From Arenimonas composti TR7-09 = DSM 18010 (GTDB lineage Bacteria; Pseudomonadota; Gammaproteobacteria; Xanthomonadales; Xanthomonadaceae), in assembly GCF_000426365.1 (NCBI RefSeq), contig NZ_AUFF01000013.1, positions 1-56,689 on the forward strand: a stretch of DNA of 56,689 nt, given 5' to 3'. Under the pieces are notes generated by a model. It did no database searches. It was given only the letters and a program-made list of their open reading frames with translations, and was not told where the DNA came from. Position 1 is the stretch's first letter; each line of letters begins with the position of its first letter. Of the stretch, positions 1-56,689 are shown in pieces. Made by a program: the position numbers and the translations under genes.

Positions 1-1
1 G

Positions 2-632
2 GTGTTCCCCGCGAGCGCGGGGATGATCCGAACGGTGGTCATGTCGTCTCTCCGGGATCAGGGTGTTCCCCGCGAGCGCGGGGATGATTCGTGGTGGTAG
101 CGGCGCACGCACCAGGCGCGGCCGTGTCCCCCGCGAGCGCGGGGATGATTCGAATGGCGGCAGCGGCCAGCCGAACTCCGGCATGTGTTCCCCGCGAGCG
201 CTGGGATGATCCGTGGAACGAGCAGCTCGCCACCTGGCACGACTTGTGTTCCCCGCGAGCGCGGGGATGATCCGGCCGCCGGCAGGATTCGGGTCACCAT
301 GCGGAGGTGTTCGCCGCGAGCGCAGAGATGATCCGGTCTGGCTCGTGCCGATCGCGATCGTCGTCGGGTGTTCCCCGCGAGCGCGGGGTCCGGCAAGGAC
401 TTCACGATGCACACGCAGGGGTGTTCCCCGCGGGCGTGGGGGTGATCCGCCTCGCGCCGGCGCCTCCACCAGGTCGCGCAGGTGTTCCCCGCTGGCGCTG
501 GGATGATCCGGTCGTTAGCGTCGTCCACGTCCACCGCTTCCGGTGGTCCCCGCGGGCGCGGAGATGATCCGTGCGCAGCGATGTCGGCGATGCTGCGGCC
601 GTTCGTGTTCTCCGCGACCGCGGCGCGATCCG
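2..632 (+). CRISPR. Type I-E-like CRISPR array, trailer end (11 repeats visible)
   Basis: Eleven repeats of 29 bp start at 2, 63, 124, 185, 246, 307, 368, 421, 482, 543 and about 605. The regular period is 61 bp, so spacers are 32 bp. Each repeat begins GTGTTCCCCGCG and ends GGGGATGATCCG with an internal GC hairpin, the form of type I-E repeats. The first repeats are almost identical; from 307 onward each carries several substitutions, the one at 368 lacks four bases near its 3' end, and the last (605-632) is barely recognisable. In type I-E arrays new units enter at the 5' (leader) side and distal repeats decay, so the leader and cas genes should lie left of position 1. No cas gene is in the window. 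I saw no spacer matching the rest of the window. Confidence 0.96.
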
Positions 633-1014
633 CCCCCGAAGCAGCGGACGAACGCCAGGTAGCAATGATTCATGTGAGTGCGCACGTGACTCGGCTGCCT
701 CGGCTCTCGGAGCGCAGTGGCTGGTTTCCCGACGCGAACGGATTGGCTTTCACGTTCACCGCGTGCAGTCCATCGTGTTCACGTTTCTACGCCACAGCTG
801 GCAGCGAGTTGCGATCTCCTCCGTCTGCTGCTGAGCTTTATCGACTACGCCGGCGATCGACTGTCGGCGGTGCAAGGAACGCGCGATATGCTGCGCTTTT
901 GCTGCTCGAGTGCGACCAGGTCACCGCCGGGGAGCCGGTGGACAACGATGAACGACCAAGGGTTGATACTGGTTCCGGTCGTTGACGATGCGTCTCCCAG
1001 ACCGAGGTGGACCA
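633..1014. other. Intergenic stretch after the CRISPR trailer
   Basis: After the last degenerate repeat there is no further repeat at the expected position (about 665). No reading frame here has convincing protein-like composition, and the DNA looks less GC-extreme than the genes that follow. A purine-rich GAGGTGG just before 1015 is the ribosome-binding site of the next gene. I see no other structure. Confidence 0.6.
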
Positions 1015-1575
1015 ATGGCGAAACGGAAATCCCGCGACCCGATCACCTTCACCGCCGTGCTGCGACGCCCGGCCGAACCCGAACACGCCGACTGGGCATT
1101 CCTGCGCCTGCCCGCCGCGGCCAGCGAGGCGTTGCCGAGCCGCGGCACCGTCGGCGTCGAGGGCACGCTCGCCGGCGCACGCCTGCATGCACCACTGCCG
1201 CCGGACGGACAGGGCGGGCACTGGCTGAAGGTGGACGCCGCGCTGCTCGCCGCCGGCGGCGTCGGCCCCGGCGACACCGTGGAGGTCGTGGTCGCGCCGG
1301 CCGCCGACGAACCGGAGCCGGAGGTGCCGGACGACCTCGCCGCCGCGCTCGCCGCAACCACCGCCGACGTGCGCGCCGCCTGGACCGGCCTGAAGGCCGC
1401 CCACCGGCGCGACTGGATCGACTGGATCGTGCTGGCGAAAAGGGCCGAGACCCGCGCGAAGCGCATCGCCGCGGCGATGGACATGCTCGCCCACGGCAAG
1501 CGCAAGGTCTGCTGCTTCGACCGCAGCGGCATCTACGGCGGCGGCTTCGCGGCGCCCGAGGCCGCCGCCGACTGA
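1015..1575 (+). CDS. YdeI/OmpD-associated (DUF1905-type) family protein
   Basis: 186 aa, soluble, no signal peptide. The N-terminal ~95 residues form a beta-rich domain beginning ITFTAVLRRP and containing GTVGVEGTLAG and GDTVEVVV, as in DUF1905 (a double-psi-like barrel). After an acidic linker, the C-terminal part (DDLAAALAA, RDWIDWIVLAKRAETRAKRI) is the helical region of the YdeI/OmpD-associated family. That family has been linked to bacteriocin protection and cell-envelope stress, but its biochemical role is unknown. The ATG at 1015 is chosen because GAGGTGG lies at proper distance; an ATG at 988 is in frame but has no such site. It appears monocistronic. Confidence 0.8.
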   Translation: MAKRKSRDPITFTAVLRRPAEPEHADWAFLRLPAAASEALPSRGTVGVEGTLAGARLHAPLPPDGQGGHWLKVDAALLAAGGVGPGDTVEVVVAPAADEPEPEVPDDLAAALAATTADVRAAWTGLKAAHRRDWIDWIVLAKRAETRAKRIAAAMDMLAHGKRKVCCFDRSGIYGGGFAAPEAAAD

Positions 1576-1635
1576 GCGGCTCGGCGGCGGGCCCCTCGGC
1601 GAACGCGGCTGCCGCGCCGCGGCTAGACTTCGCTC

Positions 1636-2901
1636 ATGCCCGAACCCACCAATCGCCCGCCCCCCTCGCTGCGCCGACCGCTGCTCGCCGGTGCGGCGCT
1701 GTTCGTCGCCGCGGCGCTGGCGGCGGTCTTCTTCACCCAGTGGGTGGTGGCCAAGGGCGAGCGCCTCGAGCGCGAACGCGTCATCGCGCTCGCGCGCACC
1801 CTCGCCGCGGTGCTCGACGGCGAGCGCATCGGCGACTTGCGCGGCACCCGCGCCGATACCGGCACCGCGATGCTGGCGGCGGTGCGCGACGAACTGCGCC
1901 GCGCCCGCGCCGTCAATCCGGATTTCCGCTTCGTCTACCTGATGCGTCGCGATCGCGACGGCACCCTGGTCTTCCTCGCCGATGCCGAGGACCCCGGCTC
2001 CGCGGACTATTCGGCGCCGGGCGACCGCTACGACGGTCCGTCGGCGCAGATCCTCGGTGTCTGGGAGAGCGGGGTGCCGGCGGTGGAGCCGCCCTCGCGC
2101 GACCGCTGGGGCTACTGGGTCACCGGCCTGGCACCGGTGCGCGACGGCGAAGGCGAGATCGTCGCCGTGCTCGGCATGGACGTGAACGCGCACGAATGGC
2201 TGGCGACGCTGGCGCGGTACCGCGCGTTCGCGCTGGCGATCAGCGGCCTGGTGCTGCTGCTCATCGTCGTATTCACCGTCGGCCTGCTGCGGCAGCGGCG
2301 CGCCGCCGACCGGCTGGCGCGGATGAACGAGGACCTCGCCGCCCATCTCGGCGAACTGCAGAAGGCGCAGGACCGGCTGCGCGCGCTGTCGACCACCGAC
2401 GGCCTGACCGGGCTCGGCAACCGTCGCGCCTTCGACGCCGCGATCGAGCGCCTGTGGCAGCACGCGCTGCACCACGGCGAACCGCTGTCGCTGCTGATGG
2501 GCGATATCGACTGGTTCAAGTCCTACAACGACCTCTACGGCCATGTCGCCGGCGATCATTGCCTGCAGCAGGTCGCGGAAGCGCTGGCGACCGGTGTCGA
2601 GGTCGAGGATGCGCTGGTCGCGCGCTACGGCGGCGAGGAATTCGCGGTGCTGCTGCCACGCACCGATGCCGCGACCGCCCATGCCCTCGCCGAGCGGCTG
2701 CGTGCGCGCGTCGAGGCGCTGGCGATCCCGCACCAGGGCAATCCACTGCGCGGGGTCGTCACGATCAGCCTCGGCGTCGCCACCCGGCCACCGCCGCAGG
2801 CGCCGGCGCCGGACGGGCTGGTGCAGGGCGCCGACCAGGCGCTGTACCGCGCCAAGCATGGCGGCCGCAATGCGGTCGCCGTGGACTTCGCGGCGCCCTG
2901 A
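1636..2901 (+). CDS. Membrane-bound diguanylate cyclase (GGDEF domain)
   Basis: 421 aa. A transmembrane helix at about residues 16-36 is followed by a periplasmic sensor region of ~160 residues (PAS/CHASE-like, ending GEIVAVLGMDVNA), a second helix at about 198-218, a short coiled coil (MNEDLAAHLGELQKAQDRLR), and a C-terminal GGDEF domain from about 250. The catalytic signature reads GGEEF (332-336), an active variant, and the metal-binding MGDIDWFKSYND is intact. It should make cyclic di-GMP from two GTP. The RxxD product-inhibition site that normally sits just before the signature reads EVED here, so feedback inhibition may be absent. It stands alone between unrelated genes; the ligand sensed cannot be told. 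Confidence 0.92.
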   Translation: MPEPTNRPPPSLRRPLLAGAALFVAAALAAVFFTQWVVAKGERLERERVIALARTLAAVLDGERIGDLRGTRADTGTAMLAAVRDELRRARAVNPDFRFVYLMRRDRDGTLVFLADAEDPGSADYSAPGDRYDGPSAQILGVWESGVPAVEPPSRDRWGYWVTGLAPVRDGEGEIVAVLGMDVNAHEWLATLARYRAFALAISGLVLLLIVVFTVGLLRQRRAADRLARMNEDLAAHLGELQKAQDRLRALSTTDGLTGLGNRRAFDAAIERLWQHALHHGEPLSLLMGDIDWFKSYNDLYGHVAGDHCLQQVAEALATGVEVEDALVARYGGEEFAVLLPRTDAATAHALAERLRARVEALAIPHQGNPLRGVVTISLGVATRPPPQAPAPDGLVQGADQALYRAKHGGRNAVAVDFAAP

Positions 2902-2906
2902 ATACC

Positions 2907-3131
2907 TCAGGCAGTGAACCGGGCGACGACCCGGCGCACCAGCGGCGCCACGACCAGCACGGTCGGAAATGCCACCGGCCACGTGGTCGCGCAGGCACGC
3001 GCCCAGCGGTAGGCGAAACCGGCGGTGATGCCCTGGTTCGTCGCGATCACGAACGCGGAGACGATCGCGACCATGATCGCCGACAGCAGGGCGGCGAACA
3101 GGATCGGGGCGTGACGTTGCGGAATCTTCAT
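2907..3131 (-). CDS. DUF2798 family small membrane protein
   Basis: 74 aa. Two hydrophobic helices (about 8-30 and 47-66) and the conserved TTWPVAFPTVLVVAPLVRR segment match DUF2798, a family of short inner-membrane proteins of unknown role. The start at 3131 is preceded by AGGAG at good spacing. It lies 16 bp downstream of a DUF2938 gene on the same strand and is almost certainly co-transcribed with it. The pair probably acts together in the membrane and is likely controlled by the divergent MerR-type regulator. Confidence 0.82.
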   Translation of the reverse strand: MKIPQRHAPILFAALLSAIMVAIVSAFVIATNQGITAGFAYRWARACATTWPVAFPTVLVVAPLVRRVVARFTA

Positions 3132-3147
3132 CGGTAACTCCTGGTGT

Positions 3148-3633
3148 TCATCGGGTGAGTTGGAGGGCGGTCGCGGCGAGGTAGAGGCCCAGGCCGAAGA
3201 CGGCGTGGTTGCCGAGGCTGTGCAGGCGCGCGTGCCACGGCCGCGGCGTGCGGCGCGCGAACAGGCCGGCGCCGAGCCCGGGCTGCAGCAGCAGGAAGGG
3301 CGCGAGCACCGTGGCGACACCGGCCGCGAGCGCCGGAAGCAGGGTCGGCGCCGCCAGCCAGCCGGTGCCCGCGACGGCGACGGGCAGGGTCGCGAAGGCG
3401 ACGCCGGTGACGTAGTGCAGGCCCCAGCCGAGCACGGCCTCGTGCCGGAGCGGCGTCGCGCGCGCGATCGCGTCGTGGCGGAACACCCCACGGCGGAAAT
3501 GCCCCAGCCAGCGCCCGACCAGGGCGTAGTCCGGCGCCGGGACCGCGAACAGCCACCGACGGGCCCAGGTCCAGGCATCCATCGTCGCGGTGGCGCCGAT
3601 GCCGACGGCGGCGGTGTGCAGCAGCAGGTCCAT
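3148..3633 (-). CDS. DUF2938 family membrane protein
   Basis: 161 aa, four to five hydrophobic segments. Signature blocks of DUF2938 are present: ATATMDAWTWARRWLF near the N terminus, GRWLGHFRRGVFRHDAI, HYVTGVAFA, PFLLLQPGLGAG and a C-terminal HAVFGLGLYLAA. The function of the family is unknown. The start at 3633 is chosen because it coincides with the first family block; an upstream in-frame ATG (3702) would begin inside the regulatory palindrome. The gene is divergent from a MerR-type regulator and followed by DUF2798, so the three probably form one regulated unit. Confidence 0.84.
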   Translation of the reverse strand: MDLLLHTAAVGIGATATMDAWTWARRWLFAVPAPDYALVGRWLGHFRRGVFRHDAIARATPLRHEAVLGWGLHYVTGVAFATLPVAVAGTGWLAAPTLLPALAAGVATVLAPFLLLQPGLGAGLFARRTPRPWHARLHSLGNHAVFGLGLYLAATALQLTR

Positions 3634-3680
3634 CGTTCGCTCCGTGATTGCCCCGGCGGGGCGGCGAGCGCACGATCGCA

Positions 3681-3698
3681 CTTCAAGTCGACTTGAGG
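3681..3698. promoter_or_regulatory. SoxR-box-like palindrome between divergent genes
   Basis: CTTCAAGTCGACTTGAGG contains a perfect 14 bp palindrome (TCAAGTCGACTTGA) and differs from the classical 18 bp SoxR box only at its second base and two central bases. MerR-family activators bind such dyads in the spacer between -35 and -10 elements. It lies 47 bp before the DUF2938 start (3633, minus strand) and 15 bp before the MerR-type gene (3714, plus strand), so it is the likely operator of both. Binding is inferred, not shown. Confidence 0.7.
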
Positions 3699-3713
3699 TC
3701 AAGGGGAATCGGC

Positions 3714-4142
3714 ATGGATATCGCGACGGTCGCGCAACGCTCCGGATTGCCGGCGTCGACGCTGCGCCATTACGAGGCCAAGGGCCTGATCCGCGCGGTC
3801 GGCCGCGCCGGCCTGCGCCGCGTGTTCGCGGCGGACGTACTCGAGCGGCTGGCGCTGGTGTCGCTGGGGCGCTCGGCCGGCTTCAGCCTCGACGAGATCG
3901 CCGCGATGTTCGCCGGCGGCCGCCAGCCCGCGATCGACCGGACCAGACTCGCGGCGAAAGCCGACGAACTCGACGCGACGATCGCCCGCCTCGGCGCCCT
4001 GCGCGACGGCCTGCGTCACGCCGCGCGCTGCCCGGCCCCGAACCACTTCGAATGCCCGACCTTCCGCCGGCTCCTGCGCGCCGCGCAGCGGCCGGCAGGG
4101 AAGCCGCGCCCCCGGCACCCGCTCAGTCGAAGGCGTCCCTGA
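3714..4142 (+). CDS. MerR-family transcriptional regulator
   Basis: 142 aa. The N-terminal winged helix-turn-helix (MDIATVAQRSGLPASTLRHY, then EAKGLIRAVGR) is typical of MerR/SoxR. A dimerisation helix follows (AAKADELDATIARLGALRDGL), then a short tail with two cysteines (RCPAPNHFECPTF, Cys106 and Cys114). SoxR itself holds a [2Fe-2S] cluster with four cysteines; only two are present here, so the effector is probably not sensed through that cluster. The SoxR-box-like palindrome just upstream, shared with the divergent DUF2938-DUF2798 genes, is the probable binding site. An AAGGGGA ribosome site supports the ATG at 3714. The last 20 bases overlap the convergent gene at 4123. Confidence 0.85.
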   Translation: MDIATVAQRSGLPASTLRHYEAKGLIRAVGRAGLRRVFAADVLERLALVSLGRSAGFSLDEIAAMFAGGRQPAIDRTRLAAKADELDATIARLGALRDGLRHAARCPAPNHFECPTFRRLLRAAQRPAGKPRPRHPLSRRRP

Positions 4143-4401
4143 CCCCGGGCTTCGTCAGCACGATCAAAGTGAGCACGCCGAGCACGCTGCCGAACGGGAC
4201 CTGCAGGCAGTTCACCGCCGCCGCGACGATGCAGAGCGCGCGTCGCCGGCGTTCGGGAAGGCCGCGCGCGGCGAGGACGTTCAGCACGATCAGCGCATGC
4301 AGGAACACGGCGCCGAAGACGTAGGTGACGATGAAGATCCACTCGAATCCCGGCGGCATCGGTTCGCTGCCCGGCGGTGGATCGGTGAGGAAGTTGCGCA
4401 C
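4123..4401 (-). CDS. Small two-helix membrane protein, unknown function
   Basis: 92 aa from a GTG at 4401 (an ATG 14 codons later is possible). Two hydrophobic helices, WIFIVTYVFGAVFLHALIVL and IVAAAVNCLQVPFGSVLGVL, flank a basic loop (ARGLPERRRR), consistent with a small inner-membrane protein. I do not recognise a family. It begins 3 bp after the stop of the GYF-AIM24 gene and is probably translated with it. Its 3' end overlaps the convergent MerR gene by 20 bp. Confidence 0.7.
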   Translation of the reverse strand: MRNFLTDPPPGSEPMPPGFEWIFIVTYVFGAVFLHALIVLNVLAARGLPERRRRALCIVAAAVNCLQVPFGSVLGVLTLIVLTKPGVRDAFD

Positions 4402-4404
4402 CCC

Positions 4405-5421
4405 TCAGAAGCTGCGGTCGCCCGACAGGATGCCGCCGAGCCCGCCGAGCACCGAACCCTCGCCGCGGCTGCCGCCCTGCTGGTAGGCGGCCTGCATCAT
4501 GCGCCCGGCCATCCGCGAGAACGGCAGCGACTGGATCCAGACCTTGCCCGGTCCGGTGACGGTCGCGAGGAACACGCCCTCGCCGCCGAACAGCATCGAC
4601 TTCACCCCACCGACCGGCTTGACGTCGAAGTTCACCGTGCTGGTCATCGCGACGATGCAGCCGGTGTCGACGTCGAGGCGCTCGCCGGGCGCCAGCTCGC
4701 GTTCCATGATCGTGCCGCCCGCGTGCACGAAGACCAGGCCGTCGCCGGTGAGCTTCTGCATGATGAAACCCTCGCCGCCGAACAGCGCGGTCATCACCTT
4801 CTTCTGGAAGAAGATGCCGATCTGCACCCCGCGCGCGGCGCAGAGGAAGCTGTCCTTCTGGGCGATGATCGTGCCGCCGTAGTTGCCCAGCGTCATCGGC
4901 ACGATCGTGCCGGGATAGGGCGCGGCGAACGCGACCTTCGCCTTGCCGCTCGCGCCGGTATGCGAGAACACGGTCGTGAACAGGCTTTCGCCGGTCAGCA
5001 GGCGCTTGCCGGCGCCGACCAGCTTGCCCATGAAGCCGCCGCTGTCGTTCTGGTTGCCGTCGCCGAAGATCGTCTCCATGCCTACGACCGCGTCCTTGTA
5101 CATCATGGCCCCGGCCTCGGCGACGGCGCTTTCGCCGGGATCGAGCTCGATCTCGACGAATTGCATGTCCTCGCCGTGGATCGTGTAGTCGATGACGTCC
5201 GCGCGCGCGGGCACGCCTGCCGGCGGCCGCGGCGGCGCCACCGGTGCCGGCATCGGCGCCCCGGCCGGGCGCAGCTCGGCGCAGGCGGCGATCGGGATCC
5301 ACTCCGCGAAACCCTCGCGCCAGCAGAAGCCGTTGGGATTGCGCGCGGCCTGGGCGACGGCCTGGGCCTGGTCCAGCGGGCCCGTGGACTGGCCGTTGTA
5401 GCTGAAGAACCACTGGTGCAT
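4405..5421 (-). CDS. GYF_2-AIM24 (TIGR00266-type) fusion protein
   Basis: 338 aa. Residues 1-50 (WFFSYNGQSTGPLD, then GFCWREGFAEWIPI) form a GYF_2/DUF4339 domain, thought to bind proline-rich or membrane-protein partners. A proline-rich linker (PMPAPVAPPRPPAG) follows. From about 75 the chain is a TIGR00266/AIM24 beta-helix: FVEIELDPGESAVAEAGAMM, GGEGFIMQKLTGDGLVFVHA, GGVKSMLFGGEGVFLATVTG. AIM24 proteins are trimer-like beta-barrel relatives of the mitochondrial AIM24; the bacterial role is unknown. The C terminus is glycine-rich. The start at 5421 has a GGGAG site. It is followed at once by a small membrane protein. Confidence 0.85.
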   Translation of the reverse strand: MHQWFFSYNGQSTGPLDQAQAVAQAARNPNGFCWREGFAEWIPIAACAELRPAGAPMPAPVAPPRPPAGVPARADVIDYTIHGEDMQFVEIELDPGESAVAEAGAMMYKDAVVGMETIFGDGNQNDSGGFMGKLVGAGKRLLTGESLFTTVFSHTGASGKAKVAFAAPYPGTIVPMTLGNYGGTIIAQKDSFLCAARGVQIGIFFQKKVMTALFGGEGFIMQKLTGDGLVFVHAGGTIMERELAPGERLDVDTGCIVAMTSTVNFDVKPVGGVKSMLFGGEGVFLATVTGPGKVWIQSLPFSRMAGRMMQAAYQQGGSRGEGSVLGGLGGILSGDRSF

Positions 5422-5639
5422 GGCGACTCCCTGCGAACGACGAAGCCGGCATCGCCGGTCCCGGAGGATGGTGCGTTTCCGCTGCCGCTCGGGCAAGGGC
5501 CGGGGTCCCGGTTCCGGGGGGGGGCGGCGGATGTGGCAGAATGCCGCGGTTCCGCCACCGAGCCGTCCCGTGATGCCCGAAGTCCCGCCCCGTCCGTCGC
5601 GCCGCGCCGCCGACGCCCGTGTCGCCGGGATGGCCTGAC

Positions 5640-6029
5640 ATGGCGGACAGTTCGGGCAGTCACGCGCCGCGCAGTCCCTTTCGCGCCTGGAAAGCCTTCG
5701 TCTGGTCGATGCAGGGCCTGAAGGCGACCTGGCAGGTCGAGTCGTCGTTCCGGCTCGAGGTCTACCTGCTGGCCGTGCTGCTGCCGCTGGCCCTGTGGCT
5801 GGGCCAGGACGGCGTCGAGCGGGCGATCCTGGTCGGCTCGATGCTGCTGGTGCTGGTGGTCGAGGTGATCAACTCGGCGATCGAGGCGACGGTGGACCGC
5901 GCCGGTCGCGAACACCACGAACTCGCCGGCCGCGCGAAGGACATGGGTTCGGCGGCCGTGTTCCTGGCCGACATCAACGTATTGGCCTGCTGGGCGCTGA
6001 TCCTGCTGCCCCGCTGGCTGCACTCCTGA
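5640..6029 (+). CDS. dgkA: Diacylglycerol kinase (DgkA type)
   Basis: 129 aa integral membrane enzyme that phosphorylates diacylglycerol to phosphatidic acid, recycling lipid released by periplasmic glucan and lipid A modification. The hallmark region EVINSAIEATVDR followed by HELAGRAKDMGSAAV holds the catalytic and metal-binding acidic residues. Three transmembrane helices are visible (about 47-63, 64-82, 112-128). The size is that of the family. The ATG at 5640 begins the cytoplasmic N-terminal segment. A terC-family gene follows after 12 bp and is probably in the same transcript. Confidence 0.95.
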   Translation: MADSSGSHAPRSPFRAWKAFVWSMQGLKATWQVESSFRLEVYLLAVLLPLALWLGQDGVERAILVGSMLLVLVVEVINSAIEATVDRAGREHHELAGRAKDMGSAAVFLADINVLACWALILLPRWLHS

Positions 6030-6041
6030 GGCATTCGGACG

Positions 6042-6767
6042 ATGGATTGGATTTTCAGCACCGAGATCTGGCTGGCACTGCTGACGCTGTCGACGCTCGA
6101 GATCGTTCTCGGCATCGACAACCTGGTGTTCATCTCGATCGCGGTCAGCAAGCTGCCGCCGGAGAAGCGGCCGAAGGCGCGCCGATTCGGCCTCGCGCTG
6201 GCCTGCGTCACCCGCATCATGCTGCTGCTGTCACTGGCCTTCCTGGCCAGCATGCAGAACAACCTGTTCAGCCTGTTCGGCATGGATTTCTCGGTGCGCG
6301 ACCTGGTGCTGATCGCCGGCGGCCTGTTCCTGCTGGTCAAGGGCACGATGGAGATCCACGACTCGGTCGAAGGCCGCGGCGAGGAAGAGGACATCGGCAC
6401 CAAACCCTCGGCGGTGTTCGGCTTCGTGATCGCGCAGATCGCGATCATCGACATCGTGTTCTCGCTCGACTCGGTGATCACCGCGGTCGGCATGGTCGAC
6501 AACCGCTGGGTGATGGTCGGCGCGATCCTGATCGCGGTGGCGATCATGATCTTCGCGGCGAACCCGATCGGCGACTTCATCGACCGCCACCCGACGGTCA
6601 AGATGCTGGCGCTGAGCTTCATCATCCTGGTCGGCGTCGCGCTGATCGCCGACGGCTTCGAATTCCACATCGACCGCAAGTTCCTGTACTTCGCGATGGC
6701 CTTCTCGGCCGGCGTCGAGACCCTGAACATCCTTGCCGGCCGCAAGAAACGCCGGAAACCCCTGTAG
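6042..6767 (+). CDS. TerC family integral membrane protein
   Basis: 241 aa, seven transmembrane helices. The two conserved TerC acidic motifs are present: LGIDNLVFISIAVSKLP in the first repeat and DIVFSLDSVITAVGMVDNR in the second; these are thought to bind metal ions (Mn2+ export in several homologues). It matches the short YgdQ/YoaE-N-like form without CBS or CorC domains. The last codons and the TAG stop (6765-6767) lie inside the first arm of a REP palindrome, so the repeat supplies the stop codon. It is cotranscribed with dgkA (12 bp gap). Confidence 0.92.
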   Translation: MDWIFSTEIWLALLTLSTLEIVLGIDNLVFISIAVSKLPPEKRPKARRFGLALACVTRIMLLLSLAFLASMQNNLFSLFGMDFSVRDLVLIAGGLFLLVKGTMEIHDSVEGRGEEEDIGTKPSAVFGFVIAQIAIIDIVFSLDSVITAVGMVDNRWVMVGAILIAVAIMIFAANPIGDFIDRHPTVKMLALSFIILVGVALIADGFEFHIDRKFLYFAMAFSAGVETLNILAGRKKRRKPL

Positions 6768-6833
6768 GAGCGCCTTCAGGCGCGATGCCGTTGTTTTCGG
6801 GAATAGCATCGCGCCTGAAGGCGCTCCTACAGG
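6761..6833. repeat. REP-like inverted repeat (GTAGGAGCGCCTTCAGGCGC type)
   Basis: Two perfect 28 bp arms (6761-6788 and 6806-6833) in inverted orientation around a 17 bp loop. Each arm holds GTAGGAGCGCCTTCAGGCGC, itself with a small internal hairpin. The same element recurs at 12275-12385 and 27517-27583. The first arm contains the stop codon of the TerC gene. Confidence 0.95.
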
Positions 6834-6852
6834 GATGTGCCGGAGAACGAAG

Positions 6853-7242
6853 ATGCGCATGATCCCGACCCTCCTCGCCGCGACCCTGCTCGCGGCCTGC
6901 GACCGCCCGGCGCCCGCGCCCGGCGCCTCTCCCGCGGCCCGCGGCACGCTCGAGTGCAAGACCGGCCCCGCCCGGCGCGATTTCGGCGGCAGCACCTGGT
7001 TGATCTACGCCTGTAGCGACGGTCGCAGCGTGGTGATCACGACCCCGGCCGACCATCCGGCGCATCCGTTCCACTTCATGCTGCTGCCCGGCGGCCGCCG
7101 GCCGCAGCTGGTCGTCGAGGGCTACGACACCGACCCGTCGATCCGCCCGGCCTGGGACGCGATCGACGCCGCCCTGACGACCGACTTCGCCGCCACCCTC
7201 CACCGCGAAGCCACCGCCGCCGCCGCGGCTCCGGTCGACTGA
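6853..7242 (+). CDS. Predicted lipoprotein, unknown function
   Basis: 129 aa. A short basic N terminus, a hydrophobic run and the lipobox LLAAC (MRMIPTLLAATLLAAC) predict lipid modification and anchoring to the periplasmic face of a membrane. A Pro/Ala linker is followed by ~100 residues with two further cysteines (LECKTG, IYACSDG) that could form a disulfide. I recognise no domain. The ATG at 6853 is preferred because it gives a normal type II signal; the next ATG (6859) is also possible. It sits just after the REP palindrome that ends the TerC gene. Confidence 0.75.
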   Translation: MRMIPTLLAATLLAACDRPAPAPGASPAARGTLECKTGPARRDFGGSTWLIYACSDGRSVVITTPADHPAHPFHFMLLPGGRRPQLVVEGYDTDPSIRPAWDAIDAALTTDFAATLHREATAAAAAPVD

Positions 7243-7455
7243 ACGGCATCGACAACGGATCACACGGATCAATGCCGATGAGCGGCTTCACGAGGTCCGC
7301 CGCACGACTTCGCGAAACCCTTCGTCGGCCTTGTCCGCGGTGATCCGGGCGAATCCGTTGTCGAAAACCTCGCCGGTGGTGCTCGTTGCCCGACGGTGGC
7401 CCGGAAGCGGGGTGGTCGGGGATAATCGGTCGCATTCCCGCCGCGCGGAGCGCGC

Positions 7456-8364
7456 ATGACCTGGCTGCACGCGATCGACCCCCTTGCCGTCCGCCTGCCT
7501 TTCTGGCCGTACGGCATCCACTGGTACGGGATCATGTACGTGCTGGGCTTCGGATTCGCGCTGTGGTGGGGCAACCGCCGCGTCCGCGCCGGGCGACTCC
7601 CCGGGGTCGACGAGGAAGGCTTCGGCGACCTGATCTTCCACGGCATGCTCGGCGTGATCGTCGGTGGACGCCTCGGCTACGTACTGTTCTACGGCATGGA
7701 GCACGCGCTCGCCGATCCGCTGTACGTGCTGAAGATCAACGAAGGCGGCATGAGTTTCCACGGCGGCCTGCTCGGGGTGATGGCCGGTGCCTGGCTGTGG
7801 TCGCGCAAGCGCCGGCTGCATTACTTCGACACGATGGACTTCCTGGCGCCGCTGGTGCCGGCCGGACTCGGCTTCGGCCGCCTCGGCAATTTCATCGGCG
7901 GCGAGCTCTGGGGCAAGCCGACCGGTGGCGACTGGGGCGTCGTGTTCCCGGCCGCGCTGCCGCAACCCTGGTACGGCATGCCGCTGGACGCGCTGCGCGA
8001 GGCGCATGCCAGCGGCGCGCTCGACGCTTATGCCCGGCATCCGTCGCAGCTCTACCAGGCCGCGCTCGAGGGCCTGGTGATGGCGGTCGTGCTGCTGTGG
8101 TATTCGCGGCGGCCGCGGCCGCGCTACGCGGTCGCCGGACTGTTCGCGATCCTCTACGGCCTGTTCCGCTTCCTGGTGGAGTTCGTGCGCGTGCCCGACG
8201 CCGACATCGGTTATCTCGCCTTCGGCTGGCTGACGATGGGCCAGGTGCTGTCGCTGCCGCTGCTGGCGGTCGGCGCGGTGCTGCTGTGGCTGTCGCGCTC
8301 GGCGCCGACCCTGCCGGTGGTGCCACCGCAACCCGCCGCGGACGCGGCCAAGGCGGCGGGCTGA
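7456..8364 (+). CDS. lgt: Prolipoprotein diacylglyceryl transferase
   Basis: 302 aa polytopic inner-membrane enzyme that transfers diacylglycerol from phosphatidylglycerol to the lipobox cysteine of prolipoproteins, the first step of lipoprotein maturation. Clear signatures: [13 protein letters not shown] near the N terminus, [11 protein letters not shown] with the essential His, and the Lgt signature [15 protein letters not shown] with its catalytic arginine. The C terminus has an extra Pro/Ala/Lys tail. The stop overlaps the thyA start (TGATG), so the two are translationally coupled, an lgt-thyA arrangement common in gammaproteobacteria. Confidence 0.97.
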
Positions 8365-9158
8365 TGCGCCAGTATCTCGACCTGTTGCGGCACGTGCTCG
8401 AACACGGCGCGGAGAAGGCCGACCGTACCGGTACCGGCACCCGTTCGGTGTTCGGCTGGCAGATGCGCTTCGACCTGCGCGAAGGTTTCCCGCTGGTCAC
8501 CACCAAGAAACTGCACCTGCGCTCGATCATCCACGAGCTGCTGTGGTTCCTGCGCGGCGACACCAACATCGGCTACCTGCGCGAGAACAAGGTCACGATC
8601 TGGGACGAGTGGGCGGACGAAAACGGCGAGCTCGGTCCGGTCTACGGCAAGCAGTGGCGGCGCTGGAGCGGCCCGGACGGCCGCGAGATCGACCAGCTGA
8701 AGAACGTGATCGAGGAGCTGAAGCGCAATCCGGATTCGCGCCGGCTGGTGGTCAGCGCCTGGAACGTCGCCGAGCTGCCGGCGATGGCGCTGCAACCCTG
8801 CCATGCGCTGTTCCAGTTCTACGTCGCCGACGGCGAGCTGAGCTGCCAGCTCTACCAGCGCAGCGCCGACATCTTCCTCGGCGTGCCCTTCAACATCGCC
8901 AGCTATGCGCTGCTGACGCACATGGTGGCGCGCCACTGCGGGCTCGGCGTCGGCGACTTCGTGCACACGCTGGGCGACGCGCACCTGTATTCGAACCATT
9001 TCGAACAGGCGCGCGAGCAGCTCACGCGCGCGCCGCGACCGCTGCCGCGGCTGGAACTGAAGGCGGCGGCGACGGACCTGTTCACGATGGGCTTCGACGA
9101 CATCGCCATCCATGGTTACGACCCGCACCCGGCGATCAAGGCGCCGGTGGCGGTCTGA
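8364..9158 (+). CDS. thyA: Thymidylate synthase
   Basis: 264 aa, the usual length of the short bacterial enzyme. It methylates dUMP to dTMP using methylene-tetrahydrofolate, leaving dihydrofolate. The nucleophile is Cys146 in [12 protein letters not shown]; other signatures are [37 protein letters not shown] and GDAHLYSNH. The ATG overlaps the lgt stop. folA begins two bases after its stop and regenerates tetrahydrofolate from its product, so the two form a functional pair. Confidence 0.98.
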
Positions 9159-9160
9159 CG

Positions 9161-9643
9161 ATGCTGGTCCTGGTCGCCGCGCTCGACCGCAATCGCGCGA
9201 TCGGCCGCGGCAACGCGATGCCCTGGCACCTCCCGGACGACCTGAAGCGCTTCAAGGCGCTGACCCTCGGGCATCCGGTGCTGATGGGGCGCAGGACCGC
9301 CGAATCACTCGGACGCGCCTTGCCGGGACGGCGCAACCTGGTGCTGACCCGCGCCGCCGCGGCGCCGTTGCCGGGCATGGAAGCGGTGGCTTCGCTCGAT
9401 GCGGCGATCGCCGCGGTCGCCGGTGCGCCGCTGATGGTGATCGGCGGCGGCGAGGTCTACGCACTGGCACTGCCGCGCGCCACGCGCATGTTCCTGACCC
9501 ATGTCGACACCGCGGTCGAAGGCGCCGATGCCTTCTTCCCGGCCTTCGATCCGGCGGCATGGGCGGTGAGCGCGCGCACGCCGCATCCGGCCGACGACCG
9601 CCATCCGTTCTCGTTCGAATTCGTCGACTACGCGCGCGCCTGA
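9161..9643 (+). CDS. folA: Dihydrofolate reductase
   Basis: 160 aa. It reduces dihydrofolate to tetrahydrofolate with NADPH. Family features: AALDRNRAIGRGNAMPWHLP at the N terminus with catalytic Asp27 in LPDDLKRFK, the NADPH-binding VLMGRRTAESLG, RRNLVLTR, and the glycine pair in MVIGGGEVYALAL. It is the last gene of lgt-thyA-folA, starting 2 bp after thyA, and converges on the minus-strand gene at 9652. Confidence 0.97.
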   Translation: MLVLVAALDRNRAIGRGNAMPWHLPDDLKRFKALTLGHPVLMGRRTAESLGRALPGRRNLVLTRAAAAPLPGMEAVASLDAAIAAVAGAPLMVIGGGEVYALALPRATRMFLTHVDTAVEGADAFFPAFDPAAWAVSARTPHPADDRHPFSFEFVDYARA

Positions 9644-9651
9644 GCGCCCCG

Positions 9652-10101
9652 TCAGTAGGCGGCGTTGCGCTCCAGCGCGGAGACCATCTGTTCGAGCAGC
9701 AGGTAGCGCACGAGCTTCCCCGCCTCGACGCGGTTGCGCAGACGGCTGCGCACCTGCTTCTGCAGGTCGGCCTCGTCGATCTCGATCTGCACCAGTTCCT
9801 GGGCGATCTGGTCCAGGCGCTTCGCATCGGCGGCGGCGATCTCGGCGACCAGCTGCATGCGCTTCTCGCGCAGCTCCCGCACCGCGGTCTGGTAGTTGTC
9901 GTAGACCGGCCAGAAGTCGGCTTCCTCGGCCGAGGTCAGGCCGAGCTGGCGGGCGACCAGCACCTGCTTGCCGGGCGCGAGCGCCGCCGGCAGTTCGGCC
10001 ATCGACGGCAGCGGCGCGGCCTGGGCGACGACGGGCCCGCTCGCGGAAACGGCCAGCAGGGCGACGGCGAGCAGGGACGGGGACAGGGCGGAGCGGATCA
10101 C
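9652..10101 (-). CDS. Secreted helical protein, unknown function
   Basis: 149 aa. A signal peptide (hydrophobic SLLAVALLAVSASGPVVAQA, cleavage probably after AQA) precedes a mostly helical, charged domain (DFWPVYDNYQ, ELREKRMQLVAEI, KQVRSRLRNRVEAGKLVRYL). The pattern is reminiscent of Spy/CpxP-like periplasmic helical proteins, but no LTxxQ motif is visible, so this is only a structural guess. The GTG at 10101 is chosen because GGAGG lies 8 bp upstream; a GTG at 10110 would overlap that site. It is convergent with folA and downstream of apaH by about 100 bp. Confidence 0.72.
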   Translation of the reverse strand: MIRSALSPSLLAVALLAVSASGPVVAQAAPLPSMAELPAALAPGKQVLVARQLGLTSAEEADFWPVYDNYQTAVRELREKRMQLVAEIAAADAKRLDQIAQELVQIEIDEADLQKQVRSRLRNRVEAGKLVRYLLLEQMVSALERNAAY

Positions 10102-10206
10102 GGGCGGCACCTCCAGGGCAGCGGTTTCACGTCGCCATTATGGTCACCATGGCGGCGGGAAGGCCGTTTTCCCGGGTTCCAGCCGACGCGCGGCATGTTG
10201 CCGGCC

Positions 10207-11046
10207 TCAGCCGGTCTTGCGTTCCGCCGCCACGGCGCGGCCGGTGACCTGGTGCAGGCGCAGCTCCGGGCCGAGTTCCAGGGCCGTGAGCTGGCCGCCC
10301 CAGACCGCGCCGGTGTCGATCGCGTAGATGCCCAGGCCCATGAACAGGCCGAGCGTCGACCAGTGCCCGCAGACCACGGGAAGCTCGCGCGGGGCGTGGC
10401 CCGGCACTTCGAACCACGGGTACATGCCGGGCTTCTGCGTGCCGGGCCGGCCCTTGTCCTCGAAGCCGATGCGCCCGGAGGGCGTGCAGTAACGCAGCCG
10501 CGTGAACACGTTGATGATCGCCCGCCAGCGGTCGACGCCGGTGAGCTTCGGCGACCACGCCGGCTTGTCGCCGTACATGTTCTTGACCAGCTTGAAGAAG
10601 GCGTCCGAACGCAGCTTCTCCTCGACCTCGCGGGCGCGCTGTTCGGCGATCGCCAGCGTCCACTTCGGCGCCAGCCCGGCATGCACCATCGCGAAGCCGA
10701 GCTGGCGGTCGACGTGCAGCAGCGGCTGCCGGCGCAACCAGCCGATCAGGGTGTCGGCGTCGTCGGCGAACAGCACGCGCTGCAGGTCCGGGTTGACCTT
10801 GCGCTTCTCGCCCTCGCGGCGGGCCGAGATCGCCAGCAGCGACAGGTCGTGGTTGCCGAGCACGACGGTGCTGTGCGCGGCCAGCGAATGCACCAGCCGC
10901 AGCGTTTCCAGCGACTGACCGCCGCGGTTGACCAGGTCGCCGCAGAACCACAGGCGGTCGGCGGCGGGGTCGAAGCGGAGCTTCTCGAGCAAGCGCTGCA
11001 GCGCCTCGTAACAGCCCTGGACGTCGCCGATCGCGTAGGTCGCCAT
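10207..11046 (-). CDS. apaH: Symmetrical bis(5'-nucleosyl)-tetraphosphatase
   Basis: 279 aa. It hydrolyses Ap4A to two ADP and can remove Np4N caps from RNA. The metallophosphoesterase motifs are complete: GDVQGCYEAL, FCGDLVNRGGQSLE, VVLGNHDLSLLA, plus MVHAGLAPKWTL and VVCGHWSTLGL. The gene ends the lptD operon; its ATG overlaps the apaG stop (ATGA). Confidence 0.97.
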   Translation of the reverse strand: MATYAIGDVQGCYEALQRLLEKLRFDPAADRLWFCGDLVNRGGQSLETLRLVHSLAAHSTVVLGNHDLSLLAISARREGEKRKVNPDLQRVLFADDADTLIGWLRRQPLLHVDRQLGFAMVHAGLAPKWTLAIAEQRAREVEEKLRSDAFFKLVKNMYGDKPAWSPKLTGVDRWRAIINVFTRLRYCTPSGRIGFEDKGRPGTQKPGMYPWFEVPGHAPRELPVVCGHWSTLGLFMGLGIYAIDTGAVWGGQLTALELGPELRLHQVTGRAVAAERKTG

Positions 11047-11435
11047 CAGTGCAGCGTCCGCGGAATGGTCAGGGTGAACGGCGCTATCGGCGCCTCGAAG
11101 CGGTGGCCGTCGTCGGCCAGCATCCGGTAGCTGCCGTGCATCGTGCCGAGGGGCGTGGACAGCACCGCGCCGGAGGTGTACTCGAAGTGCTCGCCCGGCT
11201 GCAGGTGCGGCTGTTCGCCGATGACGCCCTCGCCCTCGACTTCCTGCACGCCGCCGTCGCCGTCGGTGATGATCCAGTGCCGCGCCAGCAGCTGCGCCGC
11301 GACGTCGCCGGTGTTGGTGATGCGGATCGTGTAGGCGAACACGTAGCGGCCGTCCTCCGGGACCGACTGATCCTCGAGATAGCGGCTCGCGGCGGTGACT
11401 TCGATCGCGTAGGTGGGGGCGTCCATGCCGGCCAT
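11046..11435 (-). CDS. apaG: ApaG protein (DUF525)
   Basis: 129 aa, a single fibronectin-III-like DUF525 domain: [43 protein letters not shown] and MHGSYRML are the family blocks. Its role is not settled; it is conserved between ksgA and apaH. An ATG at 11426 is an alternative start. The 5' end lies directly after the ksgA stop and the 3' end overlaps apaH, so the three are coupled. Confidence 0.95.
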
Positions 11436-11436
11436 T

Positions 11437-12249
11437 CTAGTCGGCTCCGTCGCGTGGTCGCGTCGCGGCGAGGTGATTGGCCAGCTGCACGAACTCCGCG
11501 ACCTCGAGCTGCTCGGCGCGTGCCTCCGGGCGCAGGCCGGCAGCGGTGATCGCGGCGGCGTCGCAGACCTGCTGCAGCGCGTTGCGGATGGTCTTGCGAC
11601 GCTGGCCGAAGGCGTCGCGGACGACGCGCGCGAACAGCGCGTGGTCGGCGATGCCGACGCTGTCGGCCGCCTTCGGCACCAGCCGCACGACCGCCGAATC
11701 CACCTTCGGCGGCGGCCGGAACGCCCCCGGCGGCACGTCGAACAGCGCCTCGACCCGGCAATAGGCCTGCAGCATCACCCCGAGCCGGCCGTAGACCTTG
11801 CTGCCCGGGCCGGCGGCCATGCGGTCGACCACTTCCTTCTGCAGCATGAAGTGCATGTCGCGCACCACCGCCGCGTGTTCCAGCGCGTGGAACAGGATCG
11901 GCGAGGAGATGTTGTAGGGCAGGTTGCCGACCAGGCGCAGCGCACCCTCGTCGCCGGCGAGCTTCGTGAAGTCGACCTGCAGCACGTCCTTGTGGATCAC
12001 CGTCAGCCGGCCGACGCCTTCCGAGGCCTCCATCAGCGGGGTGATCAGGTCGCGGTCGAACTCGATCACCGTCAGCTCGCCGTGCTTGCGCAGCAGCGGG
12101 AAGGTGATCGCGCCCTGGCCGGGTCCGATCTCGACCAGGCGCTCGCCCGGCTGCGGATTCACCGCCAGCACGATGCGCTCGACATAGCTGCGGTCGGCGA
12201 GGAAGTGCTGACCGAGGTTCTTTTTCGGTGGCGCCTTGAACCCGGACAT
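11437..12249 (-). CDS. ksgA: 16S rRNA (A1518/A1519) dimethyltransferase
   Basis: 270 aa. It dimethylates two adenines in the 3' hairpin of 16S rRNA late in 30S assembly. Motifs: [12 protein letters not shown] at the N terminus, [14 protein letters not shown] (SAM binding), VIEFDRDL, and the catalytic [15 protein letters not shown]. The ATG at 12249 is chosen: GGAGGAAGG precedes it and it overlaps the pdxA stop as TGATG. An in-frame ATG at 12273 would add eight residues but lies at the edge of the REP cluster. Confidence 0.96.
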
Positions 12250-13361
12250 CAGCGCCTTCCTCCTTCCGGCCATCCCGTAGGAGCGCCTTCAGGCGCGATG
12301 CCGTGGGCGCCTTCAGGCGCGATGCTCCTGGCGCCGGCAGGCGCGATGCCGTTCAAGAGCATCGCGCCTGAAGGCGCTCCTACGGGGGGCGAACTGGCGA
12401 CGCGGCGCTGCGCGAGCTGGGTGCACAGGGCCGCGGCGGCGATCAGGCTCGACGGATCGGCGTCGCCGCGGCCGGCCAGTTCCAGCGCGGTGCCGTGGTC
12501 GACCGCGACGCGCGGGTAGGGCAGGCCGAGCGTCAGGTTCACCGCGTCCTCGAAACCGGCGTGCTTGAGCACCGGCAGGCCCTGGTCGTGGTACATCGCC
12601 AGCACCACGTCGCACTGCGCCAGGCGCGGGCGCAGGAAGGCGGTGTCGGCGGGGAAGGGGCCACTCAGGCGCAGGCCGTCGGCGCGCAGCGCCGCGATCA
12701 CCGGCTCGATCACCTCGATCTCCTCGCGGCCCAGGTGGCCCTGCTCGCCGGCATGCGGATTCAGGCCGAGCACGGCGATGCGCGGCAGCGCCAGCCCGAA
12801 GTCACGGCGCAGCGCGGCGTCGATGATGCGGATGACCCGGGTCAGCTGCGGCCGGGTGATCGCGTCCGGCACCTCGCGCAGCGGCAGGTGGGTGGTCGCG
12901 AGCGCGACCCACAACGTCGGGTTCGCCAGCATCATCACCACCTCGACCCCGGCCTGGCGGGCCAGCAGTTCGGTGGTGCCGGTATAGGCGATGCCGCCGG
13001 CATTGATGCTGGCCTTGTTCACCGGCCCGGTGACCAGGCCATGGAACTCGCCGCGCAGGCAGGCGGCGCCGGCTTCGCGCAGGGCGCCGATGACCGCGGC
13101 GGCGTTGGCGGGATCCGCGTGGCCAAAGCGTACCGGCGTCGCCTGCGGCACCGGCTTCACCACCAGCTCGCCGGGGCCGGCGTGCTCGCCCGGGGACAGC
13201 AGTTTCAGCGGCAGTCGCAGCGCCTCGGCGGCGGCGGTCAGGGTGGCGGGGTCGGCGAAGGCGACCAGGTCGGCGTCCGGCGGCTGCTGGGCCAGCCGGA
13301 CGCAGAGTTCGGGGCCGACGCCGGCCGGTTCCCCGGGAACCAGGGCCAGGCGCGGGCGCAT
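12249..13361 (-). CDS. pdxA: 4-hydroxythreonine-4-phosphate dehydrogenase with REP-encoded tail
   Basis: 370 aa; the family is usually about 330. It oxidises 4-phosphohydroxy-L-threonine in the DXP-dependent pyridoxal phosphate pathway. Motifs: LVPGEPAGVGPELCVRLA, TGPVNKASINAGG, ALATTHLPLREVP, LGLNPHAGEQGHLGREE, YHDQGLPVLKHAGF, and VAVDHGTALELAGRGDADP with metal-binding histidines. The normal enzyme ends near ALCTQLAQRR. About 40 further residues ([33 protein letters not shown]) are the translation of the REP cluster 12275-12385. The extended frame still ends in TGATG, overlapping ksgA. An ATG at 13361 (after GTG 13364) follows the surA stop immediately. Confidence 0.95.
   Translation of the reverse strand: MRPRLALVPGEPAGVGPELCVRLAQQPPDADLVAFADPATLTAAAEALRLPLKLLSPGEHAGPGELVVKPVPQATPVRFGHADPANAAAVIGALREAGAACLRGEFHGLVTGPVNKASINAGGIAYTGTTELLARQAGVEVVMMLANPTLWVALATTHLPLREVPDAITRPQLTRVIRIIDAALRRDFGLALPRIAVLGLNPHAGEQGHLGREEIEVIEPVIAALRADGLRLSGPFPADTAFLRPRLAQCDVVLAMYHDQGLPVLKHAGFEDAVNLTLGLPYPRVAVDHGTALELAGRGDADPSSLIAAAALCTQLAQRRVASSPPVGAPSGAMLLNGIAPAGARSIAPEGAHGIAPEGAPTGWPEGGRR
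12275..12385. repeat. REP cluster inside the pdxA 3' end
   Basis: Two outer inverted arms (12275-12301 and 12359-12385) of the GTAGGAGCGCCTTCAGGCGC family enclose two more partial direct copies (about 12305-12324 and 12328-12350). All four are read in frame as the last residues of pdxA. They show the same repeat family as 6761-6833 and 27517-27583. Confidence 0.94.
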
Positions 13362-13364
13362 CAC

Positions 13365-14684
13365 TCAGCCCGCGGGCGGCGTCGCCGGCGCGGCCGGCGC
13401 CTCGAGGCGGCTTTCGAAATAGGCCTCGGAGCGCATCTGCCGCAGGAAGCGGTCGAACTCTTCCTCCGCCTTGCGCTGGGCGATGATCTCGCGCGCCTGG
13501 TTGCGGCGGTTCTGCTCGGTGACGTCGGCCTCGCGCACGCCGTCGCGGCGGATCACGTGCCAGCCGACGTCGCTGCGGAAGGGCTGCGACAGGCCGCCGT
13601 CCGGCAGCGCCTGCAGCTGGGCCGCGACCGCGGTGCCCCAGGCATTGACCGGGAACCAGCCCATGTTGCCGCCATCGCCGCGGCTCAGCGTGTCGTCGGA
13701 CTCGGCCTTGGCGATCGCCGCGAAGTCCTCGCCGTTGGCGATGCGGTCGCGCAGTTCCTGCGCCTTCTGCCGCGCGGCCTCGTCGTTGAGGGTCGGGGTG
13801 ACGCGGATCAGCAGGCCGTGCGCGCTGTATTCCTGGATGGTCTGCCGGCCCGGCTCGCGGGTGCCGGCGACATGGATCAGCTGGAAGCCGCTCGGGCCGC
13901 GGATCGGTTCGCTGGTCTGGCCCGGCTGCATCGACTGGATCAGCGGCGCGAAGGCCGGCGGCAGGGCGTCGTAGGAGCGCCAGCCGAGGTCGCCGCCGTC
14001 GAGCGCGTTCGGGGCGTCGGAGTAGCGGATCGCCGCGGCGGCGAAGTCCATCTCGCCCTTGCGCAGCAGTTCGACGATGCCGTCGATCTTGCGCTTGGCG
14101 GTGGCGATCTGGTCCGGGGTCGCGCCGTCCGGCAGCGCCACCAGCAGGTTCGCCAGCTGCACCTCGGTGCCGCCGACGTCGCGCACCGACAGCAGCTGGT
14201 CGATCTCGGTCTCGCTGACCTGCACGCGGCTGCGCACGTAACTCTGGCGCATGCGCTCGATGGTCATCTCGTCGCGCAGGCTGGAGAGGAACTCCTCGTA
14301 CGGGATGCCGTCCTGGGCCAGGCGCATGCGCAGCTGGTCCGGGGTCATCTGGTTGCGCTGGGCGACGCTGAGGGCGGCCTGGGCCAGTTCGGCGTCGGCG
14401 ACGCGCACGCCGGATTCCTGTGCCCGCGCCAGTTGCAGGCGCATCAGCACGAGGCTGTCGAGCACCTGGCGCTCGAGCACCGGCCGCGGCGGCAGCTGCT
14501 GCGGGTTGTCGGCGTAGCGGGCCATGATGTTGTCGACCGCGCGGTCGAGTTCGCTGCGCAGGATCACGTCTTCGTCGACGACGGCGACGATGCCGTCGAG
14601 GGTGGTCGTCTGCGCCGCCGCCGGGGCGAGTGCGCAGCACAGGATCAGGAGCCCGGCCAGGGCGGATTGCAGAACGGCTTTCAT
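13365..14684 (-). CDS. surA: Periplasmic chaperone/peptidyl-prolyl isomerase SurA
   Basis: 439 aa. It escorts outer-membrane proteins, notably LptD, through the periplasm. A signal peptide (LLILCCALAPAAAQ) is followed by the N-terminal chaperone domain (LDGIVAVVDEDVILRSELD), two parvulin domains (roughly 180-280, with LDGGDLGWRSYDALPPAF, and 285-390, with GDGGNMGWFPV and VGWHVIRRDGVREADV) and a C-terminal helix. The ATG at 14684 gives a normal signal peptide. It lies 40 bp after lptD, whose product is its main client. Confidence 0.97.
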   Translation of the reverse strand: MKAVLQSALAGLLILCCALAPAAAQTTTLDGIVAVVDEDVILRSELDRAVDNIMARYADNPQQLPPRPVLERQVLDSLVLMRLQLARAQESGVRVADAELAQAALSVAQRNQMTPDQLRMRLAQDGIPYEEFLSSLRDEMTIERMRQSYVRSRVQVSETEIDQLLSVRDVGGTEVQLANLLVALPDGATPDQIATAKRKIDGIVELLRKGEMDFAAAAIRYSDAPNALDGGDLGWRSYDALPPAFAPLIQSMQPGQTSEPIRGPSGFQLIHVAGTREPGRQTIQEYSAHGLLIRVTPTLNDEAARQKAQELRDRIANGEDFAAIAKAESDDTLSRGDGGNMGWFPVNAWGTAVAAQLQALPDGGLSQPFRSDVGWHVIRRDGVREADVTEQNRRNQAREIIAQRKAEEEFDRFLRQMRSEAYFESRLEAPAAPATPPAG

Positions 14685-14724
14685 GCGGTCGGACGCTCCG
14701 GCGCCGGGGGCGGCGCGATGGGGT

Positions 14725-16944
14725 TCAGCGGGAATAGCGGGAGTAGTCGAGGATAGCATCATCGAGCAGGCGGACCGTGTCGCGGCCGAGCCCGCCGATG
14801 CCGTTCAGCTGCAGCTCGATGTAGATCCCGGTGCGCTGTTCGCCGGTGAATTCACGGACGTATTCGCGCGCCACCACCCGCAGGGCGACGCAGCAGCTGC
14901 GCCATTCGACGCCGAGCAGGGACTCCAGGCTGGCGTGGTCGCGCAGCGACCAGTTCCAGCGGCCGAGCACGCTCCACTGCTGGCTCACCGGCAGCACGAA
15001 GGACAGGTCGGTCTGCTCGACCAGGTCCTCGCGGTAGCGGTAGGAGGCGTTCACCAGACCGCCGTCGCCGAAGCGCCACTGGCCGCGGACGGCCGACAGC
15101 GGGGTGCGCTCGCCGTCCGGGTCCCACTGGTGGGCCAGGCCGAGGTTCCAGTTCCCCGAAGGCGACAGGCTGGCCTCGACGACCCAGGCCGAGCCCTCGT
15201 CCGACAGTGCCGGGGCGCCCGGGATCGTCACCCGCGGCGGCGTGAAGTAGTGCACGCGGCCGATGCTGGCGCTGAGCCACTCGCGCCCGTCGGCGGCGCC
15301 GAGGACGCGGCTGGTCAGGGCGACGGTCACCTGGTCGGCATCGGCCTGGCGGTCGCCGCCGCTGAAGCGGTTGCTGCGGAACAGGCCGGGCCAGGACAGG
15401 GTCAGCGGCTGGGTGTCGAACAGCGGCAGGTGGTCCTGCTCGCGGTACGGCGCGTACAGGTAGAACAGCCGCGGCTCGAGGGTTTGCACCACGCCTTCGC
15501 CGCGCCACTGGAACTCGCGCTCGAAGAAGGCGCCGGCGTCCAGGCTCATCACCGGCAGGCTGCGGCTCGGGCTGTCGTCGCCGCCCGGCGGCACCAGCGC
15601 GCGGTCGAGCGAATAATGGGTATAGCGCCACGAGAATTCCGGCATCGCGTACCAGGCCGGGCCGCCGAACGGCAGCCGCAGGAAGGGCTGCAGGTCGACG
15701 CGGGTACCGTCGGCGAGGGTGTCGTGGTCGAAGCGCACCGCCTCGCCGCGCAGGCCGACCTCCAGCCAGTCGTGCAGCGGCCGCGTCCACGCGCCGCGCA
15801 GCGCCGGCAGCTCCCGGTAGGGCTCGGCGCCCGGGGCCAGCCACGGCGAGGTGATCTGCCAGTCCTGCGCTTCCAGGCTCAGGTGCCAGCCGAGGCCGCG
15901 GCCGTACAGGCCGGCGCGGCTGTTGAGCAGGGACACCGAGGTCGCCGACAGCGAATCGCCGAAGTCCTCGAAGTATTCGTCGTCGCTGACGTGGTTGAGG
16001 TCGGCGCTGGCGTACCAGTGCGCGTCGAGCGACGAGAAGTGGCGCCAGCGGAACAGGCCGCGGTCGCGGTCGGCGCGGCGGTCGTCGGGCAGCCACAGCG
16101 CCTCGACCTCGCCATGGTGGCGCGGCAGCAGGTAGCGGAATTCGCCGCCGATCATCAGGCCGCGGCGGCCGTACAGGCGCGGCGTCAGGGTCGCGTCGTA
16201 GTTCGGCGCCAGGTTCAGGTAGATCGGCTGCTCGTACTTCAGGCCGTCGTCGTCGTTCCAGCCGAGGTTCGGCGCCAGCAGGCCGGTGCGCCGGCGCTCG
16301 TCGGTCGGGAAGCGCAGGTAGGGCAGCCACAGCACCGGCACGCCGCCGAGGCGCACGGTGGCGTCGCGCGCGGTGCCCATGCCGGAGGCCTGGTCGACCT
16401 CGATGCTGCCGGCGCTGAATTCCCACTGCCGCTGCCCGGGCGGGCAGGTCGAATAGGTCGCGCCTTCGAGGCGGCCGACCTCGCCCTGCACGGTGGCGAC
16501 GTCGGCGCGGCCGTTGCCGAGCTGGTCGTTGAACTGGTACTGCACGTCGCGCAGGCGCAGCGAATCCTCGGCCTGGTTGCCGTGCACGTCGCCGGCGAGG
16601 AAGCGCATCCGGCGGTCCTGGTACTTCACCTCGCCGGCGCTCTCGAAGGTCTCGCTGTCGTGGTGGTAGACCAGCTCCTCGGTGCCCAGCCAGCGATCCT
16701 GCTGGCGCAGTTCGACGGCGCCGCGGGCGGTGGTGCGGTTCTCCTCGTAGACGAAGTCGCTGGCGTCGATGTCGACCTTGTTCGACACCGGCGCCGGGCC
16801 CGTCGCCAGCGGCTGGAACAGCGGCAGCGTTTCCGCCGCGGGGCACAGCGCCCAGTCGTCGCCCGCGGACGGCACGTCGTCGGCTCGTGCGTTGCCGGCG
16901 AGCGCGAGGGCGAGGCTGAGGGAGAGCAGGCGGACCTTGGGCAT
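14725..16944 (-). CDS. lptD: LPS assembly outer-membrane protein LptD
   Basis: 739 aa. It forms the outer-membrane barrel that, with the lipoprotein LptE, inserts lipopolysaccharide into the outer leaflet. A signal peptide (LSLSLALALAGNARA) precedes the N-terminal jellyroll (OstA-like, about 60-190: VDIDASDFVYEENRTTARGA) and a large barrel domain. The four cysteines needed for the LptD disulfides are in place: Cys34, Cys167 and the adjacent pair Cys684-Cys685 (WRSCCVALRVV). It is the first gene of the classical operon with surA, pdxA, ksgA, apaG and apaH. Confidence 0.97.
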   Translation of the reverse strand: MPKVRLLSLSLALALAGNARADDVPSAGDDWALCPAAETLPLFQPLATGPAPVSNKVDIDASDFVYEENRTTARGAVELRQQDRWLGTEELVYHHDSETFESAGEVKYQDRRMRFLAGDVHGNQAEDSLRLRDVQYQFNDQLGNGRADVATVQGEVGRLEGATYSTCPPGQRQWEFSAGSIEVDQASGMGTARDATVRLGGVPVLWLPYLRFPTDERRRTGLLAPNLGWNDDDGLKYEQPIYLNLAPNYDATLTPRLYGRRGLMIGGEFRYLLPRHHGEVEALWLPDDRRADRDRGLFRWRHFSSLDAHWYASADLNHVSDDEYFEDFGDSLSATSVSLLNSRAGLYGRGLGWHLSLEAQDWQITSPWLAPGAEPYRELPALRGAWTRPLHDWLEVGLRGEAVRFDHDTLADGTRVDLQPFLRLPFGGPAWYAMPEFSWRYTHYSLDRALVPPGGDDSPSRSLPVMSLDAGAFFEREFQWRGEGVVQTLEPRLFYLYAPYREQDHLPLFDTQPLTLSWPGLFRSNRFSGGDRQADADQVTVALTSRVLGAADGREWLSASIGRVHYFTPPRVTIPGAPALSDEGSAWVVEASLSPSGNWNLGLAHQWDPDGERTPLSAVRGQWRFGDGGLVNASYRYREDLVEQTDLSFVLPVSQQWSVLGRWNWSLRDHASLESLLGVEWRSCCVALRVVAREYVREFTGEQRTGIYIELQLNGIGGLGRDTVRLLDDAILDYSRYSR

Positions 16945-16947
16945 CTG

Positions 16948-17505
16948 TCACGGAGTCCGGCGGCGCTCGTGCTTCCACGTCACTTCCCCGGCACCACTGG
17001 CGCGGGCGAGGACACGGGCGAGGACGAACAGCAGGTCGGAAAGGCGGTTGAGGTAGCGAATCGCTTCCGGGCGCACGGCTTCCAGGCGCGACAGCGCGAC
17101 CGTCTCGCGCTCGGCGCGGCGGCAGATCGTGCGGGCGAGGTGGCAATGCGCGGCGGCGGCGCCACCGCCGGGGAGGATGAATTCCTTCAGCGGCGGCAGG
17201 TCGGCGTTGAAGCGGTCGAGCTGCCGTTCCAGGTGATCGACGTCGGCCGCGGTGATCGCCGCGTGGCCGGGGATGCACAGCTCGCCGCCGAGGTCGAACA
17301 ACTGGTGCTGCACGGCGACCAGCAGGTCGCGCACGTCGTCGGGGAGGTCGTTCGCGAGCACGATGCCGATCGCCGAGTTCGCCTCGTCGACGGTGCCGTA
17401 GGCGGCGACGCGCGGCGAGTCCTTGCCGACCCGGCTGCCGTCACCGAGGCCGGTGCTGCCGTCGTCGCCGGTGCGCGTGTAGATCTTCGACAGGCGGTTG
17501 CCCAT
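16948..17505 (-). CDS. Cob(I)alamin adenosyltransferase, PduO type
   Basis: 185 aa. It transfers the adenosyl group from ATP to cob(I)alamin to make coenzyme B12. Signatures: IYTRTGDDGSTGLGDGSRV (ATP-binding N terminus), GTVDEANSAIG, LFDLGGELC, FILPGGGAAAAHCHLAR, CRRAERETVAL and YLNRLSDLLFVLAR. It lies 4 bp downstream of a BtuM-like cobalamin transporter, so uptake and activation of the vitamin are coupled. Its stop is only 3 bp from the lptD start, so it may be transcribed into the lptD operon. Confidence 0.95.
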   Translation of the reverse strand: MGNRLSKIYTRTGDDGSTGLGDGSRVGKDSPRVAAYGTVDEANSAIGIVLANDLPDDVRDLLVAVQHQLFDLGGELCIPGHAAITAADVDHLERQLDRFNADLPPLKEFILPGGGAAAAHCHLARTICRRAERETVALSRLEAVRPEAIRYLNRLSDLLFVLARVLARASGAGEVTWKHERRRTP

Positions 17506-17509
17506 CGGC

Positions 17510-18094
17510 TCAGCGCGCCGCGGTCTCGGCGACGCCGCGCGGCAGCAGCTTCATCGCGGCCACGTGGACCATCGCGGCGATGCCGACATAGGCGACCGTC
17601 ACGCCGAGGTAGTGCGGATACCAGTGGCCGAAGTTCGCCGCCCAGCCGGCGACGGTCGGCTCGGCGACGACGCTGCTCAGCCAGTAGAAGCCGCCCTGCG
17701 CGAGGAAATGGCAGACGGTGGCGCTGGCCACCACCGCCGGCAGCGCGATCATCGCGGTGCGCCAGCGCAGCGGTTCGGCGTGCCGGCGCACGTAGCTGCC
17801 GGCGGCCCACAGGCTGAAGTGCGCCGGGATCAGGAACCAGTAGCCGGGCGACACGCAGTAGTGGCTCCAGAACGGAATGCCGGCGCTGCCGATCACCGCC
17901 CAGTCGACCAGCACCGCCACCGCCATCAGCGCCGGGAAGGCCCAGCGCAGGCTGTCGCGCAGCCAGAAGCCGGCAGCGAAGAACACCGCCCAGGAGGCGT
18001 CCGGGACGATGCCGAAGTGGTGCAGGCGGGTCGCCGCCATCACCAGCGCGAGCGCGGTGAAGACGGCCAGGCGGGAACGGGTCGCTCGGGTCAT
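17510..18094 (-). CDS. btuM: BtuM-like cobalamin transporter (solitary ECF S-component relative)
   Basis: 194 aa, about six transmembrane helices (for example FTALALVMAA, FPALMAVAVLVDWAV, YLGVTVAYVGIAAMVHVAAM). BtuM proteins are S-component relatives that move vitamin B12 across the inner membrane without an ECF module; a cysteine at position 80 in Thiobacillus BtuM is the axial cobalt ligand. Here a cysteine occurs at exactly residue 80 (FWSHYCVSPGYWFLIPAH). Adjacency to the PduO adenosyltransferase is the usual BtuM context. The assignment rests on these two points and topology; the alternative is an unrelated DUF6580-like membrane protein. No cobalamin riboswitch is visible in the 63 bp before it. 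Confidence 0.68.
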   Translation of the reverse strand: MTRATRSRLAVFTALALVMAATRLHHFGIVPDASWAVFFAAGFWLRDSLRWAFPALMAVAVLVDWAVIGSAGIPFWSHYCVSPGYWFLIPAHFSLWAAGSYVRRHAEPLRWRTAMIALPAVVASATVCHFLAQGGFYWLSSVVAEPTVAGWAANFGHWYPHYLGVTVAYVGIAAMVHVAAMKLLPRGVAETAAR

Positions 18095-18157
18095 GTGGGG
18101 GCTTCCGTGAGGCAGGCCGGCATTCTAGCCGACGCGTGGGCGGCTATCATCGGCACG

Positions 18158-19381
18158 ATGAAAGACGCGCGCGTGCACGACATCCTGGTCCTCGGTGGCG
18201 GTCTGGTCGGCAGTGCGCTGGTGTGTGCCCTCGACGGCAGCGGTCGCGACGTCGCCCAGGTCGAGGCGAGCCAGCCGGCCACCGGTGCGCCCGGCTTCGA
18301 CGAGCGCAAGCTGGCGCTGGCGCAGGCGAGCCTGAACGCGCTGTCGGCGCTCGACGTGCTGCCGCGGCTGGCGACGCCGCCGGCGCCGATCCGCCGCATC
18401 CACGTCAGCCGCGCCGGCGATTTCGGCAGCGTGCGCCTGGACGCGGCCGCCTTCGGTCACGAACACTTCGGCGGCGTCGTGCTCGCGCGCGAGCTCGGCG
18501 CCGCGCTCGAGGCGCGGGTCGCGCAGGTGTCCGGGCTCGGCCGTTACCGGCCGGCGAAGGTCGTCGCGGTGCGGCCGTCGGCCGATCTGCCGGAAGTCGA
18601 CATCGAACGCGACGGTGCGCTGACCACCTTGCGCTGCCGCCTGCTGGTCGCCGCCGACGGCAGCCGGTCGCTGGCGCGGGCCGCGCACCGCATCGACGCC
18701 CGTGAACACGATTACGGCCAGACCTTGTTCGTCTGCAGCCTGGTCGCCGACCGCGCGCCCGACGGCAGCGCCTGGGAGCGCTTCAGCGAACAGGGGCCGG
18801 TGGCGCTGCTGCCGATGCACGGCGGCCACTACGGCGCGATCTGCGGCGTCGCCAGCCAGGACGCCGGGCGCGTGCGGGCGATGGGCGACGACGCCTACGC
18901 CGACTATTTCCAGCAGCGCTTCGGCTGGCGCGCCGGCCGCATCCGCCGCGTGGGCACCCGCAGCGCGCACCCGCTGGTCGCCGTCATCGCCGAACGGCTG
19001 ACGGCGCCGCGCTTCGTGCTGGTCGGCAATGCCGCGCAGACCCTGCATCCGATCGGCGCCCAGGGCTTCAACCTCGGCCTGCGCGATGCCCTGACCCTGG
19101 CCGAGGCACTGGCGGCGCAGGATCCCGCGCGTGCCGATCCCGGCCGCGCCGAGGTGCTGCAGCAGCACGAGGCCCACCGCCGCGAGGACCGCCAACGCAC
19201 GCTCGCGTTCAGCGACGGCCTGGCGCGCGCCACCGCGAACCCGGCGCCGGCGATGCACGTGCTGCGCTCGCTCGGCCTGGCCGCGCTCGGCAGCGTGCCC
19301 GGGCTCGGCGCGGCGCTCGCCGCCGGCGCGATGGGCTACCGCGGGCAGGTGCCGGCGCTCGCGCGCGGAGCGGGCCGATGA
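18158..19381 (+). CDS. ubiH: UbiH-type FAD-dependent ubiquinone hydroxylase
   Basis: 407 aa flavoprotein monooxygenase of the UbiH/UbiF/VisC/COQ6 family, which hydroxylates the benzene ring during ubiquinone synthesis. FAD sites: the N-terminal dinucleotide fold ILVLGGGLVGSALVCAL, the middle motif LLVAADGSRSLAR, and the C-terminal RFVLVGNAAQTLHPIGAQGF with NLGLRDALTLAEAL. The order ubiH then a second homologue, overlapping by ATGA at 19378, is the common arrangement, which makes UbiH the likely identity; regiospecificity cannot be read directly. Confidence 0.87.
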   Translation: MKDARVHDILVLGGGLVGSALVCALDGSGRDVAQVEASQPATGAPGFDERKLALAQASLNALSALDVLPRLATPPAPIRRIHVSRAGDFGSVRLDAAAFGHEHFGGVVLARELGAALEARVAQVSGLGRYRPAKVVAVRPSADLPEVDIERDGALTTLRCRLLVAADGSRSLARAAHRIDAREHDYGQTLFVCSLVADRAPDGSAWERFSEQGPVALLPMHGGHYGAICGVASQDAGRVRAMGDDAYADYFQQRFGWRAGRIRRVGTRSAHPLVAVIAERLTAPRFVLVGNAAQTLHPIGAQGFNLGLRDALTLAEALAAQDPARADPGRAEVLQQHEAHRREDRQRTLAFSDGLARATANPAPAMHVLRSLGLAALGSVPGLGAALAAGAMGYRGQVPALARGAGR

Positions 19382-20559
19382 GCCGCCGCCGCCCGCTCGA
19401 CCTGGTGGTGATCGGCGCCGGCGTGGTCGGAACGACGGCGGCATTGGCCGCCGCGCGCGACGGCCTCGAGGTCGCGCTGGTCGAGGCGCACCCGCCGAAG
19501 CCGTGGTCGGCCTCCGACCCCGACCTGCGGGTATTCGCTTTCGCGCCCGACAATGCCGCGCTGCTGGCCGACCTCGGCGTCTGGCCGCAGGTGCTCGCCG
19601 CCCGCGCCCAGGCCTACCGGACGATGCGCGTCTGGGACGCCGCCGGTGGCGGCGAACTGGTCTTCTCCGCGGATGCGTTCGGCGCGCCGCAGCTCGGCCA
19701 CATCGTCGAGAACGGCCTGCTGGTCGACCGCCTCTGGGCCGCGGCCGGGCAGGAAGCGCGGCTGCAGCGGCTGTGCCCGGAACGCCTGGCGGGAATCACC
19801 CAGGATGCCGAGGGCGTCGATGTCGAACTCGCCGGCGGCCAGCGCCTGCGCGCGCGCCTGGTGCTCGGCGCCGACGGTGCCGCTTCGCGGGTGCGCGAAC
19901 TCGCTGGTTTCGCGGTCGATCGCCACGACTACGGCCAGCGCGGCCTCGTCGCCTTCGTCGGCACCGAACGGCCGCACGGGGACACGGCCTGGCAACGCTT
20001 CCTGCCGGGTGGCCCGCTCGCCTTCCTGCCGTTCGCCGACGGCCGCTGTTCGATCGTCTGGTCGCTGCCGGACGCCGAGGCCGAGCGCCTGCTCGCGATC
20101 GACGAGGCGGGCTTCCTGCGCGAGCTGACCCGCGCCTTCGACGCCCGCCTCGGCGAGGTCACGTCGGTATCGGCGCGGGCGGCGTTCCCGCTGCGCCGGC
20201 AGCTGGCGAAGGACTACGTCGCCGGCCGCGTGGTGCTCGCCGGCGACGCCGCCCACGTCGTGCATCCGCTGGCCGGGCAGGGCGTCAACCTCGGCCTGCG
20301 CGACGTCGCCGCACTGCGCACGACCTGGCGCGATGCCCGCGACCGCGGCAGCGATTTCGCCGCCGCGCACCGGCTGGCGCGCTGGGAACGCAGCCGCCGC
20401 AGTGAGAACACCGCCGCCGCGCACGCCTTCGACGGCATCAACCGCATCTTCAGCAGCGACGCGATGCTGCCGGTGCTGCTGCGGGGCCACGCCCTGGGAC
20501 TCGCCGACCGCCTGCCGCTGTTCACGCGGATGCTGTGGCGGCGCGCCGCCGGGCTTTGA
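19378..20559 (+). CDS. UbiH/UbiF/COQ6-family FAD hydroxylase (second paralogue)
   Basis: 393 aa. It has the same fold as its upstream neighbour: VVIGAGVVGTTAALAAARDG at the N terminus, RLVLGADGAASRVRELAG in the middle and RVVLAGDAAHVVHPLAGQGV with NLGLRDVAALR at the FAD ribityl site. It probably performs another ring hydroxylation of ubiquinone (UbiI or UbiF/UbiM-like). Which position it acts on needs phylogeny. The ATG overlaps the stop of the first hydroxylase, so they are coupled. A bidirectional-looking terminator follows at 20588. Confidence 0.88.
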   Translation: MSRRRPLDLVVIGAGVVGTTAALAAARDGLEVALVEAHPPKPWSASDPDLRVFAFAPDNAALLADLGVWPQVLAARAQAYRTMRVWDAAGGGELVFSADAFGAPQLGHIVENGLLVDRLWAAAGQEARLQRLCPERLAGITQDAEGVDVELAGGQRLRARLVLGADGAASRVRELAGFAVDRHDYGQRGLVAFVGTERPHGDTAWQRFLPGGPLAFLPFADGRCSIVWSLPDAEAERLLAIDEAGFLRELTRAFDARLGEVTSVSARAAFPLRRQLAKDYVAGRVVLAGDAAHVVHPLAGQGVNLGLRDVAALRTTWRDARDRGSDFAAAHRLARWERSRRSENTAAAHAFDGINRIFSSDAMLPVLLRGHALGLADRLPLFTRMLWRRAAGL

Positions 20560-20587
20560 AGCGAACGGAGCGCGGCTGGAAAAGAAA

Positions 20588-20609
20588 GAGCCCGGGTTTC
20601 CCCGGGCTC
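20588..20609 (-). terminator. Rho-independent terminator
   Basis: A 9 bp perfect stem (GAGCCCGGG / CCCGGGCTC) with a 4 base loop. On the minus strand it is followed by CTTTCTTT-type T-rich sequence, so it terminates the minus-strand gene ending at 20633. It may also stop plus-strand transcription from the hydroxylase pair. Confidence 0.85.
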
Positions 20610-20632
20610 CGAGTCACGCCACGCCGAAGCGA

Positions 20633-20965
20633 TCAGCGGCGGTTCTGGCACTCGAGCAGGGCTTCGCTCGTGATGGTCCAGACCTTGTCGCCGCAGAGGC
20701 GCACGTTGCGCATTTCGCAGACGTCGCTGTCTTCGTCGATCAGCTTGATGTCGTAGTTGCCGCAGGACACGCCGTGCAGGCGCAGGGTGCCGCCGGCCTC
20801 GAGGATGTCGCTTTCCAGCTGGTCCGGACCCCAGTTCGGGTCGTTCGTCGAGGACAGGTACAGGTAGTGGATGTCCCACAGCGACTGGTTGCGGATGCGA
20901 AGCTCGGCGGCCGTCGCGGACGTGCACACCGCGGCCAGCGCCGCGGCGATGAGCCAACGTTTCAT
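20633..20965 (-). CDS. Small secreted cysteine-containing protein, unknown function
   Basis: 110 aa. A signal peptide (MKRWLIAAALAAVCTSATAA) is followed by an ~90-residue beta-rich domain that starts ELRIRNQSLWDIHYLYLS and includes a NDPNWGPDQL segment. Four cysteines lie in the mature chain (VSCGNYD, SDVCEMR, RLCGDK, LECQNRR), enough for two disulfides. The pattern is that of a small periplasmic or secreted module; I do not recognise the family with certainty. It is monocistronic with its own terminator at 20588-20609. Confidence 0.78.
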   Translation of the reverse strand: MKRWLIAAALAAVCTSATAAELRIRNQSLWDIHYLYLSSTNDPNWGPDQLESDILEAGGTLRLHGVSCGNYDIKLIDEDSDVCEMRNVRLCGDKVWTITSEALLECQNRR

Positions 20966-21096
20966 CTGGTGTTCCCCTGGTTCGGTGCCGCCGGCCGATT
21001 CCGGCGTCGCCGCCTATTGACGCACCGGGCCGGGAAAAAGACAACGCCGAGTTTCAGGCGGCCCCGGCAGGGCCGCCCGGCAGGATTTTCAGCGTT

Positions 21097-22593
21097 TCAG
21101 GCCGCCTCGGCCCGGGTCTTGCGCGGGCCTTCGCGCAGCGCAGTGCGGACCGCCGCGATCACCAGCTCGACTTCCTCTTCGGTCACCGCGAAGTGCGGGG
21201 TGAAGCGCAGCGAGTTGGTGCCGCCGTGGATCACGCCGATGCCGCGCTCGCGCATGTACTCCTCGATCGAGTCGCTGCCGTAGCACTTGAAACCGGGGTC
21301 GAGTTCGCAGCTGAACAGCAGGCCGGTGCCCTGCACCTTGGTGATCAGCCCGCCGAGCTCGTCCTTCAGCGCCAGCAGGCGCTGCACGAACTGGCGGCCA
21401 CGCTCGCGGATGTTGCTGCGCAGCTCCGGCGTCAGCTGGCCGAGCACCGTCGCGGCGATGTCGAGTGCGCGCGGGTTGCCGGTCATCGTGTTGCCGTAGA
21501 CGCCCTTGCGGTAGATCGCCGCGGCGCGCGGGGTCGCGGCGACCACGCTGAGCGGGTACTGGCCGCCGTTGAGCGCCTTCGAATAGGTCTCCAGGTCCGG
21601 CGCTTCCATGCCCTCGAAGCCCGGGTAGTCGATCACCGACAGCACGCCGTGCGCGCGCAGGCCGGCCTGGATCGAGTCGACAAGCAGCAGGCTACCGTGC
21701 GCCTTCGTCAGTTCGCGCGCGAGCGCATAGAACTCGACCGGCACCGCCCGGCCCGGATCGCCTTCGCCCATCACCGGCTCGAGGAACATGGCCTCGATGA
21801 ACCAGCCGTTGGCATCGGCATCGGCGAACACCTGGCGCAGCTGTTCGAGCGAGTAGGGCTCGACGGTCAGCAGGCTGGTCTCGTCGCGGAAGCTGGCGAG
21901 GTGGTCCAGGTAGGCCTTGCGGGTGGAATCGGAATAGATCGCCGGGCGCTCGGTACGGCCGTGGAAGGCGCCCTTCACCGCGAGGCGCTTGACGCTGCGG
22001 CCGGCGTGGCGGGCGCCCGCCTCGGTCATCGCCTTGGCGTTGATGTCGACGATGCGGGCGGCCAGCGACACCGCCTCCGAGCCCGAGTTCAGCGCCATGA
22101 AGCGCTCGTAGGGGCAGCCGCCGCGGCTGTGGCCGATCTCGGCGCGCATCGCGCGGTCGAAGCGCAGCTGCGACAGCGACGGGGTCATCACGTTCGCCAT
22201 CACCTGCGGCGCCGCCATCGCGGCGAGCACCGGCGCCGGCGTGTGCCCGAAGCCGAGCATGCCGTAGCCACCCGAGTCGTGCAGTACCGCGCCCTTCAGC
22301 GTGATCACCCAGGGGCCTCGCGCCGCCAGCGCGACGTACGGGTTCACCGCATCGTCCGGATAGAAGTTCACGAAGCCCGCCTGCACCGCCTCGATCTGCG
22401 CCTGCTCGTCGAGCTCCAGCAGTTCGGCGAACTCGCCGGCGATGCGCGCATGCGCCTCGACCGCGGCGGCGACGGCGTCGCGCAGGTCTGGGAAGCGCTC
22501 GCCGAGGCGCCGCACGGTGGCGTCGTCGAGGCCGGAAGTGCGGATCTTGCCCGCGTGCGAACGCAGGGGCTTGAGCTGGTCGATCAGGGTCAT
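21097..22593 (-). CDS. Class III PLP-dependent aminotransferase
   Basis: 498 aa, longer than most acetylornithine- or GABA-type enzymes because of an ~80-residue N-terminal helical extension. Core motifs of fold-type I class III transaminases: GGYGMLGFGH, MALNSGSEAVSLAARI, KGAFHGRTERPA, the Asp in LLLVDSIQAG and the PLP lysine in LETYSKALNGGQYP, then GNTMTGNPRAL. The substrate cannot be read from sequence; lysine 6-, ornithine- or omega-amino acid transamination are all possible. The ATG at 22593 is in normal context. It is divergent from the ABC transporter operon, with no evident functional link. Confidence 0.85.
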   Translation of the reverse strand: MTLIDQLKPLRSHAGKIRTSGLDDATVRRLGERFPDLRDAVAAAVEAHARIAGEFAELLELDEQAQIEAVQAGFVNFYPDDAVNPYVALAARGPWVITLKGAVLHDSGGYGMLGFGHTPAPVLAAMAAPQVMANVMTPSLSQLRFDRAMRAEIGHSRGGCPYERFMALNSGSEAVSLAARIVDINAKAMTEAGARHAGRSVKRLAVKGAFHGRTERPAIYSDSTRKAYLDHLASFRDETSLLTVEPYSLEQLRQVFADADANGWFIEAMFLEPVMGEGDPGRAVPVEFYALARELTKAHGSLLLVDSIQAGLRAHGVLSVIDYPGFEGMEAPDLETYSKALNGGQYPLSVVAATPRAAAIYRKGVYGNTMTGNPRALDIAATVLGQLTPELRSNIRERGRQFVQRLLALKDELGGLITKVQGTGLLFSCELDPGFKCYGSDSIEEYMRERGIGVIHGGTNSLRFTPHFAVTEEEVELVIAAVRTALREGPRKTRAEAA

Positions 22594-22725
22594 GGCGGGT
22601 CTCCGGGAGCGGCGCGAGCCGCAGTGGCGCAAGCGCAGTCGGCTCGCGCTCTGTGTAGTGAAATCAACGACTTGCGGCCGATTCTACCATCCTCGGGGGG
22701 GCGGGGCGAGGGGCGCCTGACGAAT

Positions 22726-22743
22726 GTCACGCGAACCCGTGAC
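22726..22743. promoter_or_regulatory. Candidate response-regulator operator
   Basis: GTCACG and CGTGAC form a 6 bp inverted repeat with a 6 bp spacer, about 60 bp before the ATPase start at 22802. NarL/DesR-type regulators bind such dyads and often control the transporter encoded with them. This is a suggestion from position and symmetry only. Confidence 0.35.
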
Positions 22744-22801
22744 GGCATCCACTGACCGCGAAAGCCGCCGAAGCCGAGAGTGCGCGGCCAGGAGGTGGCA
22801 C

Positions 22802-23731
22802 ATGAACGGGATGGATCGATCGATGCCGCTGGCCGCACTGCGCGGGGCCGGCAAACGTTACGGGGCGGTGCGGGCGCTCGACGGCGTCGGGCTGGAGGTG
22901 CGCGCCGGCGAGGTGCTGGCGGTGCTCGGCGCCAACGGTGCCGGCAAGACCACCGCGCTCGGCCTGCTGACCGGCCGCATCGGCTGCGACGAGGGTAAGG
23001 CCGAACTGTTCGGTCGCGACCCGCGCGACCCGCTCGCGCGCCGCGGCATCGGCGTGATGCTGCAGGACACGCAGCTGCCGGACACGCTGCGCGTCGACGA
23101 GCACGTGCGGCTGTTCTCGAGCTATTACGGCGATCCGCGGCCGCTCGCCGAAACCCTGGCCCTGGCGGGGCTAGAAGCGCTGGCGAAGCGGCGCTACGGC
23201 GCGCTGTCGGGCGGCCAGCAGCGGCGCGTGCAGTTCGCGCTGGCGATCTGCGGCCGGCCGCCGCTGCTGTTCGTCGACGAGCCCACGACCGGACTGGACG
23301 TCGAGGCGCGCCGCGCCTTCTGGCAGGTGCTGCGTGCGCTGCGCGCCGGCGGTACCGCGATCGTGCTGACCACGCACTACCTCGAGGAGGCCGATGCGCT
23401 GGCCGACCGCATCGTGTTGATGGCCGGTGGCCGGGTGCTCGCCGACGACAGCCCGGCGGCGCTGAAGGCGCGGGCGAGCGCCCGCCGCGTGCACGGATTC
23501 AGCGCGCTGGCGCCGGAAGATCTGCGCGCCTGGGACGGCGTGCGGACGGTCGCCATCGGCGATGACGGCCGCCTCGACGTGAGCTGCGACGATGTCGAGG
23601 CGCTGCTGCGCCGCTGGTTCGCCGCCGATCCGCAGCTGCACGGCCTGGAAGTCCGCCAGCAGAGCCTCGAGGACGCCTTCCTGCACCTGACCGCGGCACC
23701 CGCCGCACGCCACGACGAGGTGAGCGCATGA
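22802..23731 (+). CDS. ABC transporter ATP-binding protein
   Basis: 309 aa. It is the nucleotide-binding subunit of an exporter. Walker A is GANGAGKTTALG, the signature is LSGGQQRRVQ, and Walker B is LLFVDEPTTGLD followed by the switch histidine in VLTTHYLEEADALADR. A C-terminal ~80 residue extension is typical of drug- or antibiotic-type ABC-2 ATPases. The ATG at 22802 has a strong AGGAGGTGG site. It overlaps the permease gene (ATGA) and forms one operon with the sensor kinase and response regulator, which suggests self-regulated export of a membrane-active compound. Confidence 0.93.
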   Translation: MNGMDRSMPLAALRGAGKRYGAVRALDGVGLEVRAGEVLAVLGANGAGKTTALGLLTGRIGCDEGKAELFGRDPRDPLARRGIGVMLQDTQLPDTLRVDEHVRLFSSYYGDPRPLAETLALAGLEALAKRRYGALSGGQQRRVQFALAICGRPPLLFVDEPTTGLDVEARRAFWQVLRALRAGGTAIVLTTHYLEEADALADRIVLMAGGRVLADDSPAALKARASARRVHGFSALAPEDLRAWDGVRTVAIGDDGRLDVSCDDVEALLRRWFAADPQLHGLEVRQQSLEDAFLHLTAAPAARHDEVSA

Positions 23732-24510
23732 ACGCCACGACCCTTGTCATCCCGGCCGGCGCCGGCCGCCCTTCGCTGCTGCGCATCCACCTGCTCGAGG
23801 CCTGGTACGAATTCCTGAAGGTGCTGCGGCAGCCGGCGTTCGCGCTGCCGACGCTGTGTTTTCCGGTGATCTTCTACCTGGTGTTCGCGGTGCTGGTGCC
23901 GGGCGAGTGGGGCGGGCTGCACAAGGCCGCCTACCTGATGGCGACCTACGGCGCCTTCGGCGTGATCGGTCCGGCCCTGTTCGGCTTCGGCGTCGGCCTC
24001 GCGATCGAGCGGCAGCAGGGCTGGCTCGAGCTCAAGCGGGTGTCGCCGATGCCGGTTTCGGCCTACTTCGTCGCCAAATTCGCGATGAGCATGGCCTTCG
24101 GTGCCGTCGTCACGGGGCTGCTGGCGCTGTGCGCGACCGCGTTCGGGGGCGTCGAACTGAGCGCGGCACAGTGGCTGAAGCTGCTCGCCGTGCTGCTGCT
24201 CGGCACGCTGCCGTTCTGCGCGCTCGGGCTGTTCATCGGCACGCTGGCGAAGGGCGAGGCCTCGGTCGCGATCGTCAACCTGGTCTACCTGCCGATGGCG
24301 CTGCTGTCGGGGCTGTGGATGCCGCTGTTCGTGTTCCCGGCCTTCGTGCAGAAGCTCGCGCTGGTCTGGCCGGCCTGGCACCTCGGCCGGATGGCGCTCG
24401 GGGTCGTCGGCCAGGCCCAGGACGTGGACTACGGCCTGCACGCCGGCGTGCTGCTGGCGACCGCGCTGCTGTTCCTGTCGCTGGCCGCGCTGCGGCTGCG
24501 CGCGAAGTGA
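23728..24510 (+). CDS. ABC-2 type permease
   Basis: 260 aa, six predicted transmembrane helices (for example FALPTLCFPVIFYLVFAVLV, AYFVAKFAMSMAFGAVVTGL, LLGTLPFCALGLFIGTLAKG), matching ABC-2 export permeases. It partners the ATPase whose stop it overlaps. The substrate is unknown. The family block WMPLFVFPAFVQKLALVWPA is the usual end-of-domain region. Confidence 0.92.
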   Translation: MNATTLVIPAGAGRPSLLRIHLLEAWYEFLKVLRQPAFALPTLCFPVIFYLVFAVLVPGEWGGLHKAAYLMATYGAFGVIGPALFGFGVGLAIERQQGWLELKRVSPMPVSAYFVAKFAMSMAFGAVVTGLLALCATAFGGVELSAAQWLKLLAVLLLGTLPFCALGLFIGTLAKGEASVAIVNLVYLPMALLSGLWMPLFVFPAFVQKLALVWPAWHLGRMALGVVGQAQDVDYGLHAGVLLATALLFLSLAALRLRAK

Positions 24511-24586
24511 GGGCCGGCCATGAGGCCCGCGAAATCAGTGGAAATCCGCTAAGGTCGCGCCGACTCCCGTGCCCCGCAGGACCCGC

Positions 24587-25744
24587 ATGACCGCCCGCCT
24601 GAGCACCGAGAAGCCGGCGCCGCCGGCGCATCGCCCGGCGATCGAGCTCGCCTACCTGGTGTTCGTGTTCCTGCCGCTGTTCTTCTGGCCGCAGCATCCG
24701 GCGCGGGCGCTGTGGACCAGTCTGCTCGCGGTCGCGCTGTTCGTGCCGATGTTCGTGGCGTTCCATCGCGACCCGGTGCGCTGGCGCGGACTGATCGCGG
24801 TGGTCGCCGCGCTCGGCTTCGCGCTGATCCCGCTCAATCCCGGCGGCAACACCTTCGTGATCTACGCGGTGGCGATGGCCGGCGTCGTGCTGCGGCCGCG
24901 CACCGCGGTCGCGCTGGCGATCGCGCTGCTGGCGGCGACGGCGGCCGAGTTCGTATTCGTGATGCCGAACCTCGGCCTCGCGCTGGGCTACATCGTGATG
25001 ATCTCGGTGATCGCGAGCCTGGTGCTGGTCGGCGTGCTGGTCGAACGCGATCGCACGCGCAGGAATGCCGAGCTCAAGCTGAGCCAGGAGGAGGTCGCGC
25101 GGCTGGCGGCGCTGGCCGAGCGCGAACGCATCGGCCGCGACCTGCACGACCTGCTCGGGCACACGCTGTCGGTGGTCGCGCTGAAGTGCGAGCTCGCCGG
25201 CCGTCTGGTCGGGCCCGATCCGGACGCGGCGCGCCGGCAGATCGGCGAGGTCGAAACGGTGGCGCGGCAGGCGCTGGCGCAGGTCCGCGAGGCGGTGGTC
25301 GGCATCCGCGCGGCCGGGCTGCAGGCCGAGCTGGCGGCGGCGCGGCTGGCGCTGCTGTCGGCCGAGATCCGCCTCGACCAGCAGCTGGCCCCGGTGGAGC
25401 TTCCGGCCGCGGTGGAGTCCACGCTGGCGATGGCATTGCGCGAGGCGGTGACGAACGTGATCCGGCATGCGGGTGCGCGCCGCGTCGAAGTCGAACTGCG
25501 CGCCGACGCCGGGGGTATGCGTCTGGCCATCGCCGATGACGGCCGCGGCGGCGTCGGCCGGGCCGGCAACGGTCTCGCCGGAATGGGCGAACGGCTCGCC
25601 GCGCTGGGGGGCGCCCTCGAAATCGACAGCCCGCCGGGCGGCGGCACCCGGCTGCTGCTGCGTCTGCCGCCGACGGCGCTGACCCTTGCCTCGGGGACGT
25701 ACCCCGTAGGAACGGGGACGGACCCCGTAGGAAAGCCGTCGTGA
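24587..25744 (+). CDS. DesK-like sensor histidine kinase
   Basis: 385 aa. Five to six N-terminal membrane helices (to about residue 150) act as the sensor, followed by a HisKA_3 domain with the phosphorylated His in RERIGRDLHDLLGHTLSVVA and a HATPase domain (AVTNVIRHAGA, IADDGRGG, GNGLAGMGERLAALGG). It matches kinases such as DesK and LiaS that pair with NarL-type regulators and often neighbour ABC exporters. The last ~20 residues (ASGTYPVGTGTDPVG) come from a 21 bp tandem repeat. Its TGA overlaps the GTG start of the response regulator. Confidence 0.92.
   Translation: MTARLSTEKPAPPAHRPAIELAYLVFVFLPLFFWPQHPARALWTSLLAVALFVPMFVAFHRDPVRWRGLIAVVAALGFALIPLNPGGNTFVIYAVAMAGVVLRPRTAVALAIALLAATAAEFVFVMPNLGLALGYIVMISVIASLVLVGVLVERDRTRRNAELKLSQEEVARLAALAERERIGRDLHDLLGHTLSVVALKCELAGRLVGPDPDAARRQIGEVETVARQALAQVREAVVGIRAAGLQAELAAARLALLSAEIRLDQQLAPVELPAAVESTLAMALREAVTNVIRHAGARRVEVELRADAGGMRLAIADDGRGGVGRAGNGLAGMGERLAALGGALEIDSPPGGGTRLLLRLPPTALTLASGTYPVGTGTDPVGKPS
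25693..25734 (+). repeat. 21 bp tandem duplication in the kinase 3' end
   Basis: Two 21 bp units (25693-25713, 25714-25734), each GGGGACG-T/G-ACCCCGTAGGAA, in direct repeat. Each unit has an internal GGGG/CCCC palindrome and ends in the GTAGGA motif also found in the REP family. They encode the in-frame C-terminal tail of the kinase. Confidence 0.85.
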
Positions 25745-26343
25745 TCCGCATCGTGCTCGCCGAGGACCAGGCGATGGTGCGTGGCGCCCTGGCCGCCCTG
25801 CTGGGCCTCGAGGGCGACCTGCAGATCGTCGCCGAGGCCGGCGATGGCGACGCCGCCTGGCAGGCGCTCACCGCGCACCGGCCCGACCTGCTGGTCACCG
25901 ACATCGAGATGCCCGGCATGACCGGCCTCGACCTCGCGCTGAAGCTGCGCGATGTCGACCTGCCGACCCGCGTCGTCGTACTGACCACCTTCGCCCGCGC
26001 CGGCTATCTGCGCCGCGCCCTGGACGCCGGCGTGCGCGGCTACCTGCTGAAGGATGCGCCGGCGGCGCAGCTGGCGGCGGCGCTGCGCAACGTGCACGCC
26101 GGCGGCCGCGCGATCGACCCGCAGCTCGCGGTCGCCGCCTGGGGCGAGGAGGACCCGCTCAGCGAACGCGAACGCCAGGTGCTGCGCCTGGCCGGCGAAG
26201 GCATGAAGAGCGCCGACATCGCCCAGCGCCTGCACCTGTCGCAGGGCACCGTGCGCAATTACCTCTCGGAAGCGATCGGCAAGCTCGGCGCCGGCAACCG
26301 GATCGAGGCGTACCGGACCGCCCGTGCGCGTGGATGGCTTTGA
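25741..26343 (+). CDS. NarL/DesR-type response regulator
   Basis: 200 aa. The receiver domain has the phosphorylatable Asp in LLVTDIEMPGMTGLDL and conserved LAEDQAMV, VVLTTF and GYLLKD segments. The C-terminal LuxR-type helix-turn-helix reads LSERERQVLRLAGEGMKSAD and LSQGTVRNYLSEAIGKL. It is the cognate partner of the DesK-like kinase, whose stop overlaps its GTG start, and probably activates the ABC operon from the dyad near 22726. Confidence 0.95.
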   Translation: MIRIVLAEDQAMVRGALAALLGLEGDLQIVAEAGDGDAAWQALTAHRPDLLVTDIEMPGMTGLDLALKLRDVDLPTRVVVLTTFARAGYLRRALDAGVRGYLLKDAPAAQLAAALRNVHAGGRAIDPQLAVAAWGEEDPLSERERQVLRLAGEGMKSADIAQRLHLSQGTVRNYLSEAIGKLGAGNRIEAYRTARARGWL

Positions 26344-26348
26344 CGGGC

Positions 26349-26434
26349 AGTTCGTGGTTCGTACGAGGTACGAGGCAGGAAAGGCAGCAGCGGCGGGCTT
26401 CTGACTACCTCGTACCTCGTACGAACTACGAACT
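26349..26434. repeat. Heptamer-type inverted repeat (CGAGGTA)
   Basis: Arms 26349-26375 and 26408-26434 are 27 bp inverted copies with one mismatch. Each arm is built from ~7 bp units (GTTCGTG GTTCGTA CGAGGTA CGAGG). The loop is 32 bp. It lies between the response regulator and queA, and resembles the ACGAGNA arrays at 45827, 51576, 52124 and 54417. Confidence 0.88.
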
Positions 26435-26476
26435 ACGCTTTCCGCGATAATGCGCCCCCCGAACCGGCCGCATTCC

Positions 26477-28716
<2,240 letters not shown>

Positions 28717-28728
28717 CCGCTCGCGCTG

Positions 28729-28818
28729 CCCCGGCCTCCGCGGGTACGTCGCCCGGCCTGCGCGGGTACGTCGCCCCGGCCTGCGCGGGTAGGTCGCCCC
28801 GGCCTCCGCGAAGGTCAC
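28729..28818 (+). repeat. 22-23 bp tandem repeat after tgt
   Basis: Three and a half units of CCCCGGCCTGCGCGGGTACG followed by TCG. The last partial unit merges into the left arm of the hairpin at 28803-28869, whose arm begins with the same CCTCCGCG sequence. The units look like an amplification of part of that arm. Confidence 0.8.
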
Positions 28819-28869
28819 GAGCTTTTTTCCTCCGCGCGGCTCAGAAAAAACTCGTGGCCTTCGCGGAGG
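28803..28869 (+). repeat. TTTTTTCC-core 3' hairpin, copy 1 (after tgt)
   Basis: Arms 28803-28821 and 28851-28869 pair over 19 bp with one mismatch. The core reads TTTTTTCCTCC...GGCTCAGAAAAAA on the plus strand, the coding strand of tgt, whose stop is 87 bp upstream. It could act as a terminator or 3'-end stabiliser. Confidence 0.88.
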
Positions 28870-28911
28870 ACGGGGCCGATTGGCCGGGCGGCGGGCCGGG
28901 GATCGACCGGC

Positions 28912-29470
28912 GTCAGCGCCCGCGACGAGCGAAGCCCGATGCGTTGGCGGCGTGTTCGCGGACACACCCCCTGCCGGCGACCGGGCTGCCACGGCGGCGA
29001 TCGGGCCAGCCAGCGGTGACCGCGGAGCCTGCATCGCGGTGAGCGGGCGTCCCGGACATCGCCGCCGGGAACCTCATCCGGATCACGACTCGGCGTGTGC
29101 CGGGCCGAACGTGGCCGGAGGCGCCGGCGTCCGCGACCTTCGCGGCTTCGTTGCGGCGTCGGTCTTCGGACCCGTAACGCGCGCGGCGGCGCCGCGCCGC
29201 GCCGCAGGCGCGCGACCGTGGCCGAAGGACTGGCAAGCGGCGGAGCGGGGGGAGGGGGCGGCGGCGCAGTTCGGCCCGGCACATGATCGAGGCTCCGCTC
29301 GTGGCGCGATTCCCGTACCTCCAGGGACGGGACGCACCCTTCCTGCATCGAAAGCACCGCGGTCACCGCTGGCTGGCGCGATCGCCGCCGTGACGCCCCG
29401 GTCGCCGGCATGGGGCGGGTCCGCAGAGGCGCCGCCAACGCATCGGGCGACGCCCGTCGCGGGCGCTGAT
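28912..29470. repeat. Large inverted repeat (~125 bp arms)
   Basis: Arms of about 125 bp, 28912-29035 and 29345-29470, are inverted copies of each other at roughly 80-85% by eye. Shared blocks include CAGCGCCCGCGACG, CCGATGCGTTGGCGGCG, CCGGCGACCGGG, CGGCGGCGATCG and CCAGCCAGCGGTGACCGCGG. Between them lies the element 29067-29314. Confidence 0.82.
29067..29314 (+). mobile_element. MITE-like ~250 bp element, copy 1
   Basis: It begins GGGAACCTCATCCGG and carries GTGCCGGGCCGAAC at 29097-29110; the right end has the inverse GTTCGGCCCGGCAC (29269-29282) and ends ATTCCC. The inner block TTGCGGCGTCGGTCTTCGGA (about 29149-29168) is shared with the copy at 33158-33408, which lies in the opposite orientation. 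No open frame; non-autonomous. No target-site duplication could be made out. Confidence 0.6.
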
Positions 29471-29614
29471 GTGGGTCGGTCCCCGGCGCGCCGCAGAAAA
29501 CCGGGCCTGGGCGACGTAGCCGCAGGCCTGGGTGGGACAGGCGAGGGGCCCGGGCGAGTGGGCGGGGGTGTGGCATACTTGCCCGCTTGTTGTCGCCTTG
29601 GGAAGTGCAAGTCC

Positions 29615-29956
29615 ATGAGTTTGCTCGATTTCCTGATTTCCCCCGCCGCCGCCGCCCCGGCCGCCGGCACCCCGCCCGGTGGTGGCCTGCTGGGCTTCGC
29701 GCCGCTGATCATCATCTTCGTGCTGATGTACTTCATGATCATCCGCCCGCAGAGCAAGCGCGCGAAGGAGCATCGCGAGATGGTCTCCAAGCTCGCGAAG
29801 GGCGACGAGATCCTGACCACCGGCGGCATCGCCGGGCGCATCACCGATGTGGGCGACGACTTTGTCACCGTCGAGGTCGCCGAAAAGGTCGCGATCAAGG
29901 TCCAGCGCGGCGCCGTTTCGGCGGTGCTGCCGAAGGGCACGTTGAAGGCCGCCTGA
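29615..29956 (+). CDS. yajC: Preprotein translocase accessory subunit YajC
   Basis: 113 aa. One transmembrane helix (LLGFAPLIIIFVLMYFMIIR) followed by the conserved RPQSKRAKEHREMVSKLAKG and a small cytoplasmic beta domain (GDEILTTGGIAGRITDVGDD). YajC associates with SecD-SecF and SecYEG in protein export. An unusual Ala/Pro stretch (AAAAPAAGTPP) precedes the helix. secD follows after 56 bp. Confidence 0.96.
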   Translation: MSLLDFLISPAAAAPAAGTPPGGGLLGFAPLIIIFVLMYFMIIRPQSKRAKEHREMVSKLAKGDEILTTGGIAGRITDVGDDFVTVEVAEKVAIKVQRGAVSAVLPKGTLKAA

Positions 29957-30012
29957 GCCACCCCCATCCGATCCACCCTCGGCCCTGACCGGGCCGCTAC
30001 CGGTTGTCGCCC

Positions 30013-31887
30013 ATGCTTCAGTACTCCACCTGGAAATACGTGGTCGCCGCGATCGTGATCGCGCTGTCGGCCCTGTACTCGCTGCCCAACCTGTATCCGA
30101 AGGAACCTGCGGTGCAGGTCGCGCTGAACCGGGGCACCGCCGACGCCGGCACCGTGGAGCGGGTACGCTCCGCACTGACGGCGGCGCAGGTCGCGACGAC
30201 CGACATCGCGATCGAGGACGACAAGGTACTGGTGCGGGTCGCCGACGCCGAATCGCAGACGAAGGCCAAGGACGCGATCGACGCCGCCCTCGGCGACGAG
30301 TTCACGGTCGCGCTGAGCCTGGCCTCGACGGTGCCGTCGTGGCTCGACTCGCTCGGCGGCAAGCCGATGTCGATGGGTCTGGACCTGCAGGGTGGCGTGC
30401 ACTTCCTGCTGCAGGTCGACCGCGAGGCGGCGATCGAGAAGCGCGCCAACGGCTTCGTCGAGGAGATCTCGGCGCTGCTGCGTTCCGGCGGCTACTCCTA
30501 CCAGAGCGTCGCCCGCAACGGGAACGGCGTGGTGGTCCAGCTCGGCGAGAACGAGAGCACGGACCGCGTCCGCGCCGCGCTCGGGCGCGAGGTGCCGGAA
30601 CTGGTCGTCGAGACCAGCACCGCGCAGCCGGGCCGCATCGTCGCGACGATGCCGCCGGCGCTGATCGACCAGATCATGAGCGACGCGATCGAGCAGAACC
30701 GCACGACGCTCGACAACCGCATCAACGCCCTCGGCGTCGGCGAGCAGGTGATCCAGCGCCAGGGCGAGGATCGCATCGTCGTGCAGCTGCCCGGCGTGCA
30801 GGACACCACCGGGGCCCGCCGCATGATCGGCGCCACCGCGACCCTCGAATACCGGCATGTGGTCGCCGAGGGCGTGCAGGCGATGGAAGCCGCGCGCACC
30901 GGCGTTATCCCGCCGGGCGCCAGGCTCTACTACATGCGCCAGCGCGCGCCGGACGGCAGCCGCATTCCGATCCTGCTGTCGTCGCGCGTCATCGTCTCCG
31001 GCGACCAGCTGGTCAACGCCACCTCGCAGTACGACGGCCAGAGCGGCACCCCGTCGGTCGCGATCGAACTCAACAACGCCGGCGGCAACCGCATGCTGGC
31101 GCATACCCGCGACCACGTCGGCCAGCAGATGGCGGCGGTCTACATCGAGACGATCCCGGAAGTGCGGGTCGTGAACGGCGAGGAAGTGATCACCTCGCGC
31201 ACCGAGGCCGAGGTCATCAACGCCGCCCGCCTGATCGGCGTGTTCGGCAAGAACTTCCAGACCACCGGCCTCGACAGCATGACCGAGGCGACCGAACTGG
31301 CGATGCTGCTGAAGGCCGGTTCGCTGGCGGCGCCGATGGTGATCATCGAGGAACGCATCATCGGCCCGAGCCTCGGCGCCGAGAACATCGAGCGCGGCCT
31401 CACCGCGGTGTTCTGGTCGTTCGGCTTCGTGCTGATCTTCTTCCTGATCTACTACAAGATGTTCGGCATCGTCACCAACCTGGCGCTGCTGCTGAACCTG
31501 CTGATGGTGATCGCGGTGATGTCGGTGATCGGCGCGACCCTGACATTGCCCGGCCTCGCCGGCATCGCCCTGACCGTCGGCATGTCGGTCGACGCCAACG
31601 TGCTGATCAACGAACGCATACGCGAAGAGCTGCGCAACGGCATGACACCGCTGACGAGCATCGTCAACGGCTACGACAAGGCCTCCGGCACGATCGCCGA
31701 CGCCAACGTCACCGCGCTGCTCGCCGGCCTGGCGATGGCGGTGTTCGGCTCGGGCCCGATCCGCGGCTTCGGCGTCACCCTGATCATCGGCATCCTGACC
31801 TCGATGTACACCGCGGTCTCGGTGTCGCGCGGCATCGCCACCCTGATCTACGGCCGTCGGCGCAAGCTGACCGGCCTGGCGATCTGA
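30013..31887 (+). CDS. secD: Protein translocase subunit SecD
   Basis: 624 aa RND-like membrane protein that, with SecF, uses the proton gradient to pull secreted proteins across the membrane. N-terminal helix (STWKYVVAAIVIALSALYSL), the conserved PSWLDSLGGKPMSMGLDLQG and DLQGGVHFLLQVD, periplasmic P1 domain to about 440, then five C-terminal helices with GIALTVGMSVDANVLINERI and GPIRGFGVTLIIGILTSMYT. The ATG at 30013 is preferred to the TTG at 30004. secF follows after 19 bp. Confidence 0.97.
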   Translation: MLQYSTWKYVVAAIVIALSALYSLPNLYPKEPAVQVALNRGTADAGTVERVRSALTAAQVATTDIAIEDDKVLVRVADAESQTKAKDAIDAALGDEFTVALSLASTVPSWLDSLGGKPMSMGLDLQGGVHFLLQVDREAAIEKRANGFVEEISALLRSGGYSYQSVARNGNGVVVQLGENESTDRVRAALGREVPELVVETSTAQPGRIVATMPPALIDQIMSDAIEQNRTTLDNRINALGVGEQVIQRQGEDRIVVQLPGVQDTTGARRMIGATATLEYRHVVAEGVQAMEAARTGVIPPGARLYYMRQRAPDGSRIPILLSSRVIVSGDQLVNATSQYDGQSGTPSVAIELNNAGGNRMLAHTRDHVGQQMAAVYIETIPEVRVVNGEEVITSRTEAEVINAARLIGVFGKNFQTTGLDSMTEATELAMLLKAGSLAAPMVIIEERIIGPSLGAENIERGLTAVFWSFGFVLIFFLIYYKMFGIVTNLALLLNLLMVIAVMSVIGATLTLPGLAGIALTVGMSVDANVLINERIREELRNGMTPLTSIVNGYDKASGTIADANVTALLAGLAMAVFGSGPIRGFGVTLIIGILTSMYTAVSVSRGIATLIYGRRRKLTGLAI

Positions 31888-31906
31888 CGGAACTGCAGGA
31901 GCGAAC

Positions 31907-32875
31907 GTGGAACTGTTCCCGTCCAACAGCAACATCAAGTTCATGTCGGCGAGCAAGCCGGCGATGGCGATCTTCTTCGTGCTCGTGCTGGTCGCCTTCG
32001 TCGGCCTGGCGACGAAGGGCTTCAACTACGCGCTGGACTTCACCGGCGGCACCGTCGTCGAGATCGCGTTCGAGAAGCCCGCCGACGTCGAGGGCGTGCG
32101 CGAGCGCCTCGAGGCCGCCGGCTACTCCAGCCCGATCGTGCAGACCTTCGGCGCCGGCGACGACCTCGTGATCCGCCTGCAGCCGCCGGAAACCGACGAC
32201 GAGCGCCCGCTGGAATCGGCGCCCGCGAGCGAGAAGGTCGGCGCCGCGATCCTCGCGGTCGCACAGACCGCGGATAATCCGGGCAAGGTCGTGCGCAGCG
32301 ACTTCGTCGGTCCGCAGATCGGCAACGAGCTGGCGCTCAACGGCATCTACGCCGCCGTGTTCGTGGCGCTGGGCTTCCTCGCGTACATCGCGATCCGCTT
32401 CGAGTTCAAGTTCGCGGTCGCGGCGGTGGTCTCGACCCTCGGCGACATCGCCCTGGTCTGTGGCTGGTTCGCGTTCAGCCAGCACGAGTTCGACCTGACC
32501 GTGCTCGCCGGCGTGCTGTCGGTGATGGGCTTCTCGATCAACGACAAGATCGTGGTCTTCGACCGCGTGCGCGAGAACTTCCGCCTGCTCAGCAAGCTCG
32601 AGCCGAAGGAAGTGCTGAACCGCTCGATCAACCAGACGCTGTCGCGTACGGTGATCACCTCGTTCGTCGCCTTCCTGACGGTGCTCGCGCTCTATCTGTA
32701 CGGCGGCAATTCGCTGACCGGCATGGCGGAGTCGCAGATGATCGGCATCGTGATCGGCACGCTCTCCTCGATCCTCGTCGCCTGTCCGCTGCTGCTGGCG
32801 CTCGGTGTCACCAAGCAGGACCTCCTGCCCAAGGCCCGCGCCGACCTCGACGCCGAACTCGCCCGCCGCCCGTAA
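31907..32875 (+). CDS. secF: Protein translocase subunit SecF
   Basis: 322 aa partner of SecD. N-terminal helix, then LDFTGGTVVEIAF of the periplasmic domain, and the C-terminal membrane block with VLSVMGFSINDKIVVFDRVR, ENFRLL, and NQTLSRTVITSFVAFLTVLA. The GTG start at 31907 is preceded by GCAGGAGC. A long hairpin with a T-rich/A-rich core begins 33 bp after the stop. Confidence 0.97.
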   Translation: MELFPSNSNIKFMSASKPAMAIFFVLVLVAFVGLATKGFNYALDFTGGTVVEIAFEKPADVEGVRERLEAAGYSSPIVQTFGAGDDLVIRLQPPETDDERPLESAPASEKVGAAILAVAQTADNPGKVVRSDFVGPQIGNELALNGIYAAVFVALGFLAYIAIRFEFKFAVAAVVSTLGDIALVCGWFAFSQHEFDLTVLAGVLSVMGFSINDKIVVFDRVRENFRLLSKLEPKEVLNRSINQTLSRTVITSFVAFLTVLALYLYGGNSLTGMAESQMIGIVIGTLSSILVACPLLLALGVTKQDLLPKARADLDAELARRP

Positions 32876-32907
32876 GCGTTTCCCTCGGCGCATTGTTGGT
32901 TCATCGG

Positions 32908-32984
32908 CCCGGCCTCCGCGCAGGGCACGAGCTCTTTTCCTCCTCGCGGCTCGGAAAAGACTCGTGTCCTGCGCGGAGGCCGGG
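32908..32984 (+). repeat. TTTTTTCC-core 3' hairpin, copy 2 (after secF)
   Basis: 24 bp arms (32908-32931, 32961-32984) pair with one mismatch. The core reads CTTTTCCTCC...GGCTCGGAAAAG on the plus strand, the coding strand of secF. Arms resemble those of copy 1 but have changed on both sides together. Confidence 0.88.
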
Positions 32985-33157
32985 CTCGTTGCACGTCGGC
33001 GCCGGGGGAAATGCTTTCGCCGGCTTTTGCCTGGCGCGGGCGGGTTCAGCTTCGACGCGTCGGGTCGATTGATTCGGCGGGCGTCTTTCCGGATCTTCGT
33101 AGCGGCGTCGCGCCTGCAGTCGTCGGCGCGGAAGCGTGCTCGCCCGGCTTCGTCACC

Positions 33158-33408
33158 GGGAACCAGTTCCGGCTCACGACCCGGCGGGTGCCGAGCCGAA
33201 CGCGGACGCGGCGCCGGTGTTCGCCGCGATCCTGCTCCGCCCGTTGTCGGGCTTCGGCAACGACGTAGAAGCCGGGCCGCATCAACCGGCGCGCGCCGCC
33301 CGGCATCCGAAGACCGACGCCGCAGCGAAACGGCCGACCCCAGCAAGCCCGCGCCATCGGCCGCGTTCGGCTCGGCACTCCACGAGTCGTGATCCGAATG
33401 AAGTTCCC
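33158..33408 (-). mobile_element. MITE-like ~250 bp element, copy 2 (inverted)
   Basis: Terminal inverted repeats of ~48 bp: 33158-33205 (GGGAACCAGTTCCGGCTCAC...) and 33361-33408, sharing CACGAC and GTGCCGAGCCGAACGCGG. On the minus strand the order end, inner block (GCGGCGTCGGTCTTCGGA), end matches copy 1 at 29067. No reading frame; non-autonomous. Boundaries show no clear target duplication. Confidence 0.7.
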
Positions 33409-33597
33409 GGCCCCGAAGCCGCAGCCCCGCTTCTCACGCCAGAGCAGCGGCGAACGCAGGCAGCAAGTCGGGGCCGCCGCCATTTCCGGATGGTCACAGG
33501 GGCGCCGGGCGCAGCCCGACACCGCTACGGGTTCCGCCTGCAGCACGCGCGCGCTGCGCGCCTCTGGAGCGGCGAGGAGATCCGGCCGCGGCGACCG

Positions 33598-33653
33598 TGC
33601 GGGCCGCAAGTTTTTTCCGAGCCACGCGGAGGAAAAAAGCTTGCGGTTCGCGC
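33598..33653 (-). repeat. TTTTTTCC-core 3' hairpin, copy 3 (after suhB)
   Basis: Arms GCGGGCCGCAAG and CTTGCGGTTCGC (33599-33610, 33640-33651) flank a core that on the minus strand reads TTTTTTCCTCC...GGCTCGGAAAAAA. suhB, on the minus strand, ends 57 bp away, so this copy too has the gene's orientation. Weaker pairing continues outward (CTGGAGCGG / CCGCTCCAG). Confidence 0.86.
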
Positions 33654-33709
33654 GGGCGGCGCGGGGACGCCCCGCACCCGCTCCAGACCGCAAAGCGCGA
33701 AAGCGGGAA

Positions 33710-34525
33710 TCAGACGGAGAAGGCCGCGGTGTAGCCGGAAGCGGTGAGGGACTTCTGGAGCGCGTCGGAGAGCTTGAGATTGCCGGCGACGATCTGCGTC
33801 GAGGCGCCGGTCGTGAGCAGCCGCTCGCTGCGCCCGAGGAAATCGCAGACCCGCCCGCCGGCCTCGCGCACGATCAGCATGCCGGCGGCGATGTCCCAGG
33901 GCTTCACCCCGGCCTCGAAATACCCGTCGACCCGGCCGCAGGCCACGTAGGCCAGGTCCAGCGCGGCCGAACCGGTGCGGCGCACGTCCTCGGCCTCGGC
34001 GAGCAGGGCCTCGATCGCCGCCAGCTGCGGCGCCAGTCGCGCACGCTCACGCGGCGGGAAGCCGGTGACCAGCATCGCGCCCTTGAGGTCCTTGCGCTCG
34101 CCGATGCGGAGCTTCTTGTCGTTGAGCAGGGCGCCGGAACCGCGCGAGGCGGTGAACAGCTCGTTGCGCAGCGGGTCGAAGATCACGCCGTGGATCGGCT
34201 CGCCGTTCTCGACGACGGCGATCGACACGCAGAAATGCGGGAAGCCGCGCAGGAAATTCGAGGTGCCGTCCAGCGGATCGATCACGAAGGTGTAGCGGCC
34301 CTTGCCCATCGCCCCGGATTCCTCGGCGAGGATCCCGTACTCGGGGAAGGCGCGGCGCAGCTCGCGTATGATCTCGGCCTCGGCCGAGGCGTCGACTTCG
34401 CTGGCGTAGTCCTGCTTCGACTTCTCGAAGACGTTCAGCGCGTCGAGCTTGCCGACGTGGCGCAGGATCAGGTTGCCGGCAGCACGGGCCGCCTTGACCA
34501 TGACGTTGACGACAGGTTTTTGCAT
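33710..34525 (-). CDS. suhB: Inositol-1-monophosphatase (SuhB type)
   Basis: 271 aa. It hydrolyses inositol monophosphates with Mg2+; in bacteria SuhB also joins rRNA antitermination complexes. Metal-site motifs: [30 protein letters not shown] and [19 protein letters not shown]. The ATG at 34525 matches the family N terminus ([19 protein letters not shown]). It is divergent from trmJ across 103 bp, a conserved pairing, and both promoters must lie in that gap. Confidence 0.96.
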
Positions 34526-34628
34526 GGGCCCGTCCGGATGACCGCTGGATTGGATGAAGAACGAAGGGCCGGTCGAGCCGGCGCCGCGCAAGGATAGCAG
34601 GTCACCCGTGAGCGGAACCCGCGAAAGC

Positions 34629-35426
34629 ATGAATACCGATCCGGACGGAACGCTGCCGCGGGTCCGCATCGTCCTGGTCGGCACCCAGCACCCCGGCAAC
34701 ATCGGCTCGGCGGCGCGGGCGATGAAGACCATGGGCCTGTCCGAGCTGCACCTGGTCACGCCGGAGCGTTTCCCACACCCCGAGGCCGTGGCCCTGGCGG
34801 CCGGGGCCGACGACGTACTGGACGCGGCCCGGGTGCAGTCCGACCTCGATGCCGCGCTGGCCGGTTGCCACCTCGTGATCGGCACCAGCGCCCGCCGTCG
34901 CCACGTGCCGCTGCCCGAGCACGGGCCGCGCGGGGCGGCCGCGGCCCTGGTCGCCGCGGCTGCCCGTGGTCCGGTGGCCCTGGTCTTCGGCCGTGAGCGC
35001 ACCGGCCTGGAGAACCAAGAACTGCAGCGCTGCCACGCGACGGTGACGATCCCGACGAATCCGGACTACAGCTCCCTGAACCTGGCGGCCGCCGTGCAGG
35101 TCCTGGCTTACGAGCTGCGGCTGGCGGCGCTGGCGCCGGTCGGCGAGGGCCTCGCGACGATCGCGCCGGTGCCGGTGGCCCCGCCCGGCGAGGACGAGGA
35201 GCCGCCGGCGACCATCGACGAGCTCGAGCGCTATTTCCGCCACCTGCACGCGGCCCTGGACGCGATCGACTTCCACAAGGGCAAGTCGCCGGACCGGGTG
35301 ATGGCGCGGCTGCGCCGGCTCTACCTGCGCGCGGCGCCGGACCGCCGTGAGCTGCGCATCCTGCACGGCATCCTCGCCGACACCGAGCGCATGGCCCGGC
35401 TCGCCGGCGAAGGCGAGGGCGGCTAG
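34629..35426 (+). CDS. trmJ: tRNA (cytidine/uridine-2'-O-)-methyltransferase TrmJ
   Basis: 265 aa SPOUT-class enzyme that 2'-O-methylates position 32 of tRNAs. Motifs: [20 protein letters not shown] at the N terminus, and the knot motifs [16 protein letters not shown] and [20 protein letters not shown]. The C-terminal helical extension includes [20 protein letters not shown]. The ATG at 34629 is the usual family start. It is divergent from suhB. Confidence 0.95.
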
Positions 35427-35484
35427 CGCGGTTTTCACGCGGCGAATACAGTAGCCGCGTCCCGTACGAGTTCCCCCCGCCCTC

Positions 35485-36417
35485 GTGACCCCGCGCAATT
35501 CCGGCCTCTTCCGAGGCGCGATCCGCCGGCTGTGCCTCCTCCTCGCGATGGCGGCGGCGCTGCCGGCGTCGGCCGCCGATGGGGTGCTGGTGCTCGGCCG
35601 CATCAGCGACGACCCGCGCCAGCACCACGAACAGCTGCAACCGCTGCTCGATTACGTGGTGCCGCGCATGGAGTCCGTCGGTATCCGCGAGGGCCGCGTG
35701 CTGATGGCCCGCGACCCGCAGCAGATGATGAGCTACCTGCGCCGCGGCAAGGTCGACTGGGTCACCGAGACGCCGGCGATGGGGCTGCTGCTGGTCGACC
35801 GCGCCGGCGCCCGGCCGCTGCTGCTGACCGAACGCTCCGGCTCGCGCGAATACCGCAGCGTGATCTTCACCCGCCGCGATTCCGGCATCACCGACATCGG
35901 CCAGCTGCTCGGACGCACGATCGCCTTCCAGTCGCCGGCCTCGACCAGTGCCTACGTGGTGCCGGCGATGGACCTGCTCGAACGCGGCCTGCCGATGAGC
36001 CTGATGGTGTCGCCGATGGAAGGCGCGGATCCGGGCAGCGTCGGCTACGTGTTCGCCAACACCGACACCAACCTCGCGGCCTGGGTGCACACCCGCCTGG
36101 TCGACGCCGGTGGCTTCAGCGACCAGGACTGGGAATCGCTGCAGCGGATGTCGGAAGCCTTCCGCCGCGACCTCGTGATCATCCACACCAGCGAACCGGT
36201 GCCGCGGGCGATGGAGATCGTCGCCGGCGGCATGGACCCGCGGGTGGCCGAACGCCTGCGCGAGGTGCTGCTCGGCGCCAGCAGCGACCCGCAGGCGCGC
36301 GAGGCGCTGCGCCAGTTCTTCCGCACCACCGGCTTCTACGAGAGCGACGCCTCCACCGACGCCGCCCTCGACCAGCTGCGGCGCGGCTCCCGCCGCGTCC
36401 GCGAGGCGCTGGAATGA
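35485..36417 (+). CDS. PhnD-like periplasmic substrate-binding protein
   Basis: 310 aa from a GTG at 35485. Signal peptide (LCLLLAMAAALPASAAD), then a phosphate/phosphite/phosphonate-binding (PhnD) fold: LVLGRISDDPRQHHEQLQPL, a MMSYLRRGKVDWVTETPAM loop, YRSVIFTRRDSGITDIGQLL, GRTIAFQSPASTSAYVVPAM. No ABC transporter genes adjoin it. Instead it overlaps by ATGA a membrane GGDEF-EAL protein, so it is likely a ligand sensor feeding cyclic di-GMP signalling rather than an uptake protein. The ligand is unknown. Confidence 0.86.
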   Translation: MTPRNSGLFRGAIRRLCLLLAMAAALPASAADGVLVLGRISDDPRQHHEQLQPLLDYVVPRMESVGIREGRVLMARDPQQMMSYLRRGKVDWVTETPAMGLLLVDRAGARPLLLTERSGSREYRSVIFTRRDSGITDIGQLLGRTIAFQSPASTSAYVVPAMDLLERGLPMSLMVSPMEGADPGSVGYVFANTDTNLAAWVHTRLVDAGGFSDQDWESLQRMSEAFRRDLVIIHTSEPVPRAMEIVAGGMDPRVAERLREVLLGASSDPQAREALRQFFRTTGFYESDASTDAALDQLRRGSRRVREALE

Positions 36418-38534
36418 AGGGCGCGCCGAGGCTGGGCCTGCGTGGCGAGATGCTGCTGCTGATGGCGGCGATCCTGCTGCTGGTGACGGCCCTGTTCGCC
36501 GGCCTGTGGTGGCACGAGAAGCGCAGCAATGCCGATGCCCGCGAGCTCAGCGCCGGCGCCGTGCGCGAACTGACCCGCGAGGGCCTGCTCGGCCGCGGCC
36601 AGACGCTGTCGAGCCAGCTCGCCGACGCCGCGACGAACCCGATGTACTACATGGACCTGGCGACGCTCGGCGAACTGGCGCGGGCGACGCTGCGCCAGCC
36701 CGACGTCGTCTACGTGATCATCCACGACGCCGACGGCCAGGTCGTGCACGACGGTTCCGGCGACATACCGGCCTTCGGCCAGCCGATGTCCGACCCGATG
36801 GCCTTCGAGGCGCTGAACGCCGACGGCGTGCATGCGCAGTGGAGCAGCAAGCTGCTCGACGTCGCGGCACCGATCCGCATCGGCGGCCAGCGCATCGGCG
36901 GCGTACGCGTCGGCCTGTCGCGCGACAACGCCACGGCCCGCGAGCGCGACGTGCTCGAGCCGCTGGCGCAGCGCCTGCAGGCGGCGAGCAACGAACACCT
37001 GGTCGGCCTGCTGCTCCTGCTCGGCTGCCTGGTGTTGCTGGGGCTCGGCGCCACCGCGCTGTTGCAGCGGCGCATCGTCCAGCCGATCACCGGCCTGGCC
37101 GAGGCCGCCGCGCGCATCGAGCAGGGGCGCTATGCCGAGGTCGACGTGCATTCCGACCGCCGCGACGAGATCGGCGAGCTGGTGCGCGCCTTCGCGCGGA
37201 TGAGCGAGGCGGTGGCGCGGCACGACCGCGACATCCGCCGCATGGCCTATACCGATTCGCTGACCGGCCTGGCCAACCGCCTGGCCTTCCGCGAGAGCCT
37301 CGACGAGCGCCTGCTGACGATGCAGGCCAGCAGCGGCGAGCTGGCGCTGCTGTTCGTCGACCTCGACGACTTCAAGCGCGTCAACGACACCCTCGGCCAC
37401 GAGGCCGGCGACGACGTGCTCGGGCAGCTGGCGATGCGCATCCGCCTGGCGGTCGAGCGCATCGGCGGCAACACGGCCGAGATCGCCCGGTTCGGCGGCG
37501 ACGAGTTCATCGTGCTCTACCTCGCCGAGGACATCCGCAGTGCCTCCGGTCGCCTGGCCGAGGAACTGATCGAGGAGATCCAGCGGCCGCTGCTGCTGCA
37601 CGGGCGCCAGGTCTTCCTGGGCGCCTCGGTCGGCATCACCCTGTTCCCGTTCGACGCGACCTCGGCCGGGCAGCTGCTGAAGAACGCCGACATCGCGATG
37701 TACCAGGCGAAGCTGGCCGGCAAGGGCTGTTACCGCTTTTACAGCAAGGCGATGGACCAGGCGGTCGAACGCCGTGTCCGCCTCGAGGAGGAGCTGCGCG
37801 GCGCCTGGGAACGCGGCGAACTGAGCGTGCATTACCAGCCGATCTTCCGCCTCGCCGACGGCCGCCTGATGGGCGCCGAGGCGCTGTGCCGCTGGGACCA
37901 CCCGCGCCTGGGCGTGGTGCCGCCGTCGGTGTTCATCGAGGTCGCCGAGCAGAGCGGCCTGATCGAGGCGCTCGGCCGCAACGTGCTGCAGCAGGCCTGC
38001 CGCGACGCCGCGAGCTGGTCGCAGCCGGGCCAGGAGAAGCCCTTCGTGTCGGTCAACATCTCGCCGCGGCAGCTGCGCACCGGCGACCTCCCCGACGTCG
38101 TCGCCAGCGCCCTCCGCGCGACCGGCCTGCTGGCGGAACAGCTGCACCTGGAACTCACCGAGACCGCCGTGCTCGGCGACGAGGTGCAGGCCAGCGCCCT
38201 GCTGTCGCGGCTGCGCGCGACCGGCGTCAAGGTCTGGCTCGACGACTTCGGCACCGGCTTCTCCGGCCTCAGCCACCTGCGCCGCGTGCCGGTCGACGGG
38301 GTCAAGATCGACCGCAGTTTCGTCGCCGACGTGCTGCGCGATCCCGACGATCTCGCGTTGACCTCGGCGATCATCGCGATGGCGCATTCGCTCGGCATCA
38401 CGGTCGTCGCGGAAGGCATCGAGGCCGAGGGGCAGTACGAGGTCCTGCGCGAGCGCGGCTGCGACCAGGGCCAGGGCTTCTGGCTCGGCCGCCCGATGCC
38501 CGCGCCGGAGATCCTGCGCAACTTCGCCGAGTAG
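36414..38534 (+). CDS. Membrane GGDEF-EAL protein with HAMP domain
   Basis: 706 aa. Helix at about 13-33, a periplasmic domain (to ~190), a second helix (LVGLLLLLGCLVLLGLG), HAMP (RRIVQPITGLAEAAARIEQG), GGDEF with an intact FGGDEF (about 362-367), and EAL with GAEALCRWDHP, ELTETAVLGDE, DDFGTGFSGLSHL, KIDRSFVADV and VVAEGIEAEGQ. All catalytic residues of both domains are present, so it could make or degrade cyclic di-GMP. No RxxD inhibitory site precedes GGDEF. It is coupled to the PhnD-like protein, which probably docks to its periplasmic domain. Confidence 0.95.
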   Translation: MKGAPRLGLRGEMLLLMAAILLLVTALFAGLWWHEKRSNADARELSAGAVRELTREGLLGRGQTLSSQLADAATNPMYYMDLATLGELARATLRQPDVVYVIIHDADGQVVHDGSGDIPAFGQPMSDPMAFEALNADGVHAQWSSKLLDVAAPIRIGGQRIGGVRVGLSRDNATARERDVLEPLAQRLQAASNEHLVGLLLLLGCLVLLGLGATALLQRRIVQPITGLAEAAARIEQGRYAEVDVHSDRRDEIGELVRAFARMSEAVARHDRDIRRMAYTDSLTGLANRLAFRESLDERLLTMQASSGELALLFVDLDDFKRVNDTLGHEAGDDVLGQLAMRIRLAVERIGGNTAEIARFGGDEFIVLYLAEDIRSASGRLAEELIEEIQRPLLLHGRQVFLGASVGITLFPFDATSAGQLLKNADIAMYQAKLAGKGCYRFYSKAMDQAVERRVRLEEELRGAWERGELSVHYQPIFRLADGRLMGAEALCRWDHPRLGVVPPSVFIEVAEQSGLIEALGRNVLQQACRDAASWSQPGQEKPFVSVNISPRQLRTGDLPDVVASALRATGLLAEQLHLELTETAVLGDEVQASALLSRLRATGVKVWLDDFGTGFSGLSHLRRVPVDGVKIDRSFVADVLRDPDDLALTSAIIAMAHSLGITVVAEGIEAEGQYEVLRERGCDQGQGFWLGRPMPAPEILRNFAE

Positions 38535-38570
38535 GTTGCCGGCCGCGCGGTGGCGTACGCCGCCGGCCTG

Positions 38571-38634
38571 GGCGCGCGACTGAAATCTTTTTTTCCTCCT
38601 CGCGGCTCGGAAAAAAACTTTCAGCCGTCGCGCC
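38571..38634 (+). repeat. TTTTTTCC-core 3' hairpin, copy 4 (after GGDEF-EAL gene)
   Basis: Arms GGCGCGCGACTGAAA (38571-38585) and its inverse with a 3 base insertion (38619-38634) flank TTTTTTTCCTCC...GGCTCGGAAAAAAA on the plus strand, the coding strand of the gene ending at 38534. Confidence 0.85.
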
Positions 38635-38924
38635 GCGTCCGCCCGGTTTCCATCGCCGACCGGACCCTGCAAGGCAAAGCCGCGCAGGATCCCCGGCACG
38701 ACCATCGCCCGCGAGCCAGAAGCGTCGCGAGCGACGAGCAATCCCGATCGCGCGCGCCCGCGCCACGCGCGTGTCGTCGCATGCGTCCCCGCGCTTCCCC
38801 CACAACGCCGCGCCGCAACCTCCCCGACGAGGGACCCCCGAACACCATCGCCGGCCTGATCTCCCCACGTCATCCGCACGCGATCACCGCAACCGCCGGC
38901 GCCGTGTCACGGCCGGGGCGTGAC

Positions 38925-38974
38925 GGCCAACAGCTTTTTTCCGAGCAACGAGGAGGAAAAAAAGCTGTTGGTCG
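38925..38974 (-). repeat. TTTTTTCC-core 3' hairpin, copy 5 (after exoD)
   Basis: Arms GGCCAACAGC and GCTGTTGGTC flank a core that on the minus strand reads TTTTTTTCCTCC...TGCTCGGAAAAAA. exoD, on the minus strand, ends about 53 bp away. Confidence 0.86.
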
Positions 38975-39026
38975 GCGCGCCCGAGGCCGGCGACGACAGC
39001 ATCCGGCGCGGGGCGCGCGAAGCGCG

Positions 39027-39620
39027 TCAGAAGAAGTCGGCGACCAGGGTGGCGATGGTGCCGGACATCAGGGCTACGACGATGAGTTCGGCGATGCCGA
39101 GCGCCCACGCGATGGCCATCATCCGCCCGTCCCGCTCGATCAGCGCGATGCAGTAGAAGAGCAGGACGAAACCGAAGGGGTAGTTGGTGGCGGGCAGCGG
39201 CAGCGCCAGCAGGACGCCGAGCAGGACCAGCAGCAGACCGGTGAAGGCGCGCGCGAGCGGGTGATCGATCAGCACCCGGGTGCGCGGGTGGGTCAGCTTC
39301 TCGAGCCAGCCCAGCACGCGCGCGGTGCGTTTCTGGAAGCTCTGCATGAAGCGCCGCGACAGCGGCCGGCGGGCGATGAAGCCGGCGACCCACGGGTGCT
39401 CCATCTGCAGCATCAGCTGCACGCCGATCAGCGACACCAGCGGGCCGCTGATCGCGCCGGCGCCGATCGGCAGCGGCACGAAGGCCGGCAGCAGCACGAT
39501 CAGCAGGAAGACGCCGAAGGCGCGTTCGCTGAAGCGGTCGAGCAGGTCGCCGATCGTGAAATCGGCGTCGCCCTCGTGGCCGGCGACGTCCTCGATCAGG
39601 GCGCGCGTGCTGAGTTCCAT
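39027..39620 (-). CDS. ExoD family membrane protein
   Basis: 197 aa, four or five transmembrane helices. Family blocks: TIGDLLDRFSERAFGVFLLI, LLPAFVPLPIGAGAISGPLV, ARRPLSRRFMQSFQKR and LALPLPATNYPFGFVLLFYC. ExoD was first linked to exopolysaccharide production and alkali tolerance in rhizobia; its biochemical role is unknown. It lies 9 bp downstream of a CNNM/CorC-type gene and is probably in its operon. Confidence 0.9.
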   Translation of the reverse strand: MELSTRALIEDVAGHEGDADFTIGDLLDRFSERAFGVFLLIVLLPAFVPLPIGAGAISGPLVSLIGVQLMLQMEHPWVAGFIARRPLSRRFMQSFQKRTARVLGWLEKLTHPRTRVLIDHPLARAFTGLLLVLLGVLLALPLPATNYPFGFVLLFYCIALIERDGRMMAIAWALGIAELIVVALMSGTIATLVADFF

Positions 39621-39629
39621 CGCCGCCGC

Positions 39630-40982
39630 CTACGCGGCCGCTTCCGCCGGCAGCCGGGAGACCAGCAGCTTGTCGATGCGCGCACCGTCGAGGTCGACCA
39701 CTTCCATACGCCAGCCACTCCAGTCGAAGCTTTCGCCCGCATGGGGGATGCGGCCGAACCGGGCGATCACCATGCCGGCGGCGGTGTGATAGTCGTGTTC
39801 GTCCTCGCCCGGCAGCGCCTCCAGCGCCAGCAGCTCGCGCAGTTCCTCGGTCGACAGGCGGCCGTCGACGAGGAAGGAGCCGTCGGCGCGGGTCACGACC
39901 AGGCCGTCGCCGCTGGCGGCGTCCTCCTCGCTGGTCTGCACCCGGCCGAGCACCGCGTCGAACAGGTCGTTGGCCGAGACCATGCCCTGGATGTCGCCGT
40001 ACTCGTCGACGACCAGGGCCAGGGTCTGCTGTTCCTCGCGGAAGATCTCCAGCAGCTTCAGGGCGTGGGTCGATTCGGACACGAACAGCGCCGGGCGCAG
40101 CTCGCGGAACAGGTCGGGCTTCTCCTCGCCGCGGGCGATCAGGCCGGTCAGCGACTTCACCTCGAGGATGCCGAGCACGTCGGTGTCGCTGCCGCGGTAG
40201 ACCGGGTAGCGGGCGTACGGGGTCTCGCGCATCGCCGCGAGGTTCTCCTCGATGTCGGCGGCGGCATCGAGCCAGACGATGCGGGTGCGCGGCGTCATCA
40301 GGCCGGCGGTGCTGCGGTCGCCGAGGCGGAGCACGCGGTTGATCATCCGCTGCTCGTCGGCCTCGATGACGCCCTGCTCGGTGCTCTCGGCGACCAGCAG
40401 GCGGATTTCCTCTTCCGAGACCTGGCCGGCGGCGGTGCGGTTCAGGCCCAGCACGCGCAGGATCGTGCGCGTGCTCAGGCTCAGCAGCCAGACGAAGGGG
40501 CTGGCGATCCGCGCTACCCAGGACAGCGGCAGCGCGACGCCGCCGGCGATCTTCTCCGGCGCCAGCAGGGCGATGCGCTTGGGCACCAGTTCGCCGAGGA
40601 TGATCGAGAAGTAGGTGATGATCGCGACCGCGGCGCTGGTGCCGAGGGCCTGGTTGACGTCGACCTCGAAACCGAGGCCGGCCAGCCAGGCCTGCAGGGC
40701 GTCGCCCACCGGGAAACGTTCCAGCCAGGCGGCGATGCGGTTGCCGATGCTCTCGCCGCCGAAGATGCCGGTCAGGATGCCGATCGAGGTGATGCCGACC
40801 TGCACGGTCGAGAGCAGGCGCTCCGGGTGTTCGGCCAGTTCCAGCGCGGTCCTCGCGCGGCGGCTCTGCTGGGCCAGCTGGCGCAGTTTCGGCTTGCGGG
40901 ACGTGACGACGGACATCTCCGACATCGCGAAGAAGCCGTTGATCAGGATCAGCAGCAGGACGATCGAAAGTTCCAGGGTCAT
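39630..40982 (-). CDS. CNNM/CorC-family (DUF21-CBS) membrane protein
   Basis: 450 aa. N-terminal DUF21 membrane domain (LLLILINGFFAMSEMSVVTS, FSIILGELVPKRIAL), two CBS domains (MTPRTRIVWLDAAADIEENL to VKSLTGLIARGEE, and LKLLEIFREEQQTLALVVDE with YGDIQGMVSANDLF) and a C-terminal CorC_HlyC domain (DGSFLVDGRLSTEELRELL, then TAAGMVIARFGRIP). Such proteins (formerly called hemolysins, TlyC-like) are implicated in Mg2+ or Co2+ transport; CBS domains usually bind adenine nucleotides. It is followed by exoD. Confidence 0.93.
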   Translation of the reverse strand: MTLELSIVLLLILINGFFAMSEMSVVTSRKPKLRQLAQQSRRARTALELAEHPERLLSTVQVGITSIGILTGIFGGESIGNRIAAWLERFPVGDALQAWLAGLGFEVDVNQALGTSAAVAIITYFSIILGELVPKRIALLAPEKIAGGVALPLSWVARIASPFVWLLSLSTRTILRVLGLNRTAAGQVSEEEIRLLVAESTEQGVIEADEQRMINRVLRLGDRSTAGLMTPRTRIVWLDAAADIEENLAAMRETPYARYPVYRGSDTDVLGILEVKSLTGLIARGEEKPDLFRELRPALFVSESTHALKLLEIFREEQQTLALVVDEYGDIQGMVSANDLFDAVLGRVQTSEEDAASGDGLVVTRADGSFLVDGRLSTEELRELLALEALPGEDEHDYHTAAGMVIARFGRIPHAGESFDWSGWRMEVVDLDGARIDKLLVSRLPAEAAA

Positions 40983-41148
40983 GGGCGCCGGCAGAGCCGA
41001 CCGGGGTCTCCGAAAGGGGGAATGGCAGGGCGTGAACTATGCCACAGGGCGCTCTTCACCCCGGTCGTGACTCGCCGTGGGCGAAGCCGGACGGGTTAAA
41101 CTTGCGCCCCCCGGGGCCGGGCCACCGGCCAGTCACAGGATCGCGCGC

Positions 41149-41778
41149 ATGTTTTCCCTGCAAACCATCTTCGGCAAAGGCGACAAGTTCTACGGCCTCC
41201 TGGAGGCCAGCGCCGCTGCCGCCCGCGAGAGCGCGCGCGCCCTCGGGGAGCTGCTGGCGACGCCGCCGGCCCAGCGTTCGCTGGAGAAGTTCAAGCTGGC
41301 CCGCCAGCGCGAGAAGAACCTCGCGGCGCAGATCAGCGAGGAGCTGGTCAACACCTTCGTGACCGCGATGGAGCGCGAGGACATCGAGGCGCTGAGCAAT
41401 GTCCTCTACAAGATCCCGAAAGTGATCGAGAAGTTCGCCGAACGCTATGCCTTCGCGCATGAACGCGTCGGCGACGTCGACTTCGTGCCGCGTGCGGCGA
41501 TGCTCGAGCGCGCCTGCGCCGTGCTCGAGGAGATGGTCGGCCTGCTGCGCAAGGGCATGGCGCTGGAGACCACCAAGGCGCTGAACGACAAGCTGCAGGC
41601 GATCGAGGCCGAGGCCGACCGGCTGATCCTCGAGCTGTACCGGGAAGCCTATTCGGCCGAGACCGACCCGATGCGCTACCTGATCCTGAAGGACCTGTTC
41701 GAGATCCTCGAGAAGGCCATCGACCGCTGCCGCGACGCCGGCAACGTGATCTACCAGATCGTCCTGAAGAACGCCTGA
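41149..41778 (+). CDS. DUF47/PhoU-like accessory protein of Pit
   Basis: 209 aa, entirely helical, no membrane segment. It matches the DUF47 family (FKLARQREKNLAAQISEELV, EDIEALSNVLYKIPKVIEKF, EILEKAIDRCRDAGNVIYQI), a PhoU-related protein encoded before Pit permeases and thought to gate phosphate entry. The ATG at 41149 has AGGA upstream. pit follows after 3 bp, so the two are one operon. Confidence 0.93.
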   Translation: MFSLQTIFGKGDKFYGLLEASAAAARESARALGELLATPPAQRSLEKFKLARQREKNLAAQISEELVNTFVTAMEREDIEALSNVLYKIPKVIEKFAERYAFAHERVGDVDFVPRAAMLERACAVLEEMVGLLRKGMALETTKALNDKLQAIEAEADRLILELYREAYSAETDPMRYLILKDLFEILEKAIDRCRDAGNVIYQIVLKNA

Positions 41779-41781
41779 GCC

Positions 41782-42906
41782 ATGTCGACCGCGCTGCTCC
41801 TGGTGCTGGTCGTCATCCTGACGGCGCTGGTGTTCGAGTACATCAACGGCTTCCACGACACCGCGAACTCGATCGCGACGGTGGTGGCGACCAAGGTGCT
41901 GACCCCGACCCAGGCGGTGATGCTGGCGGCGTCGATGAACCTGGTCGGCGCCCTGATGGGTACCGCCGTCGCCAAGACCATCTCCGAGGGCATCCTCGAC
42001 GCCCAGGTCGTCGAGATCAGCTCGCAGCTGATCATCTGCGCGCTGGCAGGCGGCATCGTCTGGAACCTGATCACCTGGTTCTTCGGCCTGCCGTCCTCGT
42101 CCAGCCATGCGTTGATCGGTGGCCTGGTCGGCGCCGGCCTGGCCGCCGGTGGCAATGACCTCAACGCCCTGATCTGGTCGCAGACCGCCGAGACCTGGAC
42201 CCAGTCCAAGGGCATCCTGTGGAAGGTGCTGGTGCCGATGGTCACCTCGCCGGCGATCGGCTTCGTGCTCGGCCTGGTGGTGATGGGCGGGCTGATGGCG
42301 GTGATCAGCTCGATGAACGGGGCCGGTGGCTGGCTGGCACGGATCTCGCGCCCGCGCTGGGTCAACGCGCTTTTCGGCAAGGCGCAGATCGTCAGCGCCG
42401 CCTACATGGGCTGGGCGCACGGCACCAACGACGCCCAGAAGACGATGGGCATCATCGCGCTGGCCCTGATCGGCGCCGAGGCGGCGGGCACGCTCGACGA
42501 CCTGCCGGCCTGGCTCGCGTTCCTGCATCCGGGCGAAGGGGACGGCATCGCCACCTGGATCATCGTCACCTGCGCGCTGGTGATGGCCGCCGGTACCGCC
42601 GCCGGCGGCTGGCGCATCATCAAGACGCTCGGCCACAAGATGGTGAAGCTGCACCCGATCCACGGCTTCGCGGCCGAGACCAGCTCGGCGACGGTGCTGT
42701 CGCTGGCGGCGCATTTCGGCATGCCGGTGTCGACCACCCACAGCATCTCGACGGCGATCATGGGCGTGGGCTTCGCGAAGAACCCACGGGCGCTGAAGCT
42801 GCGGGTCATCGAGCGCATCGTCTGGGCGTGGATCCTGACGATTCCGGCGGCCGGCCTGATCGCATGGCTGATGTTCCGCGGCCTGCGCGCGCTCGGCTGG
42901 GCCTGA
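41782..42906 (+). CDS. pit: Low-affinity inorganic phosphate transporter (Pit)
   Basis: 374 aa, ten or more helices. Both PiT signature repeats are present: VFEYINGFHDTANSIATVVA near the N terminus and MGWAHGTNDAQKTMGIIALA in the second half, with FFGLPSSSSHALIGGLVGAG and GMPVSTTHSISTAIMGVGFA. It imports metal-phosphate with protons or Na+. It is coupled to the DUF47 gene. No Pho-box is evident upstream of the operon. Confidence 0.96.
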   Translation: MSTALLLVLVVILTALVFEYINGFHDTANSIATVVATKVLTPTQAVMLAASMNLVGALMGTAVAKTISEGILDAQVVEISSQLIICALAGGIVWNLITWFFGLPSSSSHALIGGLVGAGLAAGGNDLNALIWSQTAETWTQSKGILWKVLVPMVTSPAIGFVLGLVVMGGLMAVISSMNGAGGWLARISRPRWVNALFGKAQIVSAAYMGWAHGTNDAQKTMGIIALALIGAEAAGTLDDLPAWLAFLHPGEGDGIATWIIVTCALVMAAGTAAGGWRIIKTLGHKMVKLHPIHGFAAETSSATVLSLAAHFGMPVSTTHSISTAIMGVGFAKNPRALKLRVIERIVWAWILTIPAAGLIAWLMFRGLRALGWA

Positions 42907-42938
42907 GCCGGGCCCTCACGGCGCCCTCCGCGCGGGCG

Positions 42939-44996
42939 GTGCTGCTCGCCGCCGGGCCGCTGCTGTTCCTCGCCGGCCTGCTGGCGACGCCGATCCTCGC
43001 CCACCTGCTGCCCAGGCCGCTGGCGCAGACGCTGGCCCTCTGGCTGCTGCCGCTGGGCCTGGCGGCCGTGGCTGCGCGGGCGCTGCGGCAGCGGGCCGCC
43101 GACCTGCTCGCGATCGGCTGGGGCGCGCTGCTGCTGGTTTTCGCCGGGCCGCTGCCGGTGCTGGCCACCGTGGTTCTGGCCGCGGCGGCGCTGGTGCTCG
43201 GGCATGCACTGCTGCCGCGGCGGCCGCCGGAGTTGCGGATCGCGGTCGGGCTGGCGCTGGTCGCGGGCGCGCTCGGCTGGCTGCTGGCGCTGCCGGTGCA
43301 CCGGGCGATCGTGTACTGGCCGCTGCTGCTGGCGCTGGCCGGCTGGCGCTGGCGCCTGCTCGCGACCGAGGCGCGTGCGCTGACGGGCGGCTGGCGGGTG
43401 GCGGTCGATGCCGCGCCCGGCGCGGCGACCGTGGCGATCGCCACACTGGGCCTGCTGAGCACGGCGGCCTGGCTGCCGACCCTGGAATTCGACGACGTCG
43501 TCTATCACCTGGCGCTGCCGGCGCAGCTGCAGCAACTCGGCGCCTACCGCTTCGACGCGCAGTCGCAGATGTGGGCGCTGGCGCCGTGGGGCGGGGACGT
43601 GTTGCACGGCGTCGTGCAGGTGCTCGCCGGCGGCGAAGGGCGGGGCGCCCTCAATGCGCTCTGGCTGCTGCTGCTGGCGACGCTCGGCTTCCGGCTCGTG
43701 CGCGCGGTCGGCGAGGACGCCGCCGGTGGCTTCGCCGGGGTGGCGCTGATCGCCTCGGTGCCGACGCTGCTGTGGCTGGTCGGCGGCATGCAGGCCGAAC
43801 TGCCGTCCGCTGTGCTGGCGATGGCGATCGCGCTGCAGCTCGCGGTGCCGCCGGGAGAGCGCGGCGGATGCGGCGACGGCGGCGAAGGCGAGCGCCGCCG
43901 GCTGTTCGCGCTGGCGGTGCTCGCCGGTGGCCTGATGACCATCAAGGCCAGCAATGTGCTGCTGGCACTGCCGCTGGCGAGCTGGTGGCTCGCGGTGGCC
44001 GCGCGCCGCCTGCCGTGGCGGTGGCTGCCGGCCGGCCTGGGCGTGCTGCTGCTGGTGGGTGGGTCCAGCTACGTCTTCGCGTGGGGGCTGAGCGGTAACC
44101 CGCTGCTGCCGCTGTTCAACGACGTGTTCCCGAATGCGATCGCCGGCGGCAGCGGTCTGGACCGGCGCTGGCTCGTCGGCTTCGGCCCGGATCTGCCGTG
44201 GCGGATCGCCTTCGAGACCGACCGCTATGTCGAAGCCTTCCCCGGCGGTGCCGGCTTCCTGCCGGTCGTGCTCGCCGGCGGCGCCGTCGCCGCGCTGGCC
44301 ATGCGGCGGACGCGCGCGCTGGCGCTGGCGGCGATCGCCGCCTGGGTGCTGGCGATGCTGCCGATGCAGTACGCACGCTACGCGCTGCCGGCCAGCCTGC
44401 TGCTGGTGCCGGCCCTGGTCGCGGGAACCCGGGCGCTGGCCGGTGGCCGCGCCGGAATGGCGATGCTGGGCCTGGTGCTGGTGGCGAACCTGGCCTTCTT
44501 CGCCAACGGCTCGTGGATCTGGCGCGCCGGCGCGGTGAAGCGGCTGCTCGACCCGCGCGACGGCGGCGTCGTCGGAATCCACCGGGACTTCCTGCCCGAA
44601 CGCATGCTCGGACCGCTGCTGCAGGGCCGCGACGACGTGCGCCTGCTGGTCGTCGGCCCGGAGCCGGCGATCGCCGAATTCGGCGGCCGTGCCTTCGCCG
44701 GCTCGCGCTACGACCTCGAACTCGCGGCGGCGATCACCGCGGCTGCGGAAGATGGCTCAGCCGCGGCCTGGTCGGCGCTGTTCGTGGAGTTCGGTTTCAC
44801 CCACCTCAGCCTGCGGCCGGGGCTGACCCCGTCGCTCGATGCCGCGCTGCCGGCGATCGGCGGCGAACCCGAGGCGGCGCTCGGGGTGATCGAACTGTGG
44901 CGGCTGCCGGTGGCGCCCGGGGCGCGCGACCTGATGCGCGAGCGGGACGGCAGGCGCGCGTTACCGCTGCCGGCAGGCAACAGCGATCGCGGCTGA
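42939..44996 (+). CDS. Polytopic GT-C-like membrane protein, putative glycosyltransferase
   Basis: About 685 aa from a GTG at 42939; the true start is uncertain because the frame is open further upstream through pit. About twelve hydrophobic helices. The segment LEFDDVVYHLALPAQLQQLG fits the acidic DD...YH loop of ArnT/GT39-like GT-C enzymes that use lipid-linked sugars. The C-terminal ~200 residues form a soluble periplasmic domain. The stop codon lies inside a REP-like repeat (44984-45008). The donor and acceptor are unknown; a non-catalytic membrane protein is possible. Confidence 0.7.
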   Translation: MLLAAGPLLFLAGLLATPILAHLLPRPLAQTLALWLLPLGLAAVAARALRQRAADLLAIGWGALLLVFAGPLPVLATVVLAAAALVLGHALLPRRPPELRIAVGLALVAGALGWLLALPVHRAIVYWPLLLALAGWRWRLLATEARALTGGWRVAVDAAPGAATVAIATLGLLSTAAWLPTLEFDDVVYHLALPAQLQQLGAYRFDAQSQMWALAPWGGDVLHGVVQVLAGGEGRGALNALWLLLLATLGFRLVRAVGEDAAGGFAGVALIASVPTLLWLVGGMQAELPSAVLAMAIALQLAVPPGERGGCGDGGEGERRRLFALAVLAGGLMTIKASNVLLALPLASWWLAVAARRLPWRWLPAGLGVLLLVGGSSYVFAWGLSGNPLLPLFNDVFPNAIAGGSGLDRRWLVGFGPDLPWRIAFETDRYVEAFPGGAGFLPVVLAGGAVAALAMRRTRALALAAIAAWVLAMLPMQYARYALPASLLLVPALVAGTRALAGGRAGMAMLGLVLVANLAFFANGSWIWRAGAVKRLLDPRDGGVVGIHRDFLPERMLGPLLQGRDDVRLLVVGPEPAIAEFGGRAFAGSRYDLELAAAITAAAEDGSAAAWSALFVEFGFTHLSLRPGLTPSLDAALPAIGGEPEAALGVIELWRLPVAPGARDLMRERDGRRALPLPAGNSDRG

Positions 44997-45008
44997 AGCC
45001 GCTCCTAC
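44984..45008 (-). repeat. REP-like unit (GTAGGAGCGGCTTCAGCCGC type)
   Basis: A single copy, inverse orientation, of the second REP family with an internal GCGGCTGAAGCCGC palindrome. It supplies the TGA stop (44994-44996) of the preceding membrane protein gene. Confidence 0.88.
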
Positions 45009-45024
45009 AAGGGGGCGGGTGGGG

Positions 45025-45432
45025 TCAGAGGAGGTCGCCGCCGGCGGAGAGCATCTTCTCCATCTGGTCGCCGAGGCCGCCGATCTCGAGCACGAGACGG
45101 TCGATCTCGGCGGCCGTCAGGGTGTCGTAGGGACGGTTCTCGCAGAGCTGCAGATAGGGCACCGAATCGAGTTCGCCGAGCGCGAGATAGCCGACCCGGC
45201 TCTGCCAGTTGAAGGACAGCATCCTGCGCGCATCGATGCCCGTCATCGGCGCGATCACCGTGCTGACGCGCAGGTACGGACGCTCGTCCTCGCCGACCAG
45301 TTCCGACAGGAAGATGCTCTGGTGGCGCTTGCCGCCGTTGAGCGAAAGCTGCACGCAGACGAGGTAGGGCTCGCTCGCGGTGAGCTTGTACTTGCCCTGG
45401 AGGAAGCTGCGGATCGACTCGAAGTTCTGCAT
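45025..45432 (-). CDS. Conserved hypothetical protein (possible YbjN/CesT-like fold)
   Basis: 135 aa, soluble. An alternating helix-strand pattern (MQNFESIRSFLQGKYKL, VCVQLSLNGGKRHQSIFLSE, YLRVSTVIAPM, RVGYLALGELDSVPYLQLCE, then a C-terminal helix) resembles the alpha/beta sandwich of YbjN or type III chaperones. No catalytic residues are apparent and the role is unknown. It is divergent from the alkyltransferase-like gene across 41 bp. Confidence 0.72.
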   Translation of the reverse strand: MQNFESIRSFLQGKYKLTASEPYLVCVQLSLNGGKRHQSIFLSELVGEDERPYLRVSTVIAPMTGIDARRMLSFNWQSRVGYLALGELDSVPYLQLCENRPYDTLTAAEIDRLVLEIGGLGDQMEKMLSAGGDLL

Positions 45433-45473
45433 GGCGGCATCGTCGGGCGTTCGCGGGTCGCTATTCTAACCGC

Positions 45474-45824
45474 ATGCCACGCCAGCCGACCCCGCCGAAA
45501 GGCCGCGATTCCCGCGCCGCGATCCTCGCCGCCGTGCGCGCGGTGCCGGCCGGCGCGGTCGCCGGTTATGGCGAGATCGCCCGTCGCGCCGGCCTGCCCG
45601 GGCGTGCCCGCCTGGTCGCCCGCATCCTCGCCGAGGGCGGCGACCCCGGACTGCCCTGGCACCGCGTGCTGCGCAGCGACGGCCGCATCGCCTTTCCGCC
45701 CGGCAGCGAAGGCTATGACGAACAGGTGCAGCGGCTGCGCGCCGAGGGCGTGGCGGTCGAAGCGGGGAGGGTGCGGGGACAGCGCGCGGCGGCGACGCTC
45801 GACGAACTGCTCTGGAAGCCGTGA
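45474..45824 (+). CDS. Alkyltransferase-like protein (ATL)
   Basis: 116 aa, the C-terminal DNA-binding domain of O6-methylguanine-DNA methyltransferase alone. The active-site PCHR is replaced by PWHR (Trp62), the hallmark of ATL proteins. They bind O6-alkylguanine, flip it out and hand the lesion to nucleotide excision repair rather than repairing it themselves. Other motifs: VPAGAVAGYGEIARRAGLPG, RLVARIL and GRIAFPPGSEGYDEQVQRL. Confidence 0.92.
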   Translation: MPRQPTPPKGRDSRAAILAAVRAVPAGAVAGYGEIARRAGLPGRARLVARILAEGGDPGLPWHRVLRSDGRIAFPPGSEGYDEQVQRLRAEGVAVEAGRVRGQRAAATLDELLWKP

Positions 45825-45826
45825 GG

Positions 45827-45969
45827 ACAGAAACGAGAAACGAGGAACGAGAAACGAGTAGGAGCGGCTTCAGCCGCGATCGATCCAACGCGCGCAAGCG
45901 CGCGTCCGCGCCACAAGGCGCGGGCCTTCACTCGTTTCTCGTTCCTCGTTTCTCATTTCTCGCTTCTGT
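45827..45969. repeat. Heptamer-array inverted repeat (ACGAGAA) with enclosed REP
   Basis: Left arm 45827-45859 is made of 7 bp units (ACGAGAA ACGAGGA ACGAGAA ...); right arm 45930-45969 is the inverse with one extra unit. Between them lies a REP-like unit (45858-45881) and a GCGCGC-rich palindromic stretch. It starts directly after the ATL stop and ends before the rhomboid gene. Confidence 0.9.
45858..45881 (+). repeat. REP-like unit (GTAGGAGCGGCTTCAGCCGC type)
   Basis: One copy in the loop of the heptamer inverted repeat, same family as 44984-45008 and 46701-46736. Confidence 0.88.
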
Positions 45970-46017
45970 TCCCACGGCTTCGGGCAAACTATCCCGACCT
46001 CCCGCAAGGCCCCACCC

Positions 46018-46692
46018 ATGCCCCCGATCCCCCCGCTGACGATGAAACTGCTCTGGGCGGTCGCGGCGATGCTGATCCTGCCCTATGCGCTGCCGCCATC
46101 GATCCTGGTGCAGATGGTCATGTGGCCGCTCGGGGACTGGGTGTTCGGGGTCGACAGCGGCCAGGCGCTGCCGTCGTTCATGCCGTGGCAGCTGCTCACG
46201 CACGTGCTCTACAACCCCGGCGTCGGTGGCGTGCTGTTCGTCGGCCTGACCCTGTTCTTCTTCGGTTCCGCACTGGAAGCGACCTGGGGCGAACGGCGTT
46301 ACGGCCTGTTCCTGCTCGCGGTCGTGATCGGTGGCGGCATCATCGAGCTGCTGGTGCTGTCGATCTGCGTGCGCGCCGGCTGGACGCCGTTCCATCCGGT
46401 CACCGGTGCCAGCGCGGTGATGTACGGCATCCTGTTCGCCTGCGCGTATCTCGATCCGAACCGGCGCGTGATGCTGTTGATCCCGCCGATCCCGATGAAG
46501 ATGTGGGTGCTGGTCGCGGTGTTCACCGCGCTCGAACTGCTGTTCGGCATCTTCGGCTCGATCAACGGCGTCGCCCACGTCGGCTTCCTCGGCGGCATGC
46601 TCGCCGCGTGGCTGCACATCCGCTATTGGCGCGGCCAGCCGCCGTTCCGCCCGCGCGGCCCGAAGCGCCCGAACCTGCGCTCCGTGAACTGA
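46018..46692 (+). CDS. Rhomboid family intramembrane serine protease
   Basis: 224 aa, six transmembrane helices. The catalytic dyad is visible: Ser132 in GASAVMYG and His187 in GVAHVGFLGGMLAAW. The first-loop region has PWQLLTHVLYNPG and the second segment FFFGSALEATWGERRY carries the conserved E-x-x-W-G pattern. It cleaves transmembrane helices of unknown substrates. An ATG at 46042 is an alternative start. Confidence 0.9.
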   Translation: MPPIPPLTMKLLWAVAAMLILPYALPPSILVQMVMWPLGDWVFGVDSGQALPSFMPWQLLTHVLYNPGVGGVLFVGLTLFFFGSALEATWGERRYGLFLLAVVIGGGIIELLVLSICVRAGWTPFHPVTGASAVMYGILFACAYLDPNRRVMLLIPPIPMKMWVLVAVFTALELLFGIFGSINGVAHVGFLGGMLAAWLHIRYWRGQPPFRPRGPKRPNLRSVN

Positions 46693-46700
46693 TCGAGATC

Positions 46701-46736
46701 GTAGGAGCGGCTTGTAGGAGCGGCTTCAGCCGCGAT
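46701..46736 (+). repeat. REP-like units, one partial and one complete
   Basis: A truncated copy (GTAGGAGCGGCTT, 46701-46713) is followed directly by a full copy (46714-46736). They sit in the 46 bp between the rhomboid stop and the rapA stop, which converge. Confidence 0.9.
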
Positions 46737-46738
46737 CC

Positions 46739-49633
46739 CTACCTCCTGAACTGCAGGAAATCCGGACTCGCCACCAGCCGCAACGCATCCAGCCGCGGCC
46801 GCGCCGTCGGAATCGCCGCGAGCACGGCCTCGCGCTCGGCCTCGAGCGCGGCGATCTCCTCGGTGCGCACGCCCGGATTGACGCGGGCGAGGGCGCGCAG
46901 GCGGGCGACGCCCGCGTCGAGCGCCGTGCGCGCGGCCGCCAGCGCGGTGTCGATGCGCGCGGCCGCGGCTTCGGCGGCAGCGGCGCGGGCCGCCTCGAGC
47001 ATCGGCGGCACCAGCGCCGCGAGCACCTTGCGCTGCGGGCCGAGGTCGAACACGCGGTCGCCGGCGCGGTGGCGTGCGCGTTCGCCGGGCGCGAAGTCGG
47101 GGCGGCGCTGCAGCTTCGTGTCGATCGCGACCGCGACCGGCGCCGGCGGCAGCCAGCGGGCGATGTCCAGCCCCGGCGGGGCGACGCATTCGAGCACGTG
47201 TAGCGCTTCCAGGATCACCGTGCGCGGCGGCAGCGCGTCGTCGACCAGCAGGGCGGCATTGCCGGTCTCGCCCGACAGCAGCAGGTCGAGCGCCGACAGC
47301 AGCAGCGGGTGGTCGTCGCGCAGGTAGAGCAGGTCGTCGCGGGACAGCGCGAGTTCGCGCTGCAGGGTGGCCTGGCGAGGCCCGGACTTGAGTTCCTCGA
47401 AGCCGTCGACGGTCAGGTGCTCGGGATCCAGCAGCCACATCCCCGAAGACAGCGGCTCGTGGTGCACGCCGAAGGCCTCGAGCAGGCGCAGCGGGAAGTC
47501 GTCCATCGCCGCATGCGCATCGTCGTCGCGCAGCGCCCGCAGCAGGGCGTCGTCGCCGGCGCGGCGGCTGCCGAGTTCGAGCAGGCGGTCGCGGCCCTCG
47601 GCGATGATCCGCGCCAGTTCGGCGTGCTTCGCGCGGCTGCGCGCGATCAGTTCCGACAGCGCCGGTTCGCGCGCCTCGGCATCGGTCGCGGCCAGCTGCA
47701 GCAGTTCGGCGGCGAACGCGCGCAGCAGCTCGCGGCCGTCGGCGAGCACGTTGCGGAACGCGTCCAGGCCTTCGTGCAGCCAGCGCAGCAGCACTTCCTG
47801 GGCGCTGCCCTCGACCGCGGCCACATGCAGGTGCACATCGCCGCGCTGGCCGATGCGGTCGAGGCGGCCGATGCGCTGTTCCAACATGTCCGGATGCAGC
47901 GGCAGGTCCCAGAAGATCAGGTGCTGGGCGAACTGGAAGTTGCGGCCCTCGGCGCCGATCTCGCTGGCGACCAGCAGGCGCGCGCCTTCCGGATCGGCGA
48001 AGTAGGCGGCGTTGCGGTCGCGCTGCAGCAGGTTCATGTCTTCGTGGAAGCGGGCGACGGCGATGCCGCTGCGCAGGCGCAGGGCTTCCTCGAGGGCCTG
48101 CACCTTGGCGCGCGAGCGGCACAGCAGCAGCGCCTTCGCCGGGGCGATGGCCTCGAGCAGGGCCAGCAGCCAGTCGGTGCGCGGATCGCGGGCGAAGTCG
48201 TGCGCCGGTTCGTCGTCGGTCTCGCCGGTGTCGTGCGCGAACTCGGCGCGCAGGCGGCCGAGCACGGTCGGGTCCTCCGGCGCCGGCAGCGACTGCAGGT
48301 CGACGAGTCGGCGCGGGAAGCCGCCGACCCCGGCGAGGGCGCCGTCGTCGTCGCCGGTGGCGCGGCGGTTGCGCACCATCACCCGGCCGGTGCCGTGGCG
48401 GTCGACGAGGTCGGCGAGCAGCGCCTCGCGCGCGCTGCGGTCGCGGACGTCGTCGTCGGCGCCGTCGCCGCCGGCGATGTGCACGAGCCGCTGCGCCAGC
48501 GTCTCGCCGTCGTCGCCGAACAGGGCCGCCAGGTCCTGCACGTCCTGCGCGGTCAGCGCTTCGCCGCCGGCGAGCCGCCCGGCCAGCGCCGACAGTTCGA
48601 CATAGCGGGCGGACTCGGCGCGGAAGGCCTCGAGATCGGTGTAGCGCGCCGGGTCGAGCAGGCGCAGGCGGGCGAAATGGCCGCCGAGGCCGAGCTGTTC
48701 CGGGGTCGCGGTCAGCAGCAGCAGGCCCGGCGTGCGCCGGCTCAGCGCCTCGACCAGGGCATAACCCGGACTGACGAATTCCGGCGTCCACACCAGGTGG
48801 TGCGCCTCGTCGACCAGCAGCAGGTCCCAGCCGGCGGCCAGCGCCTGCTTCGCGCGCTTGTCGTGCGAGGCCAGCCAGTCGACCGAGGCGATCACGCACT
48901 GGTCGTCCTCGAACGGGTTGGCTTTCGGCTCGGTGAGTTCCAGCGACTCGCAGCGCTCCTCGTCGAAGATCGCGAACGCCAGGTTGAAGCGACGCAGCAG
49001 CTCGACGAACCACTGGTTGACCAGCGATTCCGGCACCAGCACCAGCACCCGCCGCGCGCGGCCGCTGGCGAGTTGCTGGGCGGCGATCAGGCAGGCCTCG
49101 ATCGTCTTGCCCAGGCCCACCTCGTCGGCGAGCAGCAGCCGCGGCGGCCGCCGTTCGGCCGCCATCGCCGCGACCCGCAGCTGGTGCGGGATCAGGTCGA
49201 TGCGGGCGCCGAGCACGCCCCAGCCCGGATGCGCGCGCGCGTCGGCGCGGCGCTGCAGGCACTCGCGGCGGAATTCGAACTGGTCGTTGCGGTCGACGCG
49301 GCCCGACAGCAGCCGCGAATCGGCCTGCGACACCGGCTGCTCGGCATCCAGCTCGCCTTCGGCGTGCACGCGGCCGCCGGCGTGGTAGTGGATCAGCGTC
49401 TCGCGCAGTTCGGCCTGCTCGACGACGAGCTCCTCGCCGCCGATGCGCACGCGCTCGCCGGGGCGGAACACCGCCCGCAGCAGCGGCGCCGAGCCGAGCG
49501 CGTACATGCGCACGACGCCGCTGCCGGTGAAGACGATCTGCACCTGGCGGCCCGCGAGCCGCAACACCGTGCCCAAGCCGAGTTCGGGCTCGGCGCTGGA
49601 GAACCAGCGCTGGCCGGGAGCGAACGCGTTCAT
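46739..49633 (-). CDS. rapA: RNA polymerase-associated ATPase RapA
   Basis: 964 aa Swi2/Snf2 translocase that recycles RNA polymerase. N-terminal Tudor-like modules (APGQRWFSSAEPELGLGTVL), helicase domain 1 with RLLLADEVGLGKTIEACLIA and LLLVDEAHHLVW, domain 2 with LVASEIGAEGRNFQFAQHLI and MLEQRIGRLDRIGQRGDVHL, then the RapA C-terminal domain. The ATG at 49633 begins the Tudor region. It starts 1 bp after the stop of the M13-like gene on the same strand. Confidence 0.95.
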   Translation of the reverse strand: MNAFAPGQRWFSSAEPELGLGTVLRLAGRQVQIVFTGSGVVRMYALGSAPLLRAVFRPGERVRIGGEELVVEQAELRETLIHYHAGGRVHAEGELDAEQPVSQADSRLLSGRVDRNDQFEFRRECLQRRADARAHPGWGVLGARIDLIPHQLRVAAMAAERRPPRLLLADEVGLGKTIEACLIAAQQLASGRARRVLVLVPESLVNQWFVELLRRFNLAFAIFDEERCESLELTEPKANPFEDDQCVIASVDWLASHDKRAKQALAAGWDLLLVDEAHHLVWTPEFVSPGYALVEALSRRTPGLLLLTATPEQLGLGGHFARLRLLDPARYTDLEAFRAESARYVELSALAGRLAGGEALTAQDVQDLAALFGDDGETLAQRLVHIAGGDGADDDVRDRSAREALLADLVDRHGTGRVMVRNRRATGDDDGALAGVGGFPRRLVDLQSLPAPEDPTVLGRLRAEFAHDTGETDDEPAHDFARDPRTDWLLALLEAIAPAKALLLCRSRAKVQALEEALRLRSGIAVARFHEDMNLLQRDRNAAYFADPEGARLLVASEIGAEGRNFQFAQHLIFWDLPLHPDMLEQRIGRLDRIGQRGDVHLHVAAVEGSAQEVLLRWLHEGLDAFRNVLADGRELLRAFAAELLQLAATDAEAREPALSELIARSRAKHAELARIIAEGRDRLLELGSRRAGDDALLRALRDDDAHAAMDDFPLRLLEAFGVHHEPLSSGMWLLDPEHLTVDGFEELKSGPRQATLQRELALSRDDLLYLRDDHPLLLSALDLLLSGETGNAALLVDDALPPRTVILEALHVLECVAPPGLDIARWLPPAPVAVAIDTKLQRRPDFAPGERARHRAGDRVFDLGPQRKVLAALVPPMLEAARAAAAEAAAARIDTALAAARTALDAGVARLRALARVNPGVRTEEIAALEAEREAVLAAIPTARPRLDALRLVASPDFLQFRR

Positions 49634-49634
49634 C

Positions 49635-51521
49635 TCAGCGCCACAGCGCGACCTGTTGCGCCGGCGGCCGCACCATCGCCTGGCCGGCCCTGCAGCCATA
49701 GGCCTCGGCGAAGGCGGGCAGGTTCGACAGCGGCCCGTTGACCCGCCACTTCGGCGGCGCGTGGTCGGTCGTGGCCTGGGCGCGGGCGAGCGCGGTCGGC
49801 TCGTCCTGGCGCGCCCAGATCGCCGCCCAGCCGGCGAAGAACGCCTGTGCGTCGGCCGGGCTCACCGGCCCCTGCGCGTTCAGCGCCGCCCAGGCGATCT
49901 CGACGCCGGCGAGGTCGGCCTGGTTCTGCACGAAGCTGCGGGTGGCATTGACCTTGGTCGCGCCGCCGGCGGCGGAATAGGCGCCGTACTGCGCCAGCAG
50001 CGGGGTGACGCGCTGGTTCCAGGCGGCGGCATCGGCGCCTTCGAAGCCGGTGAGGCCGATCATCATCTGCTGCGCGATCAGCGCACCGAGACCGCCGTAG
50101 CCGGCGGCATTGCCGCTGTCGTCGAGCAGCGGCGTCTGCAGCGCGGCGGCGGTAACGACCAGGCGGTTCTCGGCCGGCATCAGCGCCACCAGCGGCTGCC
50201 ACTGTTCGGCCGGCCACGCGAACTGCGCGCGCACCGGCGCGTACTTCATCAGCCAGCGGCGCAGGTGCAGCACGTTGCCGACGAAGTCGTCGCGCTCGAA
50301 CTTCAGCTCGGCGAACACGTTCTGCGGCAGGTCGCGGCCGACCTGGATGTTCATCGTGCGCAGGCGCTCGGCAGCGCGGGCGCGGCCTTCCTCGCTGAGC
50401 CACGTCGCATTGCCGACCGCGGCGACGGCGGCGGTGCGCACCGCCTCGGCGATCTCGCGGCCGCGCTGCTGGCGCGGCAGCGGCAGGAAGCGTTCGACGT
50501 ACACGGCGTCGAGCAGCTCCGGCACATGCGCCTCGAGCAACTGGCGCGCACGCACGACCCGCGGCGTCGACTGGTCCTGGCCCGAGAGCTGGGCGTCGTA
50601 GAGCTGCAGCCACGGCTCGCGGAAACCGCGGCCGAGCGCCGGCGCCAGGTCGCGGGCGATCTGCGCCCGCAGGTACACCTTCCACTGTTCCGGCGGCAGC
50701 GTCTTGATCAGGCGGTCGACCGTGGTCAGGAAGGCCGGACCGGCGATCGCCACGTAGTCGGCACGCAGCCCGTGCGCCTGCAGCAGCGCGCGCAGGTCGA
50801 AACCGCCGGCGACCTTCTGCGCCTCGTCGATCGCCAGGATCTGGAACGGGGTGCCGGTCGCGGTGGCCTGCGCCAGCTGCAGCTCGATGGTCGCCACCTG
50901 CGCGGTCTGCGCCGGCAACTGCGCCTCCGGCGCGCCGAGCTGGCGCAGCCAGGCGCCGAGCGCCTGCCCGTACTGCTGGCGGATCGTCGCCGCCTCGGCG
51001 TCGGCGGCCGTGTAGAAGGCGGCATCCGGCAGGCCGATGCCGCCGGGCGCCAGCTGCGCGTAGGGGCGGCCAGTGACGTCGCGCAGCACCTTCACGTCGA
51101 CCAGCACCGGGAAGCCGGCAGCGTGCAGCGCGGCGATCGCCGGGCCGATGTCGCGGGTGCGGCGGATGCGGTCGACGATCGCCAGCAACGGCTGCAGCGG
51201 CTTGATCCCGGCGGCCTCGATCGCCGCCTCGTCCTGGGCGCTGGCGAAGAAATCCGCCAGTTCCGCCCCCACCGCCGCACCTTCCGGCGCCGTCGTGCCG
51301 TTGAGGATCTGGTCCCGCTGCGCCATCCCGGCCGCATTCAGCTGGTTCCAGCGGCTGTAGCGCTCGGTCCCCGCCGGCAGCGGATTCGCCGCCAGCCAGC
51401 CCGCATTGACGTGACCGTAGAAGTCCGTGCACGCCGCCGGCGGCGCCGGCGCCCGCTGCGCCGCGACGGCACCGGTGGCGAGGGTCAGGAGCAGGGCGGC
51501 AGCGAGGCGGGCTTTGGGCAT
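49635..51521 (-). CDS. M13-family metallopeptidase homologue lacking the zinc site (pseudo-enzyme)
   Basis: 628 aa with a signal peptide (LAAALLLTLATGAVAAQ). The overall M13 (neprilysin/PepO) layout is clear: CTDFYGHVNAGWLAANPLP at the N terminus, MPAENRLVVTAAALQTPLLD, and the C-terminal LPAFAEAYGCRAGQAMV. Where active relatives have HExxH after YGGIGAVIG, this protein has YGGLGALIAQQMMIG (codons 50058-50072), so both histidines and the glutamate are lost. The third ligand block GENIADLGG reads VQNQADLAG, so its glutamate is lost as well. The frame is intact and well kept. It probably acts as a binding or regulatory paralogue of the active peptidase at 52217. Confidence 0.9.
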   Translation of the reverse strand: MPKARLAAALLLTLATGAVAAQRAPAPPAACTDFYGHVNAGWLAANPLPAGTERYSRWNQLNAAGMAQRDQILNGTTAPEGAAVGAELADFFASAQDEAAIEAAGIKPLQPLLAIVDRIRRTRDIGPAIAALHAAGFPVLVDVKVLRDVTGRPYAQLAPGGIGLPDAAFYTAADAEAATIRQQYGQALGAWLRQLGAPEAQLPAQTAQVATIELQLAQATATGTPFQILAIDEAQKVAGGFDLRALLQAHGLRADYVAIAGPAFLTTVDRLIKTLPPEQWKVYLRAQIARDLAPALGRGFREPWLQLYDAQLSGQDQSTPRVVRARQLLEAHVPELLDAVYVERFLPLPRQQRGREIAEAVRTAAVAAVGNATWLSEEGRARAAERLRTMNIQVGRDLPQNVFAELKFERDDFVGNVLHLRRWLMKYAPVRAQFAWPAEQWQPLVALMPAENRLVVTAAALQTPLLDDSGNAAGYGGLGALIAQQMMIGLTGFEGADAAAWNQRVTPLLAQYGAYSAAGGATKVNATRSFVQNQADLAGVEIAWAALNAQGPVSPADAQAFFAGWAAIWARQDEPTALARAQATTDHAPPKWRVNGPLSNLPAFAEAYGCRAGQAMVRPPAQQVALWR

Positions 51522-51575
51522 CGGGGGTCGGGACGGAGGCGGTGGGGTCGGGATTCTAGCCCTCCGGCGGTGAAG

Positions 51576-51609
51576 CGAGTAACGAGTGGAGAGCAACGAG
51601 TAACGAGTG
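51576..51609 (+). repeat. Heptamer array (ACGAGTA/ACGAGTG), copy A
   Basis: Five 7 bp units (CGAGTA ACGAGTG GAGAGCA ACGAGTA ACGAGTG, first unit partial). It matches 54417-54450 in direct and 52124-52157 in inverse orientation. Confidence 0.9.
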
Positions 51610-51649
51610 AAGGCGCCCGGGCGGGGCCCGGGAAGGGCAGGGCGGCGAT

Positions 51650-52000
51650 TCAGTCGCGCAGGCGGCGACGGTAGGTCGTCAGCAGACGACTGGTTTCGTC
51701 GACAAGGCCGAGGGCCGACGGCGTGCTCGCTTCATGCAGCCAACCCAGGCGAATGGCGAGGAGCAATTGGGTGTGAAGTTCGGCGAGCGAACCCTGCGCG
51801 ATCGCCAGGAAGTTCGCCTTGTCGCGCCGCGACTCCCGCGTCCAGCCTTCCGCGATGTTCGACACCACCGAAACCGCGGCGCGCGTCAACTGCGCGCGCA
51901 GGCCGTATCGCTCGAAAGGCGGGAGCGATGCCGCCAGCCGATAGCACGTTTCGGCCAGGTCGAAGGCCTTCTGCCAGATGATCGCGTCACGATAGTGCAT
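51650..52000 (-). CDS. Four-helix-bundle protein (23S rRNA IVP / S23 family)
   Basis: 116 aa from the ATG at 52000. The family pattern is complete: DAIIWQKAFDLAETCYRLAA, PFERYGLRAQLTRAAVSVVS, NIAEGWTRESRRDKANFLAI and AQGSLAELHTQLLLAIRLGW. IVP proteins are encoded in intervening sequences of 23S rRNA and as free-standing genes; their role is unknown. Here the gene is free-standing and bracketed by inverted heptamer arrays (51576-51609 and 52124-52157), suggesting it arrived as a discrete insert between the two M13 genes. Confidence 0.92.
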   Translation of the reverse strand: MHYRDAIIWQKAFDLAETCYRLAASLPPFERYGLRAQLTRAAVSVVSNIAEGWTRESRRDKANFLAIAQGSLAELHTQLLLAIRLGWLHEASTPSALGLVDETSRLLTTYRRRLRD

Positions 52001-52123
52001 GTGATCGACGATGCCGGAACCGCACAACGGCGCGAATGAGCAAGCCGCGCGCCGAATGGTACGAATTCCCCTCGACCCACCACGGCCCACAAGCCACGCC
52101 CCCGCTGGCGCAGCCAGCGAGCC

Positions 52124-52157
52124 CCCACTCGTTACTCGTTACTCTCCACTCGTTCCT
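52124..52157 (-). repeat. Heptamer array, copy B (inverse)
   Basis: It reads on the minus strand as GGAACGAGTGGAGAGTAACG and so on, the inverse of copy A, on the other side of the IVP gene. Confidence 0.9.
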
Positions 52158-52159
52158 CC

Positions 52160-52190
52160 AAAAAACAGCGGCCCGAGTCTCCCCGGGCCG
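52160..52190 (-). terminator. Rho-independent terminator of the M13 gene
   Basis: Stem CGGCCCG / CGGGCCG (52169-52175, 52184-52190). On the minus strand it is followed by CTGTTTTTT. It lies 27 bp after the stop of the active M13 peptidase. Confidence 0.88.
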
Positions 52191-52216
52191 CCGAAGAAGT
52201 CGAACGGAGCGACGAG

Positions 52217-54301
52217 TTACCAGATCCGCACCGCGCTCTCGCCGTCGCGCACCATCGCGCTGCCGGCCTCGCAGCCGAAGGCGGCGGCGAACTGCGGCAT
52301 GTTCGACGGGGCGCCGATCGCGCGGAAGTTGCCCGGGGCGTGCGGGTCGGTGACCAGGCGCACGCGCAGGTTCTCCGGCGCGTAGTTGCGGCGCCACACG
52401 GTGGCCCAGTTCAGGAAGAAGCGCTGGTCCGGGGTGTAGCCGTCGATCTCGCCGACACGCTTGTTCTCCAGCTCGCGCTGTAGGGCGTCGTAGGCGATCG
52501 CGAGGCCGCCGAGGTCGGCGATGTTCTCGCCGAGGGTCAGGTTGCCGTTGACCGGCAGGTCGTCGATCGAGCGGTACTCGTCGAACTGGCGCACGAGCTG
52601 GCCGGTGCGCTCCTTGAAGCCGGCGGCGTCGGCCTCGGTCCACCAGTTCACCATGTTGCCGGCGGCGTTGAAGCGGGCGCCCTGGTCGTCGTAGCCGTGC
52701 ATCATCTCGTGGCCGATCACCGCGCCGATGCCGCCGTAGTTCAGGGCGTCGTCGGCGTTCACGTCGAAGAACGGCGGCTGCAGGATCGCCGCCGGGAACA
52801 CGATCTCGTTGGCCAGCGGGTTGTAGTAGGCGTTGACCGTCTGCGGGCTCATGCCCCATTCGCTGCGGTCGACCGGCTTGCCGATCTTGGCGATGTTCCA
52901 GCGGTAGTTGAACTCGTTGGCGGCGATCACGTTCGCGAGATAGCTGGTGCGGCTGGTCTCGAGGCCGCTCCAGTCACGCCACTTGTCCGGGTAGCCGATC
53001 TTCGGGGTGAACGCGGCCCACTTCTCCAGCGCCTGGGCGCGGGTCTCGTCGCTCATCCACGCCAGGTTCTCGAGCCGCGCTTTCAGCGCCGCGCTGAGAT
53101 TGGCGACCAGCTGCTGCATGCGTTCCTTGGCTTCCGGCGAGAAGGCCACGCGCACGTATTCCTGGCCCAGCGCCTCGCCCATCTGGCCGTTGATGGTGTT
53201 GAGCACGCGCTTCCAGCGCGCCTGCAGTTCCTGCTGGCCGTTGAGGGTCTTGCCGTAGAACTCGAAGTTGGCCTGCACGAAGGCGCTCGACAGGAACGGC
53301 GCGGCGCCGTCGACGGTCTTGAAGCGCAGGTAGGCCTGCCAGGTCTCGACCGGCACGTCGGCCAGCATCGCGTTCACGGCCTGGTGGAACTGCGGCTGCG
53401 CCAGCGAGAACTTCGCCGGGGCCTCGAGGCCCTGCGACGCGAAGAAGTCGCTCCACGGGAAGTTCGGCGTCATCGCGTCGGCGTCGGCGACGCTCACCGG
53501 GTTGTAGTACAGGCCGATGTCGCGCGACAGCTCCTCGCTGGAGTTCGAGGCTTCGGCGAGGCGGGTCTCGAACGCCATCACCTGCTGCGCCTGCGCCGCG
53601 GCTTCCTCGGCGCTGCTGCCGGAGAGCTCGAGGATGCGGGCGATATGGGCGACGTAGGCCTCGCGGATCGCCGCCTTGTCGGCGTCGAAGTAGTAGCCCT
53701 TGTCGGGCAGGCCGAGGCCGGCCTGGGTGGCGTAGGCGATGTTCATCGACGAATCGGCGAAGTCGGCCTCGGCGCCGAAGCCGAACACGTAGCCGTTGCC
53801 CTTGGCGTACTGGCTGCGCAGGAAGCCGGCGATGGACTCCGCGCCGTCCAGGCTGGCGATCTCGTCGAGGATCGGCGACAGCGGGGCGATGCCGGCGGCC
53901 TCGATCGCCGCCTCGTCCATGCCGGTCGCCCAGACGTCGCCGATCAGCTTGGCGGTGCCGGTGGCGTCGCTGCGGGCGCCGAGCTGCTCGGCGAGCTGGT
54001 GCTGGATCTCCAGCGAACGCTCGGCCAGCGACTCGAAGCTGCCCCAGGTCGTGCGGTCGCCCGGCACCGGGTTGGCGGCCAGCCACTTGCCGTTGACGTG
54101 CGCGTTGAGGTCGGTGCAGACGTCGACGGACGGATCGACGTCGGCGGCACTGAAGGAAATGCTCGGGGTGGTCGCGGTGACCGTCGGCGCGGCATCGGCC
54201 GGCGCGGCGGCGACCGCGGCGGGATCTTCCTTGGCCGGGCAGCCGGTCAGGACGGCGGCGATCGCGACGGCGAGGCCGAGGGGCTTGAGGATTCGGTTCA
54301 C
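52217..54301 (-). CDS. M13 family zinc metallopeptidase, lipoprotein (PepO/neprilysin-like)
   Basis: 694 aa from a GTG at 54301 with GGAGTG upstream. A lipobox signal (LAVAIAAVLTGC) anchors it in the periplasm. The zinc site is complete: GHEMMHGYDD (codons for HEMMH at 52697-52711) and the third ligand in TLGENIADLGGLAIAYDAL; substrate-binding NEFNYRWN and NAYYNPLANEIVFPAAILQP are also present. It should cleave short oligopeptides. The downstream paralogue at 49635 lacks the zinc site; the two are separated by the IVP insert. Confidence 0.95.
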   Translation of the reverse strand: MNRILKPLGLAVAIAAVLTGCPAKEDPAAVAAAPADAAPTVTATTPSISFSAADVDPSVDVCTDLNAHVNGKWLAANPVPGDRTTWGSFESLAERSLEIQHQLAEQLGARSDATGTAKLIGDVWATGMDEAAIEAAGIAPLSPILDEIASLDGAESIAGFLRSQYAKGNGYVFGFGAEADFADSSMNIAYATQAGLGLPDKGYYFDADKAAIREAYVAHIARILELSGSSAEEAAAQAQQVMAFETRLAEASNSSEELSRDIGLYYNPVSVADADAMTPNFPWSDFFASQGLEAPAKFSLAQPQFHQAVNAMLADVPVETWQAYLRFKTVDGAAPFLSSAFVQANFEFYGKTLNGQQELQARWKRVLNTINGQMGEALGQEYVRVAFSPEAKERMQQLVANLSAALKARLENLAWMSDETRAQALEKWAAFTPKIGYPDKWRDWSGLETSRTSYLANVIAANEFNYRWNIAKIGKPVDRSEWGMSPQTVNAYYNPLANEIVFPAAILQPPFFDVNADDALNYGGIGAVIGHEMMHGYDDQGARFNAAGNMVNWWTEADAAGFKERTGQLVRQFDEYRSIDDLPVNGNLTLGENIADLGGLAIAYDALQRELENKRVGEIDGYTPDQRFFLNWATVWRRNYAPENLRVRLVTDPHAPGNFRAIGAPSNMPQFAAAFGCEAGSAMVRDGESAVRIW

Positions 54302-54577
54302 GAGACACTCCAGGCCCGGGCGGGCCGTTCGATACGGGAAAGGGGCCGGCCGGCGGCCGGGCGTCCCGATTCTCCGCCGGTCGGGTGGGGGCAGCATAGC
54401 CCGGAGGTCATGGGGGCGAGGAACGAGTGGAGAGTAACGAGTAACGAGTGGGAGGCCGCGCTGTACGGGCTCCGGCGAGGTTCGTCCGGCCCTGGCTGCG
54501 GGCGATGGAGACGATGAGGCTCGGATGTCTGACGGCAGATCTTTTCGTTCGGCCGGATCGAGCAGAGTCCCCGACGC
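54302..54577. other. Intergenic region upstream of the M13 lipoprotein gene
   Basis: 276 bp with no gene. It carries the third heptamer array (54417-54450); the M13 promoter must lie here. I see no further structure. Confidence 0.6.
54417..54450 (+). repeat. Heptamer array, copy C
   Basis: GCGAGGA ACGAGTG GAGAGTA ACGAGTA ACGAGTG, in the same orientation as copy A at 51576. Confidence 0.9.
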
Positions 54578-54790
54578 TCACTCTCCGATATCGACCTCGA
54601 CCGCCGCCGACACCACCGACCCGTGCCGCACCCGCAGCGTGTAGTTGCCGGCGTGCGCGAACGCCTCCGGCCCAAGGACCCGCGACACGCCCAGGCCGCT
54701 GCCGGCCGCGAGCGTGAAGCCGTCCTCGTCCTCCGGCCCCGGCAGCGGTGCCAGCGTCGTCACCGTGCCGTCGGGCGCCCGGCGCCCACC
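54578..54790 (-). pseudogene. C-terminal fragment of a secreted/adhesin-like protein
   Basis: On the minus strand the last ~65 codons before the TGA at 54578 read as convincing protein: PDGTVTTLAPLPGPEDEDGF, LGVSRVLGPEAFAHAGNYTL, and the end RVRHGSVVSAAVEVDIGE. That resembles an Ig-like or beta-sandwich domain of a surface protein. Upstream of about 54790 this strand is only the antisense of the RHS frame, so the body of the gene is missing. The right boundary is approximate. It is probably the remnant of a rearrangement. Confidence 0.5.
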
Positions 54791-56689
54791 GCCGACGCGA
54801 ACGGCAATGCGACCAATGCCCTGCGCGCGACCGTGTTCACTTACGACCTGACCCGGGTGGACACCCCCGATTACATGGCGCGCTGGGGCTCGGGCCATCG
54901 CGGCAACGGCGACAGCTATCCCAACGAGTACCACCGTCCGCAGGTGAAGGCGGTCATCCACCAGCAGGGCGAGACCTTCACCAACGAGATCGAGGACTTC
55001 GACCGCTTCGCGCTGCCGACCCGCGTCACGCGCCACAGCAGCCTCGGGTTCTCCCGGACCGACCTCACCGACTATCTGGACGACAGCAACACGGCGTCGA
55101 AATGGGTGGTCGGGCTGGGCGCCCGTTCGACCAATGTGGACCTCGGCCTGGTCACTGCCGAAACGAGCTATCACACGGCCTCGCTGCTGCCGCACCAGAG
55201 CTTCTGGCCGCACCTGGTCACCAACGTCGCGCCGGACGTGCAGCAGACCCTGACCTGGTACGCCAATGGCGAGCTGCACACGGTGAAGGACGGCAACGAC
55301 AACCTCACGACCTTGTCGGACTGGTACCGCGGCGTGCCGCGCGCGATCGACTACCCGGACGGCACCGACCACGCGGCGCTGGTGAATCCGCTCGGGCAGA
55401 TCACCCGCATCACCGACCAGAACGGCTGGGCGACGAACTACACGTACGACGCGCGGGGCTTGCTGGCCAGCATTGCCTACCCGACCGGCGACAGCGTCGC
55501 CTGGAACACGACGACGCTGGACTTCGTGCGCACGACGTCCACCGAGTACGGCCTGCCGGCCGGCACCTGGCGGCGGACGGTCGCCACCGGCAACGGCCGC
55601 AAGGTGACGTGGTTCGACGCGCTCTGGCGGCCGGTGCTGACCCGCGAGTACGACACCGCGAATCCGACCGGCACCCAGCGCTTCAACGCGACGGTCTACG
55701 ACGACAGCGGCCGCCCGGTGTTCAGTGCCTACCCGCGCGCGACCGCGGCCAGCCTCGCCAGCTTCACCGACGGCGTCCGCACCGAATACGATGCCCTGGG
55801 CCGCACCACCCGCGTGCTTCAGGACTGGGAGGAGAACAACCCGGCGCTGCCGGACCACAACCGCCTGATCACGCTGACGGAGTACCTTGCCGGGTTCGAG
55901 ATCCGGGTCACCAACCCCCGCGGCAAGCAGACCACCACCCGCTACTTCGCCTGGGACCAGCCCGACACCTCGATGCCGGAGGAGATCCTGGCGCCGCTGG
56001 GCGTGCGCACCGAAATCCGCCGCGATGCCCTCGGCCGCACGGACCGCGTGCGCCGCTACGGCGCCTGGGACGGCACGACGACCTCGGTCGACCGCACCTA
56101 CCGCTACAACGAACAGGGCCTGCTCGAGCGCCGCTGGTCGCCCGAGGAGCGGATGACCTACTTCGACTACGACCTCGCGGGAAATCTTTCCGCCAGCTAC
56201 CAGTGCGGCAGCAGCACCGACAGCGCCTGCGGCTGGGTCCCCGGCGGCGGCTGGACGACCGATGTCACCACGCGGACGTATGACGCAATGAACCGGCTGA
56301 CGCTGGTCGACTACCCGGCCGGCACCACCGACGTCGCCACGACCTACACGCTCGATGGCCTGCCCGAGACGATCACCGCCGGCAGCGTCGTGCAGGAATA
56401 CGCGTACAACCGCCGCCGCCTGCTGGTCAGCGAACGCCTGAGCGGCGTCGACGCGATCGACTGGACGACCGAATACGGCTACACCGCCAACGGCCACCCG
56501 GCCAGCCTGGAGTACGCCGACGGCCACGTCGTGAACTACGCGCCGAACGCACTCGGCCAGCCGACCCAGGCCGGCACCTACGCGACCGGGGTGCAGTACT
56601 TCCCGAACGGCGCGATCAGGCAGTTCAGCTACGGCAACGGGATCATCCACGTGCTGACCCAGAACGCACGCGGGCTGCCGGAGACCAGC
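54791..56689 (+). CDS. RHS/YD-repeat protein, partial (no start found; runs off window)
   Basis: A single frame of 633 codons without stop from about 54791 to the window end. It carries many YD/RHS-type repeats: TNYTYDARGLLASIAYPTGD, TEYDALGRTTRVLQD, RDALGRTDRVRRYGAW, YRYNEQGLLERRWS, YFDYDLAGNLSASYQ, TYDAMNRLTLVDYP, TTYTLDGLPETI. Such proteins form large beta-cocoons that encapsulate C-terminal toxin or effector domains, or act as surface proteins. Neither the toxin end nor the N terminus is in the window. No signal peptide or good start lies at the left: a GTG at 54833 and ATG at 54875 are in frame but within repeat-like sequence, so the 5' end looks truncated at the junction with the minus-strand fragment. 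Confidence 0.85.

What the first reader, a model, noticed from the sequence alone, without database searches (positions are those of the whole stretch)
28803..38974. A 3'-oriented hairpin family with a fixed core and covarying arms
Five copies (28803-28869, 32908-32984, 33598-33653, 38571-38634, 38925-38974) share a core TTTTTTCCTCC...GGCTCGGAAAAAA but have different arms, and within each copy the two arms are complementary. Every copy lies within about 30-90 bp of the 3' end of a gene (tgt, secF, suhB, the GGDEF-EAL gene, exoD). In all five the core has the same orientation relative to that gene, whichever strand it is on. Random insertion would not give this. It suggests a specific class of 3'-end element (terminator, 3'-UTR stabiliser or protein-binding hairpin), or a mobile palindrome with strict target choice. 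The conserved 12 base loop (TCCTCGCGGCTC-like) may be a recognition site.
Basis: seen in the sequence. Interest (0 to 1): 0.8.

Follow-up and report, generated by a model that had tools for sequence, protein, structure and literature searches.

The report
Mobile palindromes ending in DNA hairpins
The five hairpins are the ends of larger palindromic, apparently mobile DNA elements that settle between genes in a bacterium of the genus Arenimonas, so their place at gene ends seems to reflect where the element lands and what is tolerated rather than a dedicated gene-ending signal.

Summary
The five copies are real, self-complementary and placed as described, but they are ends of larger intergenic palindromes (about 0.4-0.85 kb) with two inward-facing hairpins, not independent 3'-end elements. 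Of 18 copies in the genome, 12 fit the orientation rule, 5 lie at gene 5' sides and 1 is unclear.

Other Arenimonas species carry the same architecture with another loop. In 51 such hairpins, 24 of 31 pairs show compensatory change and 97% of cells pair. Of 19 fetched elements, 9 are convergent, 10 codirectional, 0 divergent; hairpins facing 5' ends are as perfect as those facing 3' ends. Mobility: the groEL site is occupied in 1 of 26 loci, and five elements with halves 86-93% alike sit at unrelated A. daejeonensis loci. In relatives, 15 of 19 terminator-bearing ends lie 17-24 nt beyond the terminator hairpin; the window species has a terminator at 1 of 12 ends.

Arm mismatches on the loop strand are A.C 41, G.T 7, pointing to folding of the outward-reading strand.

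Best reading: a non-autonomous MITE/REP-dimer-like mobile palindrome, mobilising enzyme unknown. Shared descent of the window's and the relatives' families is likely, not proven. Two spacers (secF-suhB, tgt-yajC) hold palindromes in several species, so a site function or hot spot remains possible.

The parts
28796..28876 (+). left terminal hairpin of element 1 (tgt-yajC spacer); loop strand +
28888..29494 (.). palindromic body of element 1 (arms 28888-29054 / 29328-29494 and inner arms); no right hairpin found
32906..32985 (+). left terminal hairpin of element 2 (secF-suhB spacer)
32986..33583 (.). body of element 2 (whole element 62% self-complementary)
33584..33665 (-). right terminal hairpin of element 2, inverted relative to the left one
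38562..38642 (+). left terminal hairpin of element 3 (GGDEF-EAL / exoD spacer)
38643..38907 (.). body of element 3 (short; whole element 61% self-complementary)
38908..38988 (-). right terminal hairpin of element 3, inverted relative to the left one

Best explanation
The hairpins are the ends of a non-autonomous mobile palindromic element. SHOWN: (1) the unit is [hairpin > ... imperfect palindrome ... < hairpin]; (2) in relatives it is an insertion, present at a site in one species and absent from the same site in others, and copied whole to unrelated loci in A. daejeonensis; (3) no credible gene was called inside the elements examined; (4) relatives' elements lie in intergenic regions, none divergent in the sample, often just beyond an intrinsic terminator. 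INFERRED: a trans-acting recombinase or transposase, not identified (a RAYT-type Y1 enzyme is one candidate), recognises the terminal hairpins as folded DNA on the outward-reading strand, helped by the conserved apical motif. Near-perfect pairing is kept by that recognition or by template-switch copying within the hairpin. The 3'-end location and orientation then follow from inverted symmetry, from landing beyond terminators (relatives) and from selection against promoter or coding insertions. That the window's family belongs to the same lineage as the relatives' family is likely but not proven.
For: Inward-facing pairs: 10 of 10 fetched G297 elements (20 hairpins, 550-649 bp apart) and 4 pairs among the 18 own copies. 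Self-complementarity 61-79% in 23 of 23 elements tested (for window 28780-29520 over 109-715 only). Whole-unit copying: halves of five G297 elements fall into two classes with best matches 0.86-0.93, elements in both orientations, next to unrelated genes; identical hairpins at different G234 sites. Insertion: at groEL only G297 shows the hairpins among 26 loci read (searched for the relatives' loop; the own core has no copy on that contig). secF-suhB spacer 815-955 bp in G297, G103, G234 and 841 in G000, 241 bp with one hairpin in G268, against 57-97 bp in 10 of the 14 other measurable genomes. tgt-yajC gap 901 nt here against 52-254 nt in 20 of 24 relatives. Context: 0 of 19 divergent and 9 of 19 convergent, background 19 and 10 of 85 gene pairs. 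Terminator spacing 17-24 nt in 15 of 19 ends with a terminator, out of 31 3'-facing ends. Codirectional sites: hairpins facing 5' ends hold 1 mismatch in 11 stems of 24 pairs, their partners 6 in 11 (one mis-indexed hairpin taken). Arms: 6 G.U cells in about 1,320; A.C 17 to G.T 4 and 24 to 3.
Against: No target-site duplication was seen at six G297 elements (by eye); no autonomous copy or mobilising gene found; no excision observed. Two sites are shared between species: secF-suhB and tgt-yajC, where G297 and G042 carry other giant palindromes without the relatives' loop (69% over 539 nt and 60% over 504 nt); the DEAD-helicase site is shared by G297 and G103 (flanking protein 95% identical). 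Vertical inheritance with a function, or a hot spot, would also give this. The bodies of the window's and the relatives' families show no similarity, and the covariance model that links them also picks up two unrelated GTAG-type palindromes, so it is driven by structure. The terminator spacing is not seen in the window's species (terminator at 1 of 12 ends).
Confidence: 0.62

Rival explanations
1. A 3'-end RNA element (terminator, 3'-UTR stabiliser or protein-binding hairpin) acting on the transcript of the preceding gene.
For: 12 of 18 own copies, and at least one hairpin of each of 19 relatives' elements, face a gene 3' end. Arms covary. In the window species hairpins follow stops closely, mostly without another terminator.
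Against: 5 of 18 own copies at 5' sides, including two divergent spacers. Hairpins facing 5' ends are equally perfect. In relatives 19 of 31 3'-facing ends have a terminator before the element. The mismatch bias points to the strand antisense to that gene. No terminator-like site overlaps the five hairpins.
Confidence: 0.12
2. A BIME/REP-like architectural element: a cruciform or protein-binding palindrome kept in convergent or codirectional spacers for nucleoid or supercoiling functions, whatever its origin.
For: REPs are likewise mostly between convergent and unidirectional genes (PMC3733652 passages). DNA-like pairing. Shared occupancy of secF-suhB, of the DEAD-helicase site, and of tgt-yajC by different palindromes.
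Against: Few copies (10 elements found in G297, 18 hairpins here); groEL occupied in 1 of 26 loci; two own sites lie between divergent genes; bodies not conserved between families.
Confidence: 0.17
3. Arms are complementary because of the mutational process (template-switch correction of quasi-palindromes), with no selection on structure.
For: 97% pairing despite divergence, few intermediates, hardly any G.U; perfection independent of context; whole elements are palindromic too.
Against: Whole elements are only 61-79% self-complementary while the relatives' hairpins stay 97% paired. The A.C over G.T bias relative to the element's own orientation needs a strand-specific cause.
Confidence: 0.08

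Closest known systems
REP dimers / BIMEs (GTAG- and CGTC-tagged palindromes; PMC3733652, passages seen)
   Same: intergenic palindromes in inverted pairs, mostly between convergent or unidirectional genes, with families differing in stem and loop
   Different: here about 80-nt hairpins, no constant GTAG/CGTC tag seen, partners about 270-740 bp apart inside one long palindrome (most REP partners 20-100 bp), about 10 elements per genome
Bacterial MITEs (review PMC10969869, passages seen)
   Same: non-coding, inverted-repeat ends (relatives: ATCTGGCGCCG ... CGGCGCCAGAT), dispersed as whole units, intergenic
   Different: no TSD seen, no parental transposon found, each end is itself a near-perfect hairpin, and in relatives the edge keeps a set distance to terminators
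Group IIC introns (PMC10190682, passages seen; terminator targeting is recalled)
   Same: insertion next to stem-loop DNA
   Different: no intron family among Rfam matches to E 0.5 in 7 loci; no reverse transcriptase gene called inside; palindromic and found in both orientations
Intrinsic terminators
   Same: hairpin behind genes
   Different: no terminator-like site at the five window hairpins; copies also at 5' sides

Membership tests
MITE | terminal inverted repeats shared by copies | tested here: met
   relatives' G297 copies share ATCTGG(C)GCCG ends in inverse orientation; for the window family only the hairpins are clearly shared ends
MITE | target-site duplication | tested here: not met
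   six aligned G297 elements show no flanking direct repeat (by eye)
MITE | no coding capacity, related autonomous transposon | tested here: inconclusive
   no gene called inside elements except one weak 94-aa call over the left hairpin of L150; no autonomous relative was found, and none was searched for by protein except RAYT
MITE | insertion shown by empty sites | tested here: met
   groEL and secF-suhB in relatives; tgt-yajC for the window's species, with the reserve that G297 and G042 carry other palindromes there
REP (GTAG/CGTC) | 20-40 bp palindrome with GTAG or CGTC at one end | tested here: not met
   about 80-nt hairpins; no constant GTAG or CGTC tag in the printed alignments
REP (GTAG/CGTC) | RAYT (Y1 transposase) as mobiliser | tested here: inconclusive
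   PF01797 in 11 of 11 genomes with either hairpin family and in 10 of 16 others (Fisher one-sided p 0.027); genome completeness and kinship are not controlled
intrinsic terminator | GC stem followed by T-tract | tested here: not met
   no site overlaps the five hairpins; 5 found in the region against 3.9 expected
group IIC intron | intron ribozyme domains | tested here: not met
   no intron family among Rfam matches to E 0.5 in 7 loci
integron attC site | cassette array next to an integron integrase | not tested
   no integrase search was run; many flanks are housekeeping genes

The most novel reading that the evidence does not exclude
A new kind of terminator-homing mobile palindrome: both ends are recognised as folded single-stranded DNA hairpins on the outward (3'-ending) strand, each closed by a conserved GA...GA internal loop; insertion is steered to about 20 nt behind intrinsic terminators; several families with different loops and bodies share this architecture, and even sites, across the genus.
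Probability: 0.2. Interest if true: 0.75.

Novelty: new variant of a known kind. Interest (0 to 1): 0.45.

Why it matters
It turns an apparent 3'-end signal into a mobile-element architecture, a caution for calling terminators or regulatory RNAs from repeated hairpins. The 51 relatives' hairpins with different arms, near-perfect pairing and very few wobble pairs are a clean case for asking how long DNA palindromes stay perfect. The spacing behind terminators in relatives is a testable target rule.

Tried and rejected
Rfam on the window: nothing at gathering thresholds. On 7 element loci at E up to 0.5: 10 weak hits, six of them to microRNA-precursor models, all below gathering. One relative's element against plasmid and phage collections: no match. 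nhmmer profile of relatives' halves against 12 own elements: no hit, nor against reversed controls. RAYT: not shown to be the mobiliser, but all 11 hairpin-bearing genomes have a PF01797 gene against 10 of 16 others; one lies about 1.1 kb from the own C3 copy; not followed further. Motif hits outside Lysobacteraceae: 24 loci rejected because flanks do not pair (2-12 of 24), two MAG contigs labelled Rhizobium and Ramlibacter pair 24 of 24 and look misbinned (GC 0.71 and 0.69; inference). Covariance model of own hairpins (only 150 first-look candidates per genome were scored): five relatives' places, all five with GTGAAGCC-type loops (one search looked at the wrong place in L268, mended), and two extra own hits that are GTAG-type palindromes. 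Fold energies on both strands: the opposite strand is more stable in 45 of 51 and 13 of 16, but part comes from wobble pairs at the stem foot, and the three relatives' apical loops tried are more stable on the loop strand with RNA parameters (two own loops the reverse); given little weight. mis-indexes the L143 right hairpin (20 false mismatches; one search gives 2). IS1447 paper (PMC6211511, passages): not about terminator targeting. Paper searches: no listed paper describes this family; only the top-ranked part of the larger results was listed (15 of 6,882), so absence from print is not shown.
Full report
OBSERVATION. The five hairpins are at the stated places and share the stated core. A 24-base core with up to 3 mismatches occurs 18 times in the 3.16-Mb genome (11 forward, 7 reverse) and 0 times for the reversed control. 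The arms pair with 3, 1, 5, 5 and 4 mismatches in 28-29 pairs for the window's five. Over 16 own copies 87.3% of 480 cells pair, 20 of 30 pairs have both-side changes, and slid controls give 36-52%. Alignment A2 holds 16 of the 18 copies: those at C13 and C1:947401, which closely match the copies at C9 and C6, were left out.

THE REAL UNIT. Copies come as inward-facing pairs: 32935+/33613- and 38591+/38937- in the window, 163390+/164130- on C2 and 166060+/166332- on C5; the other 10 copies stand alone in this search. Over 23 elements tested, own and relatives', the element aligns to its own reverse complement at 61-79%. Sequence behind the first window hairpin (to about 29128) recurs behind other copies. 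Four copies lie near contig ends (C1, C6, C9, C13).

RELATIVES. The own core was not found in 296 other genomes of the family (22-mer, up to 2 mismatches). But behind secF some relatives carry another long hairpin with a constant loop. A loop pattern gave 44 hits in 10 of 27 genus genomes, control 0. In the one-contig genome G297, ten elements with 20 inward-facing hairpins were found. A named collection holds contigs of the same length for G103 (Arenimonas terrae R29), G234 (Arenimonas sp. SCN 70-307) and G147 (A. metalli CF5-1); for G297 the A. daejeonensis KACC 14631 chromosome is 100 bases longer but has matching pair spacings. In 51 distinct relatives' hairpins, 97.4% of 1567 cells pair, 24 of 31 pairs have both-side changes (235 cells), and slid controls pair 46-51%.

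ARE THE FAMILIES RELATED? They share the architecture, the secF-suhB site and a loop plan: TC-[CTCGCGGC]-TC here (TG at the left in the two C2 copies) against TC-[AGTGAAGCCTTTTATT]-TC. A model of the own hairpins finds five relatives' places, all GTGAAGCC-type, but also two GTAG-type palindromes, so it is driven by structure. Bodies show no similarity. Common descent is likely but not proven.

MOBILITY. Five G297 elements at unrelated loci have halves with best matches 0.86-0.93 that fall into two classes, and they stand in both orientations, so the whole unit is copied. The groEL 3' site shows the hairpins only in G297 among 26 loci read (1300 nt behind the stop, 483 in one locus). The secF-suhB spacer is 815-955 bp in G297, G103, G234 and 841 here, 241 bp with one hairpin in G268; of 14 other measurable genomes 10 have 57-97 bp and the rest 162, 395, 484 and 1277 bp (the last not analysed); 7 loci did not reach suhB, one of which, L095, holds a hairpin arm with the loop. 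The tgt-yajC gap is 901 nt here, 52-254 nt in 20 of 24 relatives (upper bounds, as unaligned protein ends are included), not measurable in 2, and 692 and 715 nt in the two with other palindromes. No target-site duplication was seen.

PLACEMENT AND ORIENTATION. Own copies: 12 of 18 fit the 3'-end rule (five in the window, two on C5, one each at C1:933, C1:55, C8, C13, C6). 5 do not: both C2 copies between diverging PmbA/TldD and DUF3014 genes, C3 between diverging genes, C1:453 and C1:947 at 5' sides. C9 is unclear (own codon-score gene caller). Relatives: 9 of 19 fetched elements convergent, 10 codirectional, 0 divergent; gene pairs without hairpins in the fetched loci 10, 56 and 19 of 85 (orthologous sites are counted separately, so significance is rough). 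In 11 codirectional elements of a 21-element set the hairpins facing the 5' end hold 1 mismatch in all, their partners 6 in all (L143 right). Pairing is not tied to a gene 3' end.

TERMINATORS. In the 21 relatives' elements, 19 of 31 3'-facing ends have a terminator-like hairpin between gene and element. From its end to the edge (set at a fixed distance from the loop) is 17-24 nt in 15, and 33, 36, 37 and 60 nt in four. At groEL terminators are seen in species without the element (by eye), so they belong to the gene. The window's species differs: a terminator-like hairpin at 1 of 12 3'-facing ends, and 10 of 12 hairpins within 7-47 nt of the stop.

WHICH STRAND FOLDS. Mismatches in the arms are A.C 17, G.T 4, other 16 among 1200 cells (relatives; one hairpin with 6 mismatches left out) and A.C 24, G.T 3, other 12 among 461 (own, where an A.C at one position recurs in many copies). 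Copies share ancestry, so these are not independent events. A.C on the loop strand is G.T or G.U on the other. If pairing is selected or recognised, the folding strand is the one reading outward, antisense to the adjacent gene's 3' end. There the TC...TC that is invariant in the 51 relatives' hairpins reads GA...GA, able to form tandem G.A pairs (inference). Against this, three relatives' apical loops tried are more stable on the loop strand as RNA.

VERDICT. A mobile, non-autonomous palindrome with hairpin ends explains the data best. The regularity of the five copies is real but follows from element symmetry and placement. It works like a MITE or REP dimer; it fails the REP tag test and the TSD test for a MITE, so it is filed as a new variant of a known kind.

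Noticed in passing
L076 (G297) and L070 (G042), tgt-yajC spacers: Giant palindromes of a third kind (539 nt at 69%, 504 nt at 60% self-complementary), sharing a GAGCCTACATGGA-type stretch, at the same spacer where the window has its element 1.
   Followed up: partly
window 2-579: CRISPR-like array, 29-nt repeat GTGTTCCCCGCGAGCGCGGGGATGATCCG with mostly 61-nt period, at the contig start.
   Followed up: no
window 6761-6834, 12274-12387, 27515-27586, 44980-45012, 45855-45885, 46711-46741; also G000:C5:25888 and C6:102021: GTAGGAGCGCCTTCAGGCGCGATG-type palindromes, several in inverted pairs, resembling GTAG REP dimers (label recalled and from PMC3733652 passages).
   Followed up: no
window 45826-45966, 51575-51628, 52107-52158, 54416-54459: GAGTAACGAGTGGAGAG-type repeats, direct and inverted.
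   Followed up: no
G000:C3:459612-459953 (locus L168): A Y1 (RAYT-like) transposase gene lies about 1.1 kb from an own hairpin copy.
   Followed up: partly
L066 (G128, tgt-yajC spacer): Another long near-perfect palindrome, GGGGACGGGTGCAATTTGCCCC..., sits at this spacer.
   Followed up: no
L185, L230: MAG contigs labelled Rhizobium and Ramlibacter carry fully paired Arenimonas-type hairpins, probably misbinned.
   Followed up: partly
G000:C9 end and C13 end; C1 end and C6 start: Contig ends share 456 bp at 100% and 202 bp at 98%; if each pair of ends joins one element, its halves would be nearly identical inverted repeats.
   Followed up: no
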